This document shows positions 1 through 64,000 of a stretch of 64,000 bases of DNA, in pieces. The notes below the pieces were generated by a model. The model did no database searches. It was not told where the DNA came from and saw only the letters and a list, made by a program, of their open reading frames with translations. The stretch lies in NCBI GenBank assembly GCA_022823365.1, contig JAJDXG010000062.1, positions 1 through 64,000 on the forward strand. Reading direction: 5' to 3'. The position numbers and the translations under genes are program-made. Origin of the DNA: Gemmatimonadota bacterium. Lineage in GTDB: Bacteria; Gemmatimonadota; Gemmatimonadetes; Longimicrobiales; Gaopeijiaceae. The stretch's first letter is position 1. Each line of letters begins with the position of its first letter.

Positions 1-2
1 CC

Positions 3-707
3 GACCGGACCATCGAGCACGACCTGAAGTTCCTGATCGCCGTGCTCAACTGGGCCGCCAAGTCCAGGGACGAGCGGGACAAGCTCCTACTCGCGTCCAA
101 TCCCCTGAGGGGTCTCAGGGCGCCCACGGAGAAGAATCCCACGCGGGTGGTGTTGTCCGAGGATGAGTATCAGAGGCTTCTCGGGGTGTCCCGGCAGGTG
201 GACTGGCGCTTCCACGTTGCGCTCGTGCTCGCGCACGAGACGGGCCACCGAATCGGGGCCATCCGTCAACTCAGGTGGTCGGACATCTGCCTCGAAAGAG
301 GGGTGGTGCGGTGGCGCGCGGAGCACGAGAAGACCGGCTACGAGCACCGGACGCCGGTGACGGCTGAGGCGTTGGCCGTCCTCGCAGAGGTGCGGAAGAG
401 GAGTTCGGGGCATGAGGACACTCCGGTGCTGCCTGCGCCGACGGACGCCTCGAAGTGCGCGGGCCGGTCGCTGGTGCGGGCGTGGTGGTACAAGGCTCAG
501 GGGCTCGCGGGTCTGGAACCGAAGCGCGGGAGAGGCTGGCACTCGCTGAGGCGCAAGTTTGCGAGCGACCTGATGGACCAGCCGCTGAAGGTGCTCTGCG
601 AGTTGGGCGGCTGGAAGACCGCCAAGACGGTGCTCGAATGCTACCAGCGAGCCGACGAAGGACAGCTTCGGAAGGCTCTGGAAGCCCGCCGGAGACCTCG
701 CGGCTGA
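3..707 (+). CDS. Tyrosine recombinase/phage-type integrase, 5' end outside window
   Basis: The frame is open from the window edge and ends at TGA 705-707, so the N-terminus lies outside. The visible protein has the tyrosine-recombinase catalytic order: an Arg in HETGHRIGAIRQLRW (first catalytic Arg region), HSLRR (His-x-x-Arg box), the GGWKT segment, and CYQRAD carrying the candidate nucleophile Tyr. The first visible residues (RTIEHDLKFLIAVLNWAAK) look like the end of a SAM-like core-binding domain. Enzymes of this family perform site-specific integration or excision through a 3'-phosphotyrosine intermediate. Its place at the edge of a defence island suggests the island is or was an integrative element. 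I found no convincing att repeat or tRNA beside it. Confidence 0.88.
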   Translation, partial: DRTIEHDLKFLIAVLNWAAKSRDERDKLLLASNPLRGLRAPTEKNPTRVVLSEDEYQRLLGVSRQVDWRFHVALVLAHETGHRIGAIRQLRWSDICLERGVVRWRAEHEKTGYEHRTPVTAEALAVLAEVRKRSSGHEDTPVLPAPTDASKCAGRSLVRAWWYKAQGLAGLEPKRGRGWHSLRRKFASDLMDQPLKVLCELGGWKTAKTVLECYQRADEGQLRKALEARRRPRG

Positions 708-1121
708 GGTTCTCCACTCGGCGGGAGTCAGACAGCGGGAATTCGACCCAGAAATCCCATAACATCAAGTGACCGCACAAGATAGAACCTTGAACGCTTC
801 CGCCGTAACGGCGGAGTCACGAGGACGCGGATTCTCGGCAAGGGGTCATCTGAGTTCCGCCGTATTAGCTTTTAGCACCGTCCCGTGTTGGACGGCGCCT
901 GCCTCAGATCGCGTCACCTGGGCCTAGCCTCGACCGAACCCGGCCGGTGCCGGAAATCGTCTGGCGTGTAAGCCGCGCTGCACCCTACCTTCCCGATTTC
1001 ACACCAACAGCACGTAGCTTTCCGAGCCTCAGGGAATAGGCAGGGCGTCGTTTTTTCGGTTCCTAAGTGCGTGATAGTGTGACACGCTCGGCACCATCAC
1101 ATTCTCTGGAAGGAGGTTCCC
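708..1121. other. Intergenic region with a small inverted repeat
   Basis: No gene is apparent. A perfect 7-bp inverted repeat with a TAA loop (TCCGCCG-TAA-CGGCGGA, 799-815) lies about 90 bases after the integrase stop and could end its transcript, although no T-run follows. The last bases before 1122 carry a strong Shine-Dalgarno sequence for the next gene. The stretch is more AT-rich near 1050-1100 (TTTTTTCGG, TGATAGTGTGAC), where a promoter could lie, but no clear -35/-10 pair stands out. Confidence 0.4.
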
Positions 1122-1697
1122 TTGTCGCGGAAAATGGACCGCCCACGCATCGTTCCGCGCTTCGATGCCAAGACGGGAAGGCCGCTCACCTCTGCGAAAC
1201 AACGCAAGAAATCGGCGATGCTCAGCCGTGCGGAAGAGCGAGAGGAAGCGAAACGGCGGAAAGAGGAAGCGAGGCAGCGGGCGGCGTGGGAAGCGACGGA
1301 CCACGGTCGCGCGCAACTGGCATATGACGCTGGCGAGTTGTTCTTCCAGATGCAGCGCGTCGTTTCAACGACCCGGGGAGACACGCCCTGGATGGCTGGC
1401 GCATCGTCGGTATCAGCGGAGGCCGATCAGTCCGCCAACGTCAGAACCGGCACCAGTCTGGCCAGTTTCGTATCGGAGGCACAGGCACAGTCCACCGACG
1501 ATCTGCCGATCACGCAAACGTTGGCAGTCGTGGAGAAGATTGGATGGACGCTCGTGCATGTTGGCTACACGTACCGGGAAACCTACTCGAAGAGCCGAGA
1601 CAGGTTCTTGGCCAGTGGCCAGCAAACAGCCAAATCCGGCGAGATCGTCGCGGTCTATTTGTTCCGGCGATCAAAGCCGTCGCCCTTGGAGGAATAG
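1122..1697 (+). CDS. Small protein of unknown function, TTG start
   Basis: 191 residues. I chose the TTG at 1122 because AGGAGG (1111-1116) sits five bases upstream, an ideal ribosome site; no ATG competes nearby. The N-terminal 70 residues are strongly basic and charged with a predicted helix (KRRKEEARQRAA). The middle is Ser/Ala/Thr-rich. The last 60 residues form a compact-looking domain (IGWTLVHVGYTYRETYSKSR ... GEIVAVYLFRR). I do not recognise the family. It stands alone between the integrase and a convergent hydrolase gene, as cargo of mobile elements often does. Confidence 0.7.
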   Translation: MSRKMDRPRIVPRFDAKTGRPLTSAKQRKKSAMLSRAEEREEAKRRKEEARQRAAWEATDHGRAQLAYDAGELFFQMQRVVSTTRGDTPWMAGASSVSAEADQSANVRTGTSLASFVSEAQAQSTDDLPITQTLAVVEKIGWTLVHVGYTYRETYSKSRDRFLASGQQTAKSGEIVAVYLFRRSKPSPLEE

Positions 1698-1741
1698 CGC
1701 CACTACAACGACACGACCGCGGCAGGGGATAGCGGGTCTCG

Positions 1742-2695
1742 TCAGGCTCGCTCCCTGCGTATCCTTGCCATCAGCTCGATCGGATCGCCGGGTTGCTCCG
1801 TCGAGCCGAACTCCCGATACAGCGTCGCGACGTTGACGACGATCCGCTCGGCTTCGCCCCACGAGTCGAAGTCGGCGAGCGAGATGTCCATCGCCGCGTC
1901 GTAGACGCTCAGGCCCGCGTCGAAACGGGCCCTGGCCTCGTCGCGCACGTACACCAGGTAGTCGCGCACGGCCTGGACGCCGCGCTTGTCGGTGATGGGG
2001 CCGTGGCCCGGGACGACGACCTCGACGGGCAGCTCGAGGATATGGTCGCAGGCCGCAATCCAGTTCGCGGCCGGTCCCGTCCACATGATCGGGTGGCCCC
2101 CGACGAACACGATGTCCCCGGTGAAGATCAGCTTGTCGTCGGGCACATGGACCAGGATGTCGCCGGCGGTGTGGCAGGGCCCCACCTGTTTCAGGACGAC
2201 GCGCTTGTCGCCCACATGCGTCTGGTACTCTCCCTCGAACGTCGTCGTCGGGAGGGTCTGGCTGATTCCCTCGAAGTCGAAGGCGCTGAAGGCTTCGAGG
2301 AGGAACCGGCCCGTCTCCCCCATGGCGGGGGCCTGACGCATGATCGCGACGAGTCGATCCGGACTCTCGGCGGCCATCTGCAGGGCCGCAGCCTTGGAGG
2401 CGATGATCTCCGCCTCCGCCACCAGCTCGTTGCCGTTGCAGTGGTCGGGGTCGGTGTGGGTGTTGACGAGCTTGTCGAACCTGCGTGCGGCCACGGGTTC
2501 CGCACGGCGCATGCCGTCCAGCATCGCGCGCGTCAGCCTGAGGTCGAACAGCGTGTCCACCAGGAGGCTCTCGTCGCCATCGACGACGAGCCCCGCATTG
2601 ATCCAACCCCAGCCTCCGTCGGGCTGGATCCACGCGTAGCAGCGTGCCCCGACATCGTGGAGCCCGTTCTTGAAAGGTCGAATCCCGAGTGTCAT
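1742..2695 (-). CDS. Metallo-beta-lactamase-fold hydrolase
   Basis: 317 residues from ATG 2695, preceded by a GGGAGG-type ribosome site; a longer frame to 2749 is open but less likely. Metal-ligand motifs appear in MBL order: HTDPDH (in the HxHxDH position), CHTAGD, FTGDIVF and VPGHGP. The second His of HxHxDH is Asp here, a variation seen in MBL subgroups with other metal preferences. The family hydrolyses thioesters, lactones, phosphodiesters and similar bonds; the substrate cannot be read from sequence. No signal peptide is seen, so it is probably cytoplasmic. It is divergent from the next gene and not obviously part of the defence genes. Confidence 0.85.
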   Translation of the reverse strand: MTLGIRPFKNGLHDVGARCYAWIQPDGGWGWINAGLVVDGDESLLVDTLFDLRLTRAMLDGMRRAEPVAARRFDKLVNTHTDPDHCNGNELVAEAEIIASKAAALQMAAESPDRLVAIMRQAPAMGETGRFLLEAFSAFDFEGISQTLPTTTFEGEYQTHVGDKRVVLKQVGPCHTAGDILVHVPDDKLIFTGDIVFVGGHPIMWTGPAANWIAACDHILELPVEVVVPGHGPITDKRGVQAVRDYLVYVRDEARARFDAGLSVYDAAMDISLADFDSWGEAERIVVNVATLYREFGSTEQPGDPIELMARIRRERA

Positions 2696-2874
2696 GCCTC
2701 CCTCCCCTCCCGTGGTCGGTCCCAAGTCTGCCTCGACTCGGTTCCGCAAGCAACCACGGGAGCGGGGGAAGGCATCACGCCTTGCCGCTACTCGGCCACC
2801 GCAGACCGGAGCATGTTAGTTTCACGATACCTGCCGTAGTGATAGAACCCTGGCCGGAGGCCATGGAGACTCGC

Positions 2875-4326
2875 ATGTCAGAGGATACGCTCGAGCGCTC
2901 TCCGGTGGAGGATGCAAATCGCTTTATCGACCTAGTGAATGGCGGCGGGTTTTGGCGGTCCGTGGATCTGCGCGTCTGTGCGATCCGTAGCGGTCGCCGC
3001 TGGATGAACCTTGTTACTCGCGGTTTCCTCGACCATCGTCCCCCTCGATCGGTCCCACGCTTTTCACCGGTCGAGCGGCGTCAATTCCGTGCCTGGCAGA
3101 TCGTTCGTCCCGTTGCGGAGATCGCTTCCATCGTCCGCGGCATCGTCAGTGGCATGATGAAGCTGCGGCCCCGGTATGTCAGATACGTCGGCCGGTCGGA
3201 TCAGCCTGCGGCCGACACCAGGTACAGCTTCAATGAGTTGGCCGGCACGTACCGGACTGCCGCGTACGACCTGTGGAGCTGTCACTCGCTCGTGCAATAT
3301 GGTTCCACAATCTTCGATGTCGTGATGCAGGCCGGTCACGATCCATTCGAGCTTGACGGAATGATCCGAGGCGGGCCGAACGCCTATGATGGCCTGCCCG
3401 ACCTGGTGCGGAGGTTCTGCGCACGGCCCCGAGGCCTGAAGATGAAGGGCACCACTACCGTCGTCGAGTTGATCGCGCCCCTCGCCGTGCGCTTTGATCC
3501 GGAGAGGATATCCCCGTCAGCGGACCGCGTGACCGTCACCGCGCGGGCGGCCGCGGATGTCTTTGTAGCGAATGCGGACGTCATCTGGACAGTAGGTAGC
3601 ACCATCGGAGAGCCCGTTCGCCATGGATCGGTCAGGCTCGCCGCATGCGAGTGGACGCACGAGGGGGATGCTCTCGTTTCGGAGCTGGACTTCCCGGTCG
3701 AGAACGTTGACTCCACCGCCACAGCATTTGTCGTCATCGGAGACCGGTGCGTAGACCGCGTGTCCGTGCCGTTGGCATCTACCGCTTCCAGTATCCGGAT
3801 CAAGACTCACGACGCTCTGGACCCTGGCCTTGAACGCTTCCGCAAGCAGCTTCGGGCGCGCGGGAAGAACAAGTCGCAGCAGTTCGAAGCCGCTGTGGGT
3901 CTGCTGTTCTTCTTCCTCGGATTCCACATGCACCCGCTTTCCGGGCATGCCAGACGGGGAGACACCATCGATCACCTTGCTCAGGCGCCAGGATCTTCCC
4001 TGATGCTCGCGATCGAGTGTACGGTTGGGGCGCTAGACACAGGCGGCAAGGTAGGCAAGCTCATCGCTCGGTCGGAGCACATGCGCAACCAACTTCCGGG
4101 CAGCGAAGTGATCGCGGTCCTGGCGACGGCTAGCAGCCGTGAGGCACTATCCGAGGCCGAGGTTGAAAAGGCCGAGCGTGACGACGTCTTGCTTCTGGCT
4201 CAAGAGAACCTCCAGGAACTCTGGATCGCGGCGCAGGCTGGAGAGACCAGTGTCCAGGTGGTCGACTGGTTTAGGCAGCAACTCTCTCAAGCCCGCCTTC
4301 GGCAAACCCAGGGCTCCGTCGCGTGA
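2875..4326 (+). CDS. Unknown protein with possible PD-(D/E)XK nuclease-like C-terminal half
   Basis: 483 residues from ATG 2875, chosen because GGAG lies six bases upstream; ATG 2863 in the same frame is an alternative. The N-terminal half (about 1-300) has no motif I recognise. After it comes a basic stretch (RKQLRARGKNKSQQFEAAVGLL) opening a region with a hydrophobic helix, then DTIDHLA, then LMLAIECTVG with GGKVGKL behind it, and a later hydrophobic strand (EVIAVLATAS). That order (helix, Asp, then strand with E-x-x and a nearby Lys) resembles restriction-endonuclease-like folds, with Lys shifted to the following turn. Fold assignment is inference. Its place beside VapBC and Druantia makes a defence role plausible. 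Confidence 0.6.
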   Translation: MSEDTLERSPVEDANRFIDLVNGGGFWRSVDLRVCAIRSGRRWMNLVTRGFLDHRPPRSVPRFSPVERRQFRAWQIVRPVAEIASIVRGIVSGMMKLRPRYVRYVGRSDQPAADTRYSFNELAGTYRTAAYDLWSCHSLVQYGSTIFDVVMQAGHDPFELDGMIRGGPNAYDGLPDLVRRFCARPRGLKMKGTTTVVELIAPLAVRFDPERISPSADRVTVTARAAADVFVANADVIWTVGSTIGEPVRHGSVRLAACEWTHEGDALVSELDFPVENVDSTATAFVVIGDRCVDRVSVPLASTASSIRIKTHDALDPGLERFRKQLRARGKNKSQQFEAAVGLLFFFLGFHMHPLSGHARRGDTIDHLAQAPGSSLMLAIECTVGALDTGGKVGKLIARSEHMRNQLPGSEVIAVLATASSREALSEAEVEKAERDDVLLLAQENLQELWIAAQAGETSVQVVDWFRQQLSQARLRQTQGSVA

Positions 4327-4388
4327 TTCATCGCGAGCCGCTCTCACCGTGGCGCCGCCGGAGTGGCGAACGGGAATGACGTTGCCAT

Positions 4389-4413
4389 ATTACCATATCG
4401 GCGATATGGTAAT
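4389..4413. promoter_or_regulatory. Perfect inverted-repeat operator of vapBC
   Basis: ATTACCATATC-GGC-GATATGGTAAT is a perfect 11-bp inverted repeat with a 3-bp spacer, ending five bases before the vapB ATG. Autoregulation by the VapB ribbon-helix-helix dimer, alone or with VapC, is usual for this family, and this is the obvious site. A degenerate copy (17,791-17,812) precedes the vapBC remnant. Confidence 0.8.
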
Positions 4414-4417
4414 CCAT

Positions 4418-4657
4418 ATGAAGACGACCCTGAACATCGACGACACCCTCATGCGGCGCCTACGGCAGGAGGCGGCCCGGCGCGGCACCACGATGACGGC
4501 GCTGGTGGAAGCGGGGCTGCGGATCGTCCTCGCCGACCCCGACGCCGCCGGGGGAGAGACCGTCGACCTGCCCCCCCTGCCCTCCTGGAGCAGCGGCGGG
4601 CAGCGGGTGGACATCAGCGATCGCGAAGAGCTCTACCGCGCGATGGAGGATGAGTGA
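4418..4657 (+). CDS. vapB: VapB-type antitoxin
   Basis: 79 residues from ATG 4418; an upstream in-frame ATG at 4406 lies inside the operator. Residues 1-40 (MKTTLNIDDTLMRRLRQEAA, then RRGTTMTALVEAGL) match the ribbon-helix-helix/antitoxin DNA-binding start common in VapB. The C-terminal part (LPSWSSGGQRVDISDREELY) is the segment that wraps the PIN toxin in this subgroup. It ends at TGA immediately before the GTG of vapC, so the two are translationally coupled. The palindrome over its start implies autorepression. Confidence 0.85.
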   Translation: MKTTLNIDDTLMRRLRQEAARRGTTMTALVEAGLRIVLADPDAAGGETVDLPPLPSWSSGGQRVDISDREELYRAMEDE

Positions 4658-5095
4658 GTGCTGGTCTTCGACACCAACGTGCTCCTCTACGCGGCGGACG
4701 AGGACTCCGAGTACCGTGACCCCTGCCGCCGCTGGATCGAGAGAGCCCGGCGCGATCCGTCGCCCGCCTTCCTGACCTGGAACATCTGCTACGAGTTCCT
4801 TCGGGTGAGCACCCACCGCCGGGTGTTCCGCTGGCCCTGGACGCCGGGGGAGGCCCGGCGCTTCATCGCCGCACTGGTGGACTCACCGGGGTTCGCGATG
4901 CTGGTCGCGACGCGCCGTCACGCGGCGATCCTCGAACAGACCGTGGCCGAGCTCCCGGACATCCGCGGGAACCAGATGTACGATCTGCACACGGCGGTGC
5001 TCATGCGCGAGCACGGGGTGAGCCGGATCTGCACGCGGGACACCGGGTTCCACCGGTTTCCGTTTCTGAGGGTGGTGGATCCGGTGAGGGGGTGA
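4658..5095 (+). CDS. vapC: VapC-type PIN-domain toxin ribonuclease
   Basis: 145 residues, GTG start directly after the vapB stop. The PIN fold is shown by the N-terminal VFDTNVLLYA (first acidic ligand), an acidic/hydrophobic middle, and the C-terminal LHTAVLMREHGVSRICTRDTGFHRF with the conserved Asp in TRD. VapC toxins are Mg-dependent RNases that usually cut tRNA or rRNA loops; the target here is unknown. All expected acidic positions appear intact, so the pair is probably functional. Confidence 0.85.
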   Translation: MLVFDTNVLLYAADEDSEYRDPCRRWIERARRDPSPAFLTWNICYEFLRVSTHRRVFRWPWTPGEARRFIAALVDSPGFAMLVATRRHAAILEQTVAELPDIRGNQMYDLHTAVLMREHGVSRICTRDTGFHRFPFLRVVDPVRG

Positions 5096-5313
5096 GGGCA
5101 ACGAGCCTCTGGCCAGCAAGGTGAACGGGGTGGAGATTCGCCCAAAACCAGATCATCCATCTGGGCATTGGCCGAACCTCTCGGCACGTTGTGAAGCGCG
5201 TTACCAGGGCGGCGTTCAGACCATCTCCCCTCCCACGGTCGGACGACACTCGGATAGGAAATCGGATGGGAACGGAGTGGCACTGTCCACACCTCCACTC
5301 GAGAGCTTCGCAG

Positions 5314-5342
5314 TTGCCAAACGGGCTCATGAAGCGTAGTGT
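5314..5342 (+). promoter_or_regulatory. druH: Candidate promoter of the druHE operon
   Basis: TTGCCA (5314-5319), a 17-base spacer and TAGTGT (5337-5342) give a plausible sigma-70-type promoter about 40 bases before the druH start. Both hexamers are imperfect. The rest of 5096-5382 shows no gene and no other obvious element. Confidence 0.35.
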
Positions 5343-5382
5343 GCGCTCGCGTCCCATCCGTTCATAGTACCAACTTTCACGC

Positions 5383-8300
5383 ATGTCCCTTGTGAGAACC
5401 TCCGAAACCTTCATCAGAAACTTCCTCACCACCAGAGGTCTTTCCAAGCCGAATGGCCGGCCTCTGTACCGCTACCGGATCAAACCGGAGGAATTCGAGG
5501 AGCTGGGAGCGATTCTCCCCCATGAACTCCGGAGGCCGCAGTTTGGCGCGCGTCGGATTGGACCTAAGGGGGCAATGGCGTTTTGTCTCTGGGCATCGGA
5601 ATGGTGGCATCGCAATTACGAGGCGGGAGCGTGGAAATGGATGCCTCTTCTCACAGCGCTAGAGACGCCGGCGCTGGCCCCGGGTGGGAGCCGGTACGCG
5701 GAGCTTCAGGATCTCGTCGCCCGAGGTCTCCGCGCATGGGGCCGCACCATCTACCGAGTGGGCCCAGCCAGGGGATACCTGGTGACTCTTGCATGTGAGG
5801 GCGGGCTCCCTCTGAAACTCATCCTCCGCGCGGAAACCCATCTCCGTCACTATCTGAAAGGAGTGCTTGAAGAGTTCAAGTTCTTTAGGGCGACTGACAC
5901 TCCTGCCCGCGACTTGGCCGAACGCCTCCGCCACCGTCTTCCGAGAGCGTGGCAGCGAGAGGCCGTGTACGAGCTCTCGGGCGAGTTGATCGAAGCCGTT
6001 TGGTTGCTCCAGCACGAACTGGGGCCGACCGAGACACCTGTCCAGGATCTTGACCGCAGACGACCGGGTTGGCGTGAGGAGTTTCCTGTCCGGATCAGCG
6101 ACCAAGTAGCGCGGACACTGCTCAACGACCTCCTTGTCGAAGCTGTCAAGGTGGCAAGGCGCGCGCGCATCGATGTCCGGTGGAACGTGGAACTCGCGCC
6201 GGTTGCCGCCGGGAATTGGGAACTTAGGGGCTCGTTTCACATTCCTGCAACGATGAGCGAGGAGGCGTTCAAACGCCTTTTTGACAGCTGGGCACATGCC
6301 CCCCGGCGCTTCGATCTCGGGGTTCAGACTGCCATGGGTCGATTCCGTGCTCTGGCATTGGGTACCGAAAGACGAACTGACGACAACCGACGCAGCTTCC
6401 GGCTGGAGCCGTTCCCTGCCGCCAGTAGGGCAAACACCACTGGCTTGAGGGGTTCACGGCGGCTTATCGCACGTACCCACAACGAGAGGTGCCCCACTGA
6501 TCTGTTTCAGGGATCCTCGGGTCTTGGCGACGCAGCATGGGTCTTTGTCCCCCAGGGGTCCGACGAGGCGGCGCGCCCCATGTGTCGACTGATCGGTCAG
6601 GGAACAGTCCGAGTGAAGGAGCCCTGTGCTTTCGTAGCGGTGGACGCGAGAGTATCTCCCGACACCAGAGAGGGAGAGGCAAAGCGGGTCGGGTCGATTC
6701 GCAATGAACGCGGGCGCGTAGTGTACCGGGTGACAGGCAGGGTAGCTTTCCTAGCCGAGGATGGTTTTCGAACGGTTGTCGAGACAGAGGCCACCTCCGG
6801 TGTCGCCAACGTCGAGTACCATTTGCTAGGACGTGAGAAACGCTTTGTCGCCGGCACCACGTCAGCGTTCCTGGGTGGCCCCTCGTTGTACATGCGACGT
6901 GACGGGGAGCTCGTCAGGCGTATTCCAGAGCAAGATCTCCAATGGAAGCCCAACGTCCCTGGAGGACGGTGGACAGAGTATTCTTCCGTCGCGGTGGATT
7001 CTGGCACGATCTGCGGATCAGGTTGGCTTCGATATGTCAAGAATGATGAAATACGCCAAACCGTATCGACTTGCATATTGCCTAAGGATGCCGACATCGA
7101 ACTCCTACCCTCGTCTGATCCCACCCACGGGGAGCTTCGGTTAACCGGATTCGGCGACATCGTGGCCATCGCACAGCCTACTCCGAGCCTGACGTTCGAA
7201 AGCCGGGTAGGACCCGGCTGGTATCGCTTGGCACTATGCGCCCTTGGCGACGTCCCGCGCGAAGTCGGCGTTGTAGTGGATTGGCGCGGGCAGGGACGAG
7301 CGGAGTTCACGTTGCCCTTTCCGGCGAGACGGGCCGCCTTCGTTGGCGCGGACGGCATACCCATGCCGCCGGACGCTCGTTTGGCTCAAGGATCTCTGGC
7401 GGGTGTCCGGGCAGAAGTCATCGTACCAGAGACCGCGCGCTTCAAGATCCAAGGACAGTATTCCGGCCGAGATGCGGCGGCCGTCAGGCGACGCTCCGGG
7501 TTGTTCGCTCGCGAGATACCGGCGGTGGGCTTCGGCCACCATGTGCTAGACTTGGCCGAGCTCGACCACGATATCACGGAGCGGCTCGCACTAACTGATC
7601 GTCCAGATGCGGCCGTCCGTTTGACGATCGTGAGCCCTGAATCTCGAGATGCACCCAAACCCGCCAGCGTTTCCGTCAGTCGGTTCGACCTCGGGTTTGA
7701 ACTCCGCGGTGACGGATCGACGTCGGTCGGGCTGGATCGACGCTGGCGGCGGACCCCGCAGGAGAACTTGCGTTCGCTTCAGGTGGAGATCCTGCCACTG
7801 ATCGAGCCAGACTTGGATCCAATCCCCCTCGAGCGATGTGACGGCGACGCCTGGCGTATCCGGCAGGACCGATTGGAGCCCGGTCCCCACTTGATTTTGG
7901 GGCGCCAGGGCGACTGGTACCGAGTACAACCGATGCCTTGGTACTTCGCGCCCCGCGGAAAAGCCGAGGAGCCGCACTCGTCGACTAATACCACAGTGGC
8001 CCAAGCTTACCTCGAGGCCTCGCAGCGCACCTATCGCTCCGGCGACGAACCATTCAGGCCCGTCGTAGGCCAGCTGGCCAGCGATCCGGGCCATCCAGAC
8101 TGGCCATTGGTGTTCGGTTACCTGAGGCAAACGTCCCTCCCAGTTGCGACCTTCCCTTTGCTACGCGGTCTTGTTCGAAATCCCGTTGCTTGCGCAATGG
8201 CTGCGGCGCGCGCGAGTGCAGCGGATTTCGAGCTACTTTGGGAACGGATGGAGTTGTTCCCTTTCGCATGGTGGCAGATTCCACTGTGCAGTTGGGAGGA

Positions 8301-8904
8301 AGCCTTCGTCTCCTACGGAGAGCATTGGGATGAAGAGTTGGAAGCGATGGAAGACACGGAACTCGCCTGGAAACTACTCCGAGAGGAGACGGATCGCAGC
8401 ATCGATCGCGTGTCAGGTCGGCTGGGAGGTCTCCGTGCCGCATTTCGTTTCCTGAGCGACCGTGTTGCGAACCGCACGATCTCGGCCCAGGGATCAAAGA
8501 TTGTGACGCCGAACCACCTTGAGGAGTTGCAGAGGGAGTATGATATCCACCGAGGGTCCTGTCCAGCGCTGCGCATGGCGTCTCACGCCCTTCCAGAGCT
8601 TCGCGGTCTTCGGTCAGAGATCGGCAGGGTCACCGCCGAACATCCTTGGTGTCGCTCAATCTTCGTCAAACCAACTGGGCGTTTCGCGGCTCCGCGACAT
8701 GCCGACTTCGTCGACGGCCCTTCCCTGACGGCAGCTATGGTCGTTGCAGGTGACAAAGGGCCCGTCCGACTCGCGGATGATATCCGGGCACTTCACGCGA
8801 ACCATCGAAGCTGGTTCGAGACGGCCTTGCGGTTGGCACAATTCATCGTCTTTGGTCGCCGGGAGGCCTACAAGATTGAAATTCAGCTGAGGGACATTTC
8901 CTAG
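5383..8904 (+). CDS. druH: Druantia type III DruH-like protein (YjiT/STY4851-like)
   Basis: 1173 residues, ATG 5383, TAG 8902-8904. The N-terminus contains RGLSKPNGRPLYRYR followed by EEFEEL, which I recall as the opening signature of the YjiT/STY4851 group. In enterobacteria that group is encoded next to the large helicase YjiV and corresponds to DruH of Druantia type III. The rest is a long, mostly beta-looking region (about 270-800) and a helical C-terminal third (about 920-1173); no nuclease motif is apparent. The next gene starts one base after its stop, so the two form an operon. DruH has no established biochemical activity; it acts with DruE against phage. Identification rests on the signature, size and partner. 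Confidence 0.75.
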   Translation: MSLVRTSETFIRNFLTTRGLSKPNGRPLYRYRIKPEEFEELGAILPHELRRPQFGARRIGPKGAMAFCLWASEWWHRNYEAGAWKWMPLLTALETPALAPGGSRYAELQDLVARGLRAWGRTIYRVGPARGYLVTLACEGGLPLKLILRAETHLRHYLKGVLEEFKFFRATDTPARDLAERLRHRLPRAWQREAVYELSGELIEAVWLLQHELGPTETPVQDLDRRRPGWREEFPVRISDQVARTLLNDLLVEAVKVARRARIDVRWNVELAPVAAGNWELRGSFHIPATMSEEAFKRLFDSWAHAPRRFDLGVQTAMGRFRALALGTERRTDDNRRSFRLEPFPAASRANTTGLRGSRRLIARTHNERCPTDLFQGSSGLGDAAWVFVPQGSDEAARPMCRLIGQGTVRVKEPCAFVAVDARVSPDTREGEAKRVGSIRNERGRVVYRVTGRVAFLAEDGFRTVVETEATSGVANVEYHLLGREKRFVAGTTSAFLGGPSLYMRRDGELVRRIPEQDLQWKPNVPGGRWTEYSSVAVDSGTICGSGWLRYVKNDEIRQTVSTCILPKDADIELLPSSDPTHGELRLTGFGDIVAIAQPTPSLTFESRVGPGWYRLALCALGDVPREVGVVVDWRGQGRAEFTLPFPARRAAFVGADGIPMPPDARLAQGSLAGVRAEVIVPETARFKIQGQYSGRDAAAVRRRSGLFAREIPAVGFGHHVLDLAELDHDITERLALTDRPDAAVRLTIVSPESRDAPKPASVSVSRFDLGFELRGDGSTSVGLDRRWRRTPQENLRSLQVEILPLIEPDLDPIPLERCDGDAWRIRQDRLEPGPHLILGRQGDWYRVQPMPWYFAPRGKAEEPHSSTNTTVAQAYLEASQRTYRSGDEPFRPVVGQLASDPGHPDWPLVFGYLRQTSLPVATFPLLRGLVRNPVACAMAAARASAADFELLWERMELFPFAWWQIPLCSWEEAFVSYGEHWDEELEAMEDTELAWKLLREETDRSIDRVSGRLGGLRAAFRFLSDRVANRTISAQGSKIVTPNHLEELQREYDIHRGSCPALRMASHALPELRGLRSEIGRVTAEHPWCRSIFVKPTGRFAAPRHADFVDGPSLTAAMVVAGDKGPVRLADDIRALHANHRSWFETALRLAQFIVFGRREAYKIEIQLRDIS

Positions 8905-8905
8905 A

Positions 8906-11900
8906 ATGCCAGATTCCACATCGCCTCCTTTCTTCGAGTCGCTCACGCAAGATCTCATCGAGAGGTCGGCGAGTTCACTTCTCGGCATTTATGGGCCACG
9001 CACAGATTCGCTGCGTGAATACCTCTTTCAGGTGCTACGGAGACCTGCGGGGCATCGGGACGGCTTTCTGGCAGATCCGGTTTTTGAGGCGATTTTCGAC
9101 TGGCGGCGGGTGGAGCACTCCATGCTTGACTTGGCGCAGCAAGGGTTCCTCACCGAAGAGCTGGTCGAAGCCATGGATGAGAAAGCCAGCGATGAACGGC
9201 TTTCGGAATACCAGTTTCCGATGGAATGGCATCCCTATACACACCAGTACGCTGCTTGGAAGCAGCTTACACGTGAGAAGCCGCGGTCAGTGCTGATCAC
9301 CAGCGGCACCGGATCGGGAAAGACCGAGGGATTCTTAGTACCGATCTTGGACGACCTGGCGCGACAATGCGCTGGGGCCGGTCGACTGCGCGGAGTCAGG
9401 GCGCTGTTCCTTTACCCACTGAACGCGTTGATCAACAGTCAACGCGATCGCCTAAGCGCCTGGTCGCGCCCCTTCAACGGCGACATTCGTTTCTGTCTGT
9501 ACAAGGGCGATACTCCGCGCAATATGTCAGCACCCAAGAGGAAGCGGCTTGGACCGGAACTCGTCGGCGACCGAGCGACGCTGCGGGAAGACACGCCACC
9601 GATCCTCGTGACCAACGCAACGATGCTGGAGTACATGCTCATCCGAGCCGAGGACAAGCCGATCATCGACCAATCGCAGGGTAAACTGCGCTGGGTAGTC
9701 CTGGATGAAGCGCACACGTACCAAGGGTCGCGGTCGGCCGAAATCGCGCTTCTGCTTAGGCGGGTTCTCTACGCCTTCGGCGTTGAGTCGTCCGAAGTAC
9801 GCTTCGTCGCCACTTCCGCAACGATCGGCGACGAGAGCCCTGAGAGCGAAGCCAGACTGCAGCGATTCCTGGCGGACTTGGGCGGAGTCGAAACGGAGCG
9901 TGTTCACGTTGTTCGAGGTGAGCGAAGTCACCCCCGGCCGCCAACGAGATTCTCTGAACCATGCAACCAGCCGCTCCCCACCGCTGCCGAGCTCAGGGCC
10001 ATGACCCGCGAGGAGCGCGGTACTGCACTGGCATCCTCACGGGCGGCTCGGAGGGTTCGGCAGGCACTCCTGCGGTCCGACGGAGCCCGCACACTGACTC
10101 AGCTTACCCAGGCACGCTTGGGTGTGGACAAGGGTGCCGATCCGCTTGTCGAGGGCCAGAGAACACTTGAAATCATTGACTTAGCGACCGACGCAACCGT
10201 GAAGAAGGAGCCGTTTCTGCGTGTCCGCGGGCACCTCTTTCATCGAACGCAAGGGGGCGTGTGGGCGTGCATCTCGAACCGTTGTCCGGGCCGCAAGGGT
10301 ACGCCGCTGGACAGTTTTGAGTGGGGCTTTGGCAAGCTTTTCTTCGAGCGCCGGGAGCGTTGCGACGAGATCGGATGCGACTCCATGGTGTTGCCCATGG
10401 TGTTGTGCACTGAGTGCGGCAAGGAGTACCTAACCGGCAAGCTGACTGGCGACCATGGGCAGGCGATCGTGCCTCGTGCTGTCGGAGTCCAGGATCAGAG
10501 CGAGGATTTCGCCGAGCTCATTGATCTCGGAGCCGACGAAGACGACGATGCCGAAAGAGAGGATGAGGCCAAGAATACTCTGAATCGCTATCTGGCTCAT
10601 CCTGCGACGCCCCAGGTGAACGCGATCCATCTGGATCGAAGGACAGGCCGTTGGGTGGGGCCTGAGAGCGATGACGCGGTGCACTTTGGCGAGGTGGGCC
10701 AGACGCAATCGGGGTTGCCGAGATGCCCCGAATGCCGAAGCAGCCGCAGACCCGACTGGTTGCTCAGGCCATTTCGGGGTGGGGCGTCCCTGATCCTTCG
10801 TAATACGATTCCAGTTGTCCTTGAGTACACGCCCCGCTTCGCGAGGAGTAATGAGCGATTGCCGTCCAGCGGCCGACGCCTTCTCACCTTTACGGACAGC
10901 CGCCAGGGCACAGCCCGATTCGCGCTGGACGCGCAACTCGACTCCGAGCGCAACTATACACGAAGCATGGTCTACCACTTGGTTGCCGCGGCTCGGGTGG
11001 ATCGCCCTGCCGACACTGAGAAGATCGAGACGCTGGAACAGGACATCGAGTCACTGCAGCAGGCTCCCCAAACTGGCCCATTCCAACGGATGCTGGCTGA
11101 AAAAAAAAGCGAATTGGAAGCGCTGACGACCCCGAAAGTGGGTCGCCTAGAGTGGGAAGAGGCGGTCGACAAGCTGTCGCAAAGAACCGAGATGTCGGTG
11201 TGGCTGCGACAACACTGGCGCCACCTCCCGCTGTCCGACTTGCCTTCACCCGACCTTGCTGAGATTGCCCTTCTCCGGGAATTCGCTCGACGCCCGAAGC
11301 GACAGAATTCCTTGGAGACGTTGGGCTTCGTTGCGGTGGACTACTCGGGATTGGCGGAACATCCCGAGCCTCCCGATCCCTGGAAGAGTCGCGGCCTGAA
11401 CGCTGCTGACTGGAGGAACTTTCTCAAAACGGCTCTGGACCATCTGGTCCGAGGGCGGCGCGCGATCCAGGTGCGCGAGGACTTCATTCCCTGGCTCGGT
11501 GTCCCCCACAAGTCCACCGGTTTGATCGGTCCAGATGCCGAGCGTTTCAAGTGGTCGGTGCCCTGGCCGCGCTCAACACCCTACACTCGGCGATCCCGAC
11601 TGGTGCAACTTCTCGCGCTTGCGTTGGAGGTAGAACCATCAACCGATCGCCAAGGAGAATCCGAAGTCAACTCCTGCCTCCTCAAGGCGTGGCACCAGTT
11701 GCGACCAATACTGGACACCACCGGCGAGGGGCGCCGACTGAACCTGCGGAAGCGGGTTGTGCTCCGGGAAGTACGTAATGCCTGGCTCTGTCCCATAACG
11801 CGTCGCGTCCTGGACACTACCGTATTGGGTCTCACTCCGTATGTGGCACCGGGCCTCAGTCGTGAGATGCTGACGGCCAAGTCCATTCGGATGCCGCGTT

Positions 11901-14900
11901 TGGAGGCTCCCTTCTGGCGGACACCCACGGATGCGCCCTACAGCCGGGAGAAAATCGACGAAGTCATCCGATCCGACCCGGATATCGCTGAGTTGGAGCG
12001 GAACGGGGTATGGCAAGGGTGGAGTCGCCGCATATACGCACAGGTCGACTACTTCCAAGTAGCCGAACACTCGGCTCAGATCGGTGCCGGACGTCTCCGT
12101 GAACTCGAGGGTCGGTTCCGCAAGGGACGAGTCAACGTGTTGAGCTGCTCCACGACAATGGAGATGGGCGTAGACATCGGCGGGCTGTCCGCTGTCGCCA
12201 TGAACAACGCTCCTCCGAGCCCGGCGAACTACCTTCAGCGCGCCGGTCGGGCTGGGCGTCGACAGGAGTCTCGCGCGATCGGCCTAACCCTGTGCAACAC
12301 CTCGCCGCACGGAGAGTGGGTCTTTCGGAATCCGTTATGGCCGTTCCGCACCAAGTTGCATGTGACACAGGTGAGCCTCCAGAGTGAGCGCATCGTTCAG
12401 CGGCATGTCAACGCCCTTGCGCTCACCCGGTTCTTTGCTGTCCGGCAAAGTGGACAGGAACTCCACCGCCTCTCCGCGGGGTGGTTTTTCGAAGGGACCG
12501 AGGACGAATCCTCCGTATGCGAATATTTTCGCCGGTGGCTGAACGACGACGCTGTCGGTGACGAGTGGATCACGACGGGTGTCAACCGTCTGTTGCGCGG
12601 CTCCGCCTTCGAAGGGATCGAGACTGGACGCCTCATGGCAATGGTTGACGATGGAATCGAAGCAGCGGCGACCGGGTGGGCTGCAGAGCATGCCCCGTTG
12701 GCTCAGGAGCGAGACAGTCTCGCTGGCCAGCCAACGAACGATCCGGTTCGCCGAGCTATCGAAATTCAGCTAAAGCGTTTGAGTGAAGAATATCTGTTGC
12801 GGGAGTTTGCCTCAAGGAATTTCCTGCCAGGTTACGGATTTCCGACCCAGGTCGTCCCGCTCGTAACCACGACAATCGACGATCTGCGCCGCCCGCGGTC
12901 TAAGACCGGCCCTGACGCGACTCGAGTGGACAATCTCGCGCAGGCGCGCAACTACCCGACACGTGACCTCTCTGCAGCACTCAGGGAATACGCCCCCGGA
13001 TCGGATGTGGTCATTGACGGCAGAGTCCTGACCTCGTCCGGCCTGACCCTGAACTGGAAGGCGCCGGCGAGCGATGCTGGTGTGCGTGAAATCCAGGCGC
13101 TTCGTCACGCGTGGCACTGTCGGTATTGCGGTGTGGTCGGCACGTCCCTTCGTAGGCCAGAATTCTGTGAGTCCGACTACTGTGCTGGGAATGAGTCGCC
13201 CCTGAGGGTCCGGAGCTACATGGAGCCAGCAGGATTCGCAGTCGATATCCGTGCCTCGCTGAACAACGATCTAAGCCGGTTCTCGTATCTCCCTGTGCGG
13301 TATCCGTGGATATCAGCGGGGGGAGAGCAGTGGCAAAGTCTCGCGACGCGTGCGACAGGCCGCTTCCGCTACAGTGCCGGCGGCCAGGTATTCCACTACA
13401 CTGACGGAGAGCACGGCCATGGGTTCGCCGTTTGTTTGCAGTGTGGGCGAGCAGTGGCGGAACCCGAAGAGGAGGGTGAATTGCCGCCCCTGATGCAAAA
13501 CCATAAGTCCCTACGGGGCGGCTCGGCTACGGGATCGGACGGGTTTTGCCGTGGCAATGACGGAGCGTATACGATCCGGCGCAACGAATGGCTTGGAGTG
13601 TCAAAGGAAACCGATGTGTTCGAGTTGCAACTGCGCTCAGTGGAGAATAGGCAGCCGCTGAATCCGGTGACAGCTTCTTCGATTGCAGTCGCCCTGCGAC
13701 AAGCCTTGGCCGACAAGATCGGCGTGGAGAGTCGAGAGATCGGCTGGTCGATTGGAGCAATTCGGATGGAGGGGAGCGGCGGGGGCACGTCCATTCTTCT
13801 GTATGACCAAGCCACGGGAGGGGCGGGCTTTGTCGCACAGGCCGGTGAGCACTTACCAGAATTGCTTCGACGGGCGCGCGGGGTGCTTGAATGCCCCAGG
13901 AAGTGCGATAAAGCCTGCCACGCTTGCCTTCTCTCTTATGACACCCACCGTTACGCGGACAGGCTGGATCGCCGCGATGCGCGTGCGGTTCTCAGTGAAC
14001 AATTCCTCGCTGCCCTTGACCTCCCACCGAAGGATCAGCTATTCGGACGGGACACGAAGATGGAGTGCGATCAGATCGAGCTGGCTCTGCAGAGGGAGCT
14101 GAAGGAGACCGACACGCTCAGGTTGCATTTGGGAGGGGATCCTGCTCGTTGGTCGTTGGAGGACTGGGTCCTCGGGCGAGACATTGTGCGATGGAGGAAC
14201 GAGGGACGAGTTGTCGAGTTGGTTCTGCCCCGAGACCTGGACACAATTCCCCGGGAAGAGCGCGTTCATCTAGCGATGTGGGGAAGTACATTGGGAGTTG
14301 ATCTCCTGCGTGCCGGTCGTTCAAGGCGGCATCGTCCGCTCCTTGCAGAGCTCTCCAACAGCGATCGGACCGTGGCGTTCGCTGCACTGTCAAAGGAGGC
14401 GCTGATTCCAGGGGACAAATGGGGCGTTTCTGGAGAGAGCGCGCATGTCGTCCGAGGTCCATTGGAAACAGCGCCCACCGCGCTCCTCACAGTCGAGCCG
14501 GCCGACCTGCGCGGTCCCCCTTCCGGCAGGGTTGATCCTGTCGTCCTTAGGCATGAGATACGCGGACCGGTAAGCGCTTTTGGTTCGGTATTCTGGAAGG
14601 AAATGCAGGCCGCTGCACCGGGTCTCGCGGAGCGGATCACCAGAGGCCAGCCAATTCGGGAAGTGGTGTACCACGATAGGTATGTCCGGTCGCCTCTGGC
14701 CGCTCGCTTGGTCTCGGAAGTCTTTGGCGAACTCGTCGCGACGACAGGTGGCAAGACGTCAGACACGCGACTGCGGATCGTCACCACACCTCCCGACAGG
14801 CCGGCACGCCGCAGACGGTGGGTGCAGGACGACTGGGCAACGGGCCAAGATGCGAAGAGGTCGATCGAACGCCTCTTTGCCCACAAATCGATGTCAATCG

Positions 14901-15139
14901 GTATTACTCTTCGTGACATTAGGCGAGCGCAGCACCAGCGGGAATGGCGGGTTGTTTGGGAGGATGGCAGGATGTGGCGCTGTCATTTGGATCATGGACT
15001 GGGGTTCGTGCAGGCAGCCGAGCAGGTGGTACACCCGTTTACGGCGTCGACCGAACGGCAGGGAGCGGTGCTGGCCAATGTTGAATTCAACATAATTGCC
15101 GCGAGATCCGGGCTCGGGTATGTGTATGGGGTGGATTAG
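8906..15139 (+). CDS. druE: Druantia DruE-like superfamily 2 helicase with DUF1998
   Basis: 2077 residues, ATG 8906, one base after the druH stop. Helicase motifs are intact: PYTHQYAAW (Q-like motif), Walker A SGTGSGKTE (about 133-141), DEAH (267-270), VATSATIG (motif III), and YLQRAGRAGRR (motif VI, about 1108-1118). Several Cys clusters look like zinc ribbons: CISNRCPG (about 455), CDEIGC and CTECGKEY (490-505), CPECRS (about 607), CRYCG (about 1405). A DUF1998/MrfA-like module follows (LYDQATGGAGF about 1631; CPRKCDKACHACLL about 1662). The last 400 residues are unrecognised. Size, domain order and partner fit DruE, the shared component of Druantia systems. The IS begins 28 bases after its stop. 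Confidence 0.82.
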   Translation: MPDSTSPPFFESLTQDLIERSASSLLGIYGPRTDSLREYLFQVLRRPAGHRDGFLADPVFEAIFDWRRVEHSMLDLAQQGFLTEELVEAMDEKASDERLSEYQFPMEWHPYTHQYAAWKQLTREKPRSVLITSGTGSGKTEGFLVPILDDLARQCAGAGRLRGVRALFLYPLNALINSQRDRLSAWSRPFNGDIRFCLYKGDTPRNMSAPKRKRLGPELVGDRATLREDTPPILVTNATMLEYMLIRAEDKPIIDQSQGKLRWVVLDEAHTYQGSRSAEIALLLRRVLYAFGVESSEVRFVATSATIGDESPESEARLQRFLADLGGVETERVHVVRGERSHPRPPTRFSEPCNQPLPTAAELRAMTREERGTALASSRAARRVRQALLRSDGARTLTQLTQARLGVDKGADPLVEGQRTLEIIDLATDATVKKEPFLRVRGHLFHRTQGGVWACISNRCPGRKGTPLDSFEWGFGKLFFERRERCDEIGCDSMVLPMVLCTECGKEYLTGKLTGDHGQAIVPRAVGVQDQSEDFAELIDLGADEDDDAEREDEAKNTLNRYLAHPATPQVNAIHLDRRTGRWVGPESDDAVHFGEVGQTQSGLPRCPECRSSRRPDWLLRPFRGGASLILRNTIPVVLEYTPRFARSNERLPSSGRRLLTFTDSRQGTARFALDAQLDSERNYTRSMVYHLVAAARVDRPADTEKIETLEQDIESLQQAPQTGPFQRMLAEKKSELEALTTPKVGRLEWEEAVDKLSQRTEMSVWLRQHWRHLPLSDLPSPDLAEIALLREFARRPKRQNSLETLGFVAVDYSGLAEHPEPPDPWKSRGLNAADWRNFLKTALDHLVRGRRAIQVREDFIPWLGVPHKSTGLIGPDAERFKWSVPWPRSTPYTRRSRLVQLLALALEVEPSTDRQGESEVNSCLLKAWHQLRPILDTTGEGRRLNLRKRVVLREVRNAWLCPITRRVLDTTVLGLTPYVAPGLSREMLTAKSIRMPRLEAPFWRTPTDAPYSREKIDEVIRSDPDIAELERNGVWQGWSRRIYAQVDYFQVAEHSAQIGAGRLRELEGRFRKGRVNVLSCSTTMEMGVDIGGLSAVAMNNAPPSPANYLQRAGRAGRRQESRAIGLTLCNTSPHGEWVFRNPLWPFRTKLHVTQVSLQSERIVQRHVNALALTRFFAVRQSGQELHRLSAGWFFEGTEDESSVCEYFRRWLNDDAVGDEWITTGVNRLLRGSAFEGIETGRLMAMVDDGIEAAATGWAAEHAPLAQERDSLAGQPTNDPVRRAIEIQLKRLSEEYLLREFASRNFLPGYGFPTQVVPLVTTTIDDLRRPRSKTGPDATRVDNLAQARNYPTRDLSAALREYAPGSDVVIDGRVLTSSGLTLNWKAPASDAGVREIQALRHAWHCRYCGVVGTSLRRPEFCESDYCAGNESPLRVRSYMEPAGFAVDIRASLNNDLSRFSYLPVRYPWISAGGEQWQSLATRATGRFRYSAGGQVFHYTDGEHGHGFAVCLQCGRAVAEPEEEGELPPLMQNHKSLRGGSATGSDGFCRGNDGAYTIRRNEWLGVSKETDVFELQLRSVENRQPLNPVTASSIAVALRQALADKIGVESREIGWSIGAIRMEGSGGGTSILLYDQATGGAGFVAQAGEHLPELLRRARGVLECPRKCDKACHACLLSYDTHRYADRLDRRDARAVLSEQFLAALDLPPKDQLFGRDTKMECDQIELALQRELKETDTLRLHLGGDPARWSLEDWVLGRDIVRWRNEGRVVELVLPRDLDTIPREERVHLAMWGSTLGVDLLRAGRSRRHRPLLAELSNSDRTVAFAALSKEALIPGDKWGVSGESAHVVRGPLETAPTALLTVEPADLRGPPSGRVDPVVLRHEIRGPVSAFGSVFWKEMQAAAPGLAERITRGQPIREVVYHDRYVRSPLAARLVSEVFGELVATTGGKTSDTRLRIVTTPPDRPARRRRWVQDDWATGQDAKRSIERLFAHKSMSIGITLRDIRRAQHQREWRVVWEDGRMWRCHLDHGLGFVQAAEQVVHPFTASTERQGAVLANVEFNIIAARSGLGYVYGVD

Positions 15140-15170
15140 AGCGTGGCTCAGCTCGCCAGCGGAGAACTGC

Positions 15171-15262
15171 TGATTCCGACGCATGTCGACCACCGATTCC
15201 GAGGCATGCCGTCCACTGATTCCGAGGCATGCCGTCCACCCATTCCGACGGATGTCGTCCAC
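15171..15262 (+). repeat. Four tandem 23-bp repeats at IS left end
   Basis: Units at 15,171-15,193, 15,194-15,216, 15,217-15,239 and 15,240-15,262, exactly adjacent. The shared pattern is GATTCCGA-S-GCATG then YCGWCCAC, with few substitutions between units. Multiple terminal repeats of this sort are the DNA-binding sites of IS21-type transposases. Confidence 0.9.
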
Positions 15263-15419
15263 TTCGGTGCGCCCTTGGCGGGGCGCGCCGCGGCACCAGT
15301 GCAGGAGTGGAGCGGGTAGGGAGGGGGTGCTGGATGACCTGATGTAGGGAGCCGCTTCTTCCAACCTCGCGAGAGATCCTTGAGCGAGGAGGAGGACGGT
15401 GGCCCAGAGGAGGTTATCC

Positions 15420-16964
15420 ATGCGCAAGATTCGAGATGTACTCCGGCTGAAGTACGGCCTCGGCCGGAGCCACCGGGAGATCGGGGCAATTCTCCGGATC
15501 TCCCACAGCACGGTCGGCAGCTACGTCCGGCGGGCCCGGGAGGCGGGAGTGTCCTGGCCGCTGCCGGACGGCCTGGACGACGCGCGGCTGGAAGCGGCGC
15601 TGTATCTGCCGATGGCGCCGTCGCGGGTTCGGCGGGCGGAGCCGGACTGGGCGCGCGTGCACCGGGAGCTGGCGCGGAGGGCGTGACGCTTCAGTTGCTG
15701 TGGCTGGAGTACCGCGAGGCGCCCCCGGATGGATACCAGTACACCCGGTTCTGCGACCGCTACCGGGAGTGGCGCGGGCGGCTCAACGTGGTGTTGCGCC
15801 AAGTGTATCGGGCGGGCGAGAAGACGTTTGTGGACTACGCGGGCTCGACGGTCGAAGTCACGGACCGGCAGACCGGAGAGATCCGCGAAGCGAAGGTGTT
15901 CGTCGGGGTGCTGGCGTCGTCGAACCACACCTTTGTCGACGTCACGCGGACCCGGTCGCTGCCGGACTGGACGGCGTCGCACGTGCGGATGTTCGAAGTT
16001 CTGGGGCGGGGTGCCGGAGCTCGTGATCCCGGACAACGAGAAGGCTGCGGTGCACCGCGCGAGCCGATACGAACCCGACATCAACCGGACCTACCATGAT
16101 CTGGCGGCCCCCTACGGGACCGCGGTGCTGCCCGCCCGCCCGCGATCGCCTCAGGACAAGGCGAAGGTGGAGGCGGCGGTCCAGAACGTGGGGCGGTGGG
16201 TTCTGGCGCCGTTGCGCAACCACCGGTTCTTCTCGCTCTGCGAGGTCCGCGAGGCGATCAAGCCTCTGCTGGCGGCGCTCAACGAGCGGCCGTTCCAGAA
16301 GGCCGAGGGCAGCCGGCGCAGCCTCCTCGAGGACCTGGACCGGCCCGCGCTCAAGCCGCTCCCGGCCGGGCGCTACCAGTACGCCGAGTGGCGCAAGGCG
16401 CGCGTCAACATCGACTACCACATCCGGGTCGATGGCCACCTCTACAGCGTTCCGCACGCGCTCAGGGGCGACGAGGTCGAATCCGGCTCAGCGTCACGAC
16501 AGTCGAGGTCTTCCACAAGCACAAGCGTGTGGCCGCGCCCATGTCCGCGGGCGCCGGAAGGGAGGCTACACGACGCTTCGGGGGCATCTGCCCGCCGCGC
16601 ACCGCGCCCACCTCGAGTGGACCCCGTCGCGCCTCATCCGCTGGGCGCGAAAGACAGGGCCGCAGACCGCTGCCATCACGAAGAAGCTCCTCGAGAGCCG
16701 TCCCCCCACCCGGAACAGGGCCACTGCAGCTGCCTTGGCCTCATGCGGCTCGTGGGCGCCTACCCCGCCGAACGGATGGAAGCCGCCTGCCGCCGCGCGC
16801 TGAAGATCGGCACGCTGAGCTACAAGTCCGTGAAGTCCATCCTCTCCACCGGCCTCGACCAGACCAACCCCGGCGAGCAACACTCGCTCGACCTGCCCGA
16901 CGACCACGCCCACGTCCGCGGACCGGACTACTACGCCAACCCCCACAACGGAAAGGAGACCTGA
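15420..16964 (+). pseudogene. istA: istA, IS21 transposase, frameshifted
   Basis: Starts at ATG 15,420 behind AGAGGAGG (a GTG at 15,399 is also open). The N-terminal helix-turn-helix (SHREIGAILRISHSTVGSYV) is intact. The frame is then lost: a one-base deletion near 15,680 stops the first frame before [20 protein letters not shown]; another shift near 16,010 precedes [11 protein letters not shown]; further shifts occur near 16,485, 16,540 and 16,720. The DDE residues can be seen across frames: FVDYAG, PDNEK and KAKVE. The C-terminal end ([11 protein letters not shown]) is readable to the stop at 16,964. At least five frame changes mean no full transposase is made. Confidence 0.88.
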
Positions 16965-16969
16965 CGAAG

Positions 16970-17560
16970 ATGCTTCAACAACCCACCCTCGACCTGCTCC
17001 ACGAACTACGCCTGGCCGGCATGGCCTAGGCCTTCGAGGAGCAACTCGCCATGCCCGACATCAGCGAACTCGCCTTCGACGACCGCCTGTCCCTGCTCCT
17101 CGAACGCGAGAAGACCGAACGGGAACAACGTCGCTACCTGCGCCTCAAGGGGCTCGCCAAGCTCCACCTCGACGCCACCATCGAGGACCTCAACTTCAAG
17201 GCCAACCGCGGTCTCGACCGATCCCTCATCCTCCGCCTCGCCTCGGGGCAGTGGATCAAGGACGGCCAAACCGTGCTGGTCACAGGCGCGACCGGGTCCG
17301 GAAAGTCCTACTTGGCGTGCGCCCTCGGCCACTAGGCCTGCCGCCTCGGCGTCTCGACTCGCTACTTCCGCGTCTCCCGCCTTCTCGACCAACTCGCACT
17401 GGCGCGCGCCGACGGTTCCTACCCGAAGCTCGTTCAGCGCCTGGCCAAGACCTAGCTCCTCGTCCTCGACGACTGGGGCCTCGCTGCCCTGTCAGCCCAG
17501 GGCCGCCACGATCTGCTCGAAGGCCTCGCCGATCGATGTCCAGCAACCCTTTCCGATCAC
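16970..17560 (+). pseudogene. istB: istB, IS21 ATPase helper, nonsense-mutated and 3'-truncated
   Basis: Begins at ATG 16,970, six bases after the istA stop. The frame reads LLHELRLAGMA-TAG-AFEEQLAMPD, continues through Walker A VTGATGSGKSYLA to ALGH-TAG-ACRLG, then LAKT-TAG-LLVLDDWGLA (Walker B). The three in-frame stops (about 17,027, 17,333 and 17,453) are all TAG. Two sit where a polar residue such as Gln would fit, consistent with CAG-to-TAG transitions. After about 17,540 homology ends just before the right terminal repeats, so roughly 60 C-terminal codons have been lost. IstB is the AAA+ target-selection partner of IstA. Confidence 0.86.
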
Positions 17561-17569
17561 CGCTCATAC

Positions 17570-17638
17570 CCGGACGGCTTGGCTCGGAACGGATGGACAG
17601 CTTCGCCCGGAACGGGTGGACGACTTCGTCGGATTACG
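17570..17638 (-). repeat. Three tandem 23-bp repeats at IS right end
   Basis: Units at 17,570-17,592, 17,593-17,615 and 17,616-17,638, inverted relative to the left-end units. Read on the minus strand they share TCCG near the start of the unit and mostly a GTCC toward its end. The outermost unit is the closest match to the left end. Confidence 0.8.
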
Positions 17639-17783
17639 CAAGACCTTCTCCTGTGCCATCGCAGGCCAGGTTGATCCTCATCTCACACCGTGCTCCGATC
17701 CCCATACGCGAACCGAAGTGAACGGAAACACGGTTGCCGGAGGGTGGTTGAGGGGCACAAGGGAGTTAAGGTGCGGAAGTGTT

Positions 17784-18027
17784 GCCATATTTCCATATCG
17801 TTGATATGGTAACCCATATGTGGCTGCGCCTCGTCTTCGCCGATCCCGACGCGGCCGGGAAAGAGACCGGCGATCTGCACCCCCTGCCCTCCTGGAGCAG
17901 CGGCGGACAGCGGGTGGACATCAGTAATCGCGAAGAGTTCTACGGCGCGATGTAGGACGAGTGAGTGCTAGTCTTCGATACCAACGTGCTCCTCTACGCG
18001 GCGGACGGAGGACTCCGAGTACCGTGA
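17784..18027 (+). pseudogene. Decayed second copy of the vapBC module
   Basis: From the operator through the start of vapC this matches 4384-4720. Relative to the intact copy, 93 bp (31 codons, corresponding to 4421-4513) are deleted in frame directly after the vapB ATG (17,818), removing the ribbon-helix-helix domain. The remaining 45 codons keep the toxin-binding end (LPSWSSGGQRVDIS) and stop at TAG 17,953, where the intact copy has GAG. The vapC part starts at GTG 17,965, reads VFDTNVLLYAAD, then has one extra G and stops at 18,025. Homology ends there. The protein products are probably dead, but the operator is kept. Confidence 0.85.
17791..17812. promoter_or_regulatory. Operator-like inverted repeat of the vapBC remnant
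   Basis: TTCCATATC-GTT-GATATGGTAA keeps the core CCATATC/GATATGG arms of the operator at 4389-4413, with changes only in the spacer and outermost bases. It could still bind the VapB made by the intact locus. Confidence 0.6.
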
Positions 18028-18303
18028 GCACAAGTAGGGTCGGACACTTCCTCGCGACCGAGGCTGGGGAGGAGATCAGGATTCTCGGCCAGATGAGGGC
18101 GTTCGCAGAATCCCGGAACTCGATCGTACATGGCGAAAGGGACCAGACGCCGTTCAATGGGTGGAGCCGTGCAAGGCAGGTGACCTTTCTAGTCGGTCGG
18201 ATGTCTCTGCGGAGACCATCGACCAAGCGATTGCCGTTCTACAACAGCTGATCGCCGCGAACCAAGACTGGCTTGGAAAGAGCACGCGCGGTCAACCCCT
18301 CGC
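18026..18303 (+). pseudogene. Fragment of a HEPN-like gene
   Basis: Directly after the vapC remnant, one frame reads VGHFLATEAGEEIRILGQMR, then AESRNSIVHGERDQ. RNSIVH fits the R-x4-H signature of HEPN ribonucleases and related domains. Near 18,165 the reading moves to another frame (SAETIDQAIAVLQQLIAANQ) and runs to about 18,300. No start codon with a ribosome site is seen. It is probably the 3' remains of an abortive-infection or toxin-type gene. The short motif makes this a tentative reading. Between the IS end (17,641) and 17,783 I see nothing. Confidence 0.4.
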
Positions 18304-19227
18304 TCAGCCCCAAACGCGCCTCCGCCATCGGACGATCGTGGGTTCTACGACCCTCTTCAGGTACTTCGACCTGGGTGACTTTCCCCACCAGCCGGACTGA
18401 CCGGGTGCGGAGGGATGATTGAAGGTCAGAACGTCCACCCGTCGTCCGGCAATGTCAGTGGTCTCGGGAACCACGGGGCCGTCGTATCGCGCACCAGGCT
18501 TCCTGCCGAGCCCCAGCGGGCTTCCGATCCACGATCGGACGCCTTGCCCTTCAGCAATGATGACGGTCGGCTCCAAGATCTCCAAGGTCTTGCGGAAGTG
18601 TTCGCCGCAGTTTCGCTGCATCTCCCGACTCGACGCGCCTTTGCCGGCATTGTCTCCCCTGGGTGGCTCCGCGAGCGCGGTGCAAAGCAGGTAGTTGACG
18701 AGCGCGAAGGCGTCGAAGATATGACCGCCCTGAGAGTGGTTGCGGAATACCGTTTCACCATGGCGATCCGCGCCCGCCTCTCTGCCCAGCAGCAGGCGGA
18801 GTATCGACGTCGTTCCCGCCATGTGCGCATTCCGCTTCCCGAATCGTGTTTCGGCCGAGCCGTTGATCATCGCCGCCCGCGCCTTCAGGTCGACCAGCGT
18901 AGAACGCTGCCCGTACTCTTGGCCCACCACGACGATTCTGAGTTCGCGGCCATCCACCGTGAGGTCATAATGCCTGCCGACATGGCTCATCTGACCTCCG
19001 TAGAAAAACTCGGGCCGACTGGCTTGGCACTGTTGGAAGTGCCTGCAGATGAATTCTCCATCCGCCAGCAACCTCCGGCGGACATACGCCTCGAGCTCAC
19101 GGATGCGCCCCGTCGTCCTGACCGGGTCAGACCGGATGGGAGTGTCGGGCACGTCATTCGCGGTCGATGATCGGCTCACCCGAGGTCGCTCACCGTCACC
19201 CGCTTCTCGGGACCACATTCGCCTCAT
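18304..19227 (-). CDS. Uracil-DNA-glycosylase-fold protein at end of the restriction operon
   Basis: 307 residues; the ATG at 19,227 overlaps the hsdR stop as ATGA, which decides the start. Motif VVVGQEYG (about 100-106) fits the first catalytic loop of the UDG superfamily (compare VIGEAPG or LGQDPY types), and FNHPSAPGQSGWWG near the C-terminus fits the HPS motif of the last loop. Two Cys occur before it (CRHFQQC), too few to infer an iron-sulfur cluster. UDG-fold enzymes remove uracil or other bases from DNA; some act in phage defence by excising modified bases. Translational coupling to hsdR argues for a role with the restriction system. The substrate is unknown. Confidence 0.65.
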   Translation of the reverse strand: MRRMWSREAGDGERPRVSRSSTANDVPDTPIRSDPVRTTGRIRELEAYVRRRLLADGEFICRHFQQCQASRPEFFYGGQMSHVGRHYDLTVDGRELRIVVVGQEYGQRSTLVDLKARAAMINGSAETRFGKRNAHMAGTTSILRLLLGREAGADRHGETVFRNHSQGGHIFDAFALVNYLLCTALAEPPRGDNAGKGASSREMQRNCGEHFRKTLEILEPTVIIAEGQGVRSWIGSPLGLGRKPGARYDGPVVPETTDIAGRRVDVLTFNHPSAPGQSGWWGKSPRSKYLKRVVEPTIVRWRRRVWG

Positions 19228-22200
19228 GCGGCATTCGGTTGCTCCCACGCCAAATCAAACACCACACCCCCCAGCCACCGCCGGAAGTCCTCATTATCCA
19301 TGAACTGCTTGAACAGCTCCGTATCGTCCTTCATGATCCCCGTCATGACCCGCAGGAGTGCCTTGTCGTGCTCAATCCGGGTGTTCTCCCGGTCCGAGTT
19401 CTTCTTCGCATTCTGAAACGCGGTGTCCTCCGCCACCCGTGCCGGAATCGTCTCGGTGATCATCTGGCGCACGCGGTCGTCGTCGACCCAGTCGATGTCT
19501 CCGAACAGGTCGTTGAACTGGCCGATGATCACCGACAGCCGGTCGATCTCCACCTCACCTTTCCCTGCTCCGCCAACCCCCGGTACCGGATCAATCTCCG
19601 TATCCTCGTCCTCCAGGATGATCTTCTGCATCGCCCGTTTCTCGACGCGGTAGCTGTCCATGTCGATCGTCTCGAGGATGCCCTTTGACAGATCCTCCTC
19701 GACGGGCGCCGGCAGCTTCGGGATCAGGAAGTTCAGGAAGATCGAGCGCTCCTCCCAGGCTTGGTTGTTGTAGGGGAGGATCGAGGAGAGGAAGGAGTAG
19801 GTGCGGACGAATCCCTTGGCCTTGCTCTTGAAGGCGACCTGCTGGTCCTCGTCCAGATCCTTGAGGTAAACCGCGACGCACCGGTCCAGGATCGGGTCGA
19901 GTTGCTCGCGGGGCACCCCATCCAGATACCGCTCGACGAACCGTTCCACCTGCTCGGCCGAGTACACCTGCGCGCCGTCCAGATCCCCTTGGAGATCATG
20001 CAGCTTGTTCGGGTCGGTCTCGTCGGCCAGGATCGTGGTGCGGTAGTAGTTCGAGAACGCCTCCGTGATCGTCTCCGTGTCGTTCAGGAAGTCGAGCACG
20101 AAAACGTCGTGCTTCTTCTGGTGGGCCCGGTTGAGCCGCGACAGCGTCTGGACGGCCTTGACCCCCGACAGCGTCTTGTCGACGTACATGGTGTGCAGGA
20201 GCGGCTCGTCGTAGCCGGTTTGGAACTTGTCGGCGCAGACGAGAAAGCGGTACGGGTCCTCCTGGAACGCCTCGGCAATCTTGCTCGGCGGGAAACTGTT
20301 CAGGCTGGCCTCGGTCACCATCGCGCCGTCGTACTCCTTCTCCCCCGAGAACGCGACGATCGCCTGGTACGGGCTCTTGCGCTCCTTCAGGTACTTGCGG
20401 ATGGCGTGGAAGTACTGGATCGCACGCTCGATTCCGTTGGTGACGACCATCGCACGCGCCTGGCCGTCGATCTTGTGCTGGCTGATCACCTGCTCGTGGA
20501 AGTGGTCGACCATGATCTCGGCCTTGAGCCGGACCGCGTGCTCGTGACCCTCGACGTAGCGCCGGAGCTTCTTGCGGGCCTTCTTGACGTCGAACTCGGG
20601 GTCGCCCTCGACCGTCTTGGCGAGCTTGTAGTAGCTCTTGACCGGGGTGTAGTGCTTGAGAACGTCCAGAATGAACCCCTCCTGGATTGCCTGCTTCATG
20701 CTGTAGACGTGGTACGGAAGGTGCCGGACCATGCCGTCGTCCTGCGCGTCCGGAGCGCCGAAGATCTCCAACGTCTTGTTCTTCGGCGTGGCGGTGAACG
20801 CGAAGTAGCTGGCGTTGGGAAGCAGCTTGCGGGACTCCATCAGGCGGTTGATCTGGTCCTCGTAGGTCTCCTCCTCCGCGACTTCGCCAGCCTTGCCGAG
20901 GGCCTTTGAGATGGCGTCGCTGGTCTTCCCGCCCTGGCTCGAATGGGCCTCGTCGATGATGATCGCGAAGGTGCGGCCGCGCTGGTCGTTGCCGATTTCG
21001 TCGAGGATGAAAGGGAACTTCTGGATCGTCGAGATGATGATCTTCTTGCCCTGCGTGATGAACCGCCGCAGGTCGCCCGACCGCTCGGCGTGCCCGACCA
21101 TGGCCCCCACTTGAGCGTACTGCCGGATCGTATCGCAGATCTGCTGGTCCAGGATGCGGCGGTCGGTGACGACGATGATCGAGTCGAAGACGGGCGCGCC
21201 GTCCCGCTCCAGCGGGATCAACTGATGGGCCAGCCAGGCGATTGAATAGCTCTTGCCGCTGCCCGCCGAGTGCTGGATCAGATAGCGCTTCCCCGCCCCG
21301 TGCTCCCCGGCGTCCTCCAGGAGCCGGCGCACGACGTCGAGCTGCTGGTACCTAGGCCAGATCTGGACCTTCTTCGTCCTGCCCGTCTTCGCGTTCTTCG
21401 ACGCCACCAGCTGCGCGTAGTTCTCCAGGATGTTGGACACGCTCGCCCGGGTGAGGATGTCACGCCACAGGTATTCCGACCGCAGCCCGTCCGCGTTCGG
21501 CGGATTGCCGGCCCCGCGCTTCCAGCCGCGGTTGAAGGGGAGAAACCACGACGCCTTCCCCCGCAGGTGCGTGCAGAAGTGGACTTCGTTCTCGTCGAGC
21601 GCGAAGTGCGCCACGCAGCGCCCGAACCGGAAGAGGGGTTCGCGCGGGTTGCGGTCCTTCTTGTACTGCCAGATGGCGTCGGTGTACGTCTGCTTCGTCA
21701 GGCTGTTCTTGAGCTCGAAGGTGAAGACGGGGAGTCCGTTGATGAAGAGCCCGATGTCCAGCGAACGCTGCTTGTCGTCTTTGCTGTAGCGGAGCTGACG
21801 GGTGACGCTGAACTGGTTCTGGCGGAAGCGCAACTGGGCCGTCTCGTTCTGGGCCGAGGGCGTGCCGTAGAAGAGGTCGAGGTGGTGCGGGCCGTGCTTG
21901 ATGCCGTTGCGGAGGACGTGGATCGTGCCGTGCCGGTTGATCTCGCCCTGGAGTCGGGCGAGGAACTTGCGGCGGGTGGGGCAGTCCTCGCCGAGGCGCA
22001 GCGCGGGGGCGGTGTCAGGCTGGGTGGTGTGGAGGAAGGTGCGGAGTTGGACGAGGTCGACGCAGTACTCGCGGTTGTAGTCGTGGTGGTTGCCGGAGGA
22101 CCAGCCGACGCCGCCGTAGCCGGGCGGGGGTTCGCCGACGGTGCGGCCCGACGGGGGATCGCAGGGGTCGCCGGTGAGGACCTCGCAGATGAGGCGCTCG

Positions 22201-22229
22201 AGGCCGCGTTCGGTGAGGTCGGTGGTCAT
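19224..22229 (-). CDS. hsdR: Type I restriction enzyme, R subunit
   Basis: 1001 residues from ATG 22,229, which overlaps the hsdS stop as ATGA; an open frame further upstream is only hsdS in another frame. PD-(D/E)XK nuclease near the N-terminus: LDIGLFINGL with D158, then FELKN with E172 and K174. Helicase/translocase: Walker A HSAGSGKS (322-327), IIIDEAHSS (426-429), TATPKNK, and DKFQTGYDEP followed by LSRLNRA. It supplies ATP-driven translocation and distant cutting when bound to HsdM2S on unmethylated DNA. All core residues appear intact. Confidence 0.95.
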   Translation of the reverse strand: MTTDLTERGLERLICEVLTGDPCDPPSGRTVGEPPPGYGGVGWSSGNHHDYNREYCVDLVQLRTFLHTTQPDTAPALRLGEDCPTRRKFLARLQGEINRHGTIHVLRNGIKHGPHHLDLFYGTPSAQNETAQLRFRQNQFSVTRQLRYSKDDKQRSLDIGLFINGLPVFTFELKNSLTKQTYTDAIWQYKKDRNPREPLFRFGRCVAHFALDENEVHFCTHLRGKASWFLPFNRGWKRGAGNPPNADGLRSEYLWRDILTRASVSNILENYAQLVASKNAKTGRTKKVQIWPRYQQLDVVRRLLEDAGEHGAGKRYLIQHSAGSGKSYSIAWLAHQLIPLERDGAPVFDSIIVVTDRRILDQQICDTIRQYAQVGAMVGHAERSGDLRRFITQGKKIIISTIQKFPFILDEIGNDQRGRTFAIIIDEAHSSQGGKTSDAISKALGKAGEVAEEETYEDQINRLMESRKLLPNASYFAFTATPKNKTLEIFGAPDAQDDGMVRHLPYHVYSMKQAIQEGFILDVLKHYTPVKSYYKLAKTVEGDPEFDVKKARKKLRRYVEGHEHAVRLKAEIMVDHFHEQVISQHKIDGQARAMVVTNGIERAIQYFHAIRKYLKERKSPYQAIVAFSGEKEYDGAMVTEASLNSFPPSKIAEAFQEDPYRFLVCADKFQTGYDEPLLHTMYVDKTLSGVKAVQTLSRLNRAHQKKHDVFVLDFLNDTETITEAFSNYYRTTILADETDPNKLHDLQGDLDGAQVYSAEQVERFVERYLDGVPREQLDPILDRCVAVYLKDLDEDQQVAFKSKAKGFVRTYSFLSSILPYNNQAWEERSIFLNFLIPKLPAPVEEDLSKGILETIDMDSYRVEKRAMQKIILEDEDTEIDPVPGVGGAGKGEVEIDRLSVIIGQFNDLFGDIDWVDDDRVRQMITETIPARVAEDTAFQNAKKNSDRENTRIEHDKALLRVMTGIMKDDTELFKQFMDNEDFRRWLGGVVFDLAWEQPNAA

Positions 22230-23698
22230 GGGTGGGGGTGGGGGGGACTTGGAGTATCGGCTTGGGTCGCGACCGGTATCTCGGGGTTGTCGCTGGGGAC
22301 TTCGGTTGGGAGTGCGTCGGTCTCGGGGAGGGAGACGGCGGCTTGGCGGACGTCGAGCTTGCCGGTGACGACATCGGCGATGAGGCGGGTGCGGTATTCT
22401 GACAGCAGTTCGTTTTCTCTCTTTACCGCGTTCAAAACCTGTCCGAGACAAATTGTCCTGGAGGTAACGTACTCAAGTATCCGAACCTGTTCGCGAACCC
22501 ACGGTATGGCGATCGCCCTACGCGAAGTGGTCTGCAAATTGGTACGCTGCCGCGTTGCCCCAGTTGACAGGACGGCGGCCGCTACACGCGCTGTGGAAGC
22601 AAGCTGCAGCGCCACGAACGGTGGATGAACTCGAGTTTCGTCAAGGCGAAACCTAAAGCAGTCAGCCTTCACCATTGCCGGCCCGAGCTCTGCTGGAGCC
22701 ACACACGCGCGGCCAGCCGGACGCCTGTCGTCACCGAGCCCCGCTATCAGGACATCACCGGCCATCACGGAATGGTCACCCAGCGATGCACTATGCTCGC
22801 GCGATACGAATGCTCGGTCCTCGTCGAGGAAGACACCATGTCCAATGTTCTGCAAACGAACTACGCGCACTCCGGCATCGGTATAGTGTGATGACTTCAG
22901 TCCGGAACCGAAGGGGCCATCGCATCGGTCCCGTGCCACCCGTCCGAGTTGAGGGACCTCCCAATGCTCTGGCACCTCCCCCAACCACTCCACCCTGGAG
23001 TCCTTGTAGGCCGGATAGGGCTGGCCGGTTCGGACATCGATCTGGCCCGTGACGGCCTGGTGGATGATGGCCTGCTTCTGCTCCTCCAACAGCTCGATCA
23101 GCTTTTCCTTGGCGCGGATGTAGCGCTGGATGCGCCGGTCGGCGTGGTCGAGGAAGAGGACGATGGCGCGTTGTTCGGACCTTGAGGGCAACGGCACCCG
23201 CACTTCTCGCACTTCTCCTTCGCTGATAGCTGGTACCGGGCCAGGTTTCGCCATTCGGCCGAGGTCAATCCACTGTAACAGCTGGAACACAAACTCAGTT
23301 TCTGCACCCTTGACTACGTATCCCATGAGATTGTTGTCGATGCACGTCTCGCGAACCAAGATGCGTCGCTTGTTAGTGAGAAGAGCACCTCCAACCTTGG
23401 GGAAGACGATCGTGCCCGGGGGGAAAACAAACGCTCTGAGGCGGTCGGCTATCTTCCGAGTAACGGAATTGGCCGCAGTGGCAATCTCGCGACCATTCCC
23501 CATGCGATTCATATCGGAGACCTTCGCAAAAAGGATGTCCCCACCGGCGTTTCCCTGCGCAGAGATGGGGAAGCCCGCCCCGCTACAAAACCAGCCTACC
23601 CGTTTTAGGGGTATTACCCTCCAGTGAGTGGGCACCCGTCCAAGCCATTTCACGCCTGAATCCTTCAGGGCCGTGTAGGGTCTTAGTCCGTTCTTCAT
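22226..23698 (-). CDS. hsdS: Type I restriction-modification specificity subunit
   Basis: 490 residues. The ATG at 23,698 shares a base with the hsdM stop (TGATG). Two target-recognition halves are visible, each opened by a repeated element: LKDSGVKWLGRVPTHW (near residue 11) and YKDSRVEWLGEVPEHW (near 225). Each is followed by a variable region and a conserved helical spacer (ELLEEQKQAIIHQAVTGQID, and the LLSEYRTRLIADVVTGKLDV equivalent). HsdS sets the bipartite DNA target. The Pro-rich tail overlaps the hsdR start. No recombination repeats suggesting phase variation are present nearby. Confidence 0.93.
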   Translation of the reverse strand: MKNGLRPYTALKDSGVKWLGRVPTHWRVIPLKRVGWFCSGAGFPISAQGNAGGDILFAKVSDMNRMGNGREIATAANSVTRKIADRLRAFVFPPGTIVFPKVGGALLTNKRRILVRETCIDNNLMGYVVKGAETEFVFQLLQWIDLGRMAKPGPVPAISEGEVREVRVPLPSRSEQRAIVLFLDHADRRIQRYIRAKEKLIELLEEQKQAIIHQAVTGQIDVRTGQPYPAYKDSRVEWLGEVPEHWEVPQLGRVARDRCDGPFGSGLKSSHYTDAGVRVVRLQNIGHGVFLDEDRAFVSREHSASLGDHSVMAGDVLIAGLGDDRRPAGRACVAPAELGPAMVKADCFRFRLDETRVHPPFVALQLASTARVAAAVLSTGATRQRTNLQTTSRRAIAIPWVREQVRILEYVTSRTICLGQVLNAVKRENELLSEYRTRLIADVVTGKLDVRQAAVSLPETDALPTEVPSDNPEIPVATQADTPSPPHPHP

Positions 23699-25851
23699 CA
23701 ATGTATGCCGCTGACTATTTGGTGAACCAGGCCAGTCGTCTCTCGCTCCACCGCCAGAATATCCTCCCGAATCTCCTCCAGCGTCCGCATCGGCTCCGGC
23801 TTGTAGAAGTACCGGTTGAAGCTGATCTCATACCCGATCTTCACGCTCTTCGCCACGTACCACGCATCCTCCACGTACGGCAACACCTCACGCCGCAGGA
23901 ACCCCTCAATCCCTCCCTCCTCCTGCAACGGAATCTGCTCCGTGTCCCGCAGTCCCGAGTCGGGCTCGTACTCGACGACCCGCTTCCGAAGGCCATCGCC
24001 AACCTCGTACAGCCCCCGAGTCGGGTCCACCGCCGTCCCCCGCCGATGCACCCTCTTGACCACCGGCGCAGCCTCTTCATCCCGCTCCGCCAACGAATCC
24101 CGCAGTAGCTTCTTCCGCTTCGCCGTCATCGTGCCCCCGGGCTGCGGCATCTCCGCCTTCGCCATCTCCAGAAAGGCGTTGAAGTCCAGATGCGGCCCGG
24201 GACCCATCCTGTCCCCCAGCTCGTGCACCGCATCCCCAAGCTTCACATCCCCCGCGTCGATGCACGCGTCGAAGAACGCTTCCCGCCGCTCCTCCGACAG
24301 ATCCACCTTCAGCCGCAGCGGCCGCTCCACCGTCACCTTCCAGTACCCGAGCGCCTCGTTGTCGAAAATCTTGCTCTCCTCGGTCTCCTTGAAATCGAGG
24401 AACGTCCGGCAGATCCTCTGGATGTCCTCCGGTCCGAGTTCGCAGTTCTTCTTCCCCAGGTTCTTCCTGAGCGGCCGGGACCACTTCGTGGCGTCGATCA
24501 GCTGCACCTTGCCCCGGCGGTGCTCGGGCTTCCGGTTCGTGAGCACCCAGACGTAGGTGGCGATGCCGGTGTTGTAGAACATGTTGAGCGGCAGGGCGAC
24601 GATCGCCTCCAGCCAGTCGTTCTCGATGATCCAACGGCGGATGTTGCTCTCGCCCTGGCCCGCCGACCCGGTGAACAGCGAGCTGCCGTTGTGGACCTCG
24701 GCGACGCGACTCCCGAGCCTGGCCCCCTGCTTCATCTTGGAGAGCTTGTTGGCCAGGAAGAGCATCTGGCCGTCGCTGGACCGGGTGACCAGGGAGTACT
24801 CGGGATCGCCCGCGTGCTCGATCACGAACCGATGGTCGCGCATCTCCTTCTTGCCGCCCATGCGCTGCAGGTCGGTTTTCCAGCTCTTCCCGTACGGCGG
24901 GTTGGAGAGCATGAAGTCGAACTCGCGCGTCGGGAAGGCGTCGTTGGACAGCGTGGAGTGCTCCGGGCCGCCCACGATGTTGTCGGCGGCCGCCCCCTCG
25001 CCCTTCAGCAGGAGGTCGGCCTTGCAGATGGCGTAGGTCTCGGCGTTGATCTCTTGGCCGAAGAGGTGGGTGGACACCTCCTTGCCCCGCTCCCCCGCGA
25101 GCTGCTGCAGCACGTCCTCGGCCACGGTCAGCATGCCGCCGGTCCCGCAGGCGCCGTCGTAGAGCAGATAGGTGCCGTCGTCGATCTCGTCGGCCACGGG
25201 CAGGAAGACCAGCTTCGCCATGAGCTTTACGGCGTCGCGCGGCGTGAAGTGCTCGCCCGCCTCCTCGTTGTTCTCCTCGTTGAAGCGCCGGATCAGTTCC
25301 TCGAAGATCGTGCCCATGCCGTGGTTGTCGAGCCCGGGATGCCGGACCGTCCCGTCGGTGTCCATCACGGGCTCCGGACTCAGGTTGACGTCGGGCGAGG
25401 TGAGCTTCTCAATCAGCGAGCCCAAGGCGTCGGCCCTGGAGAGGCGCGGGATCTGGTTGCGGAACTCGAAATTGTCGAGGATCTCCTGCACGGTAGGCGA
25501 GAAGCCGTCGAGGTAGTCCTCGAAGTCGGCCCGGAGCCGCTGCTGGTTGGCGCGGGCGCGGAGGTCGTGGAGGGTGAACTTGGAGGTATTGTAGAAGTCC
25601 TGCCCGGCGGCTTCCCGGAGCGCCGGGTCCTGGTTGATGACATTCGAGCGGTCCAAGGTGGCCTTCATGTCGAGGACGGCTTGCTTGGTGGGCTCGAGGA
25701 CGGCGTCGAGGCGTCGGAGGACGGTCATGGGGAGGATGACGTCGCGGTATTTGCCGCGGACGTAGACGTCGCGGAGGACATCGTCGGCGATGCCCCAGAT
25801 GTAGTTGGCGATCCAGTTGAGGTTGGGGGTGGTGGCCGTAGTAGTCGTCAT
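23698..25851 (-). CDS. hsdM: Type I DNA methyltransferase subunit (N6-adenine)
   Basis: 717 residues from ATG 25,851; the open frame to 25,908 lies within the end of mcrC and is not used in my reading. SAM-binding motif I GACGTGGMLT and catalytic motif IV SNPPYGKSW are present, in the order of gamma-class N6-adenine methyltransferases. An HsdM_N helical region is N-terminal. The C-terminal 200 residues are helical and longer than in minimal HsdM. With HsdS it methylates the host target; with HsdR it forms the restriction complex. It lies 34 bases after mcrC. Confidence 0.94.
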   Translation of the reverse strand: MTTTTATTPNLNWIANYIWGIADDVLRDVYVRGKYRDVILPMTVLRRLDAVLEPTKQAVLDMKATLDRSNVINQDPALREAAGQDFYNTSKFTLHDLRARANQQRLRADFEDYLDGFSPTVQEILDNFEFRNQIPRLSRADALGSLIEKLTSPDVNLSPEPVMDTDGTVRHPGLDNHGMGTIFEELIRRFNEENNEEAGEHFTPRDAVKLMAKLVFLPVADEIDDGTYLLYDGACGTGGMLTVAEDVLQQLAGERGKEVSTHLFGQEINAETYAICKADLLLKGEGAAADNIVGGPEHSTLSNDAFPTREFDFMLSNPPYGKSWKTDLQRMGGKKEMRDHRFVIEHAGDPEYSLVTRSSDGQMLFLANKLSKMKQGARLGSRVAEVHNGSSLFTGSAGQGESNIRRWIIENDWLEAIVALPLNMFYNTGIATYVWVLTNRKPEHRRGKVQLIDATKWSRPLRKNLGKKNCELGPEDIQRICRTFLDFKETEESKIFDNEALGYWKVTVERPLRLKVDLSEERREAFFDACIDAGDVKLGDAVHELGDRMGPGPHLDFNAFLEMAKAEMPQPGGTMTAKRKKLLRDSLAERDEEAAPVVKRVHRRGTAVDPTRGLYEVGDGLRKRVVEYEPDSGLRDTEQIPLQEEGGIEGFLRREVLPYVEDAWYVAKSVKIGYEISFNRYFYKPEPMRTLEEIREDILAVERETTGLVHQIVSGIH

Positions 25852-25885
25852 GTCCGTGCGGGTAGGGTTTCCTGCTCCATTGGAA

Positions 25886-26956
25886 TCAGGTAGGCATCGC
25901 GGAGCCACTATAGCGCTCCCTCGGCAAACGCACCAACCCCTTCAAATCCCTCTCAATCGCCTTCCACCCCTGCCCCAGATCTATCGAGCACACCCGGATC
26001 CGCCGCCCCATGAGTTCGAAGCGGTAGTCGAAATCGCCATCGACCGCCGCGTACAGCAGCCAACCTTCCGGCTCGGGCTCGTCCGCCGAGGCCGCCGCGG
26101 CCCAATTCGTCACGTAGGTGAAGATCTGGTAGAGGTGGCCTGACTTCGCGCGCTCGACCCCGTACCGCGTATCCAGCGGACTTCGGTAGAACTTGGTGTC
26201 GAGGATGACCGTGCGTTCGGGAGACCGCAGCACGATGTCGGTCTTCATGCCCGGAAGATGCCGGAGGTCCGCCTCGCTTCCCTCCGCCCCGAACCAGTCG
26301 ATCCTGGGTGCGGTCACCCTGTAGTCTGTCTCCCGTTCGCAGAACGTCTTCACGAACTGCTCGAATACCAGACCCATCTTCTGCTCGTCCTCGCGGAAAT
26401 CTCGGAACTGCGCCGTTCCGTCCTCTTCATTGACCAGAAGATTCTCGTGGATGATGCGGCAGAGCTGCAGGAGAAAGCTGTAGAACCGGTTGTTGCGGTG
26501 GATCTGGACGGTACGGAAGAGACTCGCCGTCACACGGACATCGGACACCGCGTCCAGCTTGCGGTACAGGCGTTCGGCCCGGCGGCGCTCGCGGGGGTCG
26601 AGACCAGTGACAAAGGTCAGCTGGCGCAGGGTCGCCTTGAGAATCCGGTTCTGCGGCACGTCGTAGCTCAATTCATCGAAGGCGCAGTGTGTCTTACCGT
26701 TCAGCAACAGGTGCCGCTTTACCGTCGTCGCGAGATCGAGCTTGCCCTTGAGGCCCAGGATGTCCTCGTGCACCGCCAAGTAGTCCCGGTCGAGCCCGCG
26801 GGAGACAAGCCGCGCGACGCCTTCGTTCAGCACCTTGGCGAACAGGTCGACCAACCCGCCGAACTCTTCGGATCCGACATCGACCGTCTCCCCTTCCCTG
26901 ACGTGGCCCCAAGCGTAGCAGAGGAGATAGTAGATGTTCCTGACCGGAATCTTCAC
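25886..26956 (-). CDS. mcrC: McrC, nuclease subunit of McrBC-type restriction
   Basis: 356 residues; the start overlaps the mcrB stop by four bases (26,953-26,956). The N-terminus IPVRNIYYLLCYAW is typical of McrC. The C-terminal PD-(D/E)XK core is clear: KTDIVLRS (D240) and ILDTKFY (D253 and K255). McrC binds the McrB hexamer, stimulates its NTPase and cleaves DNA carrying modified cytosine. The catalytic set is complete. Confidence 0.93.
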   Translation of the reverse strand: MKIPVRNIYYLLCYAWGHVREGETVDVGSEEFGGLVDLFAKVLNEGVARLVSRGLDRDYLAVHEDILGLKGKLDLATTVKRHLLLNGKTHCAFDELSYDVPQNRILKATLRQLTFVTGLDPRERRRAERLYRKLDAVSDVRVTASLFRTVQIHRNNRFYSFLLQLCRIIHENLLVNEEDGTAQFRDFREDEQKMGLVFEQFVKTFCERETDYRVTAPRIDWFGAEGSEADLRHLPGMKTDIVLRSPERTVILDTKFYRSPLDTRYGVERAKSGHLYQIFTYVTNWAAAASADEPEPEGWLLYAAVDGDFDYRFELMGRRIRVCSIDLGQGWKAIERDLKGLVRLPRERYSGSAMPT

Positions 26957-29208
26957 GCCAGCAGCGCCCGAATCTCCTCGTCCACCTGATCGGGACGGTC
27001 GAACCAGTATTCCCGCAGCAGGGGTTTGATCTCGCGGAGAATGATTGCCTCATACCAAGACTGATCGAGTCCCTCGTCATCCTCGCCCGGACAGAAGAAG
27101 CTGTGCCCGATTTCAAATCCGGGACCGAGGTTCTTGCGGTCGTCCCCGATCTTTCGGTTCAGGTGCATGAGCCGATCCACGATCTTGCGCACGAGATCCT
27201 CTTCCACCTCTGCCTCCAGGAGGAAGTCACTGAATTGATCCGTTCCAAAGGCTGGCTTGAGCCCGATGAAGGCGAACCGCCGGCGGAGCGCGTAGTCGAC
27301 CATGGCCAGGGACCGGTCGGCGGTATTCATCATCCCGATCAGGGAGAGGTTCGGCGGAACGTGAAAGGGTTGGGCATCGGGCGAATACGTCAGCGGAACG
27401 GCGTATTCGGAGCCCCGCTTGTCAGCTTCGATGAGCATCATCAGCTCGCCAAAGATCTTGCTGAGGTTGCCACGGTTCACTTCGTCGATGATGAAGACGT
27501 AACGATCGTCGGGGTTGGCCGCCGCCTCGCGGCAGAACAGGTGGAACACGCCGTCTCGCAACTCGAATCCCCCTTCCTCCTTCGGCCGATACCCCTGGAT
27601 GAAATCTTCGTAGGCGTAACTCTGGTGGAACTGGATCATCCGCACTCTCTCGGGGACCTTGTATCCGATCACGCGATACGCCAAGCGCTTGGCTATGAAC
27701 GTCTTCCCGACACCGGGAGGGCCCTCAAGAACGATGTTCTTCTTGCGGGTCAGGGTGTCCACGATGTCATGGAACTGCTGCGGATCCATGAAGAGATCTT
27801 CCAGCGCATCCTCTGAGGTGTAGCGCTCCTCCAGCCTGGGATCGGATGAAGGCACGCGGTCAACCCGGTCGCCGTCGTCCTGCTCCATGAGCCCGAAGGC
27901 AAACTGAAGCCACTGCTTCTGGTCACTGACATCGGTGAGGGTCTTCACCGTGACCCAACGATCCTTCGGGAGTGGCCACTTGCCGGTCTCCTCCCAGCGT
28001 ACCTGGCGGATATTCTTGAATTCGGGACGCATCTCATGGAATTCATATTCTGACGTGATGACTCCGTGACCCACGAGCGCCGAGCGCCCTTGCTTGGCTA
28101 TCACATGGTCTCCCGGCCGCATCTCCTTCGCGAACTGGTAGCAGGCGAGAGAGCCCATTACCGGATTCGTGTCACCCCAATTGTCCTGGATCGCCTCATG
28201 GATTCCCTGTCGAGTGTCGAACGCTCGGAGATCGCCGAGTTGGTCCCATCCGATCGCGATGATCCCCTTTTCATGGAACTCATCCCAGAACTGCGCGCCC
28301 GCGCCGGGCGCGATCAGCCACACGCGAGCTCCCCCGAACTTCTCCTGATACCATTGCTCGGCTTCTTCCGGAGACGGAACACCGTTGTCGTCTCCCCCGG
28401 ACTCCGGTCGCCAGATCTTCAGATAGGGCGGGTCGTGGAAATCGAAATCCGCAGCGGCACCCTTCTTCTCTTGCAGCCTTTCCCGGATGACGAGGATCTG
28501 CCGATCGAGGGCGATCCGGTCCTTGTAGTTGAACGTCGCCGGGTCCTCCCCGAATTCCTTTGCGAACGCGCGCACGATGATCCTCTTCTGTGTCGCCGTG
28601 GCGAATGGCTCGAAGTGATCGGGGAAGAGCAGGTACAACAGAATATGCCGTAACTGCCGGGATCTCGTCTCGTCTTGCTCCTTAAGCCACTCCGCAAGAT
28701 TCCACGGGTCCGAGAGCCGCGCCTCGCGCTGCGACGGCGACAACCTCTTCCACGCCTCCATCAATAGTACGAAAAAGCGGAATTCCCTCCATCGCAGCGT
28801 GTGGAAAGCCGTGCCTGGGTGACCAACGCCGGCATTGAGGGCTTCTTCGAGTTCAGACCGAGCGTCAGGAAGCAGCTCACCGGACCATTCCCAGATCTGG
28901 CGAATCTGTTGGCGCTTCGTGCCGGGCTGCATTGAACTCGCTACAGGGTACAGATACATCACCCAGAACATCTCCGCCGCCAGTTGCTTCGCGCTCCCGG
29001 GGGCTAACGCGAGCTGGTATTCCAGCTTCTCGAGGAAGGTCCCTGCGCCTTCCTCCGGGTTCTTTACGAAGTGCGTGACCAAATAGTCCACGTTGTCCGA
29101 GGTCCACAGGCTCTTCTCCGTGAACACGGATCCTTCGCCTCGAAGGCAGCGATCCCGCCAGCGGGCAGCCGCACGGAGAACGGGATGGTCGGGCGATGGC
29201 TTCGGCAT
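26953..29208 (-). CDS. mcrB: McrB-like AAA+ GTPase with N-terminal EVE/PUA-like domain
   Basis: 751 residues, ATG 29,208. The C-terminal AAA+ motor has Walker A LEGPPGVGKT (about 495), FHQSYAYEDFIQGYRP, Walker B FIIDEVNRGNLSKIFGEL (about 573) and the McrB signature MNTADRS (about 626). Residues about 300-430 (VWLIAPGAGAQFWDEF, then GIIAIGWDQLGDL, ending in PGDHVIAKQG) look like an EVE/PUA-like modified-base reader. About 280 helical residues precede it. The reader sets which modification is attacked and is not the DUF3578-type domain of E. coli McrB, so specificity may differ. First gene of the minus-strand operon. Confidence 0.9.
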   Translation of the reverse strand: MPKPSPDHPVLRAAARWRDRCLRGEGSVFTEKSLWTSDNVDYLVTHFVKNPEEGAGTFLEKLEYQLALAPGSAKQLAAEMFWVMYLYPVASSMQPGTKRQQIRQIWEWSGELLPDARSELEEALNAGVGHPGTAFHTLRWREFRFFVLLMEAWKRLSPSQREARLSDPWNLAEWLKEQDETRSRQLRHILLYLLFPDHFEPFATATQKRIIVRAFAKEFGEDPATFNYKDRIALDRQILVIRERLQEKKGAAADFDFHDPPYLKIWRPESGGDDNGVPSPEEAEQWYQEKFGGARVWLIAPGAGAQFWDEFHEKGIIAIGWDQLGDLRAFDTRQGIHEAIQDNWGDTNPVMGSLACYQFAKEMRPGDHVIAKQGRSALVGHGVITSEYEFHEMRPEFKNIRQVRWEETGKWPLPKDRWVTVKTLTDVSDQKQWLQFAFGLMEQDDGDRVDRVPSSDPRLEERYTSEDALEDLFMDPQQFHDIVDTLTRKKNIVLEGPPGVGKTFIAKRLAYRVIGYKVPERVRMIQFHQSYAYEDFIQGYRPKEEGGFELRDGVFHLFCREAAANPDDRYVFIIDEVNRGNLSKIFGELMMLIEADKRGSEYAVPLTYSPDAQPFHVPPNLSLIGMMNTADRSLAMVDYALRRRFAFIGLKPAFGTDQFSDFLLEAEVEEDLVRKIVDRLMHLNRKIGDDRKNLGPGFEIGHSFFCPGEDDEGLDQSWYEAIILREIKPLLREYWFDRPDQVDEEIRALLA

Positions 29209-29308
29209 TCCTTGTCTCGTCCTCGGATACTGGGTCGGGGCTCACCATCGCCCAAATGTTCTCGGTCTCGTCTTTCGGAACCTGCTTGCCGTGCTGATCG
29301 ACAGACCC

Positions 29309-29336
29309 ATCTTATCACCCCATCTTGGGTACGCAA
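29309..29336 (-). promoter_or_regulatory. mcrB: Candidate promoter of the mcrBC-hsdMSR operon
   Basis: On the minus strand TTGCGT (29,336-29,331), a 16-base spacer and TAAGAT (29,314-29,309) lie about 100 bases before the mcrB start. The -10 is good and the -35 moderate. No comparable element is seen inside the operon, where genes overlap or nearly touch. Confidence 0.4.
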
Positions 29337-29405
29337 GTCGCTCAACGAATACGGCTTATCGTCGTCGACGCAGCCCTTGATCCACAGAAACGCATAGGCT
29401 TATCA

Positions 29406-29531
29406 ATGGCCTCGCCCTCGATCCTCGGACAACGTCGCCGCCAGGCGCGGACGACCCGCGGCTGGACCCAAGAGCGCCTGGCCCGGGAATCCGTCGTCAC
29501 GGCCCCCGAGTCCACCAGGCCGTCCTTCTAG
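29406..29531 (+). pseudogene. Truncated XRE-type helix-turn-helix regulator
   Basis: The frame from ATG 29,406 reads ASPSILGQRRRQARTTRGWT then QERLARESVV and stops at 29,529. This matches the first helices of XRE/Cro-type DNA-binding domains (LGQRLRQAR...GWTQERLA) but ends before the recognition helix is complete. At 41 residues it should not fold as a repressor. It is either the remains of a controller of the divergent restriction genes or a chance match. It ends six bases before the HNH gene. The remaining 29,209-29,405 shows only the promoter candidate given separately. Confidence 0.45.
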
Positions 29532-29537
29532 TCCGAG

Positions 29538-30464
29538 ATGACTCCCGAGCGATTCCTGCGGCTGGTGAACGACATCACCATCTGGAAGAAGGGTAGCCAG
29601 CGGGCGCCCCACAAGCCGCTCCTGCTTCTTCTGATGCTTGGACGCTCCTTCCAGGGCGAGGCACGCCTGATTCCATTCTCCGAGGCGGAAACGCGCTTTG
29701 GAGAGTTGTGGCACCGCTTCGGCCCGCCGAGGCGTGGGCTCGTCCAGTATCCGCTTCAGTATCTCGTGCACGATGGCACCTGGGAGATCCCCCGAGCATC
29801 CGAGCTGCCTTCGTGGGACACGGGTTATCTCCGTTTGACGGAGCTGAGGAAGCACGATGTCGGAGGAGGATTCACAAGCGAGGTCTCCGAGTTGCTGGAG
29901 TCCGACCCGGAGCTGGCTCTCAGAGCCGCCGGACTCCTCCTCGCGAAGCACTTCCCGCTCTCTTTGCACGACGAGATTCTCGAAGCCGTCGGCCTCTCCT
30001 ACGCGTGGTTGGTGCCGGGATTACCGGCCGTGCGCGAACCCGGCAAGAAGCAGCGAATGGTGATCTACCGGAGACCACGACGCCTGATCTTCCGCAAGGA
30101 AGTGCTGGAGGCGTACGACGAGCGCTGTGCGATCTGCGACTTCGATCTCCGAATCAACGATGAACTGCTGGGACTCGAGGCCGCGCACATCCAGTGGCAC
30201 TCCCACAAAGGGCCGGACGATGTGTTCAACGGCCTGGCCCTCTGCCTGCTTCATCACCGGGCGCTCGATCGGGGCGCGGTTGGACTGGAGGCCAAGGGCA
30301 CGGGCTATCGCGTGCTGGTTTCCGGCCAGATCCGGGGGAGCAGCCCGAGCGAGAGCCTCCTCTCCGATTTCTCCGGGCAGCTCATCCGGCCTCCGCGAAG
30401 CAGGCTGCACATGCCTCGTCGCATATACGTTGACTGGCACAGGGCGCAGGTCTTCCGGAACTGA
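29538..30464 (+). CDS. Phosphorothioate-dependent type IV endonuclease: sulfur-binding domain plus HNH
   Basis: 308 residues. The N-terminal domain has IWKKGSQRAPHKPLLLLLML (residues 15-34), the signature of the sulfur-binding domain (SBD) that recognises DNA phosphorothioate linkages in ScoMcrA-type enzymes. The C-terminal HNH is complete: CAICDF (about 197), LEAAHIQWHS (His about 216), then NGLALCLLHHRALD (about 231-243). Proteins with this architecture cut near phosphorothioated DNA, so they exclude DNA from dnd-type hosts. Consistently, no dnd or ssp modification gene is present in the window. Divergent to mcrB. Confidence 0.88.
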   Translation: MTPERFLRLVNDITIWKKGSQRAPHKPLLLLLMLGRSFQGEARLIPFSEAETRFGELWHRFGPPRRGLVQYPLQYLVHDGTWEIPRASELPSWDTGYLRLTELRKHDVGGGFTSEVSELLESDPELALRAAGLLLAKHFPLSLHDEILEAVGLSYAWLVPGLPAVREPGKKQRMVIYRRPRRLIFRKEVLEAYDERCAICDFDLRINDELLGLEAAHIQWHSHKGPDDVFNGLALCLLHHRALDRGAVGLEAKGTGYRVLVSGQIRGSSPSESLLSDFSGQLIRPPRSRLHMPRRIYVDWHRAQVFRN

Positions 30465-30523
30465 AAACCGACCACCTCTTGGGAGCCCGCCGGAGCCTGC
30501 ACGAGCTGGGGAACTGCCAGGTC

Positions 30524-30736
30524 TCATACGGCAATGGCCTCGTCCCTCACGAAGTGCAGTCTGATCACGCCCGGGACAACGTCGTCAGCGAAGTGGCAGC
30601 GCACCGCGTCCCGGACCATTTCCTTCAGGTCATCCCAGTCCTCGCCCTGCGTGAAGACGCCGTGGCCGAGCGCCCTGGCATCGTATCCGCCTTCGGGGGC
30701 TTCGGTCACCTCGAAGATTATCTCGTTGCGGCTCAT
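30524..30736 (-). CDS. Solitary HicB-like small protein
   Basis: 70 residues from ATG 30,736; an upstream in-frame GTG at 30,811 is possible but lies at the edge of the candidate promoter. The pattern IIFEVTEAPEGGYDARALGHG, then TQGEDWDDLKEMVRDAV, matches the HicB antitoxin core (a partial RNase H-like fold: strand, Gly-x-tyr, TQG-tsle). No HicA toxin lies beside it and no DNA-binding tail is fused, so it is an orphan. Such 70-residue forms are common and of unclear role. Confidence 0.6.
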   Translation of the reverse strand: MSRNEIIFEVTEAPEGGYDARALGHGVFTQGEDWDDLKEMVRDAVRCHFADDVVPGVIRLHFVRDEAIAV

Positions 30737-30815
30737 CTTCTCTTCGTTCCTGTCTGATTTCGTCACATGGTCCCAGGTCTCGATGGGAACGTACCCTGCT
30801 TCCCGATTCACCCTT

Positions 30816-30840
30816 ATTGTATCGCTGGATACACCATAGG
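30816..30840 (-). promoter_or_regulatory. Promoter/operator candidate for the HicB-like gene
   Basis: On the minus strand a TACAAT -10 (30,821-30,816) overlaps an inverted repeat TGTATC-CAGC-GATACA (30,833-30,818). A GGTGACC stretch 17 bases further upstream could act as a weak -35. The palindrome over a -10 suggests repression by a dimeric protein. The rest of 30,737-31,066 contains no convincing gene. Confidence 0.4.
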
Positions 30841-31066
30841 GTCACCATGTGCCACCTTTGCCCGCCCGGATGCCAAGTCGGTCGAGAAGGTCTCGGGGGT
30901 TGGTCAGCGGCGCGTCGAGCGGTAAACCCGCGGCATCAGCGCATCACCCCATCCTGCCATTCGCTCGCCCGGCACCTTCCGCCATCGTTCCCAGGCAACG
31001 ACTCAAGCACCGATGGCCGGTCCCGACTCGCGCGACCCGCCGTCCCCTCCCCGTCAACGGCGGACG

Positions 31067-32080
31067 ATGCCCGGAAAACACAACCGGCCTCCAAGACCGA
31101 AGCACGACGCGTCCTACAAGAGCTTCTTCGCCATCAAGCGCACGGTGGCGGACACGCTGCGCGGTGCCCTCGGGGACCTCGCCCCGGACCTCGACTTCTC
31201 CACGCTCCAGCGCCTGCCGGCGAGCTTCGTCACCGAGCACCTGGGGCAGCGCCACGCGGACATGCTGTGGCGAATTCAGGTTGCCGAGCACGGTTGGCTC
31301 TACCTGCTGGTCCTGCTGGAATTCCAGTCCACCATCGACCGGCGCATGGCGTTGCGCATGATGGACTACACGGTCCGCGTGCTGCAGGGGCTCGGCAGGG
31401 ACGATCTCGGTCCCGCCCGCGAGCTCCCGCTCATTCTGCCGATGGTCGTCTACAACGGCGAACGGCGCTGGAATGCGGCCACGGACATCCGCGACCTGTT
31501 CGCGCCGGCTCCGGGGAGGCTGGTTGGATATGTTCCGCGCCATCGGTATCTTCTCATTGAGGTGCGCATGCTCGATGCTTCGGGGCTGCCGCCCGACAAC
31601 GTCCTGTCGATGATCGCGCGGCTCGAACAGGCGCGGTCGACGGAGCAGCTGAAGGAACTCCTGGCTTCGCTGGCGGACTGGCTTGGCGAGCCGGAGCTCC
31701 TGAAGAGTCTCAAAACCTGGATCGAGTCGGTCATCGAGTTGCGATTCCCGTCCATGGGCCACCAGCTCGAGGTTCGAGATCAGACAACAGGAGGAATGCA
31801 GGTGACGACGTTGCTTGAGCGGGTGCAGAAATGGGGTGAACAGGAACGGCAGCAGTGGCTGAAAGAGGGGCTCGAACGGGGGCGGATTGACGGGGAACGG
31901 GACTTGGTGCGTCGGCTCGTCAGCCGGAGGTACGGCCCGGAAGCCGCCGATCAACTGGTCCCGGTCCTCGAAGAGCTCTCCGACCCTGACCGCATTGCGG
32001 CCGTCGCCGACGCAGTCATCGACTGCGAGACCGTTGAAGAGCTCATCGCGCGGGCAAGAGAGGTGGCCGGAGCAGCGTGA
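31067..32080 (+). CDS. Rpn-family recombination-promoting nuclease/toxin
   Basis: 337 residues from ATG 31,067 (an ATG at 31,013 is also in frame). KHDASYKSFF starts the PDDEXK/YhgA-like domain; RHADMLWRI gives the catalytic Asp, and LLVLLEFQS gives the E-x-Q of this clade; PLILPMVVYNG follows. The C-terminal third is a helical segment (WGEQERQQWLKEGLERGRID, then a DUF4351-like end). Rpn proteins are DNA nucleases that promote RecA-independent recombination and can act as toxic antiphage effectors. An internal start with an ideal ribosome site is annotated separately. Next to it is a broken copy of its own 3' half. Confidence 0.85.
   Translation: MPGKHNRPPRPKHDASYKSFFAIKRTVADTLRGALGDLAPDLDFSTLQRLPASFVTEHLGQRHADMLWRIQVAEHGWLYLLVLLEFQSTIDRRMALRMMDYTVRVLQGLGRDDLGPARELPLILPMVVYNGERRWNAATDIRDLFAPAPGRLVGYVPRHRYLLIEVRMLDASGLPPDNVLSMIARLEQARSTEQLKELLASLADWLGEPELLKSLKTWIESVIELRFPSMGHQLEVRDQTTGGMQVTTLLERVQKWGEQERQQWLKEGLERGRIDGERDLVRRLVSRRYGPEAADQLVPVLEELSDPDRIAAVADAVIDCETVEELIARAREVAGAA
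31789..32080 (+). CDS. Internal in-frame start in rpn, candidate RpnS-like antitoxin
   Basis: Inside rpn, AGGAGG (31,789-31,794) is followed seven bases later by an in-frame GTG (31,802) and one base later by an in-frame ATG (31,796). Starting at GTG gives a 92-residue protein that covers only the C-terminal helical domain (TTLLERVQKWGEQERQQ ... ELIARAREVAGAA). In characterised Rpn genes an intragenic product of this kind binds and restrains the full-length toxin. The frame, the strength of the ribosome site and the domain boundary fit. Expression is inferred, not shown. Confidence 0.55.
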
Positions 32081-32105
32081 CACCCCCTCGCATAACTCAG
32101 GGTGA
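31984..32105 (+). repeat. Direct repeat, copy 1 (rpn 3' end)
   Basis: Matches about 32,541-32,661 with scattered mostly silent changes, including the stop codon and the CTCAGGGT-type stretch behind it. Separation is about 557 bases. It marks an old tandem duplication of rpn. Confidence 0.75.
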
Positions 32106-32137
32106 CGATCCAACCAACGGACATGGAGGAACCCGAC

Positions 32138-32320
32138 ATGGCGATCACGCCGATCAGAAGCGAAGCCGACTACGACGAGGCGCTGGGTGAGATCGACCGC
32201 CTCATGGGGGCCACCCCGGGGACGCCGGAATCCGACAAGCTGGAGATCCTGGTGACTCTGGTCGAGCGGTACGAGTCAGAGCACTGGGCCATCGAGGCTC
32301 CGGATCCGGTTAAGGCTTGA
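32138..32320 (+). pseudogene. Truncated HigA-type antitoxin, N-terminal part only
   Basis: From ATG 32,138 the protein reads AITPIRSEADYDEALGEIDR, then APDPVKA and stop: 60 residues. This is the N-terminal segment of the HigA/XRE antitoxins whose helix-turn-helix normally follows the APDP element. The DNA-binding domain is missing, replaced by the rpn fragment that begins directly after. No HigB-like toxin is nearby. TPESDKLEILVTLVERYE is intact, so the break is recent or the stub is kept for another reason. Confidence 0.65.
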
Positions 32321-32329
32321 GGGCTGACC

Positions 32330-32636
32330 TCCTTCGAACCGCTCTGATGCGTCGCGGGGACTCGCGAGAGACTTCTCCCCGCTCGATGTCGACGAACTGG
32401 CTTGAGCGGGCCGATGAGCCGAGTCTGTTGGACAGCCTTGACGCGTGGATCGCCCTGGTGCTGAAAGGAAAGATCGACGAGGCCGAGGGCACGGCGGAAC
32501 CGATTGGCAAACAGGAGGAGCAAGCAGAGATGACGTTGATCCCGACCGTATTGTGGCCGTCGCCGACGCAGTCATCGAATGCGAGACGGTCGAGGAACTC
32601 ATCGCGCGGGCAAGAGAGGTGGCCGGGGCAGCGTGA
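32330..32636 (+). pseudogene. Fragment of a second rpn gene (3' half)
   Basis: First frame: NWLERADEPSLLDSLDAWIA, homologous to DWLGEPELLKSLKTWIESV of the intact rpn. Near 32,535 the frame shifts to DPDRIVAVADAVIECETVEE, then LIARAREVAGAA and stop, nearly identical to the last 32 residues of the intact gene. The segment between is lost. The final 100 bases and about 20 bases after the stop are a direct repeat of 31,984-32,105. Confidence 0.75.
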
Positions 32637-32661
32637 CAGCCCTCACGTAACGTCAGGGTTG
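32541..32661 (+). repeat. Direct repeat, copy 2 (rpn fragment 3' end)
   Basis: Second copy of the repeat at 31,984-32,105, ending in GTCAGGGT. The preserved reading frame and mostly third-position changes point to divergence while coding, before the upstream part decayed. Confidence 0.75.
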
Positions 32662-32668
32662 TCCTTCG

Positions 32669-32995
32669 CTAGGTCCACCTCTCCCGCAGCCCCGCCGGGA
32701 TGTCTCGCCGCCCGTGCAGAACGCGCCACACATCGACGAGCCCGTCCCTCGTCATGTAGAAGACGACATGCGGATGCGCCTTGACCGGCCAGGAGCGCAG
32801 ACCGGGCAGGTTCAACTCCTGGCCATGGCGGGGAGATCCTGAATCCGGGTGGTCGGCAATCTGCCGGAAGGCTCCTTCAAGCGCGTCGATGAAGCCGAGT
32901 GCCACATGCGCTCCGGCCTCTTCCAGATAGCGGGCGACTACCTCGTCCACATCCCGCCGGGCTGACGCCCGTAGGACCACGGACCGCGGCGTCAT
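32669..32995 (-). CDS. parE: ParE/RelE-family toxin
   Basis: 108 residues, ATG 32,995 overlapping the parD stop by four bases. SVVLRASARRDVDEVVARYL, then GFIDALEGAFRQIADHPDSG, with WPVKAHPHVVFYM and VWRVLHGRRDIPAGL, is the standard ParE pattern (two N-terminal helices, four-strand sheet, HGRRD end). Chromosomal ParE toxins usually poison DNA gyrase, but this cannot be told from RelE-type ribosome toxins by sequence alone. Paired with the antitoxin upstream. Confidence 0.88.
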   Translation of the reverse strand: MTPRSVVLRASARRDVDEVVARYLEEAGAHVALGFIDALEGAFRQIADHPDSGSPRHGQELNLPGLRSWPVKAHPHVVFYMTRDGLVDVWRVLHGRRDIPAGLRERWT

Positions 32996-33231
32996 TCCTT
33001 CGAGTTGCGGCGAACCCTGGTGCGCAGTGTCTCGAAGTAGGTGGTGTCGGCGAGGACCGAGGGCGGAGACTCAGCCCCTTCCAGCAGAAGACTGCGAAGG
33101 TGCGCCCGATCTCGATCGTCGCGAATAAGTTCCCGGATGTACGCGCTGCAGCTGCCGTAGCCGCGGCCCGCCACCTGCTCGTCGACGAATGTCTTGAGTT
33201 GGGCGGGCAGGGAGATGTTCATGGTGCTCAT
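32992..33231 (-). CDS. parD: ParD/CopG-type antitoxin
   Basis: 79 residues from ATG 33,231 (MSTMNISLPAQLKTFVDEQV, then GYGSCSAYIRELIRDD), a clear ribbon-helix-helix of the ParD group. The frame is open further upstream but without homology. The C-terminal half is the toxin-binding tail. Its stop overlaps the parE start. Autoregulation is expected; no obvious palindrome is seen in the 130 bases shared with the divergent lipoprotein gene. Confidence 0.88.
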   Translation of the reverse strand: MSTMNISLPAQLKTFVDEQVAGRGYGSCSAYIRELIRDDRDRAHLRSLLLEGAESPPSVLADTTYFETLRTRVRRNSKE

Positions 33232-33361
33232 GCCCCAAGGATGTCGAGTTTGGCAAGAATTGGCAACCCCTGAGAGCGGAGCCCCGCCCTGTGCATCCCC
33301 AACCGGCGCGGCTAGCTTGGAATGCACATCGAACGCCACTCGACCGCACACCCGGGAACCC

Positions 33362-33865
33362 ATGCTCATCTCCGCTGCCGCGCGCCCCTTCCGTACCCTC
33401 GCCGTCTTTCCCCTCGCCTTCATCCTGGCGGCTTGCGGCGACGATGCGAGCGGCCCCGAGCAGGTCGTCCTCCAGGACCCAGCCGAAATCAGCTACGCCT
33501 CGTCCCTGGGCGTCGACCTCTCCGCGATGGAACTGCAGGCGTCGGGGCTCTACATCAGGGACCTGCAGGAAGGCGAAGGCGAACCCACTGTCGCGGGCGA
33601 TGTCATGGTCGTTCACTACAGCGGCTGGCTCAACGACGGAACTCTCTTCGACTCCTCGCACAGTCGCAACACGCCGTTCGCCGTCCGGACCGGCGCGGGC
33701 GAGGTTATCCCCGGGTGGGAGGAAGGGCTCCCGGGCATGAGGGTCGGAGGCGTGCGCCAACTCGTCATCCCCCCGCAACTGGGCTACGGCGCCCAATCGG
33801 TGGCCCGCATCCCCGCGGGCTCGGTGCTGATCTTCGAGGTGGAGCTGCTGGAGGTAAACCCGTAG
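33362..33865 (+). CDS. FKBP-type peptidyl-prolyl isomerase lipoprotein
   Basis: 167 residues from ATG 33,362. An N-terminal signal ends in the lipobox LAAC (Cys about 20), so it is an exported lipoprotein. After a short linker comes a single FKBP domain: GDVMVVHYSGWLNDGTLFDSS, VIPGWEEGLPGMRVGG, RQLVIPPQLGYGA and SVLIFEVELLEV. It probably assists folding of outer-membrane or periplasmic proteins. This is the first gene of the housekeeping half, where codon use becomes more uniformly GC-rich. Confidence 0.9.
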   Translation: MLISAAARPFRTLAVFPLAFILAACGDDASGPEQVVLQDPAEISYASSLGVDLSAMELQASGLYIRDLQEGEGEPTVAGDVMVVHYSGWLNDGTLFDSSHSRNTPFAVRTGAGEVIPGWEEGLPGMRVGGVRQLVIPPQLGYGAQSVARIPAGSVLIFEVELLEVNP

Positions 33866-33869
33866 GGGA

Positions 33870-34424
33870 TTACAGCTTCGGCAGCGTAACCCCTTTCTGG
33901 TCCTGGTACTTGCCCTTCCGGTCCGCGTACGCCACACGCGGCTCCCGGTCTCCCTGCAGGAAGAGCAGTTGCGCGATGCCCTCGTTGGCGTAGATCTTCG
34001 CGGGCAGCGGCGTCGTGTTCGAGATCTCGAGCGTGAGATGGCCGCACCAGGTGGGCTCGAGCGGGGTCACGTTGACGATGATCCCGCAGCGCGCGTACGT
34101 CGACTTGCCCACGCACACCACGAGCGTGTCCCGCGGGATGCGGAAGTACTCGACGGTGCGCCCCAGGGCGAAGGAGTTGGGCGGGATGATGCACGCATCC
34201 TCGGGGATGTCCACGAAGGAGCGGTCGTCGAACTCCTTGGGATCGACGATCACGTTGTGGACGTTCGTGAACACCTTGAAGTCGGGGGCGACGCGGATGT
34301 CGTAGCCGTACGACGACAGACCGTAGGAGATGCACCCGTCGCGCACCTGTCCGGCCTCGAACGGCTCGATCATCCCGTGCTCCTCCGACATCTTCTGAAT
34401 CCAGTGGTCGCTTCGGATGGGCAT
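33870..34424 (-). CDS. dcd: dCTP deaminase
   Basis: 184 residues from ATG 34,424. Typical Dcd sequence: [60 protein letters not shown] and the C-terminal [13 protein letters not shown]. It deaminates dCTP to dUTP for thymidylate synthesis. The catalytic Glu-containing strand ([17 protein letters not shown]) is intact. It converges on the FKBP gene with four bases between. Confidence 0.95.
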
Positions 34425-34653
34425 GCGGGGTCGAGGAGGGATCGGGTTCAAGGGATGGCCCGCCAGGCACAGGCGCGCGGCCCGCGGCGGACGAATGGCG
34501 GAGGCAACATAGGAAGACGGCTCGCGGATGCCAAACCACCGCGCGGCGGTCGAGGGGCCGCATTGGATCGCCCGCCCGTCGTGCATTATTTTGGCGCTGA
34601 TGTCGTTTGCCGAATCGTGAACAACCGTTGAGTGATTTCGAGGGAGGCCCGGG

Positions 34654-35436
34654 ATGCGCGTGACTTCAAGCCTGCTGACACTGCTCGTGGCGCTCGCCCT
34701 CGCCGGGGGCGCCGAACTTTCCGCCCAGGCCGGCTCCGGCCCGGACTCGGCCGACCCGGAGGCGATGGCCCTGGTCGACGCCTGGATCGAATCGGTCGGC
34801 GGCATGGAGACCTACGCCGGGTTCCACAGCGCCCGCTATACCTTCACCACCGAGCTCTACGACCCGGAGACCGGCCGCATGCGCCGCGCCCGCCCGCGCT
34901 ACGTCACCATTGCGCGCACCGACATGGGCGAGCTGGCGCGCATCGACCGCTGGGAGGGCAACGACTACATCGAGCAGGGCTGGGACGGGGTCGCCGACTG
35001 GGCACTCCGCAACGGTGAGCCGCTCGAACCCGGCGACCGCGACCGCGACGAGGTGCGCTACGTCTCCGGCGACGTCAACTACTGGATGGCGCTCCCCTTC
35101 AAGCTGCGCGACCCCGGCGTGCACCTCGCCTACCAGGGGCGCGACGCCCAGGACCGCCACGACGTCGTGGTGACCTTCGGCGAGGGGGTCGGGAGCGACG
35201 TCTGGCACTACTACTTCGAGGAGGGGCGCTCCTGGCCGGTCGAGGTGACCTACCAGACCGGCGGAACCGGCGGCGTCGACCACAACCGGTGGACAGACCT
35301 GCGCACCGACGAGGGCTACCCCTACGTCGGCGCCCGCGTCCACGTCCGGCAGGGCCGGGTGTGGAAGATTCTCCGCATGAGCGACGTGGAGATCAATCCC
35401 GCGGACCTGGACATGGCGGTGTTCTCGCGCCCGTAG
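34654..35436 (+). CDS. Exported protein of unknown function
   Basis: 260 residues, ATG 34,654 behind GGGAGG. Residues 1-25 are a cleavable-type signal peptide ([20 protein letters not shown]). The mature part begins with [20 protein letters not shown] and alternates strands with many charged and aromatic residues, reminiscent of LolA/LppX-type half-barrel lipoprotein carriers. No catalytic motif is seen. The fold suggestion is inference. Divergent from dcd. Confidence 0.7.
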
Positions 35437-35539
35437 ATACGGGCCCGCGCCCGCGCCGACCCGCTCAGCCCACAGAATCACATCGAAGCGCCCGGCCAGC
35501 CTGGGGGTCCCGGGGGCGCGATTGGCAGGCTCCCGGCGC

Positions 35540-36472
35540 CTACCCGCTGAGCGCCGCCATCGTCGAACGCACATGCTCGGCGCTGCCATCGAGCATCGCC
35601 TGCTCCTCGTCGGAGAGCGTCAGCTCCACTACCTCCACCAGCCCGCCGCGACCCAGCTTGCACGGCACCCCGAGGAAGATGCCCTCGTGGCCGTACTCGC
35701 CCTCCAGGTACGCCGCGCACGGCAGGATGCGCCGCTTGTTCTTCACGATCGCCTCGGCCATCTGCACCGCGGCCGCCGAGGGCGCGTAGTAGGCGCTCCC
35801 CGTCTTCAGATACCCAACGATCTCGGCGCCCCCGTTGCGCGTCCGTTCGATGAGCGCGTCGATGCGCTCGCGCGGCAGCAGCTCCGTCAGCGGGATCCCG
35901 CTCACCGACGTGTAGTTGACCAGCGGCACCATGGTGTCGCCGTGCCCGCCCAGCACCAGCGCCTGGATGTCCTCCACGCTCACGTCCAGCTCGAGCGCCA
36001 CGAACGAGCGGTAGCGGGCCGTGTCGAGCACCCCGGCCATGCCGATCACGCGCTCGCGCGGGAATCCGGTGGTGTCGAGAGCCACGTACGCCATCACGTC
36101 GAGCGGGTTCGACACCATCATGATGATCGAGTCGGGCGCGACCCGGGCGATCTCGGACGACACCGACCCCACGATGCGGGCGTTGGTGTTCAGCAGGTCG
36201 TCGCGCGACATCCCCGGCTTGCGCGCGATGCCGGCGGTGACGATGAAGATGTCCGACCCGGCGGCGGGCTCGTAGTCGTTCGCCCCCACGACGCGCGTGT
36301 CGAACCCCTCGATGGGGGCGCTCTCCCACTGGTCCAGCGCCTTCCCCTGGGGGATGCCGTCGATGATGTCGATGAGGACGACTTCCTCAGCCAGCTCCTT
36401 CTCCGCCAGCCTCTGGGCGCAGCTCTCGCCCACATGGCCTGCGCCAACCACGGTGATCTTTCGTGCGCTCAT
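35540..36472 (-). CDS. mdh: Malate dehydrogenase (lactate-dehydrogenase-like type)
   Basis: 310 residues. Rossmann motif [15 protein letters not shown], then [30 protein letters not shown] (substrate-loop Arg), [20 protein letters not shown] and the catalytic His in [11 protein letters not shown]. The Arg in the active-site loop (RKPGMSR) fits malate rather than lactate. It interconverts malate and oxaloacetate with NAD in the TCA cycle. It lies downstream of moaA on the same strand. Confidence 0.95.
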
Positions 36473-36583
36473 GGGATTCTCGGAGTCCTCCTCGGGACAG
36501 GGGTATGGGTAAGCATTTGAGCAGATATGCTCAGGGGATTACAGTGACCGGAGAAGCCGGTGCCGCCGGGGATCCTGCGGTCA

Positions 36584-37633
36584 CTACCCGCCGGTCTGGC
36601 TCAGCGCGATCAGGCCGCCGGAGCCCTCGGTGCTGCCCTGCACCAGCCAGTGGCGCTCGGGCTTGATGCGCAGGGTCTCCTCGACGAGCGGACGGATGTC
36701 CTCGCCGCGGCGCAGCGCGCTCCGCAAGTCGGTCTGGATCGAGCCGAACAGGCACGGCCTGAGCTGCCCGTCCGCGGTGAGCCGCATGCGGTTGCAGCGG
36801 TCGCAGAAGTTGTGGCTCATGGGGGTGATGACCCCGATGGTGCCGGGCGCGCCGTCGAAGCGGTAGTAGGTCGCGGGGCCGTTGCCCAGCGGACCCTGCA
36901 CGGGCCGGATGTCGCCGATGTCACGCACCCGCTCCAGCGCTTCGTTGCACGAGATGTAGTTTTCGGACGAGAGCCCGGTGTTGGAGCCGGTGGGCATGAT
37001 CTCGATGAAGCGGATGTGCCAGGGGCGCTCGCGCGTTATGGCCGCGAAGTCGGCGATCTCGTCGTCGTTCGAGTCGCGCATCAGCACGACGTTGATCTTG
37101 ATCGGCTCGAAGCCGACCGCCTCGGCCGCCGCCAGCCCGCGCAGCACCTTGTCGAGCGTGCCGGGACGCCGGGCGATGGTGTCCGCGCGGTCCGCGCGCA
37201 GCGAGTCGAGCGAGATGTTGACCCGGTCGACGCCCGCCGCCTTCAGCTCCTCCGCCTGGTCCTCGAGCAGCACCGCGTTGGTGGAGAGGGCGATGTTCTC
37301 GATGCCGTCGATGGCCGAGAGCATGCGGATGAGGGACGCGAGGTCGCGGCGCACCAGCGGCTCGCCCCCGGTGATGCGCAGCCGCCTGAGCCCCATCTTC
37401 GCCATCACGCGCACCACGCGCGCGATCTCCTCGTAGTCCAGGATCTCGTCGCGCTTGAGCCACGGCAGCCCCTCGACGGGCATGCAGTAGACGCAGCGCA
37501 GGTTGCACTTGTCGGTGACCGAGATGCGCAGGTACTCGATGCGCCGCCCGAAGGAGTCGACCATCGAGCGCGAGGCGGCGGCGTCCGGAAGACTCCGCAC
37601 CTTCGAAGAGGCCGGCTTGGTTTCAGGCATCAT
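36584..37633 (-). CDS. moaA: GTP 3',8-cyclase (molybdopterin synthesis)
   Basis: 349 residues from the first of two adjacent ATGs (37,633/37,630), with GGGAG just upstream. Radical-SAM cluster CNLRCVYC (C43, C47, C50), RITGGEPL, and the second cluster CDRCNRMRLTADGQLRPC near the C-terminus. It ends QTGG, the Gly-Gly tail needed for activity. It converts GTP to 3',8-cyclo-H2GTP with MoaC; no moaC is visible in this window. Confidence 0.95.
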   Translation of the reverse strand: MMPETKPASSKVRSLPDAAASRSMVDSFGRRIEYLRISVTDKCNLRCVYCMPVEGLPWLKRDEILDYEEIARVVRVMAKMGLRRLRITGGEPLVRRDLASLIRMLSAIDGIENIALSTNAVLLEDQAEELKAAGVDRVNISLDSLRADRADTIARRPGTLDKVLRGLAAAEAVGFEPIKINVVLMRDSNDDEIADFAAITRERPWHIRFIEIMPTGSNTGLSSENYISCNEALERVRDIGDIRPVQGPLGNGPATYYRFDGAPGTIGVITPMSHNFCDRCNRMRLTADGQLRPCLFGSIQTDLRSALRRGEDIRPLVEETLRIKPERHWLVQGSTEGSGGLIALSQTGG

Positions 37634-37661
37634 CGGAAGCTCCCTGGTCCGCGGCGGAGGG

Positions 37662-38129
37662 TCACGGGTCGCCGGCGCCGGAGTGCGGGGCCGGACTTCC
37701 ATCGGCAGGGGGAACCGTACCCCTCACCCACTCGGCGGCTCCCTCAACGTAAAACTCCTTTTTCCACACCGGAAGCCGCCGCTTGATCTCTTCCATCACG
37801 TAACGCGACGCGCCGTAGGCCTCCGCCCGGTGCGGGCTCGAGACCGCGACCACCACGCTCACCTCGCCGATCTCGAGGGCTCCCAGGCGATGCGTCACCG
37901 CCAGGTTGGGGGTGGCGAAGCGCTCGCTCGCTTCCTCCGCGATGCGGCGCAGCACCTCGAGCGCCATCTCCTCGTAGCCCTCGTACTGCATCCCGGAGAC
38001 CGAGCGGCCGTCGGCGTGGTTGCGCACCGTCCCCAGGAAGAGGAGCACGGCGCCGTCTTCGGGAGAGCCCACGCGCGCCAGCACACGGGCGGGATCGAGC
38101 GGGTCGGCGGTGATCTCCGCGTAAGGCAT
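37662..38129 (-). CDS. moaE: Molybdopterin synthase catalytic subunit
   Basis: 155 residues. LFLGTVRNHADGRSVSGMQY, EMALEVLRRIAEEA, THRLGALEIGEVSVVVAVSS, HRAEAYGASRYVMEEIKRRL and PVWKKEF (catalytic Lys pair) are all canonical. It works with MoaD to put the dithiolene on precursor Z. It starts eight bases after moaD. Confidence 0.95.
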   Translation of the reverse strand: MPYAEITADPLDPARVLARVGSPEDGAVLLFLGTVRNHADGRSVSGMQYEGYEEMALEVLRRIAEEASERFATPNLAVTHRLGALEIGEVSVVVAVSSPHRAEAYGASRYVMEEIKRRLPVWKKEFYVEGAAEWVRGTVPPADGSPAPHSGAGDP

Positions 38130-38137
38130 TTGAGTGT

Positions 38138-38383
38138 TCAGCCCCCGGCCACCGGCGGGATGAAGGCCACCTCGTCTCCGTCGCTGAGTTCCGTCTCCGG
38201 AGGCGCGTACTCGAGGTTGACCGCGACCGCCGGCCTGGCCGGAAGCACGCTGAACGACGGTCCCCGCTCGCGCAGGGTGTCGATGAGATCGGCGACCGTG
38301 GCTCCCTCGGGGAGGTCCACCTCGGCCCCCGAGGCGCCGGTCAGCTCCCGATACGCGGCGAAGAAGCGCGCCTGGACCCGCAC
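38138..38383 (-). CDS. moaD: Molybdopterin synthase sulfur-carrier subunit
   Basis: 81 residues from GTG 38,383, chosen because VRVQARFFAAYRELTG is the usual MoaD start; a longer frame exists without homology. Ubiquitin-like fold, ending FIPPVAGG with the diglycine that is thiocarboxylated. It begins 16 bases after the HU stop, so it belongs to the HU-led transcript. Confidence 0.93.
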   Translation of the reverse strand: MRVQARFFAAYRELTGASGAEVDLPEGATVADLIDTLRERGPSFSVLPARPAVAVNLEYAPPETELSDGDEVAFIPPVAGG

Positions 38384-38399
38384 GGGAAGGTGCCCGGGC

Positions 38400-38699
38400 T
38401 CAGCCGCCCGTATCGTCCAGACGAACGACCTGGGAGCGGAGCAGCCTGGACGGCTTGAAGACGGGGACCGCGCGGGCGGGCACGCGCACGGGATCTCCCG
38501 TCCGGGGATTGCGCGCCATCCGTGCCTTGCGCCGGCGTACCTTGAAGGTGCCAAAGCCCCTGATCTCGATGTTTTCACCGCTCGCCACGGCCTGTTTGAT
38601 GGCGTTCAGGAAGCCATCCACCACCAGAGCGCAGTCCTTCCTCGTAACCCCGGGTCCAATGGCGTCCGCCACCTGCTGGACGAGATCGGCTTTGGTCAT
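38400..38699 (-). CDS. HU/IHF-family DNA-binding protein
   Basis: 99 residues from ATG 38,699. TKADLVQQVADAIGPGVTRK, then FLNAIKQAVASGENIEIRGF, GTFKVRRRKARMARNPRTGD and VPVFKPSRLL are diagnostic. The IEIRGFGTF and ARNPRTG arm fits the HU/IHF DNA-bending family, with Pro at the intercalating position. It leads the molybdopterin genes on the same strand, an uncommon arrangement. The 278 bases upstream (38,700-38,977) contain an AT-rich patch but no promoter I would commit to. Confidence 0.93.
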   Translation of the reverse strand: MTKADLVQQVADAIGPGVTRKDCALVVDGFLNAIKQAVASGENIEIRGFGTFKVRRRKARMARNPRTGDPVRVPARAVPVFKPSRLLRSQVVRLDDTGG

Positions 38700-38977
38700 G
38701 CGAAACCTGTGGGGAATCAGTCGCAGATTGGAAGGCGACATTCTCCGGGGATCCGCACCCCTTTTTACGAAAATGTCGCACGATTTGGTGTTTTTGTCTT
38801 ACGACGAATCGGCCCAAACCGACGCGCGAGCAAGGGTTAGGGTACGGGCAATCCGGGGGAGCGTCAAGGCATGGCGGCTTCCGTCATGCGGCATACCGTT
38901 TCCGTCGGTCCCCTCGCGTCGCAAGATGCAACATGAGCCTGTCGGCGACTCGCGCAAGTGGACCCTCGCCCACCCGT

Positions 38978-40099
38978 CTAGCCGGCAGCCTCCATCAGCG
39001 AAACGAAGTCGTCGAACAGGTAGCGGCTGTCGTGCGGGCCGGGCGCCGCTTCGGGATGGTATTGCACGCAGAAGACCGGGAGCGAGCGATGGGCCATCCC
39101 CTCCACCGTGCCGTCGTAGAGGTTGAGGTGGGTGAGGCGCAGTTCCGGTGCTCCGGGGATCGCGTCCCCCTCTCCGCCCCTGACCGCGAAGCCGTGGTTC
39201 TGGGAGGTGATCTCGACCGTGCCCAGGTCCAGGTTGCGCACCGGATGGTTGGCGCCGTGATGCCCGAACGGCAGCTTGAAGGTCTCTGCCCCGAAGGCGC
39301 GCGCGATGAGCTGGTGCCCGAGGCAGATCCCGAACACCGGCACGCCGTCGTGTGCGCAGCGGCGGATGGTCCCGATGGCCATCTCCACCGCGGCGGGGTC
39401 GCCCGGGCCGTTCGACACGAAGAGCCCGTCCGGCCGTTCGCGCGCGATCTCTTCCGCCGGTGTGTTCGCGGGAACGACGGTCACCTCGCACCCGCGCTCG
39501 GCCAGGAGCCGCGGCGAGTTGGCCTTCACCCCCAGGTCGTAGGCGAACACCCGGAAGCGCGCCGGGCCCTCCGGCTCGACCACGTAGCGCTCCGGTGTCG
39601 AGACCCCGCCGGCCAGGTCGAGCCCTTCCATGCGCGGATGGGCGCGGATGCGCTCGAGCAGCACTTTCTCGTCGGTGTGGGCGTCGGCGATGGCCGCCCG
39701 CATGGCCCCCGCCGCGCGGATGTGGCGGGTCACCGCGCGCGTGTCCACCGACTGGATGCCCACCACGCCGTGCCGGATCAGGTAGTCTTCCAGCCCGGCG
39801 CTCGCCCGCCACGAGCTGTGCGCGCGCGCCACCTCGCGCACCACGAAGCCGGCGGCGGCCGGACGCCCGGATTCCTGGTCGGCGTCGTTGACCCCGTAGT
39901 TGCCGATGAGCGGGTAGGTCATCGTCACCAATTGCCCCGTGTAGGAGGGGTCGGTGAGGATTTCCTGATAGCCGGTCATCGCCGTGTTGAACACGACCTC
40001 GCCGAGGGCCTCGCCGCGCTTCCCCAGGAAGAACCCGTCGAAGCGCCGGCCATCTTCCAGGAGCAGGCAGGCTTCGGCGCGCTTCGTGGTGCGGATCAA
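38978..40099 (-). CDS. carA: Carbamoyl-phosphate synthase small subunit
   Basis: 373 residues. GEVVFNTAMTGYQEILTDPS, YPLIGNYGVND, FVVREVARAHSSWRA; then a class I glutamine amidotransferase domain with SNGPGDP, FGICLGHQLIARAFG (nucleophile Cys) and VQYHPEAAPGPHDS (His/Glu). It releases ammonia from glutamine for CarB. No carB follows; the next gene on this strand is HU, so carB lies elsewhere. Confidence 0.96.
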   Translation of the reverse strand: MIRTTKRAEACLLLEDGRRFDGFFLGKRGEALGEVVFNTAMTGYQEILTDPSYTGQLVTMTYPLIGNYGVNDADQESGRPAAAGFVVREVARAHSSWRASAGLEDYLIRHGVVGIQSVDTRAVTRHIRAAGAMRAAIADAHTDEKVLLERIRAHPRMEGLDLAGGVSTPERYVVEPEGPARFRVFAYDLGVKANSPRLLAERGCEVTVVPANTPAEEIARERPDGLFVSNGPGDPAAVEMAIGTIRRCAHDGVPVFGICLGHQLIARAFGAETFKLPFGHHGANHPVRNLDLGTVEITSQNHGFAVRGGEGDAIPGAPELRLTHLNLYDGTVEGMAHRSLPVFCVQYHPEAAPGPHDSRYLFDDFVSLMEAAG

Positions 40100-40215
40100 G
40101 GGCGGCGGATGGGTGGAGGGGCGGCTGCGCGGCTCGCGCGGAGGAGCGTCGGCAGGAATCTAGGAAAACGGCGGGGGGACCGCACCACCCCGGGGCGTTC
40201 CGTTAGATTCCCGGC

Positions 40216-40773
40216 ATGGTCCATATCCACGCCGACGAATCCTGTCTCGGAAACCAGTTCAAGGACCGGCAGCGGCCCGGTGGAGCCGCCGGACTGCTCG
40301 AGTTCTGGCGGGGCGACGCATGGGTTCGCAAGGATTTCTGGCTCGCCGAGCCCGACACGACCAACAATCGCATGGCGCTGATGAGCGCGATCGCCGGGCT
40401 CGGCGCGATCCGGCGCCCCAGCACAGTCCGCTTCGTCTCCGACAGCCAGTACCTGGTGCGCGGCATGAACGAGTGGGTGCGCGGCTGGCGTGCCCGCGGA
40501 TGGAAGCGCAAGCGGGGCGCGGTCGAGAACGTCGAACTCTGGCAACGGGCGCTCGGCCTGGCCGAATCGCACAAAGTGACCTGGGAGTGGGTTCGCGGGC
40601 ACTCGGGGAACCCCAGAAACGAGTACGTGCACGCCCTCGCGGTGCGCGCCGCAACCGAACAGCTCAACTCCGGCGGCGCGGTGGCCTCGGGCTTCGAGGA
40701 GTGGCTGGAGGAGCAGCGCGAGACGAAGGAGCGCTACTTCGATTTCTTCGAGGGAGCGCCGCCCAGGGACTGA
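40216..40773 (+). CDS. RNase HI-like protein with two catalytic residues replaced
   Basis: 185 residues. Alignment to E. coli RNase HI by eye is easy: HADESCLGN (D10 kept), TTNNRMALMSAI (E48 replaced by Ala), VSDSQYL (D70 kept), NVELWQRA, WEWVRGHSGNP (H124 kept) and NEYVHALAVRAA (D134 replaced by His). With two of four metal-binding carboxylates gone, normal RNA-DNA hybrid cleavage is unlikely. About 35 charged C-terminal residues are extra. It may bind hybrids or have another role. Divergent from carA. Confidence 0.85.
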   Translation: MVHIHADESCLGNQFKDRQRPGGAAGLLEFWRGDAWVRKDFWLAEPDTTNNRMALMSAIAGLGAIRRPSTVRFVSDSQYLVRGMNEWVRGWRARGWKRKRGAVENVELWQRALGLAESHKVTWEWVRGHSGNPRNEYVHALAVRAATEQLNSGGAVASGFEEWLEEQRETKERYFDFFEGAPPRD

Positions 40774-40879
40774 AGGCTCGCCCAAGGCGCGTAGGGGACC
40801 TCCGGGGGCGTCGCGGGCGTCAGCTTGGGAGCGTCAGGCTAGCTTGCCAGGAGCGTCGGACGAACGCGGGTTGCGTTAA

Positions 40880-41200
40880 ACGAAGCGGCCCCCGGTTCGG
40901 CACACCGAACTCGGGGGCCCTCTTCTCGCTGCCGGCACCAGTTCCTTCGCTTGAATCCCGGCCGCGTGCGGCCGACCGGCCCTGGTCCCTTTTCCCCTCG
41001 CCGCGTAGCGTGCGGCTCAGGTGCCCCTTCGCTTTCGGGGCTACTAGCGGAGGACAGCGACCCCTCCGCCGGCTCACCGGGGCTCAAGTCCCGGCTCGCG
41101 CCCGCTGCCTCGGCGTCCCGCCTCAGCGAGCTTCCCTCTCCGAGCTGCTCTCCAGGGATGACCATCGCCATCGACTGTGAGCCTGCTACGCTCGAAGCGG
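40880..41200 (-). ncRNA. Unidentified structured RNA gene
   Basis: No plausible protein gene occupies 40,774-41,330. On the minus strand there is a near-consensus promoter ending at 41,207 and, about 300 bases downstream, a strong hairpin terminator at 40,887-40,919. Between them several local hairpins can be drawn: 41,067-41,045 (GCGGAGG/CCTCCGC arms), 41,041-41,023 (GCCCC/GGGGC), 41,016-41,000 (GCCGC/GCGGC) and 40,974-40,958 (CGGCCGC/CGGCCG-type). I looked for hallmarks of tmRNA, RNase P, SRP and 6S RNA and did not find them. An ATG frame inside (41,171 down) gives a low-complexity peptide. Confidence 0.6.
40887..40919. terminator. Bidirectional hairpin terminator
   Basis: A 14-bp stem: GGCCCCCG pairs with CGGGGGCC and GTTCGG with CCGAAC, CACA loop, one bulged T. 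The minus strand continues GCTTCGTTTAA and the plus strand CTCTTCTC, both moderately T-rich. It would end the minus-strand RNA and the convergent RNase H-like gene. Confidence 0.75.
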
Positions 41201-41206
41201 ACTACC

Positions 41207-41235
41207 ATGATAGGGGTCCGTTTCGGCCGTGTCAA
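41207..41235 (-). promoter_or_regulatory. Near-consensus sigma-70-type promoter of the RNA gene
   Basis: Minus strand: TTGACA (41,235-41,230), a 17-base spacer, then TATCAT (41,212-41,207). The -35 is perfect, the spacing ideal and the -10 one base off consensus. No coding region follows within 300 bases. Confidence 0.75.
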
Positions 41236-41330
41236 GGGGTATTTGGGACGAATTTCGGATGAATTCCCAAATCCGCTCTCGACCGCGCGCAGACCGTTGT
41301 CGATGGGGCGCCGAGGCCCGAGCCGGCGCC

Positions 41331-42344
41331 TCAGAGGATCCCTTCCATCTCCCTCAGGAAGAGGCGTGCGTCGAGCCAGTAGTTAGGGTAGGCGCGCCGG
41401 ACATCCTCGAGCGAGTCGGTGGAAACGAGCACGACGTCGCGGCCCTCCTCCTCGAATGCGAGGTAGTCCGCGGAGGCCTCCTCGAGCTCGTCCCTTTCGT
41501 AGGGAATGATGAGGGTCATCCCCTCGGCCGGCCTGCGCTCCAGCAGGAAGTAGTAGGCGCCGATGCGCTTGAAGGTCGACATGTTGCGGATGAGCTGCCC
41601 GTACTCGCGCATGCGCGCCACCACGTTCAGGCGCGTGGCGTATTCCCGCACCTCCCGATGGAGGGTGGACGCGTCGGAGGGGGTGTCCGGGACCGTGGGG
41701 GATCCCTCTTTGAGGGCGAGCGCCGAACTGGCGAGGGCGAAGAAGCGGAGCCACTCCTGCTCCCCCTCGCTGAACTTGAGAGCGTGCTGCAGGAAGGCTC
41801 CCGCAGTTTCCACGGCAGTCGCCCACGCGTGCTGCAGCCGCGAGCGCATCTGGACCTCGATGACGAGCCCGTTGAAGGCGTCGTCGCTCTGGTAGCGGTA
41901 GATGAGGTGCACACCGCGGTAGCCGGAGGGCTTGGGACGGTCGATGTAGTCGATGTTGCGGATGAGCTTGTGGCCCAGGTCCAGGGCCAGGTAGGCGTCG
42001 CGCAGTTCCCGCACCTGCTCGATGGTGTGGACCGCGGCCCGGCACCCGCCCAGGTCCTGCATGCGGGCGAGCTGCATGCGGGGGAAGCGGCGCAGCTTGG
42101 ACAGGGTCGACGGCGTGGTCTTGAGCCGCTGGGAGACGACGGCGTCGCTCGCGATGTTCGTGGCCTCGGCGCGGAGACGGTCGTGCAGCTCGCTCAGCGG
42201 GAACCCGTGGGCGGCTCGCCAGTTGTTGAGCACGCGCATGTCTTCGCGCAACTCCGGGGACGAGCGGTCCCCGTCGGCGGTGGCGAGCGCCTTGCCGGCA
42301 CGGTTGATGCGCCCGCGCGAGTATCGGAGAGGGGTGCGGTCCAC
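41331..42344 (-). CDS. RelA/SpoT-domain (alarmone synthetase-like) protein
   Basis: 337 residues, GTG start 12 bases after lipB. Synthetase-domain features: KLRRFPRMQLARMQDLGGCR, then KPSGYRGVHLIYRYQSD and VIEVQMRSRLQHAWA (catalytic Glu). There is no HD hydrolase domain and no TGS or ACT regulatory domain, so it is a stand-alone synthetase type. The C-terminal 140 residues are unusual and include FKRIGAYYFLLE. Such proteins make (p)ppGpp-like nucleotides or, in some toxin clades, modify tRNA or make ppApp. Which one applies cannot be decided here. Confidence 0.82.
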   Translation of the reverse strand: MDRTPLRYSRGRINRAGKALATADGDRSSPELREDMRVLNNWRAAHGFPLSELHDRLRAEATNIASDAVVSQRLKTTPSTLSKLRRFPRMQLARMQDLGGCRAAVHTIEQVRELRDAYLALDLGHKLIRNIDYIDRPKPSGYRGVHLIYRYQSDDAFNGLVIEVQMRSRLQHAWATAVETAGAFLQHALKFSEGEQEWLRFFALASSALALKEGSPTVPDTPSDASTLHREVREYATRLNVVARMREYGQLIRNMSTFKRIGAYYFLLERRPAEGMTLIIPYERDELEEASADYLAFEEEGRDVVLVSTDSLEDVRRAYPNYWLDARLFLREMEGIL

Positions 42345-42356
42345 GGCGTCGGCGCG

Positions 42357-43229
42357 TCAGGTGCGGCGACCGGGGTTTTCCCCCGGCCCCGCCGGGATCT
42401 CGGGGCGGTCCCGAAGGCCATCGGCCGCCTCTCGCGGGGAGCGATGCGCTGGAGAGGCCGCGAACACCTCGGCGAACGCGGACACGACGGCGTCCTCGAC
42501 TGCCGCCATCGGCACGGGGCCGCCGATGCATTCGACGAGCGAGGTGACCTCGCGGCCGTGGATGCCGCAGGGGACGATGTTGGCGAAATAGTCGAGGTCG
42601 GGATCGACGTTGAGGGCGAACCCGTGCGAGGTGACCCAGCCGGACGAGACCCGGATGCCGATGGCGGCGATCTTCCGTCCCCCGGTCCAGACGCCGGTGA
42701 GGCCATCCGCCCGCGCGGCGGGCACTCCGAACGCCGCCAGCGCGCGGATGAGCACCTCCTCCAGGTCCCTCAGGTAGCGGTGCAGGTCGCGGCGCTCCCG
42801 GCCGAGCCGGAGGATCGGGTAGCCGACCAGTTGCCCGGGCCCGTGGTAGGTCACGTCCCCTCCCCTGCCCGCTTCGAAGAGGTCGATGCCCCGCTCGCGC
42901 AACTGGGCGTCGCTGGCAAGGACGTGGTCGCGGTGGGCGCTCGACCCCAGCGTCACCACGTGCGGGTGCTCGAGCAGGAGGAGCTGGTCGGGGATCTCGC
43001 CGGCCGCGCGGCGGCGCACCAGGCCGGCCTGCAGGTCGAGGGCGCGCACGTACTCGACCAGCCCCGGGCGGATGACTTCCAGGGCCGCGGGTTGCGGCTC
43101 GGATTCAGCCAGGTCGCTCAACCCGTGCGGCGCGGCCTTGAAAGGGGCCTGAACGTAGTGGTCTCTGGCCGGGCGCATCGCAGGGAGTCGTTCCGTCGGT
43201 TGATTGAGTTCAGCGGCCGAGGAACTCAT
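42357..43229 (-). CDS. lipB: Octanoyl-[acyl-carrier-protein]:protein octanoyltransferase
   Basis: 290 residues, longer than usual at both ends; the true start may be later. LEHPHVVTLGSSAHRDHVL, GRGGDVTYHGPGQLVGYPIL, GVWTGGRKIAAIGIRV (catalytic Lys) and IVPCGIHGREVTSL (nucleophile Cys) are complete. It moves octanoyl groups onto lipoyl domains, which fits the E2 gene some 4 kb away. Start context is weak. Confidence 0.93.
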   Translation of the reverse strand: MSSSAAELNQPTERLPAMRPARDHYVQAPFKAAPHGLSDLAESEPQPAALEVIRPGLVEYVRALDLQAGLVRRRAAGEIPDQLLLLEHPHVVTLGSSAHRDHVLASDAQLRERGIDLFEAGRGGDVTYHGPGQLVGYPILRLGRERRDLHRYLRDLEEVLIRALAAFGVPAARADGLTGVWTGGRKIAAIGIRVSSGWVTSHGFALNVDPDLDYFANIVPCGIHGREVTSLVECIGGPVPMAAVEDAVVSAFAEVFAASPAHRSPREAADGLRDRPEIPAGPGENPGRRT

Positions 43230-43469
43230 GAGAAGCGTGTTCCCCCGGATCGCTCACGAATCTAACGGATCACGACGCGCCGAGCCCCGGCTTGCCCCAC
43301 GGGTGCCGCGGCAGCGGGCGGACGGGATGGCCCTTCAGGCTCTGGTTTCGTTGGCCAATCCCATCATCAGCCGTACGTTGGTGTCCGGATTCATGCGAGC
43401 GCCCGGCCAGGTGATGTCCTGCTCCTTCAGCCCCCTCCGCGCTCGTCGCTCGGCCGAGGAGGCCGGATC

Positions 43470-46097
43470 ATGGCCCCGACCCTGGTTCCATCGAGACGTC
43501 TTCTGCTCACCGCCGCGGGTTGCGGCCGCGTCGCGCTGGCGTTGGCGCTGAGCGCGGCGGCGGCTACTGCCCAGCAAACGGGAACCATAAGAGGCACCGT
43601 TGTGGACGCGTCCGGCGAGGCGTTGCCGGGCGTCTCGGTGACGGTGACCGGTTCCGGCGTGAGCGAGCAGGCAGCCACCGACAGCGCCGGTGCCTATGTA
43701 TTCGCGGGTCTGCCTGCCGGCGACCATGTCGTAACCGCCACCCTGTTCGGCTATGCGTCCCGGGAGCTTCAGGTCTCGCTCGGCGCGGGCGCCGTCGAGA
43801 CCGTCCCGGTCGTTCTGCAGCCCGTCTTCCGGCTCAATCCGCTCAATGTGGTGGCGGAGGAGCCCACGGTCTTTGCGCGCAATTTCGTCGCGGAGCCGAT
43901 GATCAGGCAGCAGTCGAGCATCACCGCCGTGACTTCGGTGATCGACAACCTGCCCGGCGTATCCGTGCAGGAGGGGGACGCGTACGCCTTCGACGACTGG
44001 TCGAGCAACGTCGCCATGCGCGGGTTCCAGTCGACCATCAACGATGTACAGATCGGAACCACCATCGACGGATTTCCCAACGGCACCTCCGACTACTGGA
44101 GCGGCTCGAAGGCGAACCGGTTCGTGGACCCGATGAACCTCGGCGGAGTCGAGGTCTCGCAGGGGACGGCCGACATCGCCTCCCGGTCGGTCGAGGCGCT
44201 GGGCGGCACACTCGACTTCCAGACGCTCGACCCGGCCGTGGAGCGGAGCCACACGGCCTCCGTCACGATCGGCGAGAACGAGGGCCAGCGGTTCGCCGCG
44301 CGCGTCGAGACCGGTTCGTTGTTCGGGGGCACGACGCAGGCGTGGGTCGCCGCGATCCGACAGGAAGCGACCGACTGGATGGAGGGCTCCGCGAGGAACG
44401 AACGGGAGCACATCGCCGCCAGGCTCGTGTCGTCGCACGGCCGCCTCGATCTCACCGGCTACATCTCGCTCGACGACATCCGGGAGAACAACTACCAGCG
44501 GCTCTACAGCGAGGCCGACTTCCGGGCCGATCCGCGCTGGGACCGGCTGATCGGCCACTGGCCCGGCGTGCCGTACCTGAACCAGTTCTACCGGCCGGGC
44601 TGGCAGACCGGGCGCACCAACACGTTCGCCTACCTCAAGGCCGACTGGTCCCCGGGCGATCTGACCTCCCTGAGCGCGGGCGCATACCATCATCGCAACC
44701 GGGGACGGGGCGACTGGCTGCCCCCATACGTCGTCGACGTGGTCGACGACGGCGACGGACCGGAGTCCGAGCTGGCGGGCCGCCCGCCTGTGCGCGGTGG
44801 CGCCCAACTGGGAGTCGTTCGCTTCGTGGACGGCAACGGTGCGGCGGTCCAACCGACGCCCGGCTGCACATCGTCCTACATCTTCAACTACTACGGCTCG
44901 GGCGGCCCGGAGGTCGACCCGGCATGCCATCCGCATGCGACCGCAGTACAGTCGTTCCGCCACAGCCACTACGGAAAGGACCGCTTCGGCCTGACCATCG
45001 ACGGGGACTGGTCCGTTGTCCTCGGCAGGGGAGGCAGCGCGCTGCGCGCCGGCATCTGGTACGAGGACTCGCGGCGCCATCTCGGCCGGGACTGGCACCG
45101 GATGCTGGATCCGACGCTCAACTTCAAGTCGGACGAGCAGGCCTACTGGCACCAGTACGAGTGGGACTTTCCTCAGGACGTCTTCAAGTGGTACGTCGAA
45201 GAGATGCTCTACTTCGGCCCGTTCGAACTGGCTGGCGGCGTGAAGCAGTATCTGGTCGGCGTGTCGCGCGAGGACCAGTTGGGCCGGGATCGGGCGCTCG
45301 AGGTCGGTTCCGATTCGGATCTGCTCTTCTCGGGCGGCGTCACTTATGAAACGCCGGTCGAGGGCCTCGACCTGTTCGTCGGCTACGCCGAGAACTTCAG
45401 GGCGATCGGCAGCACGCTGCTCGAGGTGCCGGGCCGCAGTCTGGACCTCCTGGAGCCCGAGACGGCTTCGAACATCGATTTCGGGCTGCGGTACGCGGGC
45501 CCGCGCCTCGCATTGAGCGCCACCGCCTATTTCATCGATTTCGACAACCGGATCTTCTACCTCGGTCCGGCGACGCCGGCCGGTCCGAACTACCTCATCC
45601 CGGGCGGCGGCGGCTACTTCAACGCGGGCGGGATCGAGACACGGGGTCTCGAGTTGTCCGCAACGGTGGCGATGCCGGGTCAGACGTCGCTCTACAGCGC
45701 CTTCACGCTCAACGACTCGAAATACCTGGGGACCGACGATCCGCTCATCGACGCCAGCCAGGGCATCGTACCGGGCACGGAGGTTACGGGCATTCCGCCT
45801 CGTCTGTGGGTCGTCTCCCTGGACCGCGGCGGACCCATCGGTGGGGGGCTGTCCACGAAGTACACCGCATCGCGCCGCGTGAGTCTCACGGCGGACTGGC
45901 ACACCGACGCCTACTGGCAGGTGGACGCCTATGTAGGCTTCAGGGGCGAAGCGTTGAGCGATCTGCTCCGGTCGATGGAGTTCGCGTTCGTGGCGAACAA
46001 CCTGTTTGACACCCCCTATCTGTCCGCGATCACCGAGAACGCGGCCTGGCTGGGCGCGCCGCGAACGATATCGATGACCACGACCGTCTCGTTCTGA
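43470..46097 (+). CDS. TonB-dependent outer-membrane receptor
   Basis: 875 residues, ATG 43,470 with GAGGAGG seven bases upstream. Signal peptide to about residue 35. Residues about 37-115 form a carboxypeptidase-regulatory-like beta domain (GTIRGTVVDASGEALPGVSV), common before the TonB box in Bacteroidota/Gemmatimonadota-type receptors. Plug about 125-235 (IDNLPGVSVQEGD, VAMRGFQSTINDVQIG), then a beta-barrel ending in Phe. Substrate unknown; no transport genes adjoin. The 240 bases before it (43,230-43,469) show nothing else. Confidence 0.92.
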   Translation: MAPTLVPSRRLLLTAAGCGRVALALALSAAAATAQQTGTIRGTVVDASGEALPGVSVTVTGSGVSEQAATDSAGAYVFAGLPAGDHVVTATLFGYASRELQVSLGAGAVETVPVVLQPVFRLNPLNVVAEEPTVFARNFVAEPMIRQQSSITAVTSVIDNLPGVSVQEGDAYAFDDWSSNVAMRGFQSTINDVQIGTTIDGFPNGTSDYWSGSKANRFVDPMNLGGVEVSQGTADIASRSVEALGGTLDFQTLDPAVERSHTASVTIGENEGQRFAARVETGSLFGGTTQAWVAAIRQEATDWMEGSARNEREHIAARLVSSHGRLDLTGYISLDDIRENNYQRLYSEADFRADPRWDRLIGHWPGVPYLNQFYRPGWQTGRTNTFAYLKADWSPGDLTSLSAGAYHHRNRGRGDWLPPYVVDVVDDGDGPESELAGRPPVRGGAQLGVVRFVDGNGAAVQPTPGCTSSYIFNYYGSGGPEVDPACHPHATAVQSFRHSHYGKDRFGLTIDGDWSVVLGRGGSALRAGIWYEDSRRHLGRDWHRMLDPTLNFKSDEQAYWHQYEWDFPQDVFKWYVEEMLYFGPFELAGGVKQYLVGVSREDQLGRDRALEVGSDSDLLFSGGVTYETPVEGLDLFVGYAENFRAIGSTLLEVPGRSLDLLEPETASNIDFGLRYAGPRLALSATAYFIDFDNRIFYLGPATPAGPNYLIPGGGGYFNAGGIETRGLELSATVAMPGQTSLYSAFTLNDSKYLGTDDPLIDASQGIVPGTEVTGIPPRLWVVSLDRGGPIGGGLSTKYTASRRVSLTADWHTDAYWQVDAYVGFRGEALSDLLRSMEFAFVANNLFDTPYLSAITENAAWLGAPRTISMTTTVSF

Positions 46098-46182
46098 CCA
46101 ATCGGGGGGGCGCCCCTCTCCTGGACGGTCACCCGTCCGCTGGCGGCTCGAACAATGCCGGGAGGAGTGCGCGTACGGTCTG

Positions 46183-47640
46183 CTAGGCGTCCCCGGGGAA
46201 CTCGGCCAGGGTGGTGCGCAGGTCGGCGATGAAGCGCGCGGCGTCGGCCCCGTCGACGATGCGGTGGTCGTACCCGAGCGAGAAGAACGCGCGTTTGCGG
46301 ATCGCCATCGCGTCGTGGCCGCCGGCCGGGTCGGTCACCACCACGACCCGCTTCTCGATGGCACCCGTGCCCAGGATGGCCGCCGTCCCCTTGGGGATGA
46401 TGGGCATGCCCACCACCGTGCCCAGCACACCCGGGTTGGTGATCGAGAAGGTCGCCCCCTGGATGTCCGCGGGGTCGAGCTTGCGGGCCCGGGCGCGCGC
46501 GGCCAGATCGGCGATGCGGCGCGCCATGCCCACGAGGCTGAAGTCGTCCGCGTCGTGGATGACGGGCACGATCAGGCCGGGGTTCAGGTCGACCGCGATG
46601 CCCAGGTTGACGTTGCCGCGGTAGATGACGCTGCGGCCCGAGACGACGGAGTTGACCATCGGGTAGTCGCGCAGCAGCCGCGAGCAGGCCCACGCGATGA
46701 AGGCGGTGTAGCTGACCCGCGCGCCGCGCGCCTTCCACGCCTCGCGGTTGCGTCGCCGCAGCTCGTCGATGCGGGTGAAGTCGACCTCGATGAAGGAGTG
46801 GACGTGGGGCGCCACCCGCTTCGCCACCACCATGTGGTCGGCGGTGAGGCGGCGGATCTTGTCCATCGCTTCCACGCGGTCGTCGGAGCGGGCGCGGAAC
46901 TCGGGGTTGCGGACTTCGCCGTAGAAGGCCGTCCACAGCTCGTCGGCGCCGAGCACGGGGCTGGGGGCGGTGTCGGGGGCGAGGGGGGGGGTGTCAGGGG
47001 CGGGCGCCGGGGCCGCGGTGGGGGTGGCGGCCGCAGCCGCAGCCTCCTGCTCGCGCGCCTCGATGAAGTTGAGGATGTCCTGCTTGGTCACCCGCCCGGC
47101 GTGGCCGGTGCCCGCGACCCGGGCGATGTCGACACCGTGTTCGGCGGCGATGCGGCGCACCACCGGGGTCGAGCGGCGGCGGAGACGCTCCTCCGCGGTC
47201 GCGGGGGTGGCGGGGCGGTCGGTGGCCGCGGGGGAGGGTTCGGTCGCGGGGTCGGGTTGCCCGTCCGGTGCTCCGGCGAGGCCCGCGGTGGTTGCGGCGT
47301 CAGCCGCTTGCGGCCCGGCCGCCGCTCCGGCGGTCTCGCCGGCCACTTCGGTTGCGGCGGTCGTCGCGGCCCCGCCTGCGGCCCCGTCGCCTGCCGGGTC
47401 GATCACGCCGACGATGGTTCCGACCTCCACCGTCTCGCCCTCCGGGACCGTGATCTCCACCAGCACCCCGCCGCTGGGAGACGGAATCTCCGCGTCGACC
47501 TTGTCGGTCGATATCTCGAGAATGGGCTCGTCCACCTCGATGCGGTCTCCCACCGCCTTCAGCCAGCGCGAGACCGTCCCCTCGGCGATCGACTCGCCCA
47601 TCTGGGGCATCGGCACTTCAATGCGGGACACGGCAGACAC
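46183..47640 (-). CDS. Dihydrolipoamide acyltransferase (E2) of a 2-oxoacid dehydrogenase
   Basis: 485 residues. One lipoyl domain (residues 1-85, lipoylated Lys in EISTDKVDAEIP), an Ala/Thr/Pro linker, a peripheral-subunit-binding domain (STPVVRRIAAEHGVDIARVA, then VTKQDILNFIE), another long Ala/Pro linker, and the catalytic domain ending in YDHRIVDGADAARF with the active-site His. It transfers acyl groups from the lipoyl arm to CoA. Lies downstream of E1alpha and E1beta on the same strand; no E3 is seen nearby. Confidence 0.94.
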   Translation of the reverse strand: MSAVSRIEVPMPQMGESIAEGTVSRWLKAVGDRIEVDEPILEISTDKVDAEIPSPSGGVLVEITVPEGETVEVGTIVGVIDPAGDGAAGGAATTAATEVAGETAGAAAGPQAADAATTAGLAGAPDGQPDPATEPSPAATDRPATPATAEERLRRRSTPVVRRIAAEHGVDIARVAGTGHAGRVTKQDILNFIEAREQEAAAAAATPTAAPAPAPDTPPLAPDTAPSPVLGADELWTAFYGEVRNPEFRARSDDRVEAMDKIRRLTADHMVVAKRVAPHVHSFIEVDFTRIDELRRRNREAWKARGARVSYTAFIAWACSRLLRDYPMVNSVVSGRSVIYRGNVNLGIAVDLNPGLIVPVIHDADDFSLVGMARRIADLAARARARKLDPADIQGATFSITNPGVLGTVVGMPIIPKGTAAILGTGAIEKRVVVVTDPAGGHDAMAIRKRAFFSLGYDHRIVDGADAARFIADLRTTLAEFPGDA

Positions 47641-47724
47641 TCCGTTGCTTGCGGCAGCGCGTTCGGGCTTCGGCGCCCGTCATCGGCAAAACCCTGGAAC
47701 CCCTCGGCAATACCCCGGACACCA

Positions 47725-48753
47725 TCAGTACTCTACAAGATAGCGGCACGTGGTGATGATATCCGACACCCGGGGCAGGAAGTAGTCCTCCAGCCCGCCC
47801 GCGTAGGGGACCGGCGAATCGATCGCGGTGACGCGCAGAATCGGCGCGTCCAGCCACTCGAACGCCTGCTCGTTCACGCGCATGGCGATCTCGCCCGCGA
47901 TCCCTCCGGTGCGGGTGTCCTCGTGGACGATGAGCAGCCGCCCGGTCTTCTTCACGCTCTCGGCGATCGCCGCGTCGTCCATGGGAAGCAGGGTGCGCAG
48001 GTCCAGGACCTCGATCCCGACCCCGTCGTCCTTCTCCAGCGCCGCGGCCGCCTGCAGGCTGGCGTGCACCATCGCGCCATAGGTGACGATGGTCGCGTCC
48101 GCTCCCTCGCGCGCGCGCCGCGCCTTGCCCAGCGGCACCACGTAGTCCTCCGACGGCAGCACTTCCCGCAGATGGGGCGCCCGGTAGAGGCTCTTGTGCT
48201 CCTCGAAGATGACCGGGTCGTCGTCGCGGATGGCGGCCTTCATGAGGCCCTTGGCGTCGTAGGCGGTGCTCGGATAGACGATCTTGAGCCCGGGGGTGTG
48301 GAAGAAGGCCATCTCCACGTTCTGGGAGTGGAAGGGGCCGCCCCGGTTGCCCCCGCCGACAGGGCCGCGCACCACCACGGGCACGCTCCCGCTGCCCCGG
48401 TAGCGCGAGGTGGCGAGGTAGTTGGTGATGACGTCGTAGGCGGGAGAGATGAAGTCCATGAACTGCATCTCCACCACCGGGCGAAGCCCCATGTGGGCCG
48501 CGCCGGCGGCGGCCCCGGTGAAGCCGGCCTCGGAGATCGGAGTGTCGATGACCCGTTCGGCGCCGAAATGGTCGAGGAAGCCTCGCGTGACCTTGAAGGC
48601 GCCCCCGTAGACGCCGATATCCTCGCCGATGAGAAAAACCGAGGAGTCCCGCTCCATCTCCTCGAAGAGGGCTTCGCTGATGGCTTCGAGCAGCGTCACC
48701 GGCTCCCCGCGCAGGGTCTTGCCGAGATGCTCCGGCCTCGAGTTGCTGGTCAT
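47725..48753 (-). CDS. 2-oxoacid dehydrogenase E1 component, beta subunit
   Basis: 342 residues from ATG 48,753, overlapping the E1alpha stop (ATGA). TLLEAISEALFEEMERDSSV, LIGEDIGVYGGAFKVTRGF, ISEAGFTGAAAGAAHMGLRP (TPP-binding Glu region), GGPFHSQNVE and the transketolase C domain (VLDLRTLLPMDDAAIAESVK) are intact. With E1alpha it decarboxylates a 2-oxoacid, pyruvate or branched-chain; the window does not say which. Confidence 0.94.
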   Translation of the reverse strand: MTSNSRPEHLGKTLRGEPVTLLEAISEALFEEMERDSSVFLIGEDIGVYGGAFKVTRGFLDHFGAERVIDTPISEAGFTGAAAGAAHMGLRPVVEMQFMDFISPAYDVITNYLATSRYRGSGSVPVVVRGPVGGGNRGGPFHSQNVEMAFFHTPGLKIVYPSTAYDAKGLMKAAIRDDDPVIFEEHKSLYRAPHLREVLPSEDYVVPLGKARRAREGADATIVTYGAMVHASLQAAAALEKDDGVGIEVLDLRTLLPMDDAAIAESVKKTGRLLIVHEDTRTGGIAGEIAMRVNEQAFEWLDAPILRVTAIDSPVPYAGGLEDYFLPRVSDIITTCRYLVEY

Positions 48754-49796
48754 GGCCCGGCTTCCGGCAACGTTGTGGACGCCGGCGCGAGCCCGCGCTC
48801 CGGTGGCTCGAGGCGATACCATGGGGGAACGCCCGGGTCGCCGTCGTAGACGCCTCCGAGCGCTCGTTCTTCGGCGGGAGACGGCTCGCCCAGCGCCTTC
48901 TCGCACGCCGCCCGGACTTCGGCGCGCGCTCCGCGCTCCACTTCGTCGAGGTCGGAGGCACGGGCGATCCGCTCCGCGACGAGCCGCGCCCGGAACCGGG
49001 CCACGGGGTCGGGCGGCTCCTCGTCCGGGTGACCTCCCCCGCCTGTCCCGGCGGCGTGGTGGACGCGTCGCGATACCGGACAACCCCGGGCTTCGACCAG
49101 GGTGGTGCCCTTCCCCGACCGTGCCCGCTCGGCCGCTGTCAGCACCCCCTGATGGGCGGCGAGCACGTCGCCCCCATCCACCGATGCGCTCGCGACCCCG
49201 TACCCGGCCGCCTTCTGCCCGAAATCGCGCACCCGCGTGTGGGCGCCAATTGAAGCCTCGGTTCCGGCTTGAACGACCACGATCAGGGGACAGCGCTGCG
49301 CGGCGGCGAAGTTGATGCCCTCGTGCCAGGCGCTGGTGGAGGTTTCGTCTTCACCGGAGAAGACCAGTCCCACCCGGTCCTGGCCGCGCAGGCGGAAGGC
49401 CAGCGTGATGCCCGCCATCACCTCCACCAGGGTCCCGGGGAGGGCGGCCGGACCCGCCAGCCCGCGCTCGAAGTCCGTGGGGCACATGCCGGGCTCCCGG
49501 CCACGGCCCGGCGCGGAGCCGCGCGCAAGACGCTGGCGGAAGAACTCGAGCGGCGTCCCGCCGAACACGAAGAACGCGCCCGCATTGTCGGGGGTGGGCG
49601 CGATCACGTCGCCGGTGCCGTCTTGCGCGGTACGCAGGGCGCGCGCGGCGCCTGCCGAGACGGCTTCGTATCCCAGGCCGCAGCGGGTGGCCGCGGGAAC
49701 CTGGCCCTGGTCGCGGAGGCTCTTCAGCCGCGTGGCGGCGGCCCGGTGGAGGGCGAGCACCCGGTAGAGGTCGACGGGATCATCGCGCCCGGCCAC
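48750..49796 (-). CDS. 2-oxoacid dehydrogenase E1 alpha-like subunit, divergent TPP site
   Basis: 348 residues from GTG 49,796, chosen because homology starts at DDPVDLYRVLALHRAA; the frame further upstream is the secG region out of frame. The fold is clear (GLGYEAVSAGAARAL, HEGINFAAAQRCPL), but the thiamine-diphosphate/Mg motif is altered. Where GDGAT is expected it has GEDET (148-152), and where the second ligand Asn is expected it has VVQAG (174-178). The phosphorylation-loop region is also unlike relatives. Either metal binding is unusual or activity is weak. It is coupled to E1beta by ATGA. Confidence 0.85.
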   Translation of the reverse strand: MAGRDDPVDLYRVLALHRAAATRLKSLRDQGQVPAATRCGLGYEAVSAGAARALRTAQDGTGDVIAPTPDNAGAFFVFGGTPLEFFRQRLARGSAPGRGREPGMCPTDFERGLAGPAALPGTLVEVMAGITLAFRLRGQDRVGLVFSGEDETSTSAWHEGINFAAAQRCPLIVVVQAGTEASIGAHTRVRDFGQKAAGYGVASASVDGGDVLAAHQGVLTAAERARSGKGTTLVEARGCPVSRRVHHAAGTGGGGHPDEEPPDPVARFRARLVAERIARASDLDEVERGARAEVRAACEKALGEPSPAEERALGGVYDGDPGVPPWYRLEPPERGLAPASTTLPEAGP

Positions 49797-49819
49797 GGTC
49801 GGCGTCGAGCGGCGCTGCG

Positions 49820-50239
49820 TCAGCGTCCGTTGGGCGGGGGCGGCGTCCCGTCCGGCTGCGGGTCGGGTGGGGGCGGGGTCTCGCCCGCCGCCGGAATCTC
49901 GACCGGGACGGCCTCGTCCGCGGGGGCGGCTTCCTCGAGTCCGGGAAGGACGGGCGTGGGCGCGACCTGCTGCTGGCTCTCGCGCAGAATGGAAGACGGC
50001 GCCGTGGCCCGCGACGACATGATGGACAGCACCAGCGCGAGCACCATGAAGAGCGTGCCGGTCGTCCACGTGGTGCGCGTGAGCACCGAAGCGGCCTGGC
50101 GGCCGGCAAGGATTCCTTCCGTCGGGCTGGCCCCTCCGCCCATGGCGGCCAGTCCGCCTCCCTTCCCTGCCTGGAGGAGGATGACGACCCCGAGGATCAG
50201 GCCATCCAGTACGAGTAGGAACAGAAGAAAGCCATACAT
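49820..50239 (-). CDS. secG: Preprotein translocase subunit SecG
   Basis: 139 residues. Two hydrophobic helices, FLLFLLVLDGLILGVVILLQ and the second at TTGTLFMVLALVLSI, are joined by AGKGGGLAAMGGG, the SecG hallmark. The remaining 65 residues form a Pro/Glu-rich tail longer than in most SecG. SecG helps SecYE insert and translocate proteins. It follows tpiA, a neighbour often seen in bacteria. Confidence 0.92.
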   Translation of the reverse strand: MYGFLLFLLVLDGLILGVVILLQAGKGGGLAAMGGGASPTEGILAGRQAASVLTRTTWTTGTLFMVLALVLSIMSSRATAPSSILRESQQQVAPTPVLPGLEEAAPADEAVPVEIPAAGETPPPPDPQPDGTPPPPNGR

Positions 50240-50328
50240 GCGTCTATATCCGGCTATTTAGCCCGGTTCGAGGAATCGGCGTAAACCATCGTCCCGGCCC
50301 GCTCCACTGTCAAGCGGCTCCGGCCCCG

Positions 50329-51081
50329 TCACGGCCGCGCGGCTTCGGCGATGCGGGCGAAGGAGTCGGGGTCGAGGCTCGCTCCGCCCACCAGCACCCC
50401 GTCGATGTCCGGCGAAGCCAGCAGCCGCGCGGCGTTCCCGGGGTTCACGCTTCCGCCGTAGAGGATGCGTACCGAGGCGGCGCGCTCGCCGCCCCACGCC
50501 TCCGCCAGACGGCGCCTCAGGATCCCGTGCGCACCGGACGCGTCCGACGGGGTCGCGGTTTCGCCCGTGCCGATGGCCCACACCGGCTCGTAGGCGATCA
50601 TCACGTCGTCCTCGGGGGTGAGAACGGCAAGCGCGGCGTCGAGCTGACGGACGATGACCTCCCCGGCCCGGCCGGCCCGGCGCTCGTCGAGGGTCTCACC
50701 CACGCACAGGACCGGCACCAGCCCCGCGTCGGCTGCCGCGCGCGCCCTGGCGGCCGCGTCCCGGTCGCTCTCGCCGAAGAGATGGCGCCGTTCGGAGTGT
50801 CCGGCGAGGGCGTGGGTGGCCCCCGCAGCCCGGGCCATGGGGGCGGAGAGCTCGCCCGTGAAAGCGCCGTGCGGCTCGGGGTGGATGTTCTGCACGCCCA
50901 GCCGCACCCGCGGCCGCCGGGGGAGCGCGCTTTGTGCCGCTGCGAAGGAGATGGCGGCGGGGAAGATCAGGATGTCGGGCTGCGCGCCGGACCAGGAGGG
51001 GCGGAAGGCGCCGAAGAACCGGCGGGCGTCCTCGGGCGCGTGGTGCATCTTCCAGTTTCCGGCGATAACCGGTTTCCTCAT
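50329..51081 (-). CDS. tpiA: Triosephosphate isomerase
   Basis: 250 residues from ATG 51,081. VIAGNWKMHHAPEDA (Asn/Lys), HALAGHSERRHLFGE (catalytic His), IAYEPVWAIGTG (catalytic Glu), ILYGGSVNPGNAARLL and VLVGGASLDPDSF are all present. It follows pgk in the gap-pgk-tpiA glycolytic set. Confidence 0.96.
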   Translation of the reverse strand: MRKPVIAGNWKMHHAPEDARRFFGAFRPSWSGAQPDILIFPAAISFAAAQSALPRRPRVRLGVQNIHPEPHGAFTGELSAPMARAAGATHALAGHSERRHLFGESDRDAAARARAAADAGLVPVLCVGETLDERRAGRAGEVIVRQLDAALAVLTPEDDVMIAYEPVWAIGTGETATPSDASGAHGILRRRLAEAWGGERAASVRILYGGSVNPGNAARLLASPDIDGVLVGGASLDPDSFARIAEAARP

Positions 51082-51115
51082 GCGGCCTCCAGCCTGGTTG
51101 TGGGCGTCCGTCCCG

Positions 51116-52345
51116 TCATTCTCCGGCCGGTTCGCGCGGTGTCCCCTGCGCGTCCGAGAGCGCCTCCACTCCCGGGAGGGGTTTGCCCGCCAGGAACGCC
51201 AACGAGGCGCCCCCGCCGGTGGATACGTGCGAGAAGTCGCCGGCAAGCCCGGCGGCGCGCACGGCGGCCGCCGAGTCTCCGCCTCCGGCGATGGTCACCG
51301 CGCCGGTGGCGGTCGCTGCGGCCGCCGATCGTGCTACGGCGAGGGTGCCGCCGGCGAACGCCGGCATTTCGGACACCCCCATCGGTCCGTTCCAGACGAT
51401 GGTGCGGGCCTGTTCCAGCTCACCCTTGAACATGCGCCGGCTTGCGCTGCCGATGTCGCCGATGCGGTCCGCCGCTCCGACCTCGGTCCGGGTCGTCTCC
51501 CGTGTTGTCGCATCCGGCGCGACGCGGCGTGCGACCACGCAGTCCACCGGCAGCATCATGCGGTCGCCGGCGCGGTCCATCAGCCGGGCCGCGAACTCGA
51601 CGCCCCCCTCATCCACGAGCGACCGGCCGGTCTCGAGCCCCAGCGCCCGGAAGAAGGTGTTGGCCATCGCTCCCCCGATCAGCAGCCGGTCGGCGCGCGC
51701 GAGCATCTTCTCGATGACGCCGATCTTGTCCGACACCTTGGCTCCCCCCAGGACCGCAACGAAGGGGCGGCCGGGATCCTCCAGCGCATCGCCCAGAAAG
51801 CGGGTTTCGCGCTCGAGGAGCAGCCCCGCCACCGCGTCCCCGCCCCTGGCCCGCATCGCCTGCGCGAGCCCGACCGTCGAGGCGTGCGCCCGGTGCGCCG
51901 TCCCGAAGGCGTCGTTCACGAAATGCTGCCCGAGGGCGGCGAATGCCGCGGCCAGCTCGGGGTCGTTGCGCGTCTCGCCTGCGAGAAAGCGGGTGTTCTC
52001 GGCCACCAGGATCTCGCCGGGAGCGAGCGCGCGGGCGCGGGCCAGCGCCTCCGGCCCCGTCGCCTCAGGGCTGAAGCCAACGTCCGCGCCGATGAGCTCC
52101 CCCAGCCGCGCCGCGACCGGTCGGAGCGAGGCTTCGGGACGTGGCCGGCCACCCGGACGACCCAGGTGGGAGAGGACGACCAGGCGCGCGCCGGCGGCGG
52201 TGAGCCGGCGGAGGGTCGGCAGGGTGCGCTCGATGCGCGTGTCGTCCGTGACCCGCCCATCCCGCAGGGGGACGTTGAAGTCCACGCGCACGACGATGCG
52301 GTCGCCCTCGCGCGCGCCGAGGTCGTTGAGGGTCTTCTTGCGCAT
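51116..52345 (-). CDS. pgk: Phosphoglycerate kinase
   Basis: 409 residues. VVRVDFNVPLRDGRVTDDTR, VVLSHLGRPGG, VAENTRFLAGE, VLGGAKVSDKIGVIEKML, VWNGPMGVSEMPAFAGGT and GGGDSAAAV cover both Rossmann domains and the hinge. The C-terminal 15 residues (ALSDAQGTPREPAGE) are an extension. Canonical glycolytic enzyme. Confidence 0.96.
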   Translation of the reverse strand: MRKKTLNDLGAREGDRIVVRVDFNVPLRDGRVTDDTRIERTLPTLRRLTAAGARLVVLSHLGRPGGRPRPEASLRPVAARLGELIGADVGFSPEATGPEALARARALAPGEILVAENTRFLAGETRNDPELAAAFAALGQHFVNDAFGTAHRAHASTVGLAQAMRARGGDAVAGLLLERETRFLGDALEDPGRPFVAVLGGAKVSDKIGVIEKMLARADRLLIGGAMANTFFRALGLETGRSLVDEGGVEFAARLMDRAGDRMMLPVDCVVARRVAPDATTRETTRTEVGAADRIGDIGSASRRMFKGELEQARTIVWNGPMGVSEMPAFAGGTLAVARSAAAATATGAVTIAGGGDSAAAVRAAGLAGDFSHVSTGGGASLAFLAGKPLPGVEALSDAQGTPREPAGE

Positions 52346-52402
52346 CGCGCAGGCCGGACCGCGCCGACTCCCCTCGCCCGCCCGGGCCCGGTACGGCCCG
52401 GA

Positions 52403-53431
52403 CTAGACGGCCGCCGGCGACATCATGCGCTCGCCCACGAAGCGCACCAGATCGACCACGCGGCTCGAATAGCCCGCCTCGTTGTCGTACCACGAGAGCA
52501 CCTTCACCAGCTGGTCGTCGACGACGTTGGTGCTCAGGGCGTCCACCACCGAGCTGGCGGGATTGCCGATGTAGTCGACCGAGACCAGCGGCTCGTCGGA
52601 CACATCGAGGATGCCGCGCATGGCGCCGGCGGACGCGTCCCGCATGGCCTGGTTCACTCCCGTGATGTCGGTCGCGTGCTCAACCTCGGCCACGATGTCC
52701 ACCAGCGACACATTCGGGGTGGGCACCCGCACCGCCATGCCGTCGATGCGGCCGTGCACCTCCGGGATGACCAGGCCGGTGGCCCGGGCGGCTCCGGTGG
52801 TGGTGGGGATCATGGAAACCGCGCCGGCGCGTGCCCGCCGCAGGTCCTTGTGCGGCTGGTCGAGGAGCGCCTGGCCGTTGGTGTAGGAGTGGATGGTGGT
52901 GACCAGGCCGCGTTGGAAGCCGAAGCGGTCGTTCAGCACCTTGACCACCGGGGCCAGGCAGTTGGTGGTACAGCTCGCGTTCGAGATGATGTGGTGGCGG
53001 CCGGGGTCGTAGGTGTCGTGGTTGACGCCGAGCACCAGGGTCACGTCGACATCCTTGCCGGGCGCGCTCACGATCACCTTGCCGGCGCCGGCTGCCAGGT
53101 GGCGGCCCGCGCCCTCGCGGTCACGGAAGAAGCCCGTCGACTCGACGACCACGTCCACCCCCAGTTCCCCCCAGGGAAGGCTGCCCGGGTCGCGCTCGGC
53201 AAACACGCGGATCAGCCCGCCATCCACCACCAGCCCCTCGCCCGCGACCTCGACCGACCCCGGATACGCGCCGTGCACCGAGTCGTACTTGAGGAGATGG
53301 GCCAGGGTGCGCGTGTCCATCAGGTCGTTCACGGCGACGAGCTGGACGTCGGAGGCGTCCTCTCTGGCGAGGGCGCGCAGCACGTTGCGGCCGATGCGGC
53401 CGAATCCGTTGATGGCGAGTCGAATCGACAT
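52403..53431 (-). CDS. gap: Glyceraldehyde-3-phosphate dehydrogenase
   Basis: 342 residues from ATG 53,431. [55 protein letters not shown] (active-site Cys), [27 protein letters not shown] and [15 protein letters not shown] are all present. NDLMD and the N-terminus fit the NAD-linked glycolytic form. First gene of the gap-pgk-tpiA-secG series. Confidence 0.96.
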
Positions 53432-53522
53432 GGATGGCGTTGTCTCCCGGGGCGTGTCTGATGCTTCCTTGGGGAATCTGCCCGGACGCACCCCGCTGGC
53501 GGGTCAGAGTTCCAGGAACAAC

Positions 53523-54284
53523 CTAACGGGGAAGCGCGCGCGCGAAGGTGACCAGTGCGACCCTGCGCACTCCGCTGCGGGCCAGCGTTTCGGCGGCCGC
53601 CCGGGCGGTGGCCCCGGTGGTGAGGACATCGTCGACCAGGAGCACGTTGCCGCCGTGCAGTCGGTCGGCGCCGGGGCGGAGAGAGAAGGCGTCGCGCACG
53701 TTGGCCATCCGCTGCTGGGGGTGCAGCGAGACCTGGGTGCGCTTCTGGCGGCGGCGCTCGAGCAGGTGCGCGAAGGCCAGTCCGGTGCGGCCGGCGAGCG
53801 CGCGCGCCAGCAGCTCCGCCTGGTCGTACCCCCGGCGGCGGCGGTGGGCAGAGGAGGTCGGGACGTACGTGACGACGTGCTCCTCCAGATCGGCGAGCAG
53901 GGTTGCCAGGCGGCGCTCCATGAGCTCGGCCATCATGGGCGCGAGTTCGCGCCAGCCCTCGTACTTGAGGCCGTGCACGAGGACGTCGGCGGGCGGGCGC
54001 AGGGCGACGGCGGCGCGAGCCAGGGAGAGCGCTTCGGGCCACTCCAGGCACTCGAGACACGGCCGCCCGGGCCGGTCGCCGGTACCCGCGGGATAGTCGC
54101 AGCGCGCGCAGCGCGGAGCCGGTGGTGCGCGCAGACGGCCCCGGCAGGGGGCGCACACCAGCCCGCCCCCCGCGATGCGCGAACCGCAGGCGATGCAGGC
54201 GCAGGGGAGCAGGAAGTCCACGATCGGGGCGAGCGCGGCGCGGACGGTCCGGCGACCGGTCCCGGTGGGGAGCGCCACCGTCAT
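53523..54284 (-). CDS. comF: ComF-family phosphoribosyltransferase-like protein
   Basis: 253 residues from ATG 54,284, overlapping the aroE stop as ATGA. The N-terminal zinc part has CACIACGSRI, CAPCRG, CARCDYP and CLEC. The C-terminal PRTase domain has YVPTSSAHRRRRGYDQAELL and the PRPP loop VLLVDDVLTTGATARAAAET. ComF takes part in natural transformation, handling incoming single-stranded DNA. No other competence gene is in view. Confidence 0.9.
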   Translation of the reverse strand: MTVALPTGTGRRTVRAALAPIVDFLLPCACIACGSRIAGGGLVCAPCRGRLRAPPAPRCARCDYPAGTGDRPGRPCLECLEWPEALSLARAAVALRPPADVLVHGLKYEGWRELAPMMAELMERRLATLLADLEEHVVTYVPTSSAHRRRRGYDQAELLARALAGRTGLAFAHLLERRRQKRTQVSLHPQQRMANVRDAFSLRPGADRLHGGNVLLVDDVLTTGATARAAAETLARSGVRRVALVTFARALPR

Positions 54285-55126
54285 GCAGAGCGCGCCCGCT
54301 CGAGAGCCTCGCGCATGGCGGAGAGGGGCGCCTCGCGTCCCCACCAGAGCTCGAAGGCGGCCGCGCCCTGGCGAAGGAGCATCTCGCCTCCGTCCATGGC
54401 GGGAACGCCGCGTGCCCGGGCGGCATCGGTGAGGGGCGTCCCGGACGGAGCGTAGACCATGTCCATGACGGCTCCGACCCGCCCGAGGCGGTCGAGATCG
54501 ACCGCGAGCGGATCGTGCGTGCCCAACCCGAGGGAGGTCGCGTTCAGGACAAGGTCGAAGCCCTGCCCTTCCAGGGTTCGCGCATTGGAGACCACGCGCA
54601 CCCGCGCGTCCCCGACTTCGGCGGCCATGGCTTCGGCGCGGGCGAGCGTACGGTTGATGACCCACACCTCCGCGGCATCTTCGTCGATGAGGGCGGCGAC
54701 GGCTGCGCGTGCACCGCCCCCGGCGCCCGCCAGCAGCACCCGGGCGCCCCGGGCGGGCCCCGCCAGTAGAGCGCACATGGCGCGGCGCGCCCCCTCGACG
54801 TCGGTGTTGTCCCCGCGGATGCGCTCCCCCTCGCCCCAGAAGGTGTTGCACGCGCCCGTCCGCCCGACGGCGGCGGCCGCGTCGTCGAGCGCCGCCGCCG
54901 CCCGCCGCTTGTGCGGCACCGTCACGTTGCCGCCGCCGCCCGCCCGAGCCAGGGTGCGGATCACCGGGGCGACGTCCTCGGGCTGACAGGCGATCGCCAC
55001 GTACCTGCCTTCGAGTCCGGCGGCACGGAGCGCGGCCGTCTGGATCGCGGGCGAGAGCGAGTGCGCCACCGGGTTCCCCAGGATGGCGAAGACGCGCGTG
55101 CCGGCGGGCGGGGCCGGGATCGTCAT
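54281..55126 (-). CDS. aroE: Shikimate dehydrogenase
   Basis: 281 residues from ATG 55,126. ILGNPVAHSLSPAIQTAAL, NVTVPHKRRAAAALDD (catalytic Lys), GDNTDVEGARRAM, LLAGAGGGARAAVAAL and INRTLARAEAMA (NADP-preferring NRT) are present. DMVYAPSGTPLTDAA and GGEMLLRQGAAAFELWWG close the protein. It reduces 3-dehydroshikimate. 16 bases behind the tsaC fusion gene. Confidence 0.94.
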   Translation of the reverse strand: MTIPAPPAGTRVFAILGNPVAHSLSPAIQTAALRAAGLEGRYVAIACQPEDVAPVIRTLARAGGGGNVTVPHKRRAAAALDDAAAAVGRTGACNTFWGEGERIRGDNTDVEGARRAMCALLAGPARGARVLLAGAGGGARAAVAALIDEDAAEVWVINRTLARAEAMAAEVGDARVRVVSNARTLEGQGFDLVLNATSLGLGTHDPLAVDLDRLGRVGAVMDMVYAPSGTPLTDAARARGVPAMDGGEMLLRQGAAAFELWWGREAPLSAMREALERARSA

Positions 55127-55142
55127 GGCGTTCCCTCGGCGG

Positions 55143-56342
55143 TCACGCGTCCGTTCCCGGTTCGAGACGGTCGAGGACCGCCTCGACCAGCCGTTCGAGC
55201 TGCGCGCAGGTGTCGCGGTAGCGGTCATCGCTGCCGCCGAAGGGGTCTCGGACACCACCCGACACGTCGCCGGCGAATGCAGTGATCACCTCCGCGTAGC
55301 AGCGGCCCCGGCCCAGCATCTCCACCGACGCCAGGTGCGACGGAGACATCGTCAGCACCAGGTCGGCCCACTCCAGCTCGTCCTCGCCGAGCAGCCGCGC
55401 GGCGTGACGATCCAGTTCCAGGCCCCGGTCGCCCACGGCGGTGCGCGCGCCGGCGGAGGCTGGCGAGCCCTCGTAGGCCATGGTTCCGGCGGACCGGACC
55501 CGGATGCCGCTCAGGCCACGTTGGGCCGCGCGGGCGCGGGTGATGACTTCCGCCATGGGGCTCCGGCAGGTGTTGCCGGTGCAGACGTAGAGGATTCGGA
55601 TGTCCTTCGTCGCCGCGTCCGGCGGTCCATCGCCCACCCCGGCTTCGTTCTCCCCGGTGTCTGGCCGACGGCCGTCCACGTCAGCGCCCGCCCCCGCGGG
55701 GGGACAGATCTCCCGGAGTTCCGACGGGTCCAATGCGCCCGCGCGCAGCACCACCGGGTCTCGTCCGGTGCAGTCGACGATGGTCGAGGCGGGCGCCGGG
55801 GGAAGCGCGCCGGCATCCACTACCCAAAGCCGCTCGCCGGCCTCGAGCGCGCGCGCCGCCTCCCACGCCTCCGTCCCTGAGCACGCGGGCGCGCCTCCGG
55901 GAGGGTTGGCGCTCGTGGAGGTGATCGGCGCGCCCGCCTCGGCCAGGATCTGCCGCGCCACCGGGGCCGGGCTCATGCGGACCGCCACCCCGCCGCTCCC
56001 GCCCCGCACCTGAGCCGGGAAGGAGCGTCCGGGGTCGGGCAGAACCAGGGTGAGCGGGCCGGGCCACAGGCGCTCGGCGAGCCTCCGTGCGCAGCGGCTC
56101 CAGACGAGCCCGGCGGCCGCTTGCGCGTCGGGGAGGAGAAGCAGGAAGGGCTTGTCGGCATCGCGCCGCTTGAGCCCCGCCAGTGCGCGCAGGGGGCCGT
56201 CCTCCACCAGCCCTCCCAGCCCGTACACCGTCTCGGTCGGATAGGCCAGCAGCCCTCCGGAGCGGAGGTGCCGGCCCACCTCGCGCAGCTCGCCCGCGGG
56301 GAGCCGGCCGTGCCGGCAGGCGATGATGCGCGGTGCGCTCAC
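55143..56342 (-). CDS. tsaC: Fusion: TsaC/Sua5 synthase and LMW phosphatase of YwlE type
   Basis: 399 residues, GTG start overlapping the ispD stop. Residues 1-215 are an L-threonylcarbamoyladenylate synthase: LAYPTETVYGLGGL, KRRDADKPFLLLL, LWPGPLTLVLP, VAVRMSP and TSTSANPPGG. A 30-residue acidic linker follows. Residues about 245-395 are a low-molecular-weight phosphatase with P-loop VCTGNTCRSPMAE (Cys about 252) and the general-acid DPF. Thr after GN, instead of Ile, is the mark of YwlE-type protein-arginine phosphatases. In Bacillus the two are separate neighbouring genes (ywlC, ywlE). The first domain feeds tRNA t6A. Confidence 0.9.
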   Translation of the reverse strand: MSAPRIIACRHGRLPAGELREVGRHLRSGGLLAYPTETVYGLGGLVEDGPLRALAGLKRRDADKPFLLLLPDAQAAAGLVWSRCARRLAERLWPGPLTLVLPDPGRSFPAQVRGGSGGVAVRMSPAPVARQILAEAGAPITSTSANPPGGAPACSGTEAWEAARALEAGERLWVVDAGALPPAPASTIVDCTGRDPVVLRAGALDPSELREICPPAGAGADVDGRRPDTGENEAGVGDGPPDAATKDIRILYVCTGNTCRSPMAEVITRARAAQRGLSGIRVRSAGTMAYEGSPASAGARTAVGDRGLELDRHAARLLGEDELEWADLVLTMSPSHLASVEMLGRGRCYAEVITAFAGDVSGGVRDPFGGSDDRYRDTCAQLERLVEAVLDRLEPGTDA

Positions 56343-57052
56343 GCGCCCTCATCCGCCGCCTCGAGCAGGCGCTCCGCCAGGATCAGGTCCTCGGGGCGGG
56401 TCACTTTGAGGTTGCGCGGCGATCCCTCCACCATCTCGACCTCGCCGCCGAGGAGTTCCACCAGGGAAGCGTCGTCCGTGCCCTCGACCCCGTTCTCGCG
56501 CGCCCGCCGGTAGGCGCGTTCCAGAAGAGGACGCGGGAAGGCCTGCGGGGTCTGGGCGTGCCAGTAGCGGCCGCGCGGGGGGGTGCGGACCACCCGTCCG
56601 CTCGCGTCGACCTCCTTCAGCGTGTCCACCGCGGGCACCCCGGCCACCGCGGCCCGGCCGGCCGCGACCGCGCGCAGACAGCGCTCCACGAGGCCGCGCG
56701 TCACCAGCGGCCGCGCGCCGTCGTGCACAAGCACCACCTCCACGGCCGGCGGGAGGGCGGCCACCGCCGCAGCCACCGAGTCGCCCCGGGTGGCTCCTCC
56801 CGCCACGACCCGCACGCGGGGGTCGGCGCCGGTCAGCCAGGCGGGGGGATGCGCGGCCTGGTCGGGGGGAAGGGCCACGACCACGCATTCCACCCCGGGC
56901 GTCTCCAGAAAGGGGCGGATGGCTCGCAGCAGAATGGGTTGTCCGTCGAGCTCCAGAAAGGCCTTGCGGACCCCTCCCATGCGACGGCCCGCGCCCGCCG
57001 CCGGCACGGCGACTCCGGCCCGGCAGGGAGACCGCCTGTCGCCCGCGGTCAC
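56339..57052 (-). CDS. ispD: 2-C-methyl-D-erythritol 4-phosphate cytidylyltransferase
   Basis: 237 residues, GTG start overlapping the dnaB stop (GTGA). VPAAGAGRRMGGVRKAFLEL, VHDGARPLVTRG, GVPAVDTLKEV, WHAQTPQAFPRPLL and GTDDASLVELLG are characteristic. It performs the CTP-dependent step of the MEP isoprenoid pathway. No ispF follows directly. Confidence 0.94.
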   Translation of the reverse strand: MTAGDRRSPCRAGVAVPAAGAGRRMGGVRKAFLELDGQPILLRAIRPFLETPGVECVVVALPPDQAAHPPAWLTGADPRVRVVAGGATRGDSVAAAVAALPPAVEVVLVHDGARPLVTRGLVERCLRAVAAGRAAVAGVPAVDTLKEVDASGRVVRTPPRGRYWHAQTPQAFPRPLLERAYRRARENGVEGTDDASLVELLGGEVEMVEGSPRNLKVTRPEDLILAERLLEAADEGA

Positions 57053-58485
57053 CCCGCGTATCCGCCCGGCGCGCCGCTGCGGCCGCCCGGGGGGGGAGGC
57101 GCGGTGCTGGCTCCCTCCGGTGCGACAGGCAGGAAACGCGCGTGGGCGCTGTCGAAGTGCAGCGGGACAACCCCGGTGGGGCCGTTGCGCTGCTTGCTCA
57201 CGATCAGCTCCGCCTTGCCCTCCAGCGAGTTGCCGTCGCGGTCGGTGTCAGCGTAGTACTCCGGCCGGTAGAGGAACATGACCAGGTCTGCGTCCTGTTC
57301 GATGCTCCCGCTCTCGCGCAGATCGGAAAGCTGCGGCCGATGGTCGGCGCGCTGTTCCGGGGCCCGGCTGAGCTGGCTCAGCGCCACGATCGGCACCTCC
57401 AGTTCCTTGGCCAGCGCCTTCAGCCCGCGCGAGATCTCGCTCACCTCCTGCTGCCGGTTCTCGCTGTTCCGCGATCCGGCCATCAACTGCAGATAGTCGA
57501 TCACCAACAGCCCGAGCTGGCTCTCGGCCTTGAGGCGGCGGGCCTTGGCGCGCACCTCGAGCACGGTGTTGCCCGGGGAGTCGTCGATCCAGATGGGAGC
57601 GGTGTTGAGGTGTCCGGCGGCTGCCGCCAGTCTCTGCATCTCCTTGGTGGTGAGCTCGCCCCGGCGGAGTCTCTGCGCGTCCACCGGCCCGTCGGAGCAC
57701 AGCAGCCGCTGCACCAGTTCCTCGTTGGACATCTCCAGGGAGAACACCCCCACCGGCACCGCCTCACCCGCCGCGTGTCTGGCCACGTTCAGCGCCCAGG
57801 AGGTCTTCCCCATGGACGGGCGTCCCGCGACGATGGCCAGGTTGCCCTTCTGCAGGCCGCCGGTGAGATAGTCCAGCAGGGCGAACCCTGTAGCCACCCC
57901 GGTGAGTTCGCCCTTGGCTTCCTGCAATCGCTCGATGTGCTCGAAAGCCGGCCAGAGCAGTTCCTTGATGCGGACGAACCCCTCGCGGTCGTGCCCGCTG
58001 GCCACCTGAAAGATGCGCTGCTCGGCTTCGTCCACGATCTGCTCGACGGAGCGCTCACCCTGATCGTAGACATCGCGGATGATGTGCGAGGAGGCGTCGA
58101 TGAGGCGGCGCAGCAGCGCCTTGTCGCGCACGATGCGCGCATGGTGCTCGATGTTGGCGGCGGTGGGGACCGCGTCCAGCAATTCGGCGAGGTAGTCGTA
58201 GCCCCCGGCGGCCTCCAGCTCCTCGGTCTTGCTCAGCTCGTCGCTGACGACGATGACGTCGACCGCATCGCCGCGCTCGAACAGGCGCAGGACGGCGCGG
58301 TAGATGCGCCGGTTGGCCTCCGAGGCGAACATCGTGTCCGAGACCACTTCGACGGCGCGCGCCACCGCGTCGCGGTCGATGAGCATGCCCCCCAGCACCG
58401 CCACTTCGGCCTCGAGCGAAACCGGCGGCTGGCGGTCGTACGCGGGGGCCTGCTCCTGCGCGACGGGAAGTGCGGTGGTACTCAG
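57049..58485 (-). CDS. dnaB: Replicative DNA helicase DnaB, probable CTG start
   Basis: 478 residues if read from CTG 58,485. Family members begin about 20-25 residues before the block PPxSLEAExAVLGGML; here that block (PPVSLEAEVAVLGGMLID) continues in frame upstream of the first GTG (58,404). The only start-like codon between it and the upstream gene is CTG 58,485, with GAGG a few bases ahead. RecA-like core: VAGRPSMGKTSWALNVARH (Walker A), LLVIDYLQLMAG (Walker B), SQLSRAPEQRADHRPQLSDL (Arg finger). The C-terminus is Pro/Gly-rich. It unwinds DNA at replication forks. Confidence 0.9.
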   Translation of the reverse strand: MSTTALPVAQEQAPAYDRQPPVSLEAEVAVLGGMLIDRDAVARAVEVVSDTMFASEANRRIYRAVLRLFERGDAVDVIVVSDELSKTEELEAAGGYDYLAELLDAVPTAANIEHHARIVRDKALLRRLIDASSHIIRDVYDQGERSVEQIVDEAEQRIFQVASGHDREGFVRIKELLWPAFEHIERLQEAKGELTGVATGFALLDYLTGGLQKGNLAIVAGRPSMGKTSWALNVARHAAGEAVPVGVFSLEMSNEELVQRLLCSDGPVDAQRLRRGELTTKEMQRLAAAAGHLNTAPIWIDDSPGNTVLEVRAKARRLKAESQLGLLVIDYLQLMAGSRNSENRQQEVSEISRGLKALAKELEVPIVALSQLSRAPEQRADHRPQLSDLRESGSIEQDADLVMFLYRPEYYADTDRDGNSLEGKAELIVSKQRNGPTGVVPLHFDSAHARFLPVAPEGASTAPPPPGGRSGAPGGYAG

Positions 58486-58531
58486 GGTGCCTCGGCGGTT
58501 TGAATGTGAACGGTCGAAGGACCGGGGGCGC

Positions 58532-59254
58532 CTATCCGCCGCCGGACCGCCCGGTGCGGTCCATGGTGTTGCGCAGCAGCTGGAGGTCGTCCCACACGGC
58601 TTGCGTCCAGCCGCGGTTCCGGAGCAGCGCCGCCGGGTGGTAGGTCACCAGCGCGGGCACGCCCCTGTAATCGTATATCTCGCCCCGGAGCTTGCCCAGA
58701 GCAACCTGGCGTCCGGTGATGAACTGCGCCGCGAACCCGCCCACCGCGAGGATGACCTCCGGAGCCACCAGCTCGATCTGCCGCTCGAGGTAGGGGGTGC
58801 AGGCCTCGATTTCATCGGGCATGGGGTTCCGGTTCCCCGGGGGCCGGCACTTGAGGACGTTGCAGATGTAGACCGAGTCCTTGCGCGACAGGCCGACCGA
58901 CGCCAACAGGAGATCGAGCAGCTTGCCCGCGCGGCCCACGAAGGGAAGCCCGGTGCGATCTTCGTGCGCCCCGGGGGCTTCGCCGATGACGACCAGCCTG
59001 CCCCCCGGATTCCCGTCGGAGAAAACCACCTGCGTGCGGCCCCCGGCAAGCCGGCAGCGCTCGCAGGCGAGGGCGGTGCGCCGAACCTCCTCGTAGTCTT
59101 CGGAGAGAGGGGCCGACGTCTCACCGGCCGGGAGGGCCGGACGGGCGCGGGCCAGCGCGAGCGCCTCGTCCCCGCTCAGACGGCTGAACACGATGTCGCC
59201 CTCCCCCAGCTCCTTCCGCTGGCTCAGGTAGCGGGCAAGGGCCTCCTTATCCAC
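58532..59254 (-). CDS. Type-4 uracil-DNA glycosylase with 4Fe-4S cluster
   Basis: 240 residues. Cluster ligands CERCRLAGGR, CNVLKCRPPGNRNP and CTPYL; catalytic-loop motif VVIGEAPGAHEDRTGLPFVG; VTYHPAALLRN near the end. The N-terminal 60 residues include a short extension. It removes uracil from DNA. It differs clearly from the UDG-fold protein of the defence island (18,304-19,227), which lacks these Cys. Confidence 0.93.
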   Translation of the reverse strand: MDKEALARYLSQRKELGEGDIVFSRLSGDEALALARARPALPAGETSAPLSEDYEEVRRTALACERCRLAGGRTQVVFSDGNPGGRLVVIGEAPGAHEDRTGLPFVGRAGKLLDLLLASVGLSRKDSVYICNVLKCRPPGNRNPMPDEIEACTPYLERQIELVAPEVILAVGGFAAQFITGRQVALGKLRGEIYDYRGVPALVTYHPAALLRNRGWTQAVWDDLQLLRNTMDRTGRSGGG

Positions 59255-59269
59255 GCGCCGCGCCGGGGC

Positions 59270-60523
59270 TCACGACGAGGCCCGCGAGAAGTTGGGCGCG
59301 GGGGCGCCGTCCAGCCGGTCGAGCACCGCCTCGGCGATCTCGTCCTTGGGCATCAGTGGAAGCTCCCGGGGTGGGCTGTCGGGAGCCAGCAGGGTCACCG
59401 CGTTCCGTTCGCCGAAGGGGCCGCCCCCGGGACCACGCGCGTGGTTGGCCACGATCAGGTCGAAGGCCTTGCGCTCCATCTTGCTGCGCGCCCGGGCGAG
59501 GAGGTCGTCGGTCTCCAGTGCGAAGCCCACCACCCTCGCCCCCGGTTTGCGCAGCGGCATGGTGTCCAGCGCCACGTCCGGGTTGGCGGTCAGTTCCACC
59601 GACATGGAACTGCCTTCGTCGGCGCGCTTGATCTTGCCGGAGCGGGCGCGGGCGGGACGGTAGTCGGCCACGGCGGCCGCGAAGATCACCACGTCCGCGC
59701 GCGGGATCGCCTCGGCCACGGCATCCAGCATCTCGCGCGCGGTGGCCACGAGGGTGCGCTGCACCCCGGGCGGGCGCGGCAGGTGGGTGGGACCGGACAC
59801 CAGCGTCACGCGGGCGCCCCGCCGCCAGGCCGCGCGGGCGAGCGCGTGCCCCATCCTCCCCGACGAGCGGTTGCCGACGAACCGCACCGGGTCGACGGGT
59901 TCCCGGGTCGGCCCGGTCGTGATCAGCACCTGCCGGCCCGCCAGGAACGCGTCCTTCTCGAGAGCCCTGCCCACGTGCTCGACGATGGCCGGGGGCTCGA
60001 GCATGCGGCCCGGCCCCTCCCCTTCCCCGAACGCCAATGGTCCGGTCGCGGGACCGGCGACCGCGTAGCCCAGTTCATCCTGCAGGTGCGCGAGGTTGCG
60101 GGTGGTCTGCGGATGCGCGTACATGCGGTCGTTCATTGCCGGGCAGATCACCACCGGGGCGCGCGTCGCCAGCAGGGTGGTGGTGAGCAGATCGTCGGCC
60201 CGCCCGGCGGCCGCCCGCGCGATGAGGTCGGCGGTGGCGGGGGCCACGCAGACGGCATCGGCCTCCACGCCCAGACGGATGTGCATGGCCGCCCCGTCCG
60301 CCGAGAAGAGTTCGGTCAGGACTCTGCGCCCGGTGAGCGCCTCGAAGCTGAGCGGGGTGACGAAGCGGCTCGCGCCCCTGGTGAGCACGACATCCACCTG
60401 CGCGCCCAGCCGGGTGAGGTCGCGCGCGAGCTGGACGGACTTGTAGGCGGCGATCCCGCCGGCAACCCCCAGGACGATCCGGCGATCCCGCCAGGGGCGC
60501 CGCGGAACGAGCCCGCCGGACAC
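59270..60523 (-). CDS. coaBC: Bifunctional phosphopantothenoylcysteine decarboxylase/synthase
   Basis: 417 residues, GTG 60,523 with GAGGAGG just upstream. CoaC half: VLGVAGGIAAYKSVQLARDL, APATADLIARAAAGRADDL, PAMNDRMY. CoaB half: ITTGPTREPVDPVRFVGNRS, SSGRMGHALA, AAVADYRP, KIKR and VGFALET. It makes 4'-phosphopantetheine from phosphopantothenate, for CoA. Order gmk-rpoZ-coaBC is a widely conserved trio. Confidence 0.95.
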   Translation of the reverse strand: MSGGLVPRRPWRDRRIVLGVAGGIAAYKSVQLARDLTRLGAQVDVVLTRGASRFVTPLSFEALTGRRVLTELFSADGAAMHIRLGVEADAVCVAPATADLIARAAAGRADDLLTTTLLATRAPVVICPAMNDRMYAHPQTTRNLAHLQDELGYAVAGPATGPLAFGEGEGPGRMLEPPAIVEHVGRALEKDAFLAGRQVLITTGPTREPVDPVRFVGNRSSGRMGHALARAAWRRGARVTLVSGPTHLPRPPGVQRTLVATAREMLDAVAEAIPRADVVIFAAAVADYRPARARSGKIKRADEGSSMSVELTANPDVALDTMPLRKPGARVVGFALETDDLLARARSKMERKAFDLIVANHARGPGGGPFGERNAVTLLAPDSPPRELPLMPKDEIAEAVLDRLDGAPAPNFSRASS

Positions 60524-60542
60524 CGATCAGGCCTCCTCGCGG

Positions 60543-60755
60543 CTATTCCGTGCCGTGGCTCCGGAACTGGAGCCGGTACTCGATGTGGTCGGAGGTCAGC
60601 GCCTCGAGCGCCTTGGTGGTCAGCTTCTTCTCGTCCATCGGCATCGCCTCGCGCGGCATCGCGTTGAGCTCGCGGGCGTATTTCGCGGCGATCAGGACGC
60701 CCAGGTACTTGCTCATGGCGGGTTCGGCGACTTCCTGGGGTGTAAACACGCGCAT
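60543..60755 (-). CDS. rpoZ: RNA polymerase omega subunit
   Basis: 70 residues. KYLGVLIAAKYARELNAMPR, then KKLTTKALEALTSDHIEYRL is the omega pattern. It aids assembly of beta' into RNA polymerase. It lacks the ppGpp-site MAR N-terminus of proteobacterial omega. Between gmk and coaBC, as usual. Confidence 0.9.
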   Translation of the reverse strand: MRVFTPQEVAEPAMSKYLGVLIAAKYARELNAMPREAMPMDEKKLTTKALEALTSDHIEYRLQFRSHGTE

Positions 60756-60776
60756 CTGTCTTCTCCGGAGATGTGG

Positions 60777-61439
60777 CTATCCCGATAAGATATCTAAATC
60801 CCGGGCGAGAAGTGTAGCGATCCCCCGGCGGAGCGACTCCGCCTCTTCCCTGGCGGCGCGCAGCGACCCGGCTCCGCCCTCGTCCCCACGCGCGATCGCC
60901 CGCACCGCCGCGACGGTCGCTTCCAGGTCGTCGTTGACCAGCACGTGATCGAATTCCGGCACCCGCGCCAGTTCGTCGCGCGCGACTCCCAGCCGGCGGG
61001 CGACCTCGTCCCGCGGCTCGGTTCCGCGTCCCGACAGCCGCGCCAGCAGCGTCTCGAGCGACGGTGGCAGCAGGAAGACGAACGCCGCCGAGGGGACATT
61101 CTTCCGCACTTGGGCGGCGCCCTGGACATCGATGTCAAGGAGCACGCGGCGCCCGTCGCCCCCTGCCAGATTGTGCAGCGGGGTCCCGTACATCTGGTCG
61201 TGCACGCGCGCCCACTCCGCGAACTCGCCCGCGTCCACCATGCGCTCGAACTCCTCCCGGGACACGAACTCGTAGTCCGCACCGTCGCGCTCGCCCGGGC
61301 GGGGCCGGCGGGTGGTCGCGGAAACCGAAAAGACGAAACGGTCCCGGTCCGCGGCCAGCGCGTGGGCAACGGTGGTCTTGCCGACCCCGGTGGGACCCGC
61401 CAGCACGATGGGGCCGTCGCCGGGCGTCGTCGGCGTCAC
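60777..61439 (-). CDS. gmk: Guanylate kinase
   Basis: 220 residues, GTG start overlapping the yicC stop (GTGA). IVLAGPTGVGKTTVAHALA (P-loop), SVSATTRRPRPGERDGADYE, FVSREEFERMVDAGEFAEWA, VLLDIDVQGAAQVRKNVP and RLGVARDELA are present. It phosphorylates GMP or dGMP. A helical tail of about 30 residues is extra. Confidence 0.95.
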   Translation of the reverse strand: MTPTTPGDGPIVLAGPTGVGKTTVAHALAADRDRFVFSVSATTRRPRPGERDGADYEFVSREEFERMVDAGEFAEWARVHDQMYGTPLHNLAGGDGRRVLLDIDVQGAAQVRKNVPSAAFVFLLPPSLETLLARLSGRGTEPRDEVARRLGVARDELARVPEFDHVLVNDDLEATVAAVRAIARGDEGGAGSLRAAREEAESLRRGIATLLARDLDILSG

Positions 61440-62323
61440 TGCACGTTCTCCAGCTGCTCGCGAATGCGCTCCACCCCGCCCTTGAGCGACAGGACCGACT
61501 CCGCCATGCGGGCGTCGTTGGCCTTGGCACCGATGGTGTTGGCCTCCCGGTGCATCTCCTGCATGATGAAGCCCAGCCGCTTGCCGACCGGCCCTCCGAC
61601 GGCTCCCTCGAGCGTCTCCTCGAAGAGCTGCATGTGCGAACGCAGGCGCACGATCTCTTCATTGATGTCCCATCTCTCGGCCAGGTGCGCGATCTCGCGG
61701 GCGATCCGCTCCGGGTCCGCGGGCACATCGCCGAGCAGCTCCTGGATGGCGGCGCCCAGGCGGTCGCGCTCCCGGGCGAGACGCGCCGGAGCCCGTTCCT
61801 CCACCCGGTCGAGTTCCTCGCGCATGCCGGTCAGCACGCCCAGGAGATCCGCCTCCAGGCGCTCCCCCTCCGCCCGCCGCATTTGGACCGCCGCCCGGGC
61901 GGCCTCCTCCGTCACCTCGCGCAGGTCGTCATCGTCGATGTCGATTTCGCGACGCGCGGAGTCCCTGCTCCGCATCACGCCCTGGAGCCGGATCAGCGCA
62001 TCGAGCCCGATCCGGCTGTCCAGCCTCAACTCCGCGGCGAGACGCTCGAGCGATGCCGCCCAGGCGCGGGCCCGCTCCACATCCACCAGGAGCTCCGGCT
62101 CGGCGCCTTCGCCGGGATCCAGCGTGAGCGAGTAGCTGACGTGTCCTCGGGGCAGCGACTTCTTCAACCAGCGTTCGATGCGGGCGTGATGACGCTCGCA
62201 CCCGGGAGGCGTCCTGAGACGGGCGTTGAAGAAGCGGTGGTTGACCGTGCGGATCTCCGCGCGCAGGCGGCCTTGTTCCGTCTCGAGCGCGGCTTCGCCG
62301 TATCCTGTCATGCTGTGGATCAC
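61436..62323 (-). CDS. yicC: YicC/YloC-family endoribonuclease
   Basis: 295 residues. MIHSMTGYGEAALETEQGRL, AEIRTVNHRFFNARLRTPP, the central helical part, and the C-terminal signature KRLGFIMQEMHREANTIGAK then SVLSLKGGVERIREQLENVQ are diagnostic. Members are reported to cut RNA. Upstream of gmk, the common arrangement. It may be the first gene of the long minus-strand run. Confidence 0.93.
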   Translation of the reverse strand: MIHSMTGYGEAALETEQGRLRAEIRTVNHRFFNARLRTPPGCERHHARIERWLKKSLPRGHVSYSLTLDPGEGAEPELLVDVERARAWAASLERLAAELRLDSRIGLDALIRLQGVMRSRDSARREIDIDDDDLREVTEEAARAAVQMRRAEGERLEADLLGVLTGMREELDRVEERAPARLARERDRLGAAIQELLGDVPADPERIAREIAHLAERWDINEEIVRLRSHMQLFEETLEGAVGGPVGKRLGFIMQEMHREANTIGAKANDARMAESVLSLKGGVERIREQLENVQ

Positions 62324-62366
62324 GTGCCCCGCCTTTGCAATCCGGGGGGAGTTCGTCTGCGGGCTG

Positions 62367-64000
62367 CTAGTTCCACAGCGTCCACTTGATCCCGTAGATG
62401 GACCGGCCGCCGGGGAGGAATCGCTCCGGGAAGTCCTGCAGTTCCCGCTCCGCGGTGAAGTTCTCGGTCAGCACGAAGAGATGGAACGTCAGGACGCGGA
62501 GCTGCAGGCGAAAGTACCAGCTCTGGTGATAGGGCACCGTGAGAAACCCGGGCGCGTTCATCTCTCCTTCGGGGGCGGCTTCTTCGGACAGCTCATCCCC
62601 GGGGTCCTCCGGGGCAAGGAAGGGCACGACCATGGGCTCGCGTCCCTCCACCCCGATCTCGGTCCAGATCTCGAAGTTCTCCGTCTCCAGGAAGGTCCTG
62701 TGGTATCCGAGCTGCCCGTTCCAGCTCTCTTCCGGCAGATAGCGCCAGTCGGGCGCATCCTTGTCCCATACCTGGTAGGACAACCCGGCGTAGAGGCCGT
62801 TGAAGTACAGGGGCACCCGGGCGCTGGCCTCGATTCCAGAGCGCTTTCCGCCCTCCTGCACCACGCCCGCGGAGTCCATCGGGAACCCGAAAGGCGTGAG
62901 CCGGTCCTGCTCGAGCTCGACCCGGGCCGCCCCGAGGGACAGGCCACGCCAGGCGAACTGCGCTCCGACGCGGGTGGAGCTTCGCTCGGTGGTGAAGGAG
63001 ACGGGAGGCCCCGCAAGCCGGGGGATCTCCGGGATGGTGTCGCGTGGATCGAAGAGCCGGAAGGGAACCCCCGTCACGCCGTCCCGGGTCTCGCCGAAGA
63101 AGGAGAGGCCGAGCAGGGGCGCGGTCCACGCGCGCAGGCTTCGGAGCGAAAGATCCTCCCCGAGCCACTTCTCCCGCCTCCAGTCTCCCTCGACCCCTCC
63201 CAGGAACGTGTGGACGCCGCCGGCCACCTCCAGGGTCCGCTCGGGCCATGCGTCGCCGCCCATCGATGCCCAGCGTCCGGTGGTCCACACGCCCGCACGC
63301 TCTCCCAGGGCGTGCTCGGCGGTGAGCCGGATGCCCGTCTGGCCGCGGCTCAGGGAGGCCACGGCCGAATCGGGGTTCGCTTCGTCCACCGGAGTGGTCG
63401 TGGAGGACCTGCCGGTGAAGACCTCGGCGGTGACTCCGGGCACCAGGTTCGCGCGGGCGCGCAGGTTCCAGTCGCTTCTCCCGTGCTGCGCGGGCGTGTA
63501 GAGCGCGCTCGGGCGCGAGGCCGAGATGCGGCGCAGTTCCCCGCGCAGGCTCACGCGCGAGCCCAGGTGTCGGCTGTAGCGCAGCCAGCCGCCGGTCGTC
63601 GCTCCCGGCTCCCTGCGCCCGGTGCCCTCGGTGTCGAGGCGGTCCAGCGTGAACGCCAGGCTCCCTCCCAGGGAAAAGGGGTGCGAGAAGGTGGCGCGCA
63701 GCATATTGGTCTGAAGATCTCCGGTTCCCACTTCCACCAGGGAATAGGGTCGTGGATCATCCACTTCGAGGCTGGTCAGCTCCACGCGCAGGCCGTCGGT
63801 GGAGCGGCGCACGCGCACATGCTGGAATCCGGCCAGCCCAACCTGTGCCAGATCCGGGGCACCGGCCCTGAGCGGCACCATCTCAAAGCCGTCGATGTAG
63901 AGGCGCACGCGTCCGCCTCCGCCTCCGAAGGAGGTCACGATGTTGGGGGTTCCGAAGTCCCCTCCTCTCAACGCGATGGTCCCCGGAATCTGATCCAGAA
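62367..64000 (-). CDS. TonB-dependent receptor-like outer-membrane protein, N-terminus outside window
   Basis: The frame is open to the window edge and ends at 62,367. The first visible residues (LDQIPGTIALRGGDFGTPNI, then RVRLYIDGFEMVPL) are a TonB plug: IPG followed by RGG and YIDG. The remaining 500 residues alternate as barrel strands (VSLRGELRRISASRP, YFNGLYAGLSYQVWD, LRVLTFHLFVLTENF) and end IKWTLWN. No substrate can be inferred. About 43 bases separate it from yicC. Confidence 0.8.
   Translation of the reverse strand, partial: LDQIPGTIALRGGDFGTPNIVTSFGGGGGRVRLYIDGFEMVPLRAGAPDLAQVGLAGFQHVRVRRSTDGLRVELTSLEVDDPRPYSLVEVGTGDLQTNMLRATFSHPFSLGGSLAFTLDRLDTEGTGRREPGATTGGWLRYSRHLGSRVSLRGELRRISASRPSALYTPAQHGRSDWNLRARANLVPGVTAEVFTGRSSTTTPVDEANPDSAVASLSRGQTGIRLTAEHALGERAGVWTTGRWASMGGDAWPERTLEVAGGVHTFLGGVEGDWRREKWLGEDLSLRSLRAWTAPLLGLSFFGETRDGVTGVPFRLFDPRDTIPEIPRLAGPPVSFTTERSSTRVGAQFAWRGLSLGAARVELEQDRLTPFGFPMDSAGVVQEGGKRSGIEASARVPLYFNGLYAGLSYQVWDKDAPDWRYLPEESWNGQLGYHRTFLETENFEIWTEIGVEGREPMVVPFLAPEDPGDELSEEAAPEGEMNAPGFLTVPYHQSWYFRLQLRVLTFHLFVLTENFTAERELQDFPERFLPGGRSIYGIKWTLWN

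Follow-up and report, generated by a model that had tools for sequence, protein, structure and literature searches.

Near the start of contig JAJDXG010000062.1 of a Gemmatimonadota bacterium, two adjacent genes, druH and druE, are located in a defence island adjoining mobile-element remnants. The features below are given in coordinates of the window, i.e., the whole 64,000-nucleotide stretch analysed here.

42-707, + strand: tyrosine recombinase, C-terminal catalytic part, directly at the contig edge (the contig begins at window base 1)
2689-4326, + strand: 545-aa ORF preceding the VapC gene; PADLOC, Pfam and NCBIfam gave no match
4658-5095, + strand: gene for a VapC-family PIN toxin, just upstream of druH
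5383-8904, + strand: druH (YjiT / STY4851-ECs_5259 family), 1173 aa
8906-15139, + strand: druE, SF2 helicase of the YprA family with putative C-terminal PLD modules, 2077 aa
15729-16964, + strand: C-terminal fragment of an IS21 transposase, directly downstream of druE
19224-25908, - strand: type I restriction-modification (RM) genes hsdR, hsdS and hsdM
25886-29208, - strand: McrC and McrB
29538-30464: HNH endonuclease gene
31013-32080, + strand: Rpn-family (PF04754) recombination-promoting nuclease gene, scoring below the NCBIfam cut-offs

The druH stop codon (8902-8904) and the druE ATG (8906) are separated by a 1-base gap. An original prediction, made from the letters of the sequence, described two co-directional genes one base apart that encode proteins of 1173 and 2077 residues, and both coordinates and lengths agree with the present analysis. 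Its description of a distant yet intact example also holds, with a DruE identity of ~33-35% to proteobacterial members and no internal stop in either the druH or the druE frame. No promoter-like or terminator-like signals above chance were detected in a scan that used the sigma-70 consensus only.

The tyrosine recombinase may be the integrase of the element with which the island arrived. The VapC gene is preceded by a 96-aa ORF (together 4363-5095, + strand) that could be the antitoxin. The type I RM genes and McrC/McrB form one apparent run of overlapping genes (19224-29208, - strand). The G+C content of the island is mostly 0.59-0.65, versus 0.67-0.75 further along the window. Beside Druantia III, an enrichment of type I and type IV RM systems has been reported (PMC13192584), and the neighbouring type I RM and McrBC genes match this published pattern.

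Assignment of the pair to Druantia type III

The druE product matches the PADLOC profile DruE3 (PDLC00037) with 2135.7 bits, aligning residues 9-2068 to profile positions 5-2044 of 2055, and the druH product matches DruH3 (E = 7.6e-74) as well as the NCBIfam YjiT family NF038336 (489 bits; cut-off 150), scores that lie far above chance expectation. Among solved structures, the top relatives are E. coli DruE (9tu7, 1115.8 bits) and E. coli DruH (9tud, E = 1.3e-50, residues 11-984). The original prediction had named the pair as DruH and DruE of Druantia III and pointed to the PADLOC profiles as a check; both profiles indeed match, over the full or nearly the full length of the proteins. The locus thus combines a full-length DruE3 match, an adjacent upstream DruH and a DUF1998/MrfA-type zinc module with conserved cysteines, all features of Druantia III. 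We conclude with high confidence that the pair makes up a complete anti-phage system of Druantia type III, in the putatively PLD-bearing branch, with a proposed E. coli-type working.

Druantia types I, II and IV were considered and rejected, as the helicase is best matched by DruE3 (2136 bits) and not by DruE1 (503 bits), DruE2 (383 bits) or DruE4 (341 bits). DISARM was rejected as well: DrmA scores 53 bits, DUF1998 is fused within DruE, and DrmB and DrmC were not found among the scanned neighbours.

The YprA helicase core and DUF1998 are common to a wider set of enzymes, and DruE matches DpdJ (95 bits), YprA/MrfA (6znp, 83 bits) and DrmB (26.5 bits) in addition to DrmA. The helicase might on these grounds be a DISARM DrmA, MrfA, DpdJ or other YprA-family enzyme next to an unrelated first gene. 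This is extremely improbable in view of the far higher scores of the full-length DruE3 profile and of E. coli DruE, and of a partner that is DruH in three independent searches. As DrmA, DpdJ and MrfA score far weaker and the first gene is DruH/YjiT, a better match to MrfA or DrmA with an unrelated first gene, which the original prediction had listed as speaking against it, was not what we found.

Conserved and branch-specific residues

The domains and sites of both proteins are as follows.

5563-5805, + strand: DruH residues 61-141, corresponding by residue identities to the N-terminal functional surface of the E. coli protein (residues 63-137)
9239-9835, + strand: DruE RecA1 / DEAD domain with Walker A GTGSGKT and DEAH box (PF00270, E = 1.1e-20)
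10268-10735, + strand: DruE Cys clusters 455/460/486/491 and 501/504/607/610, putative zinc sites, with Cys in 13/13 aligned DruE
12053-12262, + strand: DruE RecA2 motifs GVDIGG and QRAGRAGR (PF00271, E = 1.7e-11)
13685-13930, + strand: DruE MrfA-type Zn-binding domain (DUF1998/MZB; PF09369, E = 3.7e-12, 47.2 bits, cut-off 24.2)
13973-14575, + strand: putative inactive PLD-like DruE module (PLDi), with approximate borders inferred from alignment to E. coli DruE 9tu7, in which PMC12458937 and PMC13192584 locate PLDi
14588-15136, + strand: putative active PLD module of DruE (PLDa) with Y1922, D1924, Y1926, P1930, H2010, R2012, G2021, D2029 and G2031, based on conserved columns and the assignment in PMC12458937 and PMC13192584

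The helicase motifs noted originally are all present (GTGSGKT at 134-140, DEAH at 267-270, SATIG, GVDIGG and QRAGRAGR), as are the Cys clusters (455-610, 1405-1426, 1510-1548 and 1663-1674), and the claimed DUF1998 module corresponds to PF09369, which scores above its cut-off over residues 1594-1675. For residue-level comparison, DruE was aligned with 12 further DruE, and the residues described in PMC13192584 were mapped by adding 4 to the number in the paper to obtain the PDB chain number (35/36 letters agree). All 19 cysteines of the four clusters are Cys in 13/13 diverse DruE. The ATP pocket is identical to that of E. coli DruE at 8/8 residues, and the pocket residues G118, S119, K121, R165, D251, E252 and R1135 (PMC13192584) are unchanged across the 13 sequences. 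The same is true for the ssDNA path, where the six main contacts (N156, R207, N221, Y227, R231 and R1372) are all identical to E. coli and the same in 13/13 DruE.

Beyond the zinc module, the C-terminal region aligns to residues 1702-2099 of E. coli DruE. Two PLD-superfamily domains have been assigned to the DruE C-terminus, the last of which is predicted to be active (PMC12458937, PMC13192584), and the PLD fold of this region rests on these two studies. Among the 12 diverse DruE whose C-terminus is complete, W1839, Y1922, D1924, Y1926, P1930, H2010, R2012, G2021 and G2031 are invariant and D2029 is nearly so. The DruE studied here retains the whole putative PLD signature (YxDxYxxxP, HxR, G, DxG), and these conserved columns plausibly constitute a single putative HxR ... 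DxG PLD-type centre. Pfam gave no match beyond residue 1675 and no PLD family in the 12 aligned C-termini; a profile of these C-termini searched against solved structures matched E. coli DruE only, and an AlphaFold2 model of residues 1690-2077 from a two-row alignment had a pLDDT of 32.5. The originally reported 400 unrecognised C-terminal residues are thus unrecognised by Pfam but not by the DruE3 profile. The idea of a new domain was rejected because both this profile and the solved E. coli DruE cover the C-terminus. On an Azotobacter plasmid (5995-11112), a DruE of ~1705 aa stops short of the PLD modules, like the 1667-aa protein of Mycolicibacterium smegmatis.

At the N-terminus of DruH, the sequence RGLSKPNGRPLYRYR, singled out in the original prediction, was recovered and aligns with RSLSGADGRALYAYR of the solved E. 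coli DruH. Mutations on the N-terminal surface of the E. coli DruH abolish defence (PMC13192584). Of 14 loss-of-function positions, 11 are identical (F67, E73, R77, K85, W86, W119, L133, T135, L136, G140 and G141 in the DruH studied here), and three differ (R78 to H76, H85 to A83 and Y114 to A118). The E. coli surface positions E75, W88, W115 and G137 are kept in 12/12 DruH. Across pairs of systems, the identity of DruH is consistently below that of DruE (73 vs 81%, 53 vs 67%, 43 vs 59% and 23 vs 34%), a faster divergence that would be expected of a sensor.

Other residues reported for E. coli are not retained. The CTD-assembly residues H1415, H1572, H1574, E1913, E1968 and R2075 are unconserved in the DruE studied here, as are the CTD nucleotide-pocket residues R1258, N1987, Q1990 and Y1995; mutation of R1258 abolishes defence in E. 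coli (PMC13192584). The six assembly residues and R1258 occur only in the E. coli-branch sequence among the 13 DruE, a negative limited to the sampled sequences, in which single positions in poorly conserved stretches may carry alignment errors. E1961 and E1965 are common to some other DruE, including the one described here. For DruH, the ATP-interface residues N672, Y733, D735, R1064 and K1067 are unconserved; among 12 DruH, the ATP/Mg-interface residues N672, Y733 and K1067 are unique to the E. coli protein, and R1064 is shared with it by one further DruH. Diverged members, this one included, share the residues of the helicase, the zinc sites and the PLD signature together with most of the DruH N-terminal patch, but mostly lack those of the assembly contacts, the CTD pocket and the DruH ATP interface. 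Since the latter are unconserved, the higher-order assembly and nucleotide control of E. coli cannot be assumed. The comparison with the E. coli structures separates family-wide features from those of the enterobacterial branch only, and names residues whose mutation would probe the generality of the published mechanism.

Distribution and integrity of the pair

The nearest named relative is found in a sister species, a BD2-11 clade Gemmatimonadota MAG (bin43), with 81% DruE identity; the host is itself a member of the BD2-11 clade. The DruH family occurs in 5/395 sampled Gemmatimonadota genomes, all within the family of the host; two of the five carriers belong to the genus of the host, most members of which are without DruH. 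In both the DruH and the DruE tree, the Gemmatimonadota sequences cluster in a single, well-supported group and the three closest species branch in the same order. The DruH-DruE order is the same in three relatives and in seven annotated plasmids, and a fourth relative (G214:C39) has an intact DruH followed by a split DruE. DNA similarity between the window and the sister locus is restricted to 5409-15142 (78%), and the flanks of the pair differ between species. Because this similarity starts and stops with the two genes, the pair is either transferred or retained as one module. Viral contigs searched with the chosen peptide patterns gave no DruE relatives. In the bin43 genome, two large LRR/Big-domain proteins adjoin the pair (14921-23320, - strand), with one weak Peptidase_M66 match.

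The DruE of G214:C39 spans two overlapping frames, which reflects either a sequencing error or a decaying gene. Together with the IS21 fragment adjoining druE and the scan result for promoters and terminators, this relative could suggest that the pair described here is itself present but silent or decaying. The scan took in the sigma-70 consensus only, however, both frames are open, all catalytic signatures are intact and the sister species retains a highly identical DruE, which makes decay or silence very unlikely. The pair is rather a diverged, intact and genuine system that the PADLOC profiles can already detect. It is an ordinary member of its family, the E. coli representative of which has been solved and tested. 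In the literature searched, no paper on Druantia in Gemmatimonadota was found, and such genomes may still have been listed; a mechanistically studied phage-defence system is hereby extended to a phylum for which we found no such report.

Proposed mode of action and comparison with known systems

Family membership, completeness and residue conservation follow from the comparisons above, and each biochemical step proposed below would follow by homology. The E. coli DruH probably senses late phage structural proteins, and the E. coli DruE is a helicase-nuclease effector acting on 3'-tailed DNA (PMC13192584). By analogy, the divergent middle (Ig-like) region of DruH may sense a late phage structural protein, upon which its conserved N-terminal surface would activate the pathway. 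Through its ATP-driven helicase channel, DruE would load onto 3' ssDNA in replicating phage genomes, and its C-terminal PLD module would cut the phage DNA with H2010, R2012 and D2029 as putative catalytic residues. The pair appears, from its sequence, to have every family-wide conserved catalytic feature, consistent with an E. coli type of action.

The literature is unsettled on how the two proteins cooperate, because the M. smegmatis system is reported to act by DruH-DruE contact (PMC13316683) while a stable DruH-DruE complex was not found in the E. coli study (PMC13192584). The trigger in M. smegmatis is a tail protein, and the reported effect is a block of phage DNA circularisation (PMC13316683). 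A DruH-DruE complex could likewise block circularisation here, with the nuclease not being the effector; the loss of defence in interaction mutants (PMC13316683) and the unconserved CTD-assembly residues would fit such a working. However, the M. smegmatis DruE has 1667 aa, against a full C-terminal PLD region with intact signature here, and an unused signature would hardly persist in every full-length member. We consider this working unlikely and favour the helicase-nuclease action proposed by analogy with E. coli.

In the host genome, RecC gave no match (the E. coli control was positive) and neither did ZorA2, in a search without positive control; neither the RecD dependence nor the Zorya synergy can therefore be carried over, and the connection with RecBCD and Zorya described for E. 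coli probably does not hold in the same form here. The nearest substitute for RecBCD would be an AddAB-like pair in the host genome (G000:C39). A broader reading can be offered tentatively, though we give it somewhat less than even chances: most Druantia III systems, this lineage included, may control DruE and DruH unlike E. coli. The cryo-EM contacts, CTD pocket and DruH ATP interface would then be an enterobacterial specialisation and HxR/DxG the family-wide nuclease centre, in systems working without RecBCD or Zorya.

Among the known systems, DISARM DrmAB, MrfA/YprA and DpdJ have a YprA-type helicase core and a DUF1998-type zinc module in common with DruE, but different partner genes and far weaker scores than Druantia III. 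The M. smegmatis Druantia III (MSMEG_1253-1254; PMC13316683), compared by its description, likewise encodes DruH ahead of a DUF1998-containing DruE helicase, and no C-terminal PLD region is noted for it. The closest counterpart, in bin43 (MPMR01000034.1), has the same arrangement with 81% DruE and 73% DruH identity but unrelated flanks, namely LRR proteins and a PDC-S37/Hhe-like helicase versus type I RM and McrBC here. The E. coli Druantia III (9tu7, 9tud; PMC13192584) differs in its identity (~33% for DruE, 23% for DruH), in its assembly, CTD nucleotide-pocket and DruH ATP-interface residues, and in the RecC and ZorA2 of its setting, for which the host studied here gave no match. It nevertheless has the same gene order and full-length homology, an identical ATP pocket and ssDNA path, and the zinc cysteines, DUF1998, C-terminal PLD signature and most of the DruH N-terminal surface in common with the pair described here.

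Follow-up and report, generated by a model that had tools for sequence, protein, structure and literature searches.

A conserved, covarying RNA structure with promoter-like and terminator-like signals in Gemmatimonadota

Comparative sequence analysis of a 64,000-nt stretch of a Gemmatimonadota contig (the window) pointed to a conserved, covarying RNA structure with promoter-like and terminator-like signals of its own. Promoter and terminator signals, covarying structure and the lack of a conserved ORF together meet the description of a structured stand-alone noncoding RNA. We lean, with some confidence, towards a noncoding RNA of a new family that is encoded by its own free-standing gene, folds compactly and acts in trans. 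The novelty is at the level of the RNA family, no Rfam 15 family having matched; the broad kind is that of orphan structured RNAs, and the mechanism may yet prove to be a familiar one. A bolder reading, for which we regard the odds as even, makes it a new class among large structured bacterial RNAs, present in much of Gemmatimonadota with a few gammaproteobacterial copies, combining a pseudoknotted core with a T-loop-like module and serving, as RNP scaffold, global regulator or catalyst, in a role that no characterised RNA has.

Few bacterial RNA classes of such size and complexity are known, and this one occurs widely within a phylum on whose RNA biology literature searches found nothing. An open-access literature search found no description of this RNA, and surveys that used the GC-IGR method to look for bacterial ncRNA do not mention Gemmatimonadota in the main text. 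The covariation is clear, the pseudoknot can be mutated pair by pair and a copy exists in a named complete genome (Gemmatirosa kalamazoonensis); its function is therefore directly approachable.

Locus, signals and conservation

The original prediction had placed an unidentified RNA gene, without naming a strand, in a 550-base gap. The gap is there, about 557 bases from the end of rnhA (40773) to a RelA/SpoT-like gene (41331), and the RNA gene is on the minus strand. The features of the locus are as follows; R1 is a covariance model of the RNA core and R2 a broader model.

38978-40099, minus strand: carA (carbamoyl-phosphate synthase small chain), from annotation and synteny
40216-40773, plus strand: RNase H gene (rnhA-like), convergent with the RNA gene; Pfam PF00075, E 2e-28, and the same neighbour in other genera
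40880-41200, minus strand: RNA gene, about 320 nt, ends approximate; from genus conservation and R1 and R2 matches
40919-40887, minus strand: intrinsic-terminator-like hairpin of 14 pairs with one bulge; from the sequence, the genus alignment and the full-length structure
41212-41207, minus strand: -10 hexamer TATCAT, after a 17-bp spacer; from the promoter scan and genus alignment
41235-41230, minus strand: -35 hexamer TTGACA; from the promoter scan, kept in the genus alignment
41331-42344, minus strand: RelA/SpoT-domain gene; Pfam PF04607, E 2e-12
42357-43229, minus strand: lipB-like gene, which adjoins the RNA upstream in other genera; Pfam PF21948 and synteny

The predicted near-consensus promoter, TTGACA-17-TATCAT, was confirmed on the minus strand (41235-41207) with 11 of 12 matches. 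It was the only sigma-70-like site found by a scan of 40000-42000, with 0.2 expected from shuffles, and we infer that the RNA starts about 7 nt past the -10 hexamer. Of 48 homologues, 19 were preceded by promoter-like sites with at least 9 of 12 matches, compared with 3% of shuffles, and a homologue from another family (L104) had TTGACG-17-TATCAT upstream. The 14-bp-stem terminator foreseen some 300 bases past the promoter corresponds to the hairpin at 40919-40887, which reads GGCCCCCG-A-GTTCGG-TGTG-CCGAAC-CGGGGGCC on the minus strand (14 pairs, one bulged A) and is followed by a weak T tail (GCTTCGTTTAAC). It was missing from the list produced by the automatic terminator scan, presumably because of this poor T run; in several relatives, 3' hairpins are followed by long T tails, longer than that of the window copy. 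The 326-nt minus strand is GC-rich and folds at -172.5 kcal/mol (z = -4.1 relative to dinucleotide shuffles).

Absence of conservation had been named as an outcome that would remove the gene; instead conservation was strong and accompanied by covariation. Nine genomes of the window's genus carry the 366-base stretch at 89-99% identity; in eight it is complete, and in one a contig end truncates it. These loci retain the promoter and the terminator hairpin, and the bases on either side diverge fast. Other genera of the family carry diverged copies (68-78% identity locally) at the same site, in the order lipB, RNA, rnhA (convergent), carA, and in some family genomes lipB directly adjoins rnhA with no RNA between them. 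The RelA/SpoT-like gene may encode a small alarmone synthetase; among the loci examined, it separates lipB from the RNA in the window's genus alone.

In locus L011, a palindrome resembling TTGTTGTCTAGACAACAA follows closely on lipB at approximately 1152-1172, some 300 bases upstream of the RNA. It occupies the same place in L012, L013, L014, L017, L018 and L020, with variants in L016 and L020, and is found in related genera and not in the window's own. Further short common blocks, such as CTGTTTACG, follow it in several loci. The palindrome might serve as an operator or act as a second regulatory element.

Secondary structure and pseudoknot

The original prediction had noted several stable hairpins; the covariation analysis supported eight or more covarying helices. 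The structural elements, all on the minus strand, are as follows.

41138-41197, minus strand: P2 stem, 41197-41190 with 41145-41138, enclosing P3; 63% paired in a 20-sequence alignment
Inside P2, minus strand: P3 hairpin, 41172-41168 with 41161-41157; pairing of 100% across 20 sequences, a double change seen once
41100-41131, minus strand: P4 hairpin, 41131-41124 with 41107-41100, inner part 41122-41119 with 41115-41112; from covariation
41072-41099, minus strand: P5 hairpin with a T-loop-like tip (UUCGA-like in many relatives, CUUGAG here); from covariation
41046-41070, minus strand: P6 hairpin, whose conserved loop contains GUCGCUG; 8 pairs, 7 with double changes
41055-41060, minus strand: pseudoknot strand 1, UCGCUG in the P6 loop; from RNAalifold and homologue comparison
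41023-41041, minus strand: P7 hairpin (GCCCC/GGGGC); from covariation and the full-length structure
40995-41021, minus strand: P8 two-part hairpin (CCU/GGG and GCCGC/GCGGC); from covariation and the full-length structure
40935-40988, minus strand: P9 stem, 40988-40982 with 40941-40935, a single mismatch; together with the enclosed P10 a variable part of the family; 63% paired in the 20-sequence alignment
Inside P9, minus strand: P10, 40974-40968 with 40965-40959; from the full-length structure
40926-40931, minus strand: pseudoknot strand 2, CAGCGA, 3' of P9; from RNAalifold and compensatory variants

We analysed 48 diverse sequences aligned with MAFFT on sequence only, using a structure drawn by hand from one member from which pairs below 50% were dropped. 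The 39 core pairs were formed in 82.6% of cells, a figure that leans towards structure because of the way the model was drawn and trimmed. Both sides had changed in 38 of the 39 pairs, and such double changes are stronger evidence than the percentage paired; we regard the covariation as decisive. There were 328 double-changed cells, against 116 (sd 10) after shuffling; none of 500 shuffles reached the observed value on any measure, and slid registers all fell to 38-48% paired. Every pair of P4 had double changes, the tip in relatives being of the GACG or GAUA type, and one column pair of P6 was found as UA, AU, CG and GC. In the full-length structure, examined in 20 family members, 53 of 87 pairs had double changes, with P2 and P9 poorly supported (63% paired). 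L062, L066 and L067 carry an extra insert inside P9 (alignment columns ~294-325), which makes P9 a variable arm. As the fold has been kept by paired mutations, the RNA probably matters to the cell.

From the full-length alignment, RNAalifold predicted pairing between the conserved loop of P6 and a conserved 3' motif ahead of the terminator, and the loop hexamer was complementary to that motif in nearly all of the 48 homologues. The commonest pairing was CGCUGG/CCAGCG, and the window itself has CGCUGU/GCAGCG. Compensatory variants were CGUUGG/CCAACG (L055, L016), CACUGG/CCAGUG (L104) and UGCUGG/CCAGCA (L113); a G-U pair occurred in L112 and in the second L104 copy. The exceptions were L118, without a clear partner, and L106, L108 and L115, with one mismatch each. 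A length-of-match test was only moderately discriminating (at least 6 pairs in 96% of cases, against 36% in shuffled downstream sequence). Thus, the argument for the pseudoknot rests on its constant position and compensatory states rather than on that test.

Distribution across genomes

In the taxonomic family R1 matched 78 of 121 genomes at E up to 1e-3, and in the phylum 85 of 298. R2 found the RNA in 117 of 395 Gemmatimonadota genomes, spread over six families, with one to four copies per genome; the match was below 1e-8 in 95 of the 117, and the other 22, above 1e-8, came mostly from one genus, the weakest being uncertain. About 70% of sampled phylum genomes had no R2 match, among them well-assembled close relatives (G014, G035, G009), so that the RNA is either dispensable there or too diverged to be seen. 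Gene neighbourhoods vary outside the window's family. The patchy and sometimes multi-copy spread suggests an accessory, occasionally transferred function, not a universal housekeeping one. The RNA is present on the 1.04-Mb plasmid of Gemmatirosa kalamazoonensis, at coordinates that match, on NZ_CP007130, those of genome G217, which has three predicted copies and which we therefore infer to be this strain. Genome G072 has four copies, and L104 carries two 1.5 kb apart on one contig (5730-5906 and 7208-7384), each with its own TTGACG-17 promoter-like site.

In a proteobacterial background of 246 genomes of one order and 398 of that phylum, R2 gave a match below 1e-8 only in the centre genome, alongside four weak matches; we took the weak ones to Steroidobacterales L175-L177 (25-32 bits) and to G1032 (29 bits) to be chance. 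When named genomes were scanned with a pattern, there were 18 matches, seven of them not labelled Gemmatimonadota. Those in Poseidonocella, Alsobacter, Spirochaetia and Burkholderia failed the covariance model and were dropped, and the survivors were two Steroidobacteraceae MAGs and one other gammaproteobacterial MAG. These matched R1 at about 1e-16 and R2 at about 1e-32, R2 having been built with the three included. They come from different isolates and share flanking genes in the same order at 54-86% protein identity; by eye, these are def- and fmt-like on one side in two MAGs and thrC-like on the other in all three. Contamination or binning error is therefore an unlikely source of these copies. 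A blast search of phages for the RNA was empty, and the match of the pattern to a viral contig (L178, 10.9 bits) was a chance one.

Function, alternatives and comparison with known RNA classes

The favoured reading, a free-standing trans-acting RNA, implies a chain of steps that remain inferences. The RNA would be transcribed strongly as a discrete molecule, for which there are no expression data. Its 3' strand would dock into the P6 loop and P5 would present a T-loop-like tip, giving a compact fold. By analogy, it might then act in trans through one or more bound proteins, as an RNP scaffold or a sequestering regulator, and presumably neither by antisense pairing nor by control of an adjacent gene. 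6S is a stand-alone structured RNA that acts by binding protein, and the same is suspected for raiA/ModT; if that analogy holds, our RNA, too, is probably a regulator that binds protein or functions as an RNP, in the manner of raiA/ModT or OLE. The fixed unpaired bases (the P4 GACG/GAUA tip, P5 UUCGA and the P6 GUCGCUGG loop) would suit tertiary contacts and protein or ligand binding better than antisense pairing. No protein was common to most of 20 loci beside RNA copies, so that a protein-binding mechanism is supported by analogy only.

The same lack of a common partner weighs against an RNA belonging to a mobile or defence element (a guide-like RNA, retron or type III antitoxin) that became fixed between lipB and rnhA in the family. 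Patchy, multi-copy occurrence without synteny outside the family, the copy on the Gemmatirosa megaplasmid and the sporadic gammaproteobacterial copies fit such an origin; however, no phage match was found, the sole viral-contig pattern match was not the RNA, and the RelA/SpoT-like gene accompanies the RNA only in the window's genus. We consider a mobile origin unlikely, and, since the RNA also occurs where the RelA/SpoT-like neighbour is missing, we rejected a type III toxin-antitoxin pairing of the two. A ribozyme or other catalytic RNA, which the compact pseudoknotted core and the many invariant unpaired bases would allow, seems slightly less probable again, as nothing matched any Rfam ribozyme family and the hammerhead II line (14 bits, E 6.4) was chance. 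Control of a neighbouring gene by a cis-acting leader or riboswitch is very improbable. The RNA does sit just upstream of the thrC-like gene in the gammaproteobacterial MAGs, but it has its own terminator-like hairpin, and a constant co-directional downstream gene was not found in 20 loci: the next gene 3' of the RNA, rnhA, is convergent here and in related genera, and the neighbours change in other families. Hence the RNA is not cis-regulatory here. That the locus encodes a small protein we find scarcely credible, despite a 110-aa open frame on the minus strand. The original prediction had seen no believable protein, and we agree. ORFs of the gap had no Pfam match, no conserved ORF was found across homologues (the longest, 56 aa against 54 aa in shuffled sequence, lie in different regions and do not align) and genus copies differ by 1-nt, frame-breaking indels.

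There remains the possibility of a housekeeping RNA (RNase P, tmRNA, SRP or 6S) in an unrecognised form peculiar to this lineage, which we doubt somewhat more than catalysis and less than cis-regulation. The size would suit RNase P or tmRNA. Of 121 Gemmatimonadota genomes, none had a 6S RNA scoring above the Rfam cut-off; in the phylum 6S is either missing or far diverged, which makes a functional substitute conceivable. Against this, the RNA is present in only about 30% of phylum genomes, and, in genome-wide searches that left out SRP RNA, two of the candidates have separate copies: a true tmRNA (RF00023) in its own genome (G000:C58:13054-13409, 168 bits) and RNase P (RF00010, 272-280 bits) in six genus genomes. 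RNase P RNA was not found in the window's own assembly, probably because of an assembly gap. Signatures of tmRNA, RNase P and 6S had been reported missing, and none emerged: ARAGORN detected no tRNA, tmRNA or tRNA-like domain here, the class A RNase P model had no match in the window and the 6S model (RF00013) did not match. An Rfam hit would have made the RNA ordinary, yet the window matched no Rfam 15 family; lines in the gap at lax thresholds (GRIK4 3'UTR at 15.5 bits, Mnt IRES at 9.8 bits and the hammerhead II line) were chance. Nor did cmscan match any Rfam family in 23 homologous loci (13 diverged ones at E up to 0.5, 10 more at E up to 1), and a gathering-threshold scan of 13 long loci returned neighbouring tRNAs only. 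Thus, we could assign the RNA to no known class.

The trans-acting RNA that we favour resembles several known systems. 6S is a single rod with one central bubble; like 6S, our RNA would be a stand-alone, abundant regulator, and unlike it, it forms a covarying, pseudoknotted multi-hairpin structure that the 6S model does not recognise. It shares similar length and pseudoknots with tmRNA and RNase P, which are present as true copies elsewhere in the same or sister genomes, and no tRNA-like domain was found in it. ModT, the raiA motif RNA of Bacillota and Actinomycetota, is very abundant and acts in trans on growth transition; like our RNA, it is stand-alone, structured and broadly conserved, with no settled mechanism (PMC11706538). 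The two differ in the phyla that they occupy, and our RNA has no Rfam match to raiA. OLE, GOLLD and ROOL RNAs are larger than this RNA, which matches none of their models. They are, like our RNA, orphan, ornate bacterial RNAs with complex folds, and they form homo-oligomeric RNA complexes (PMC12286853).
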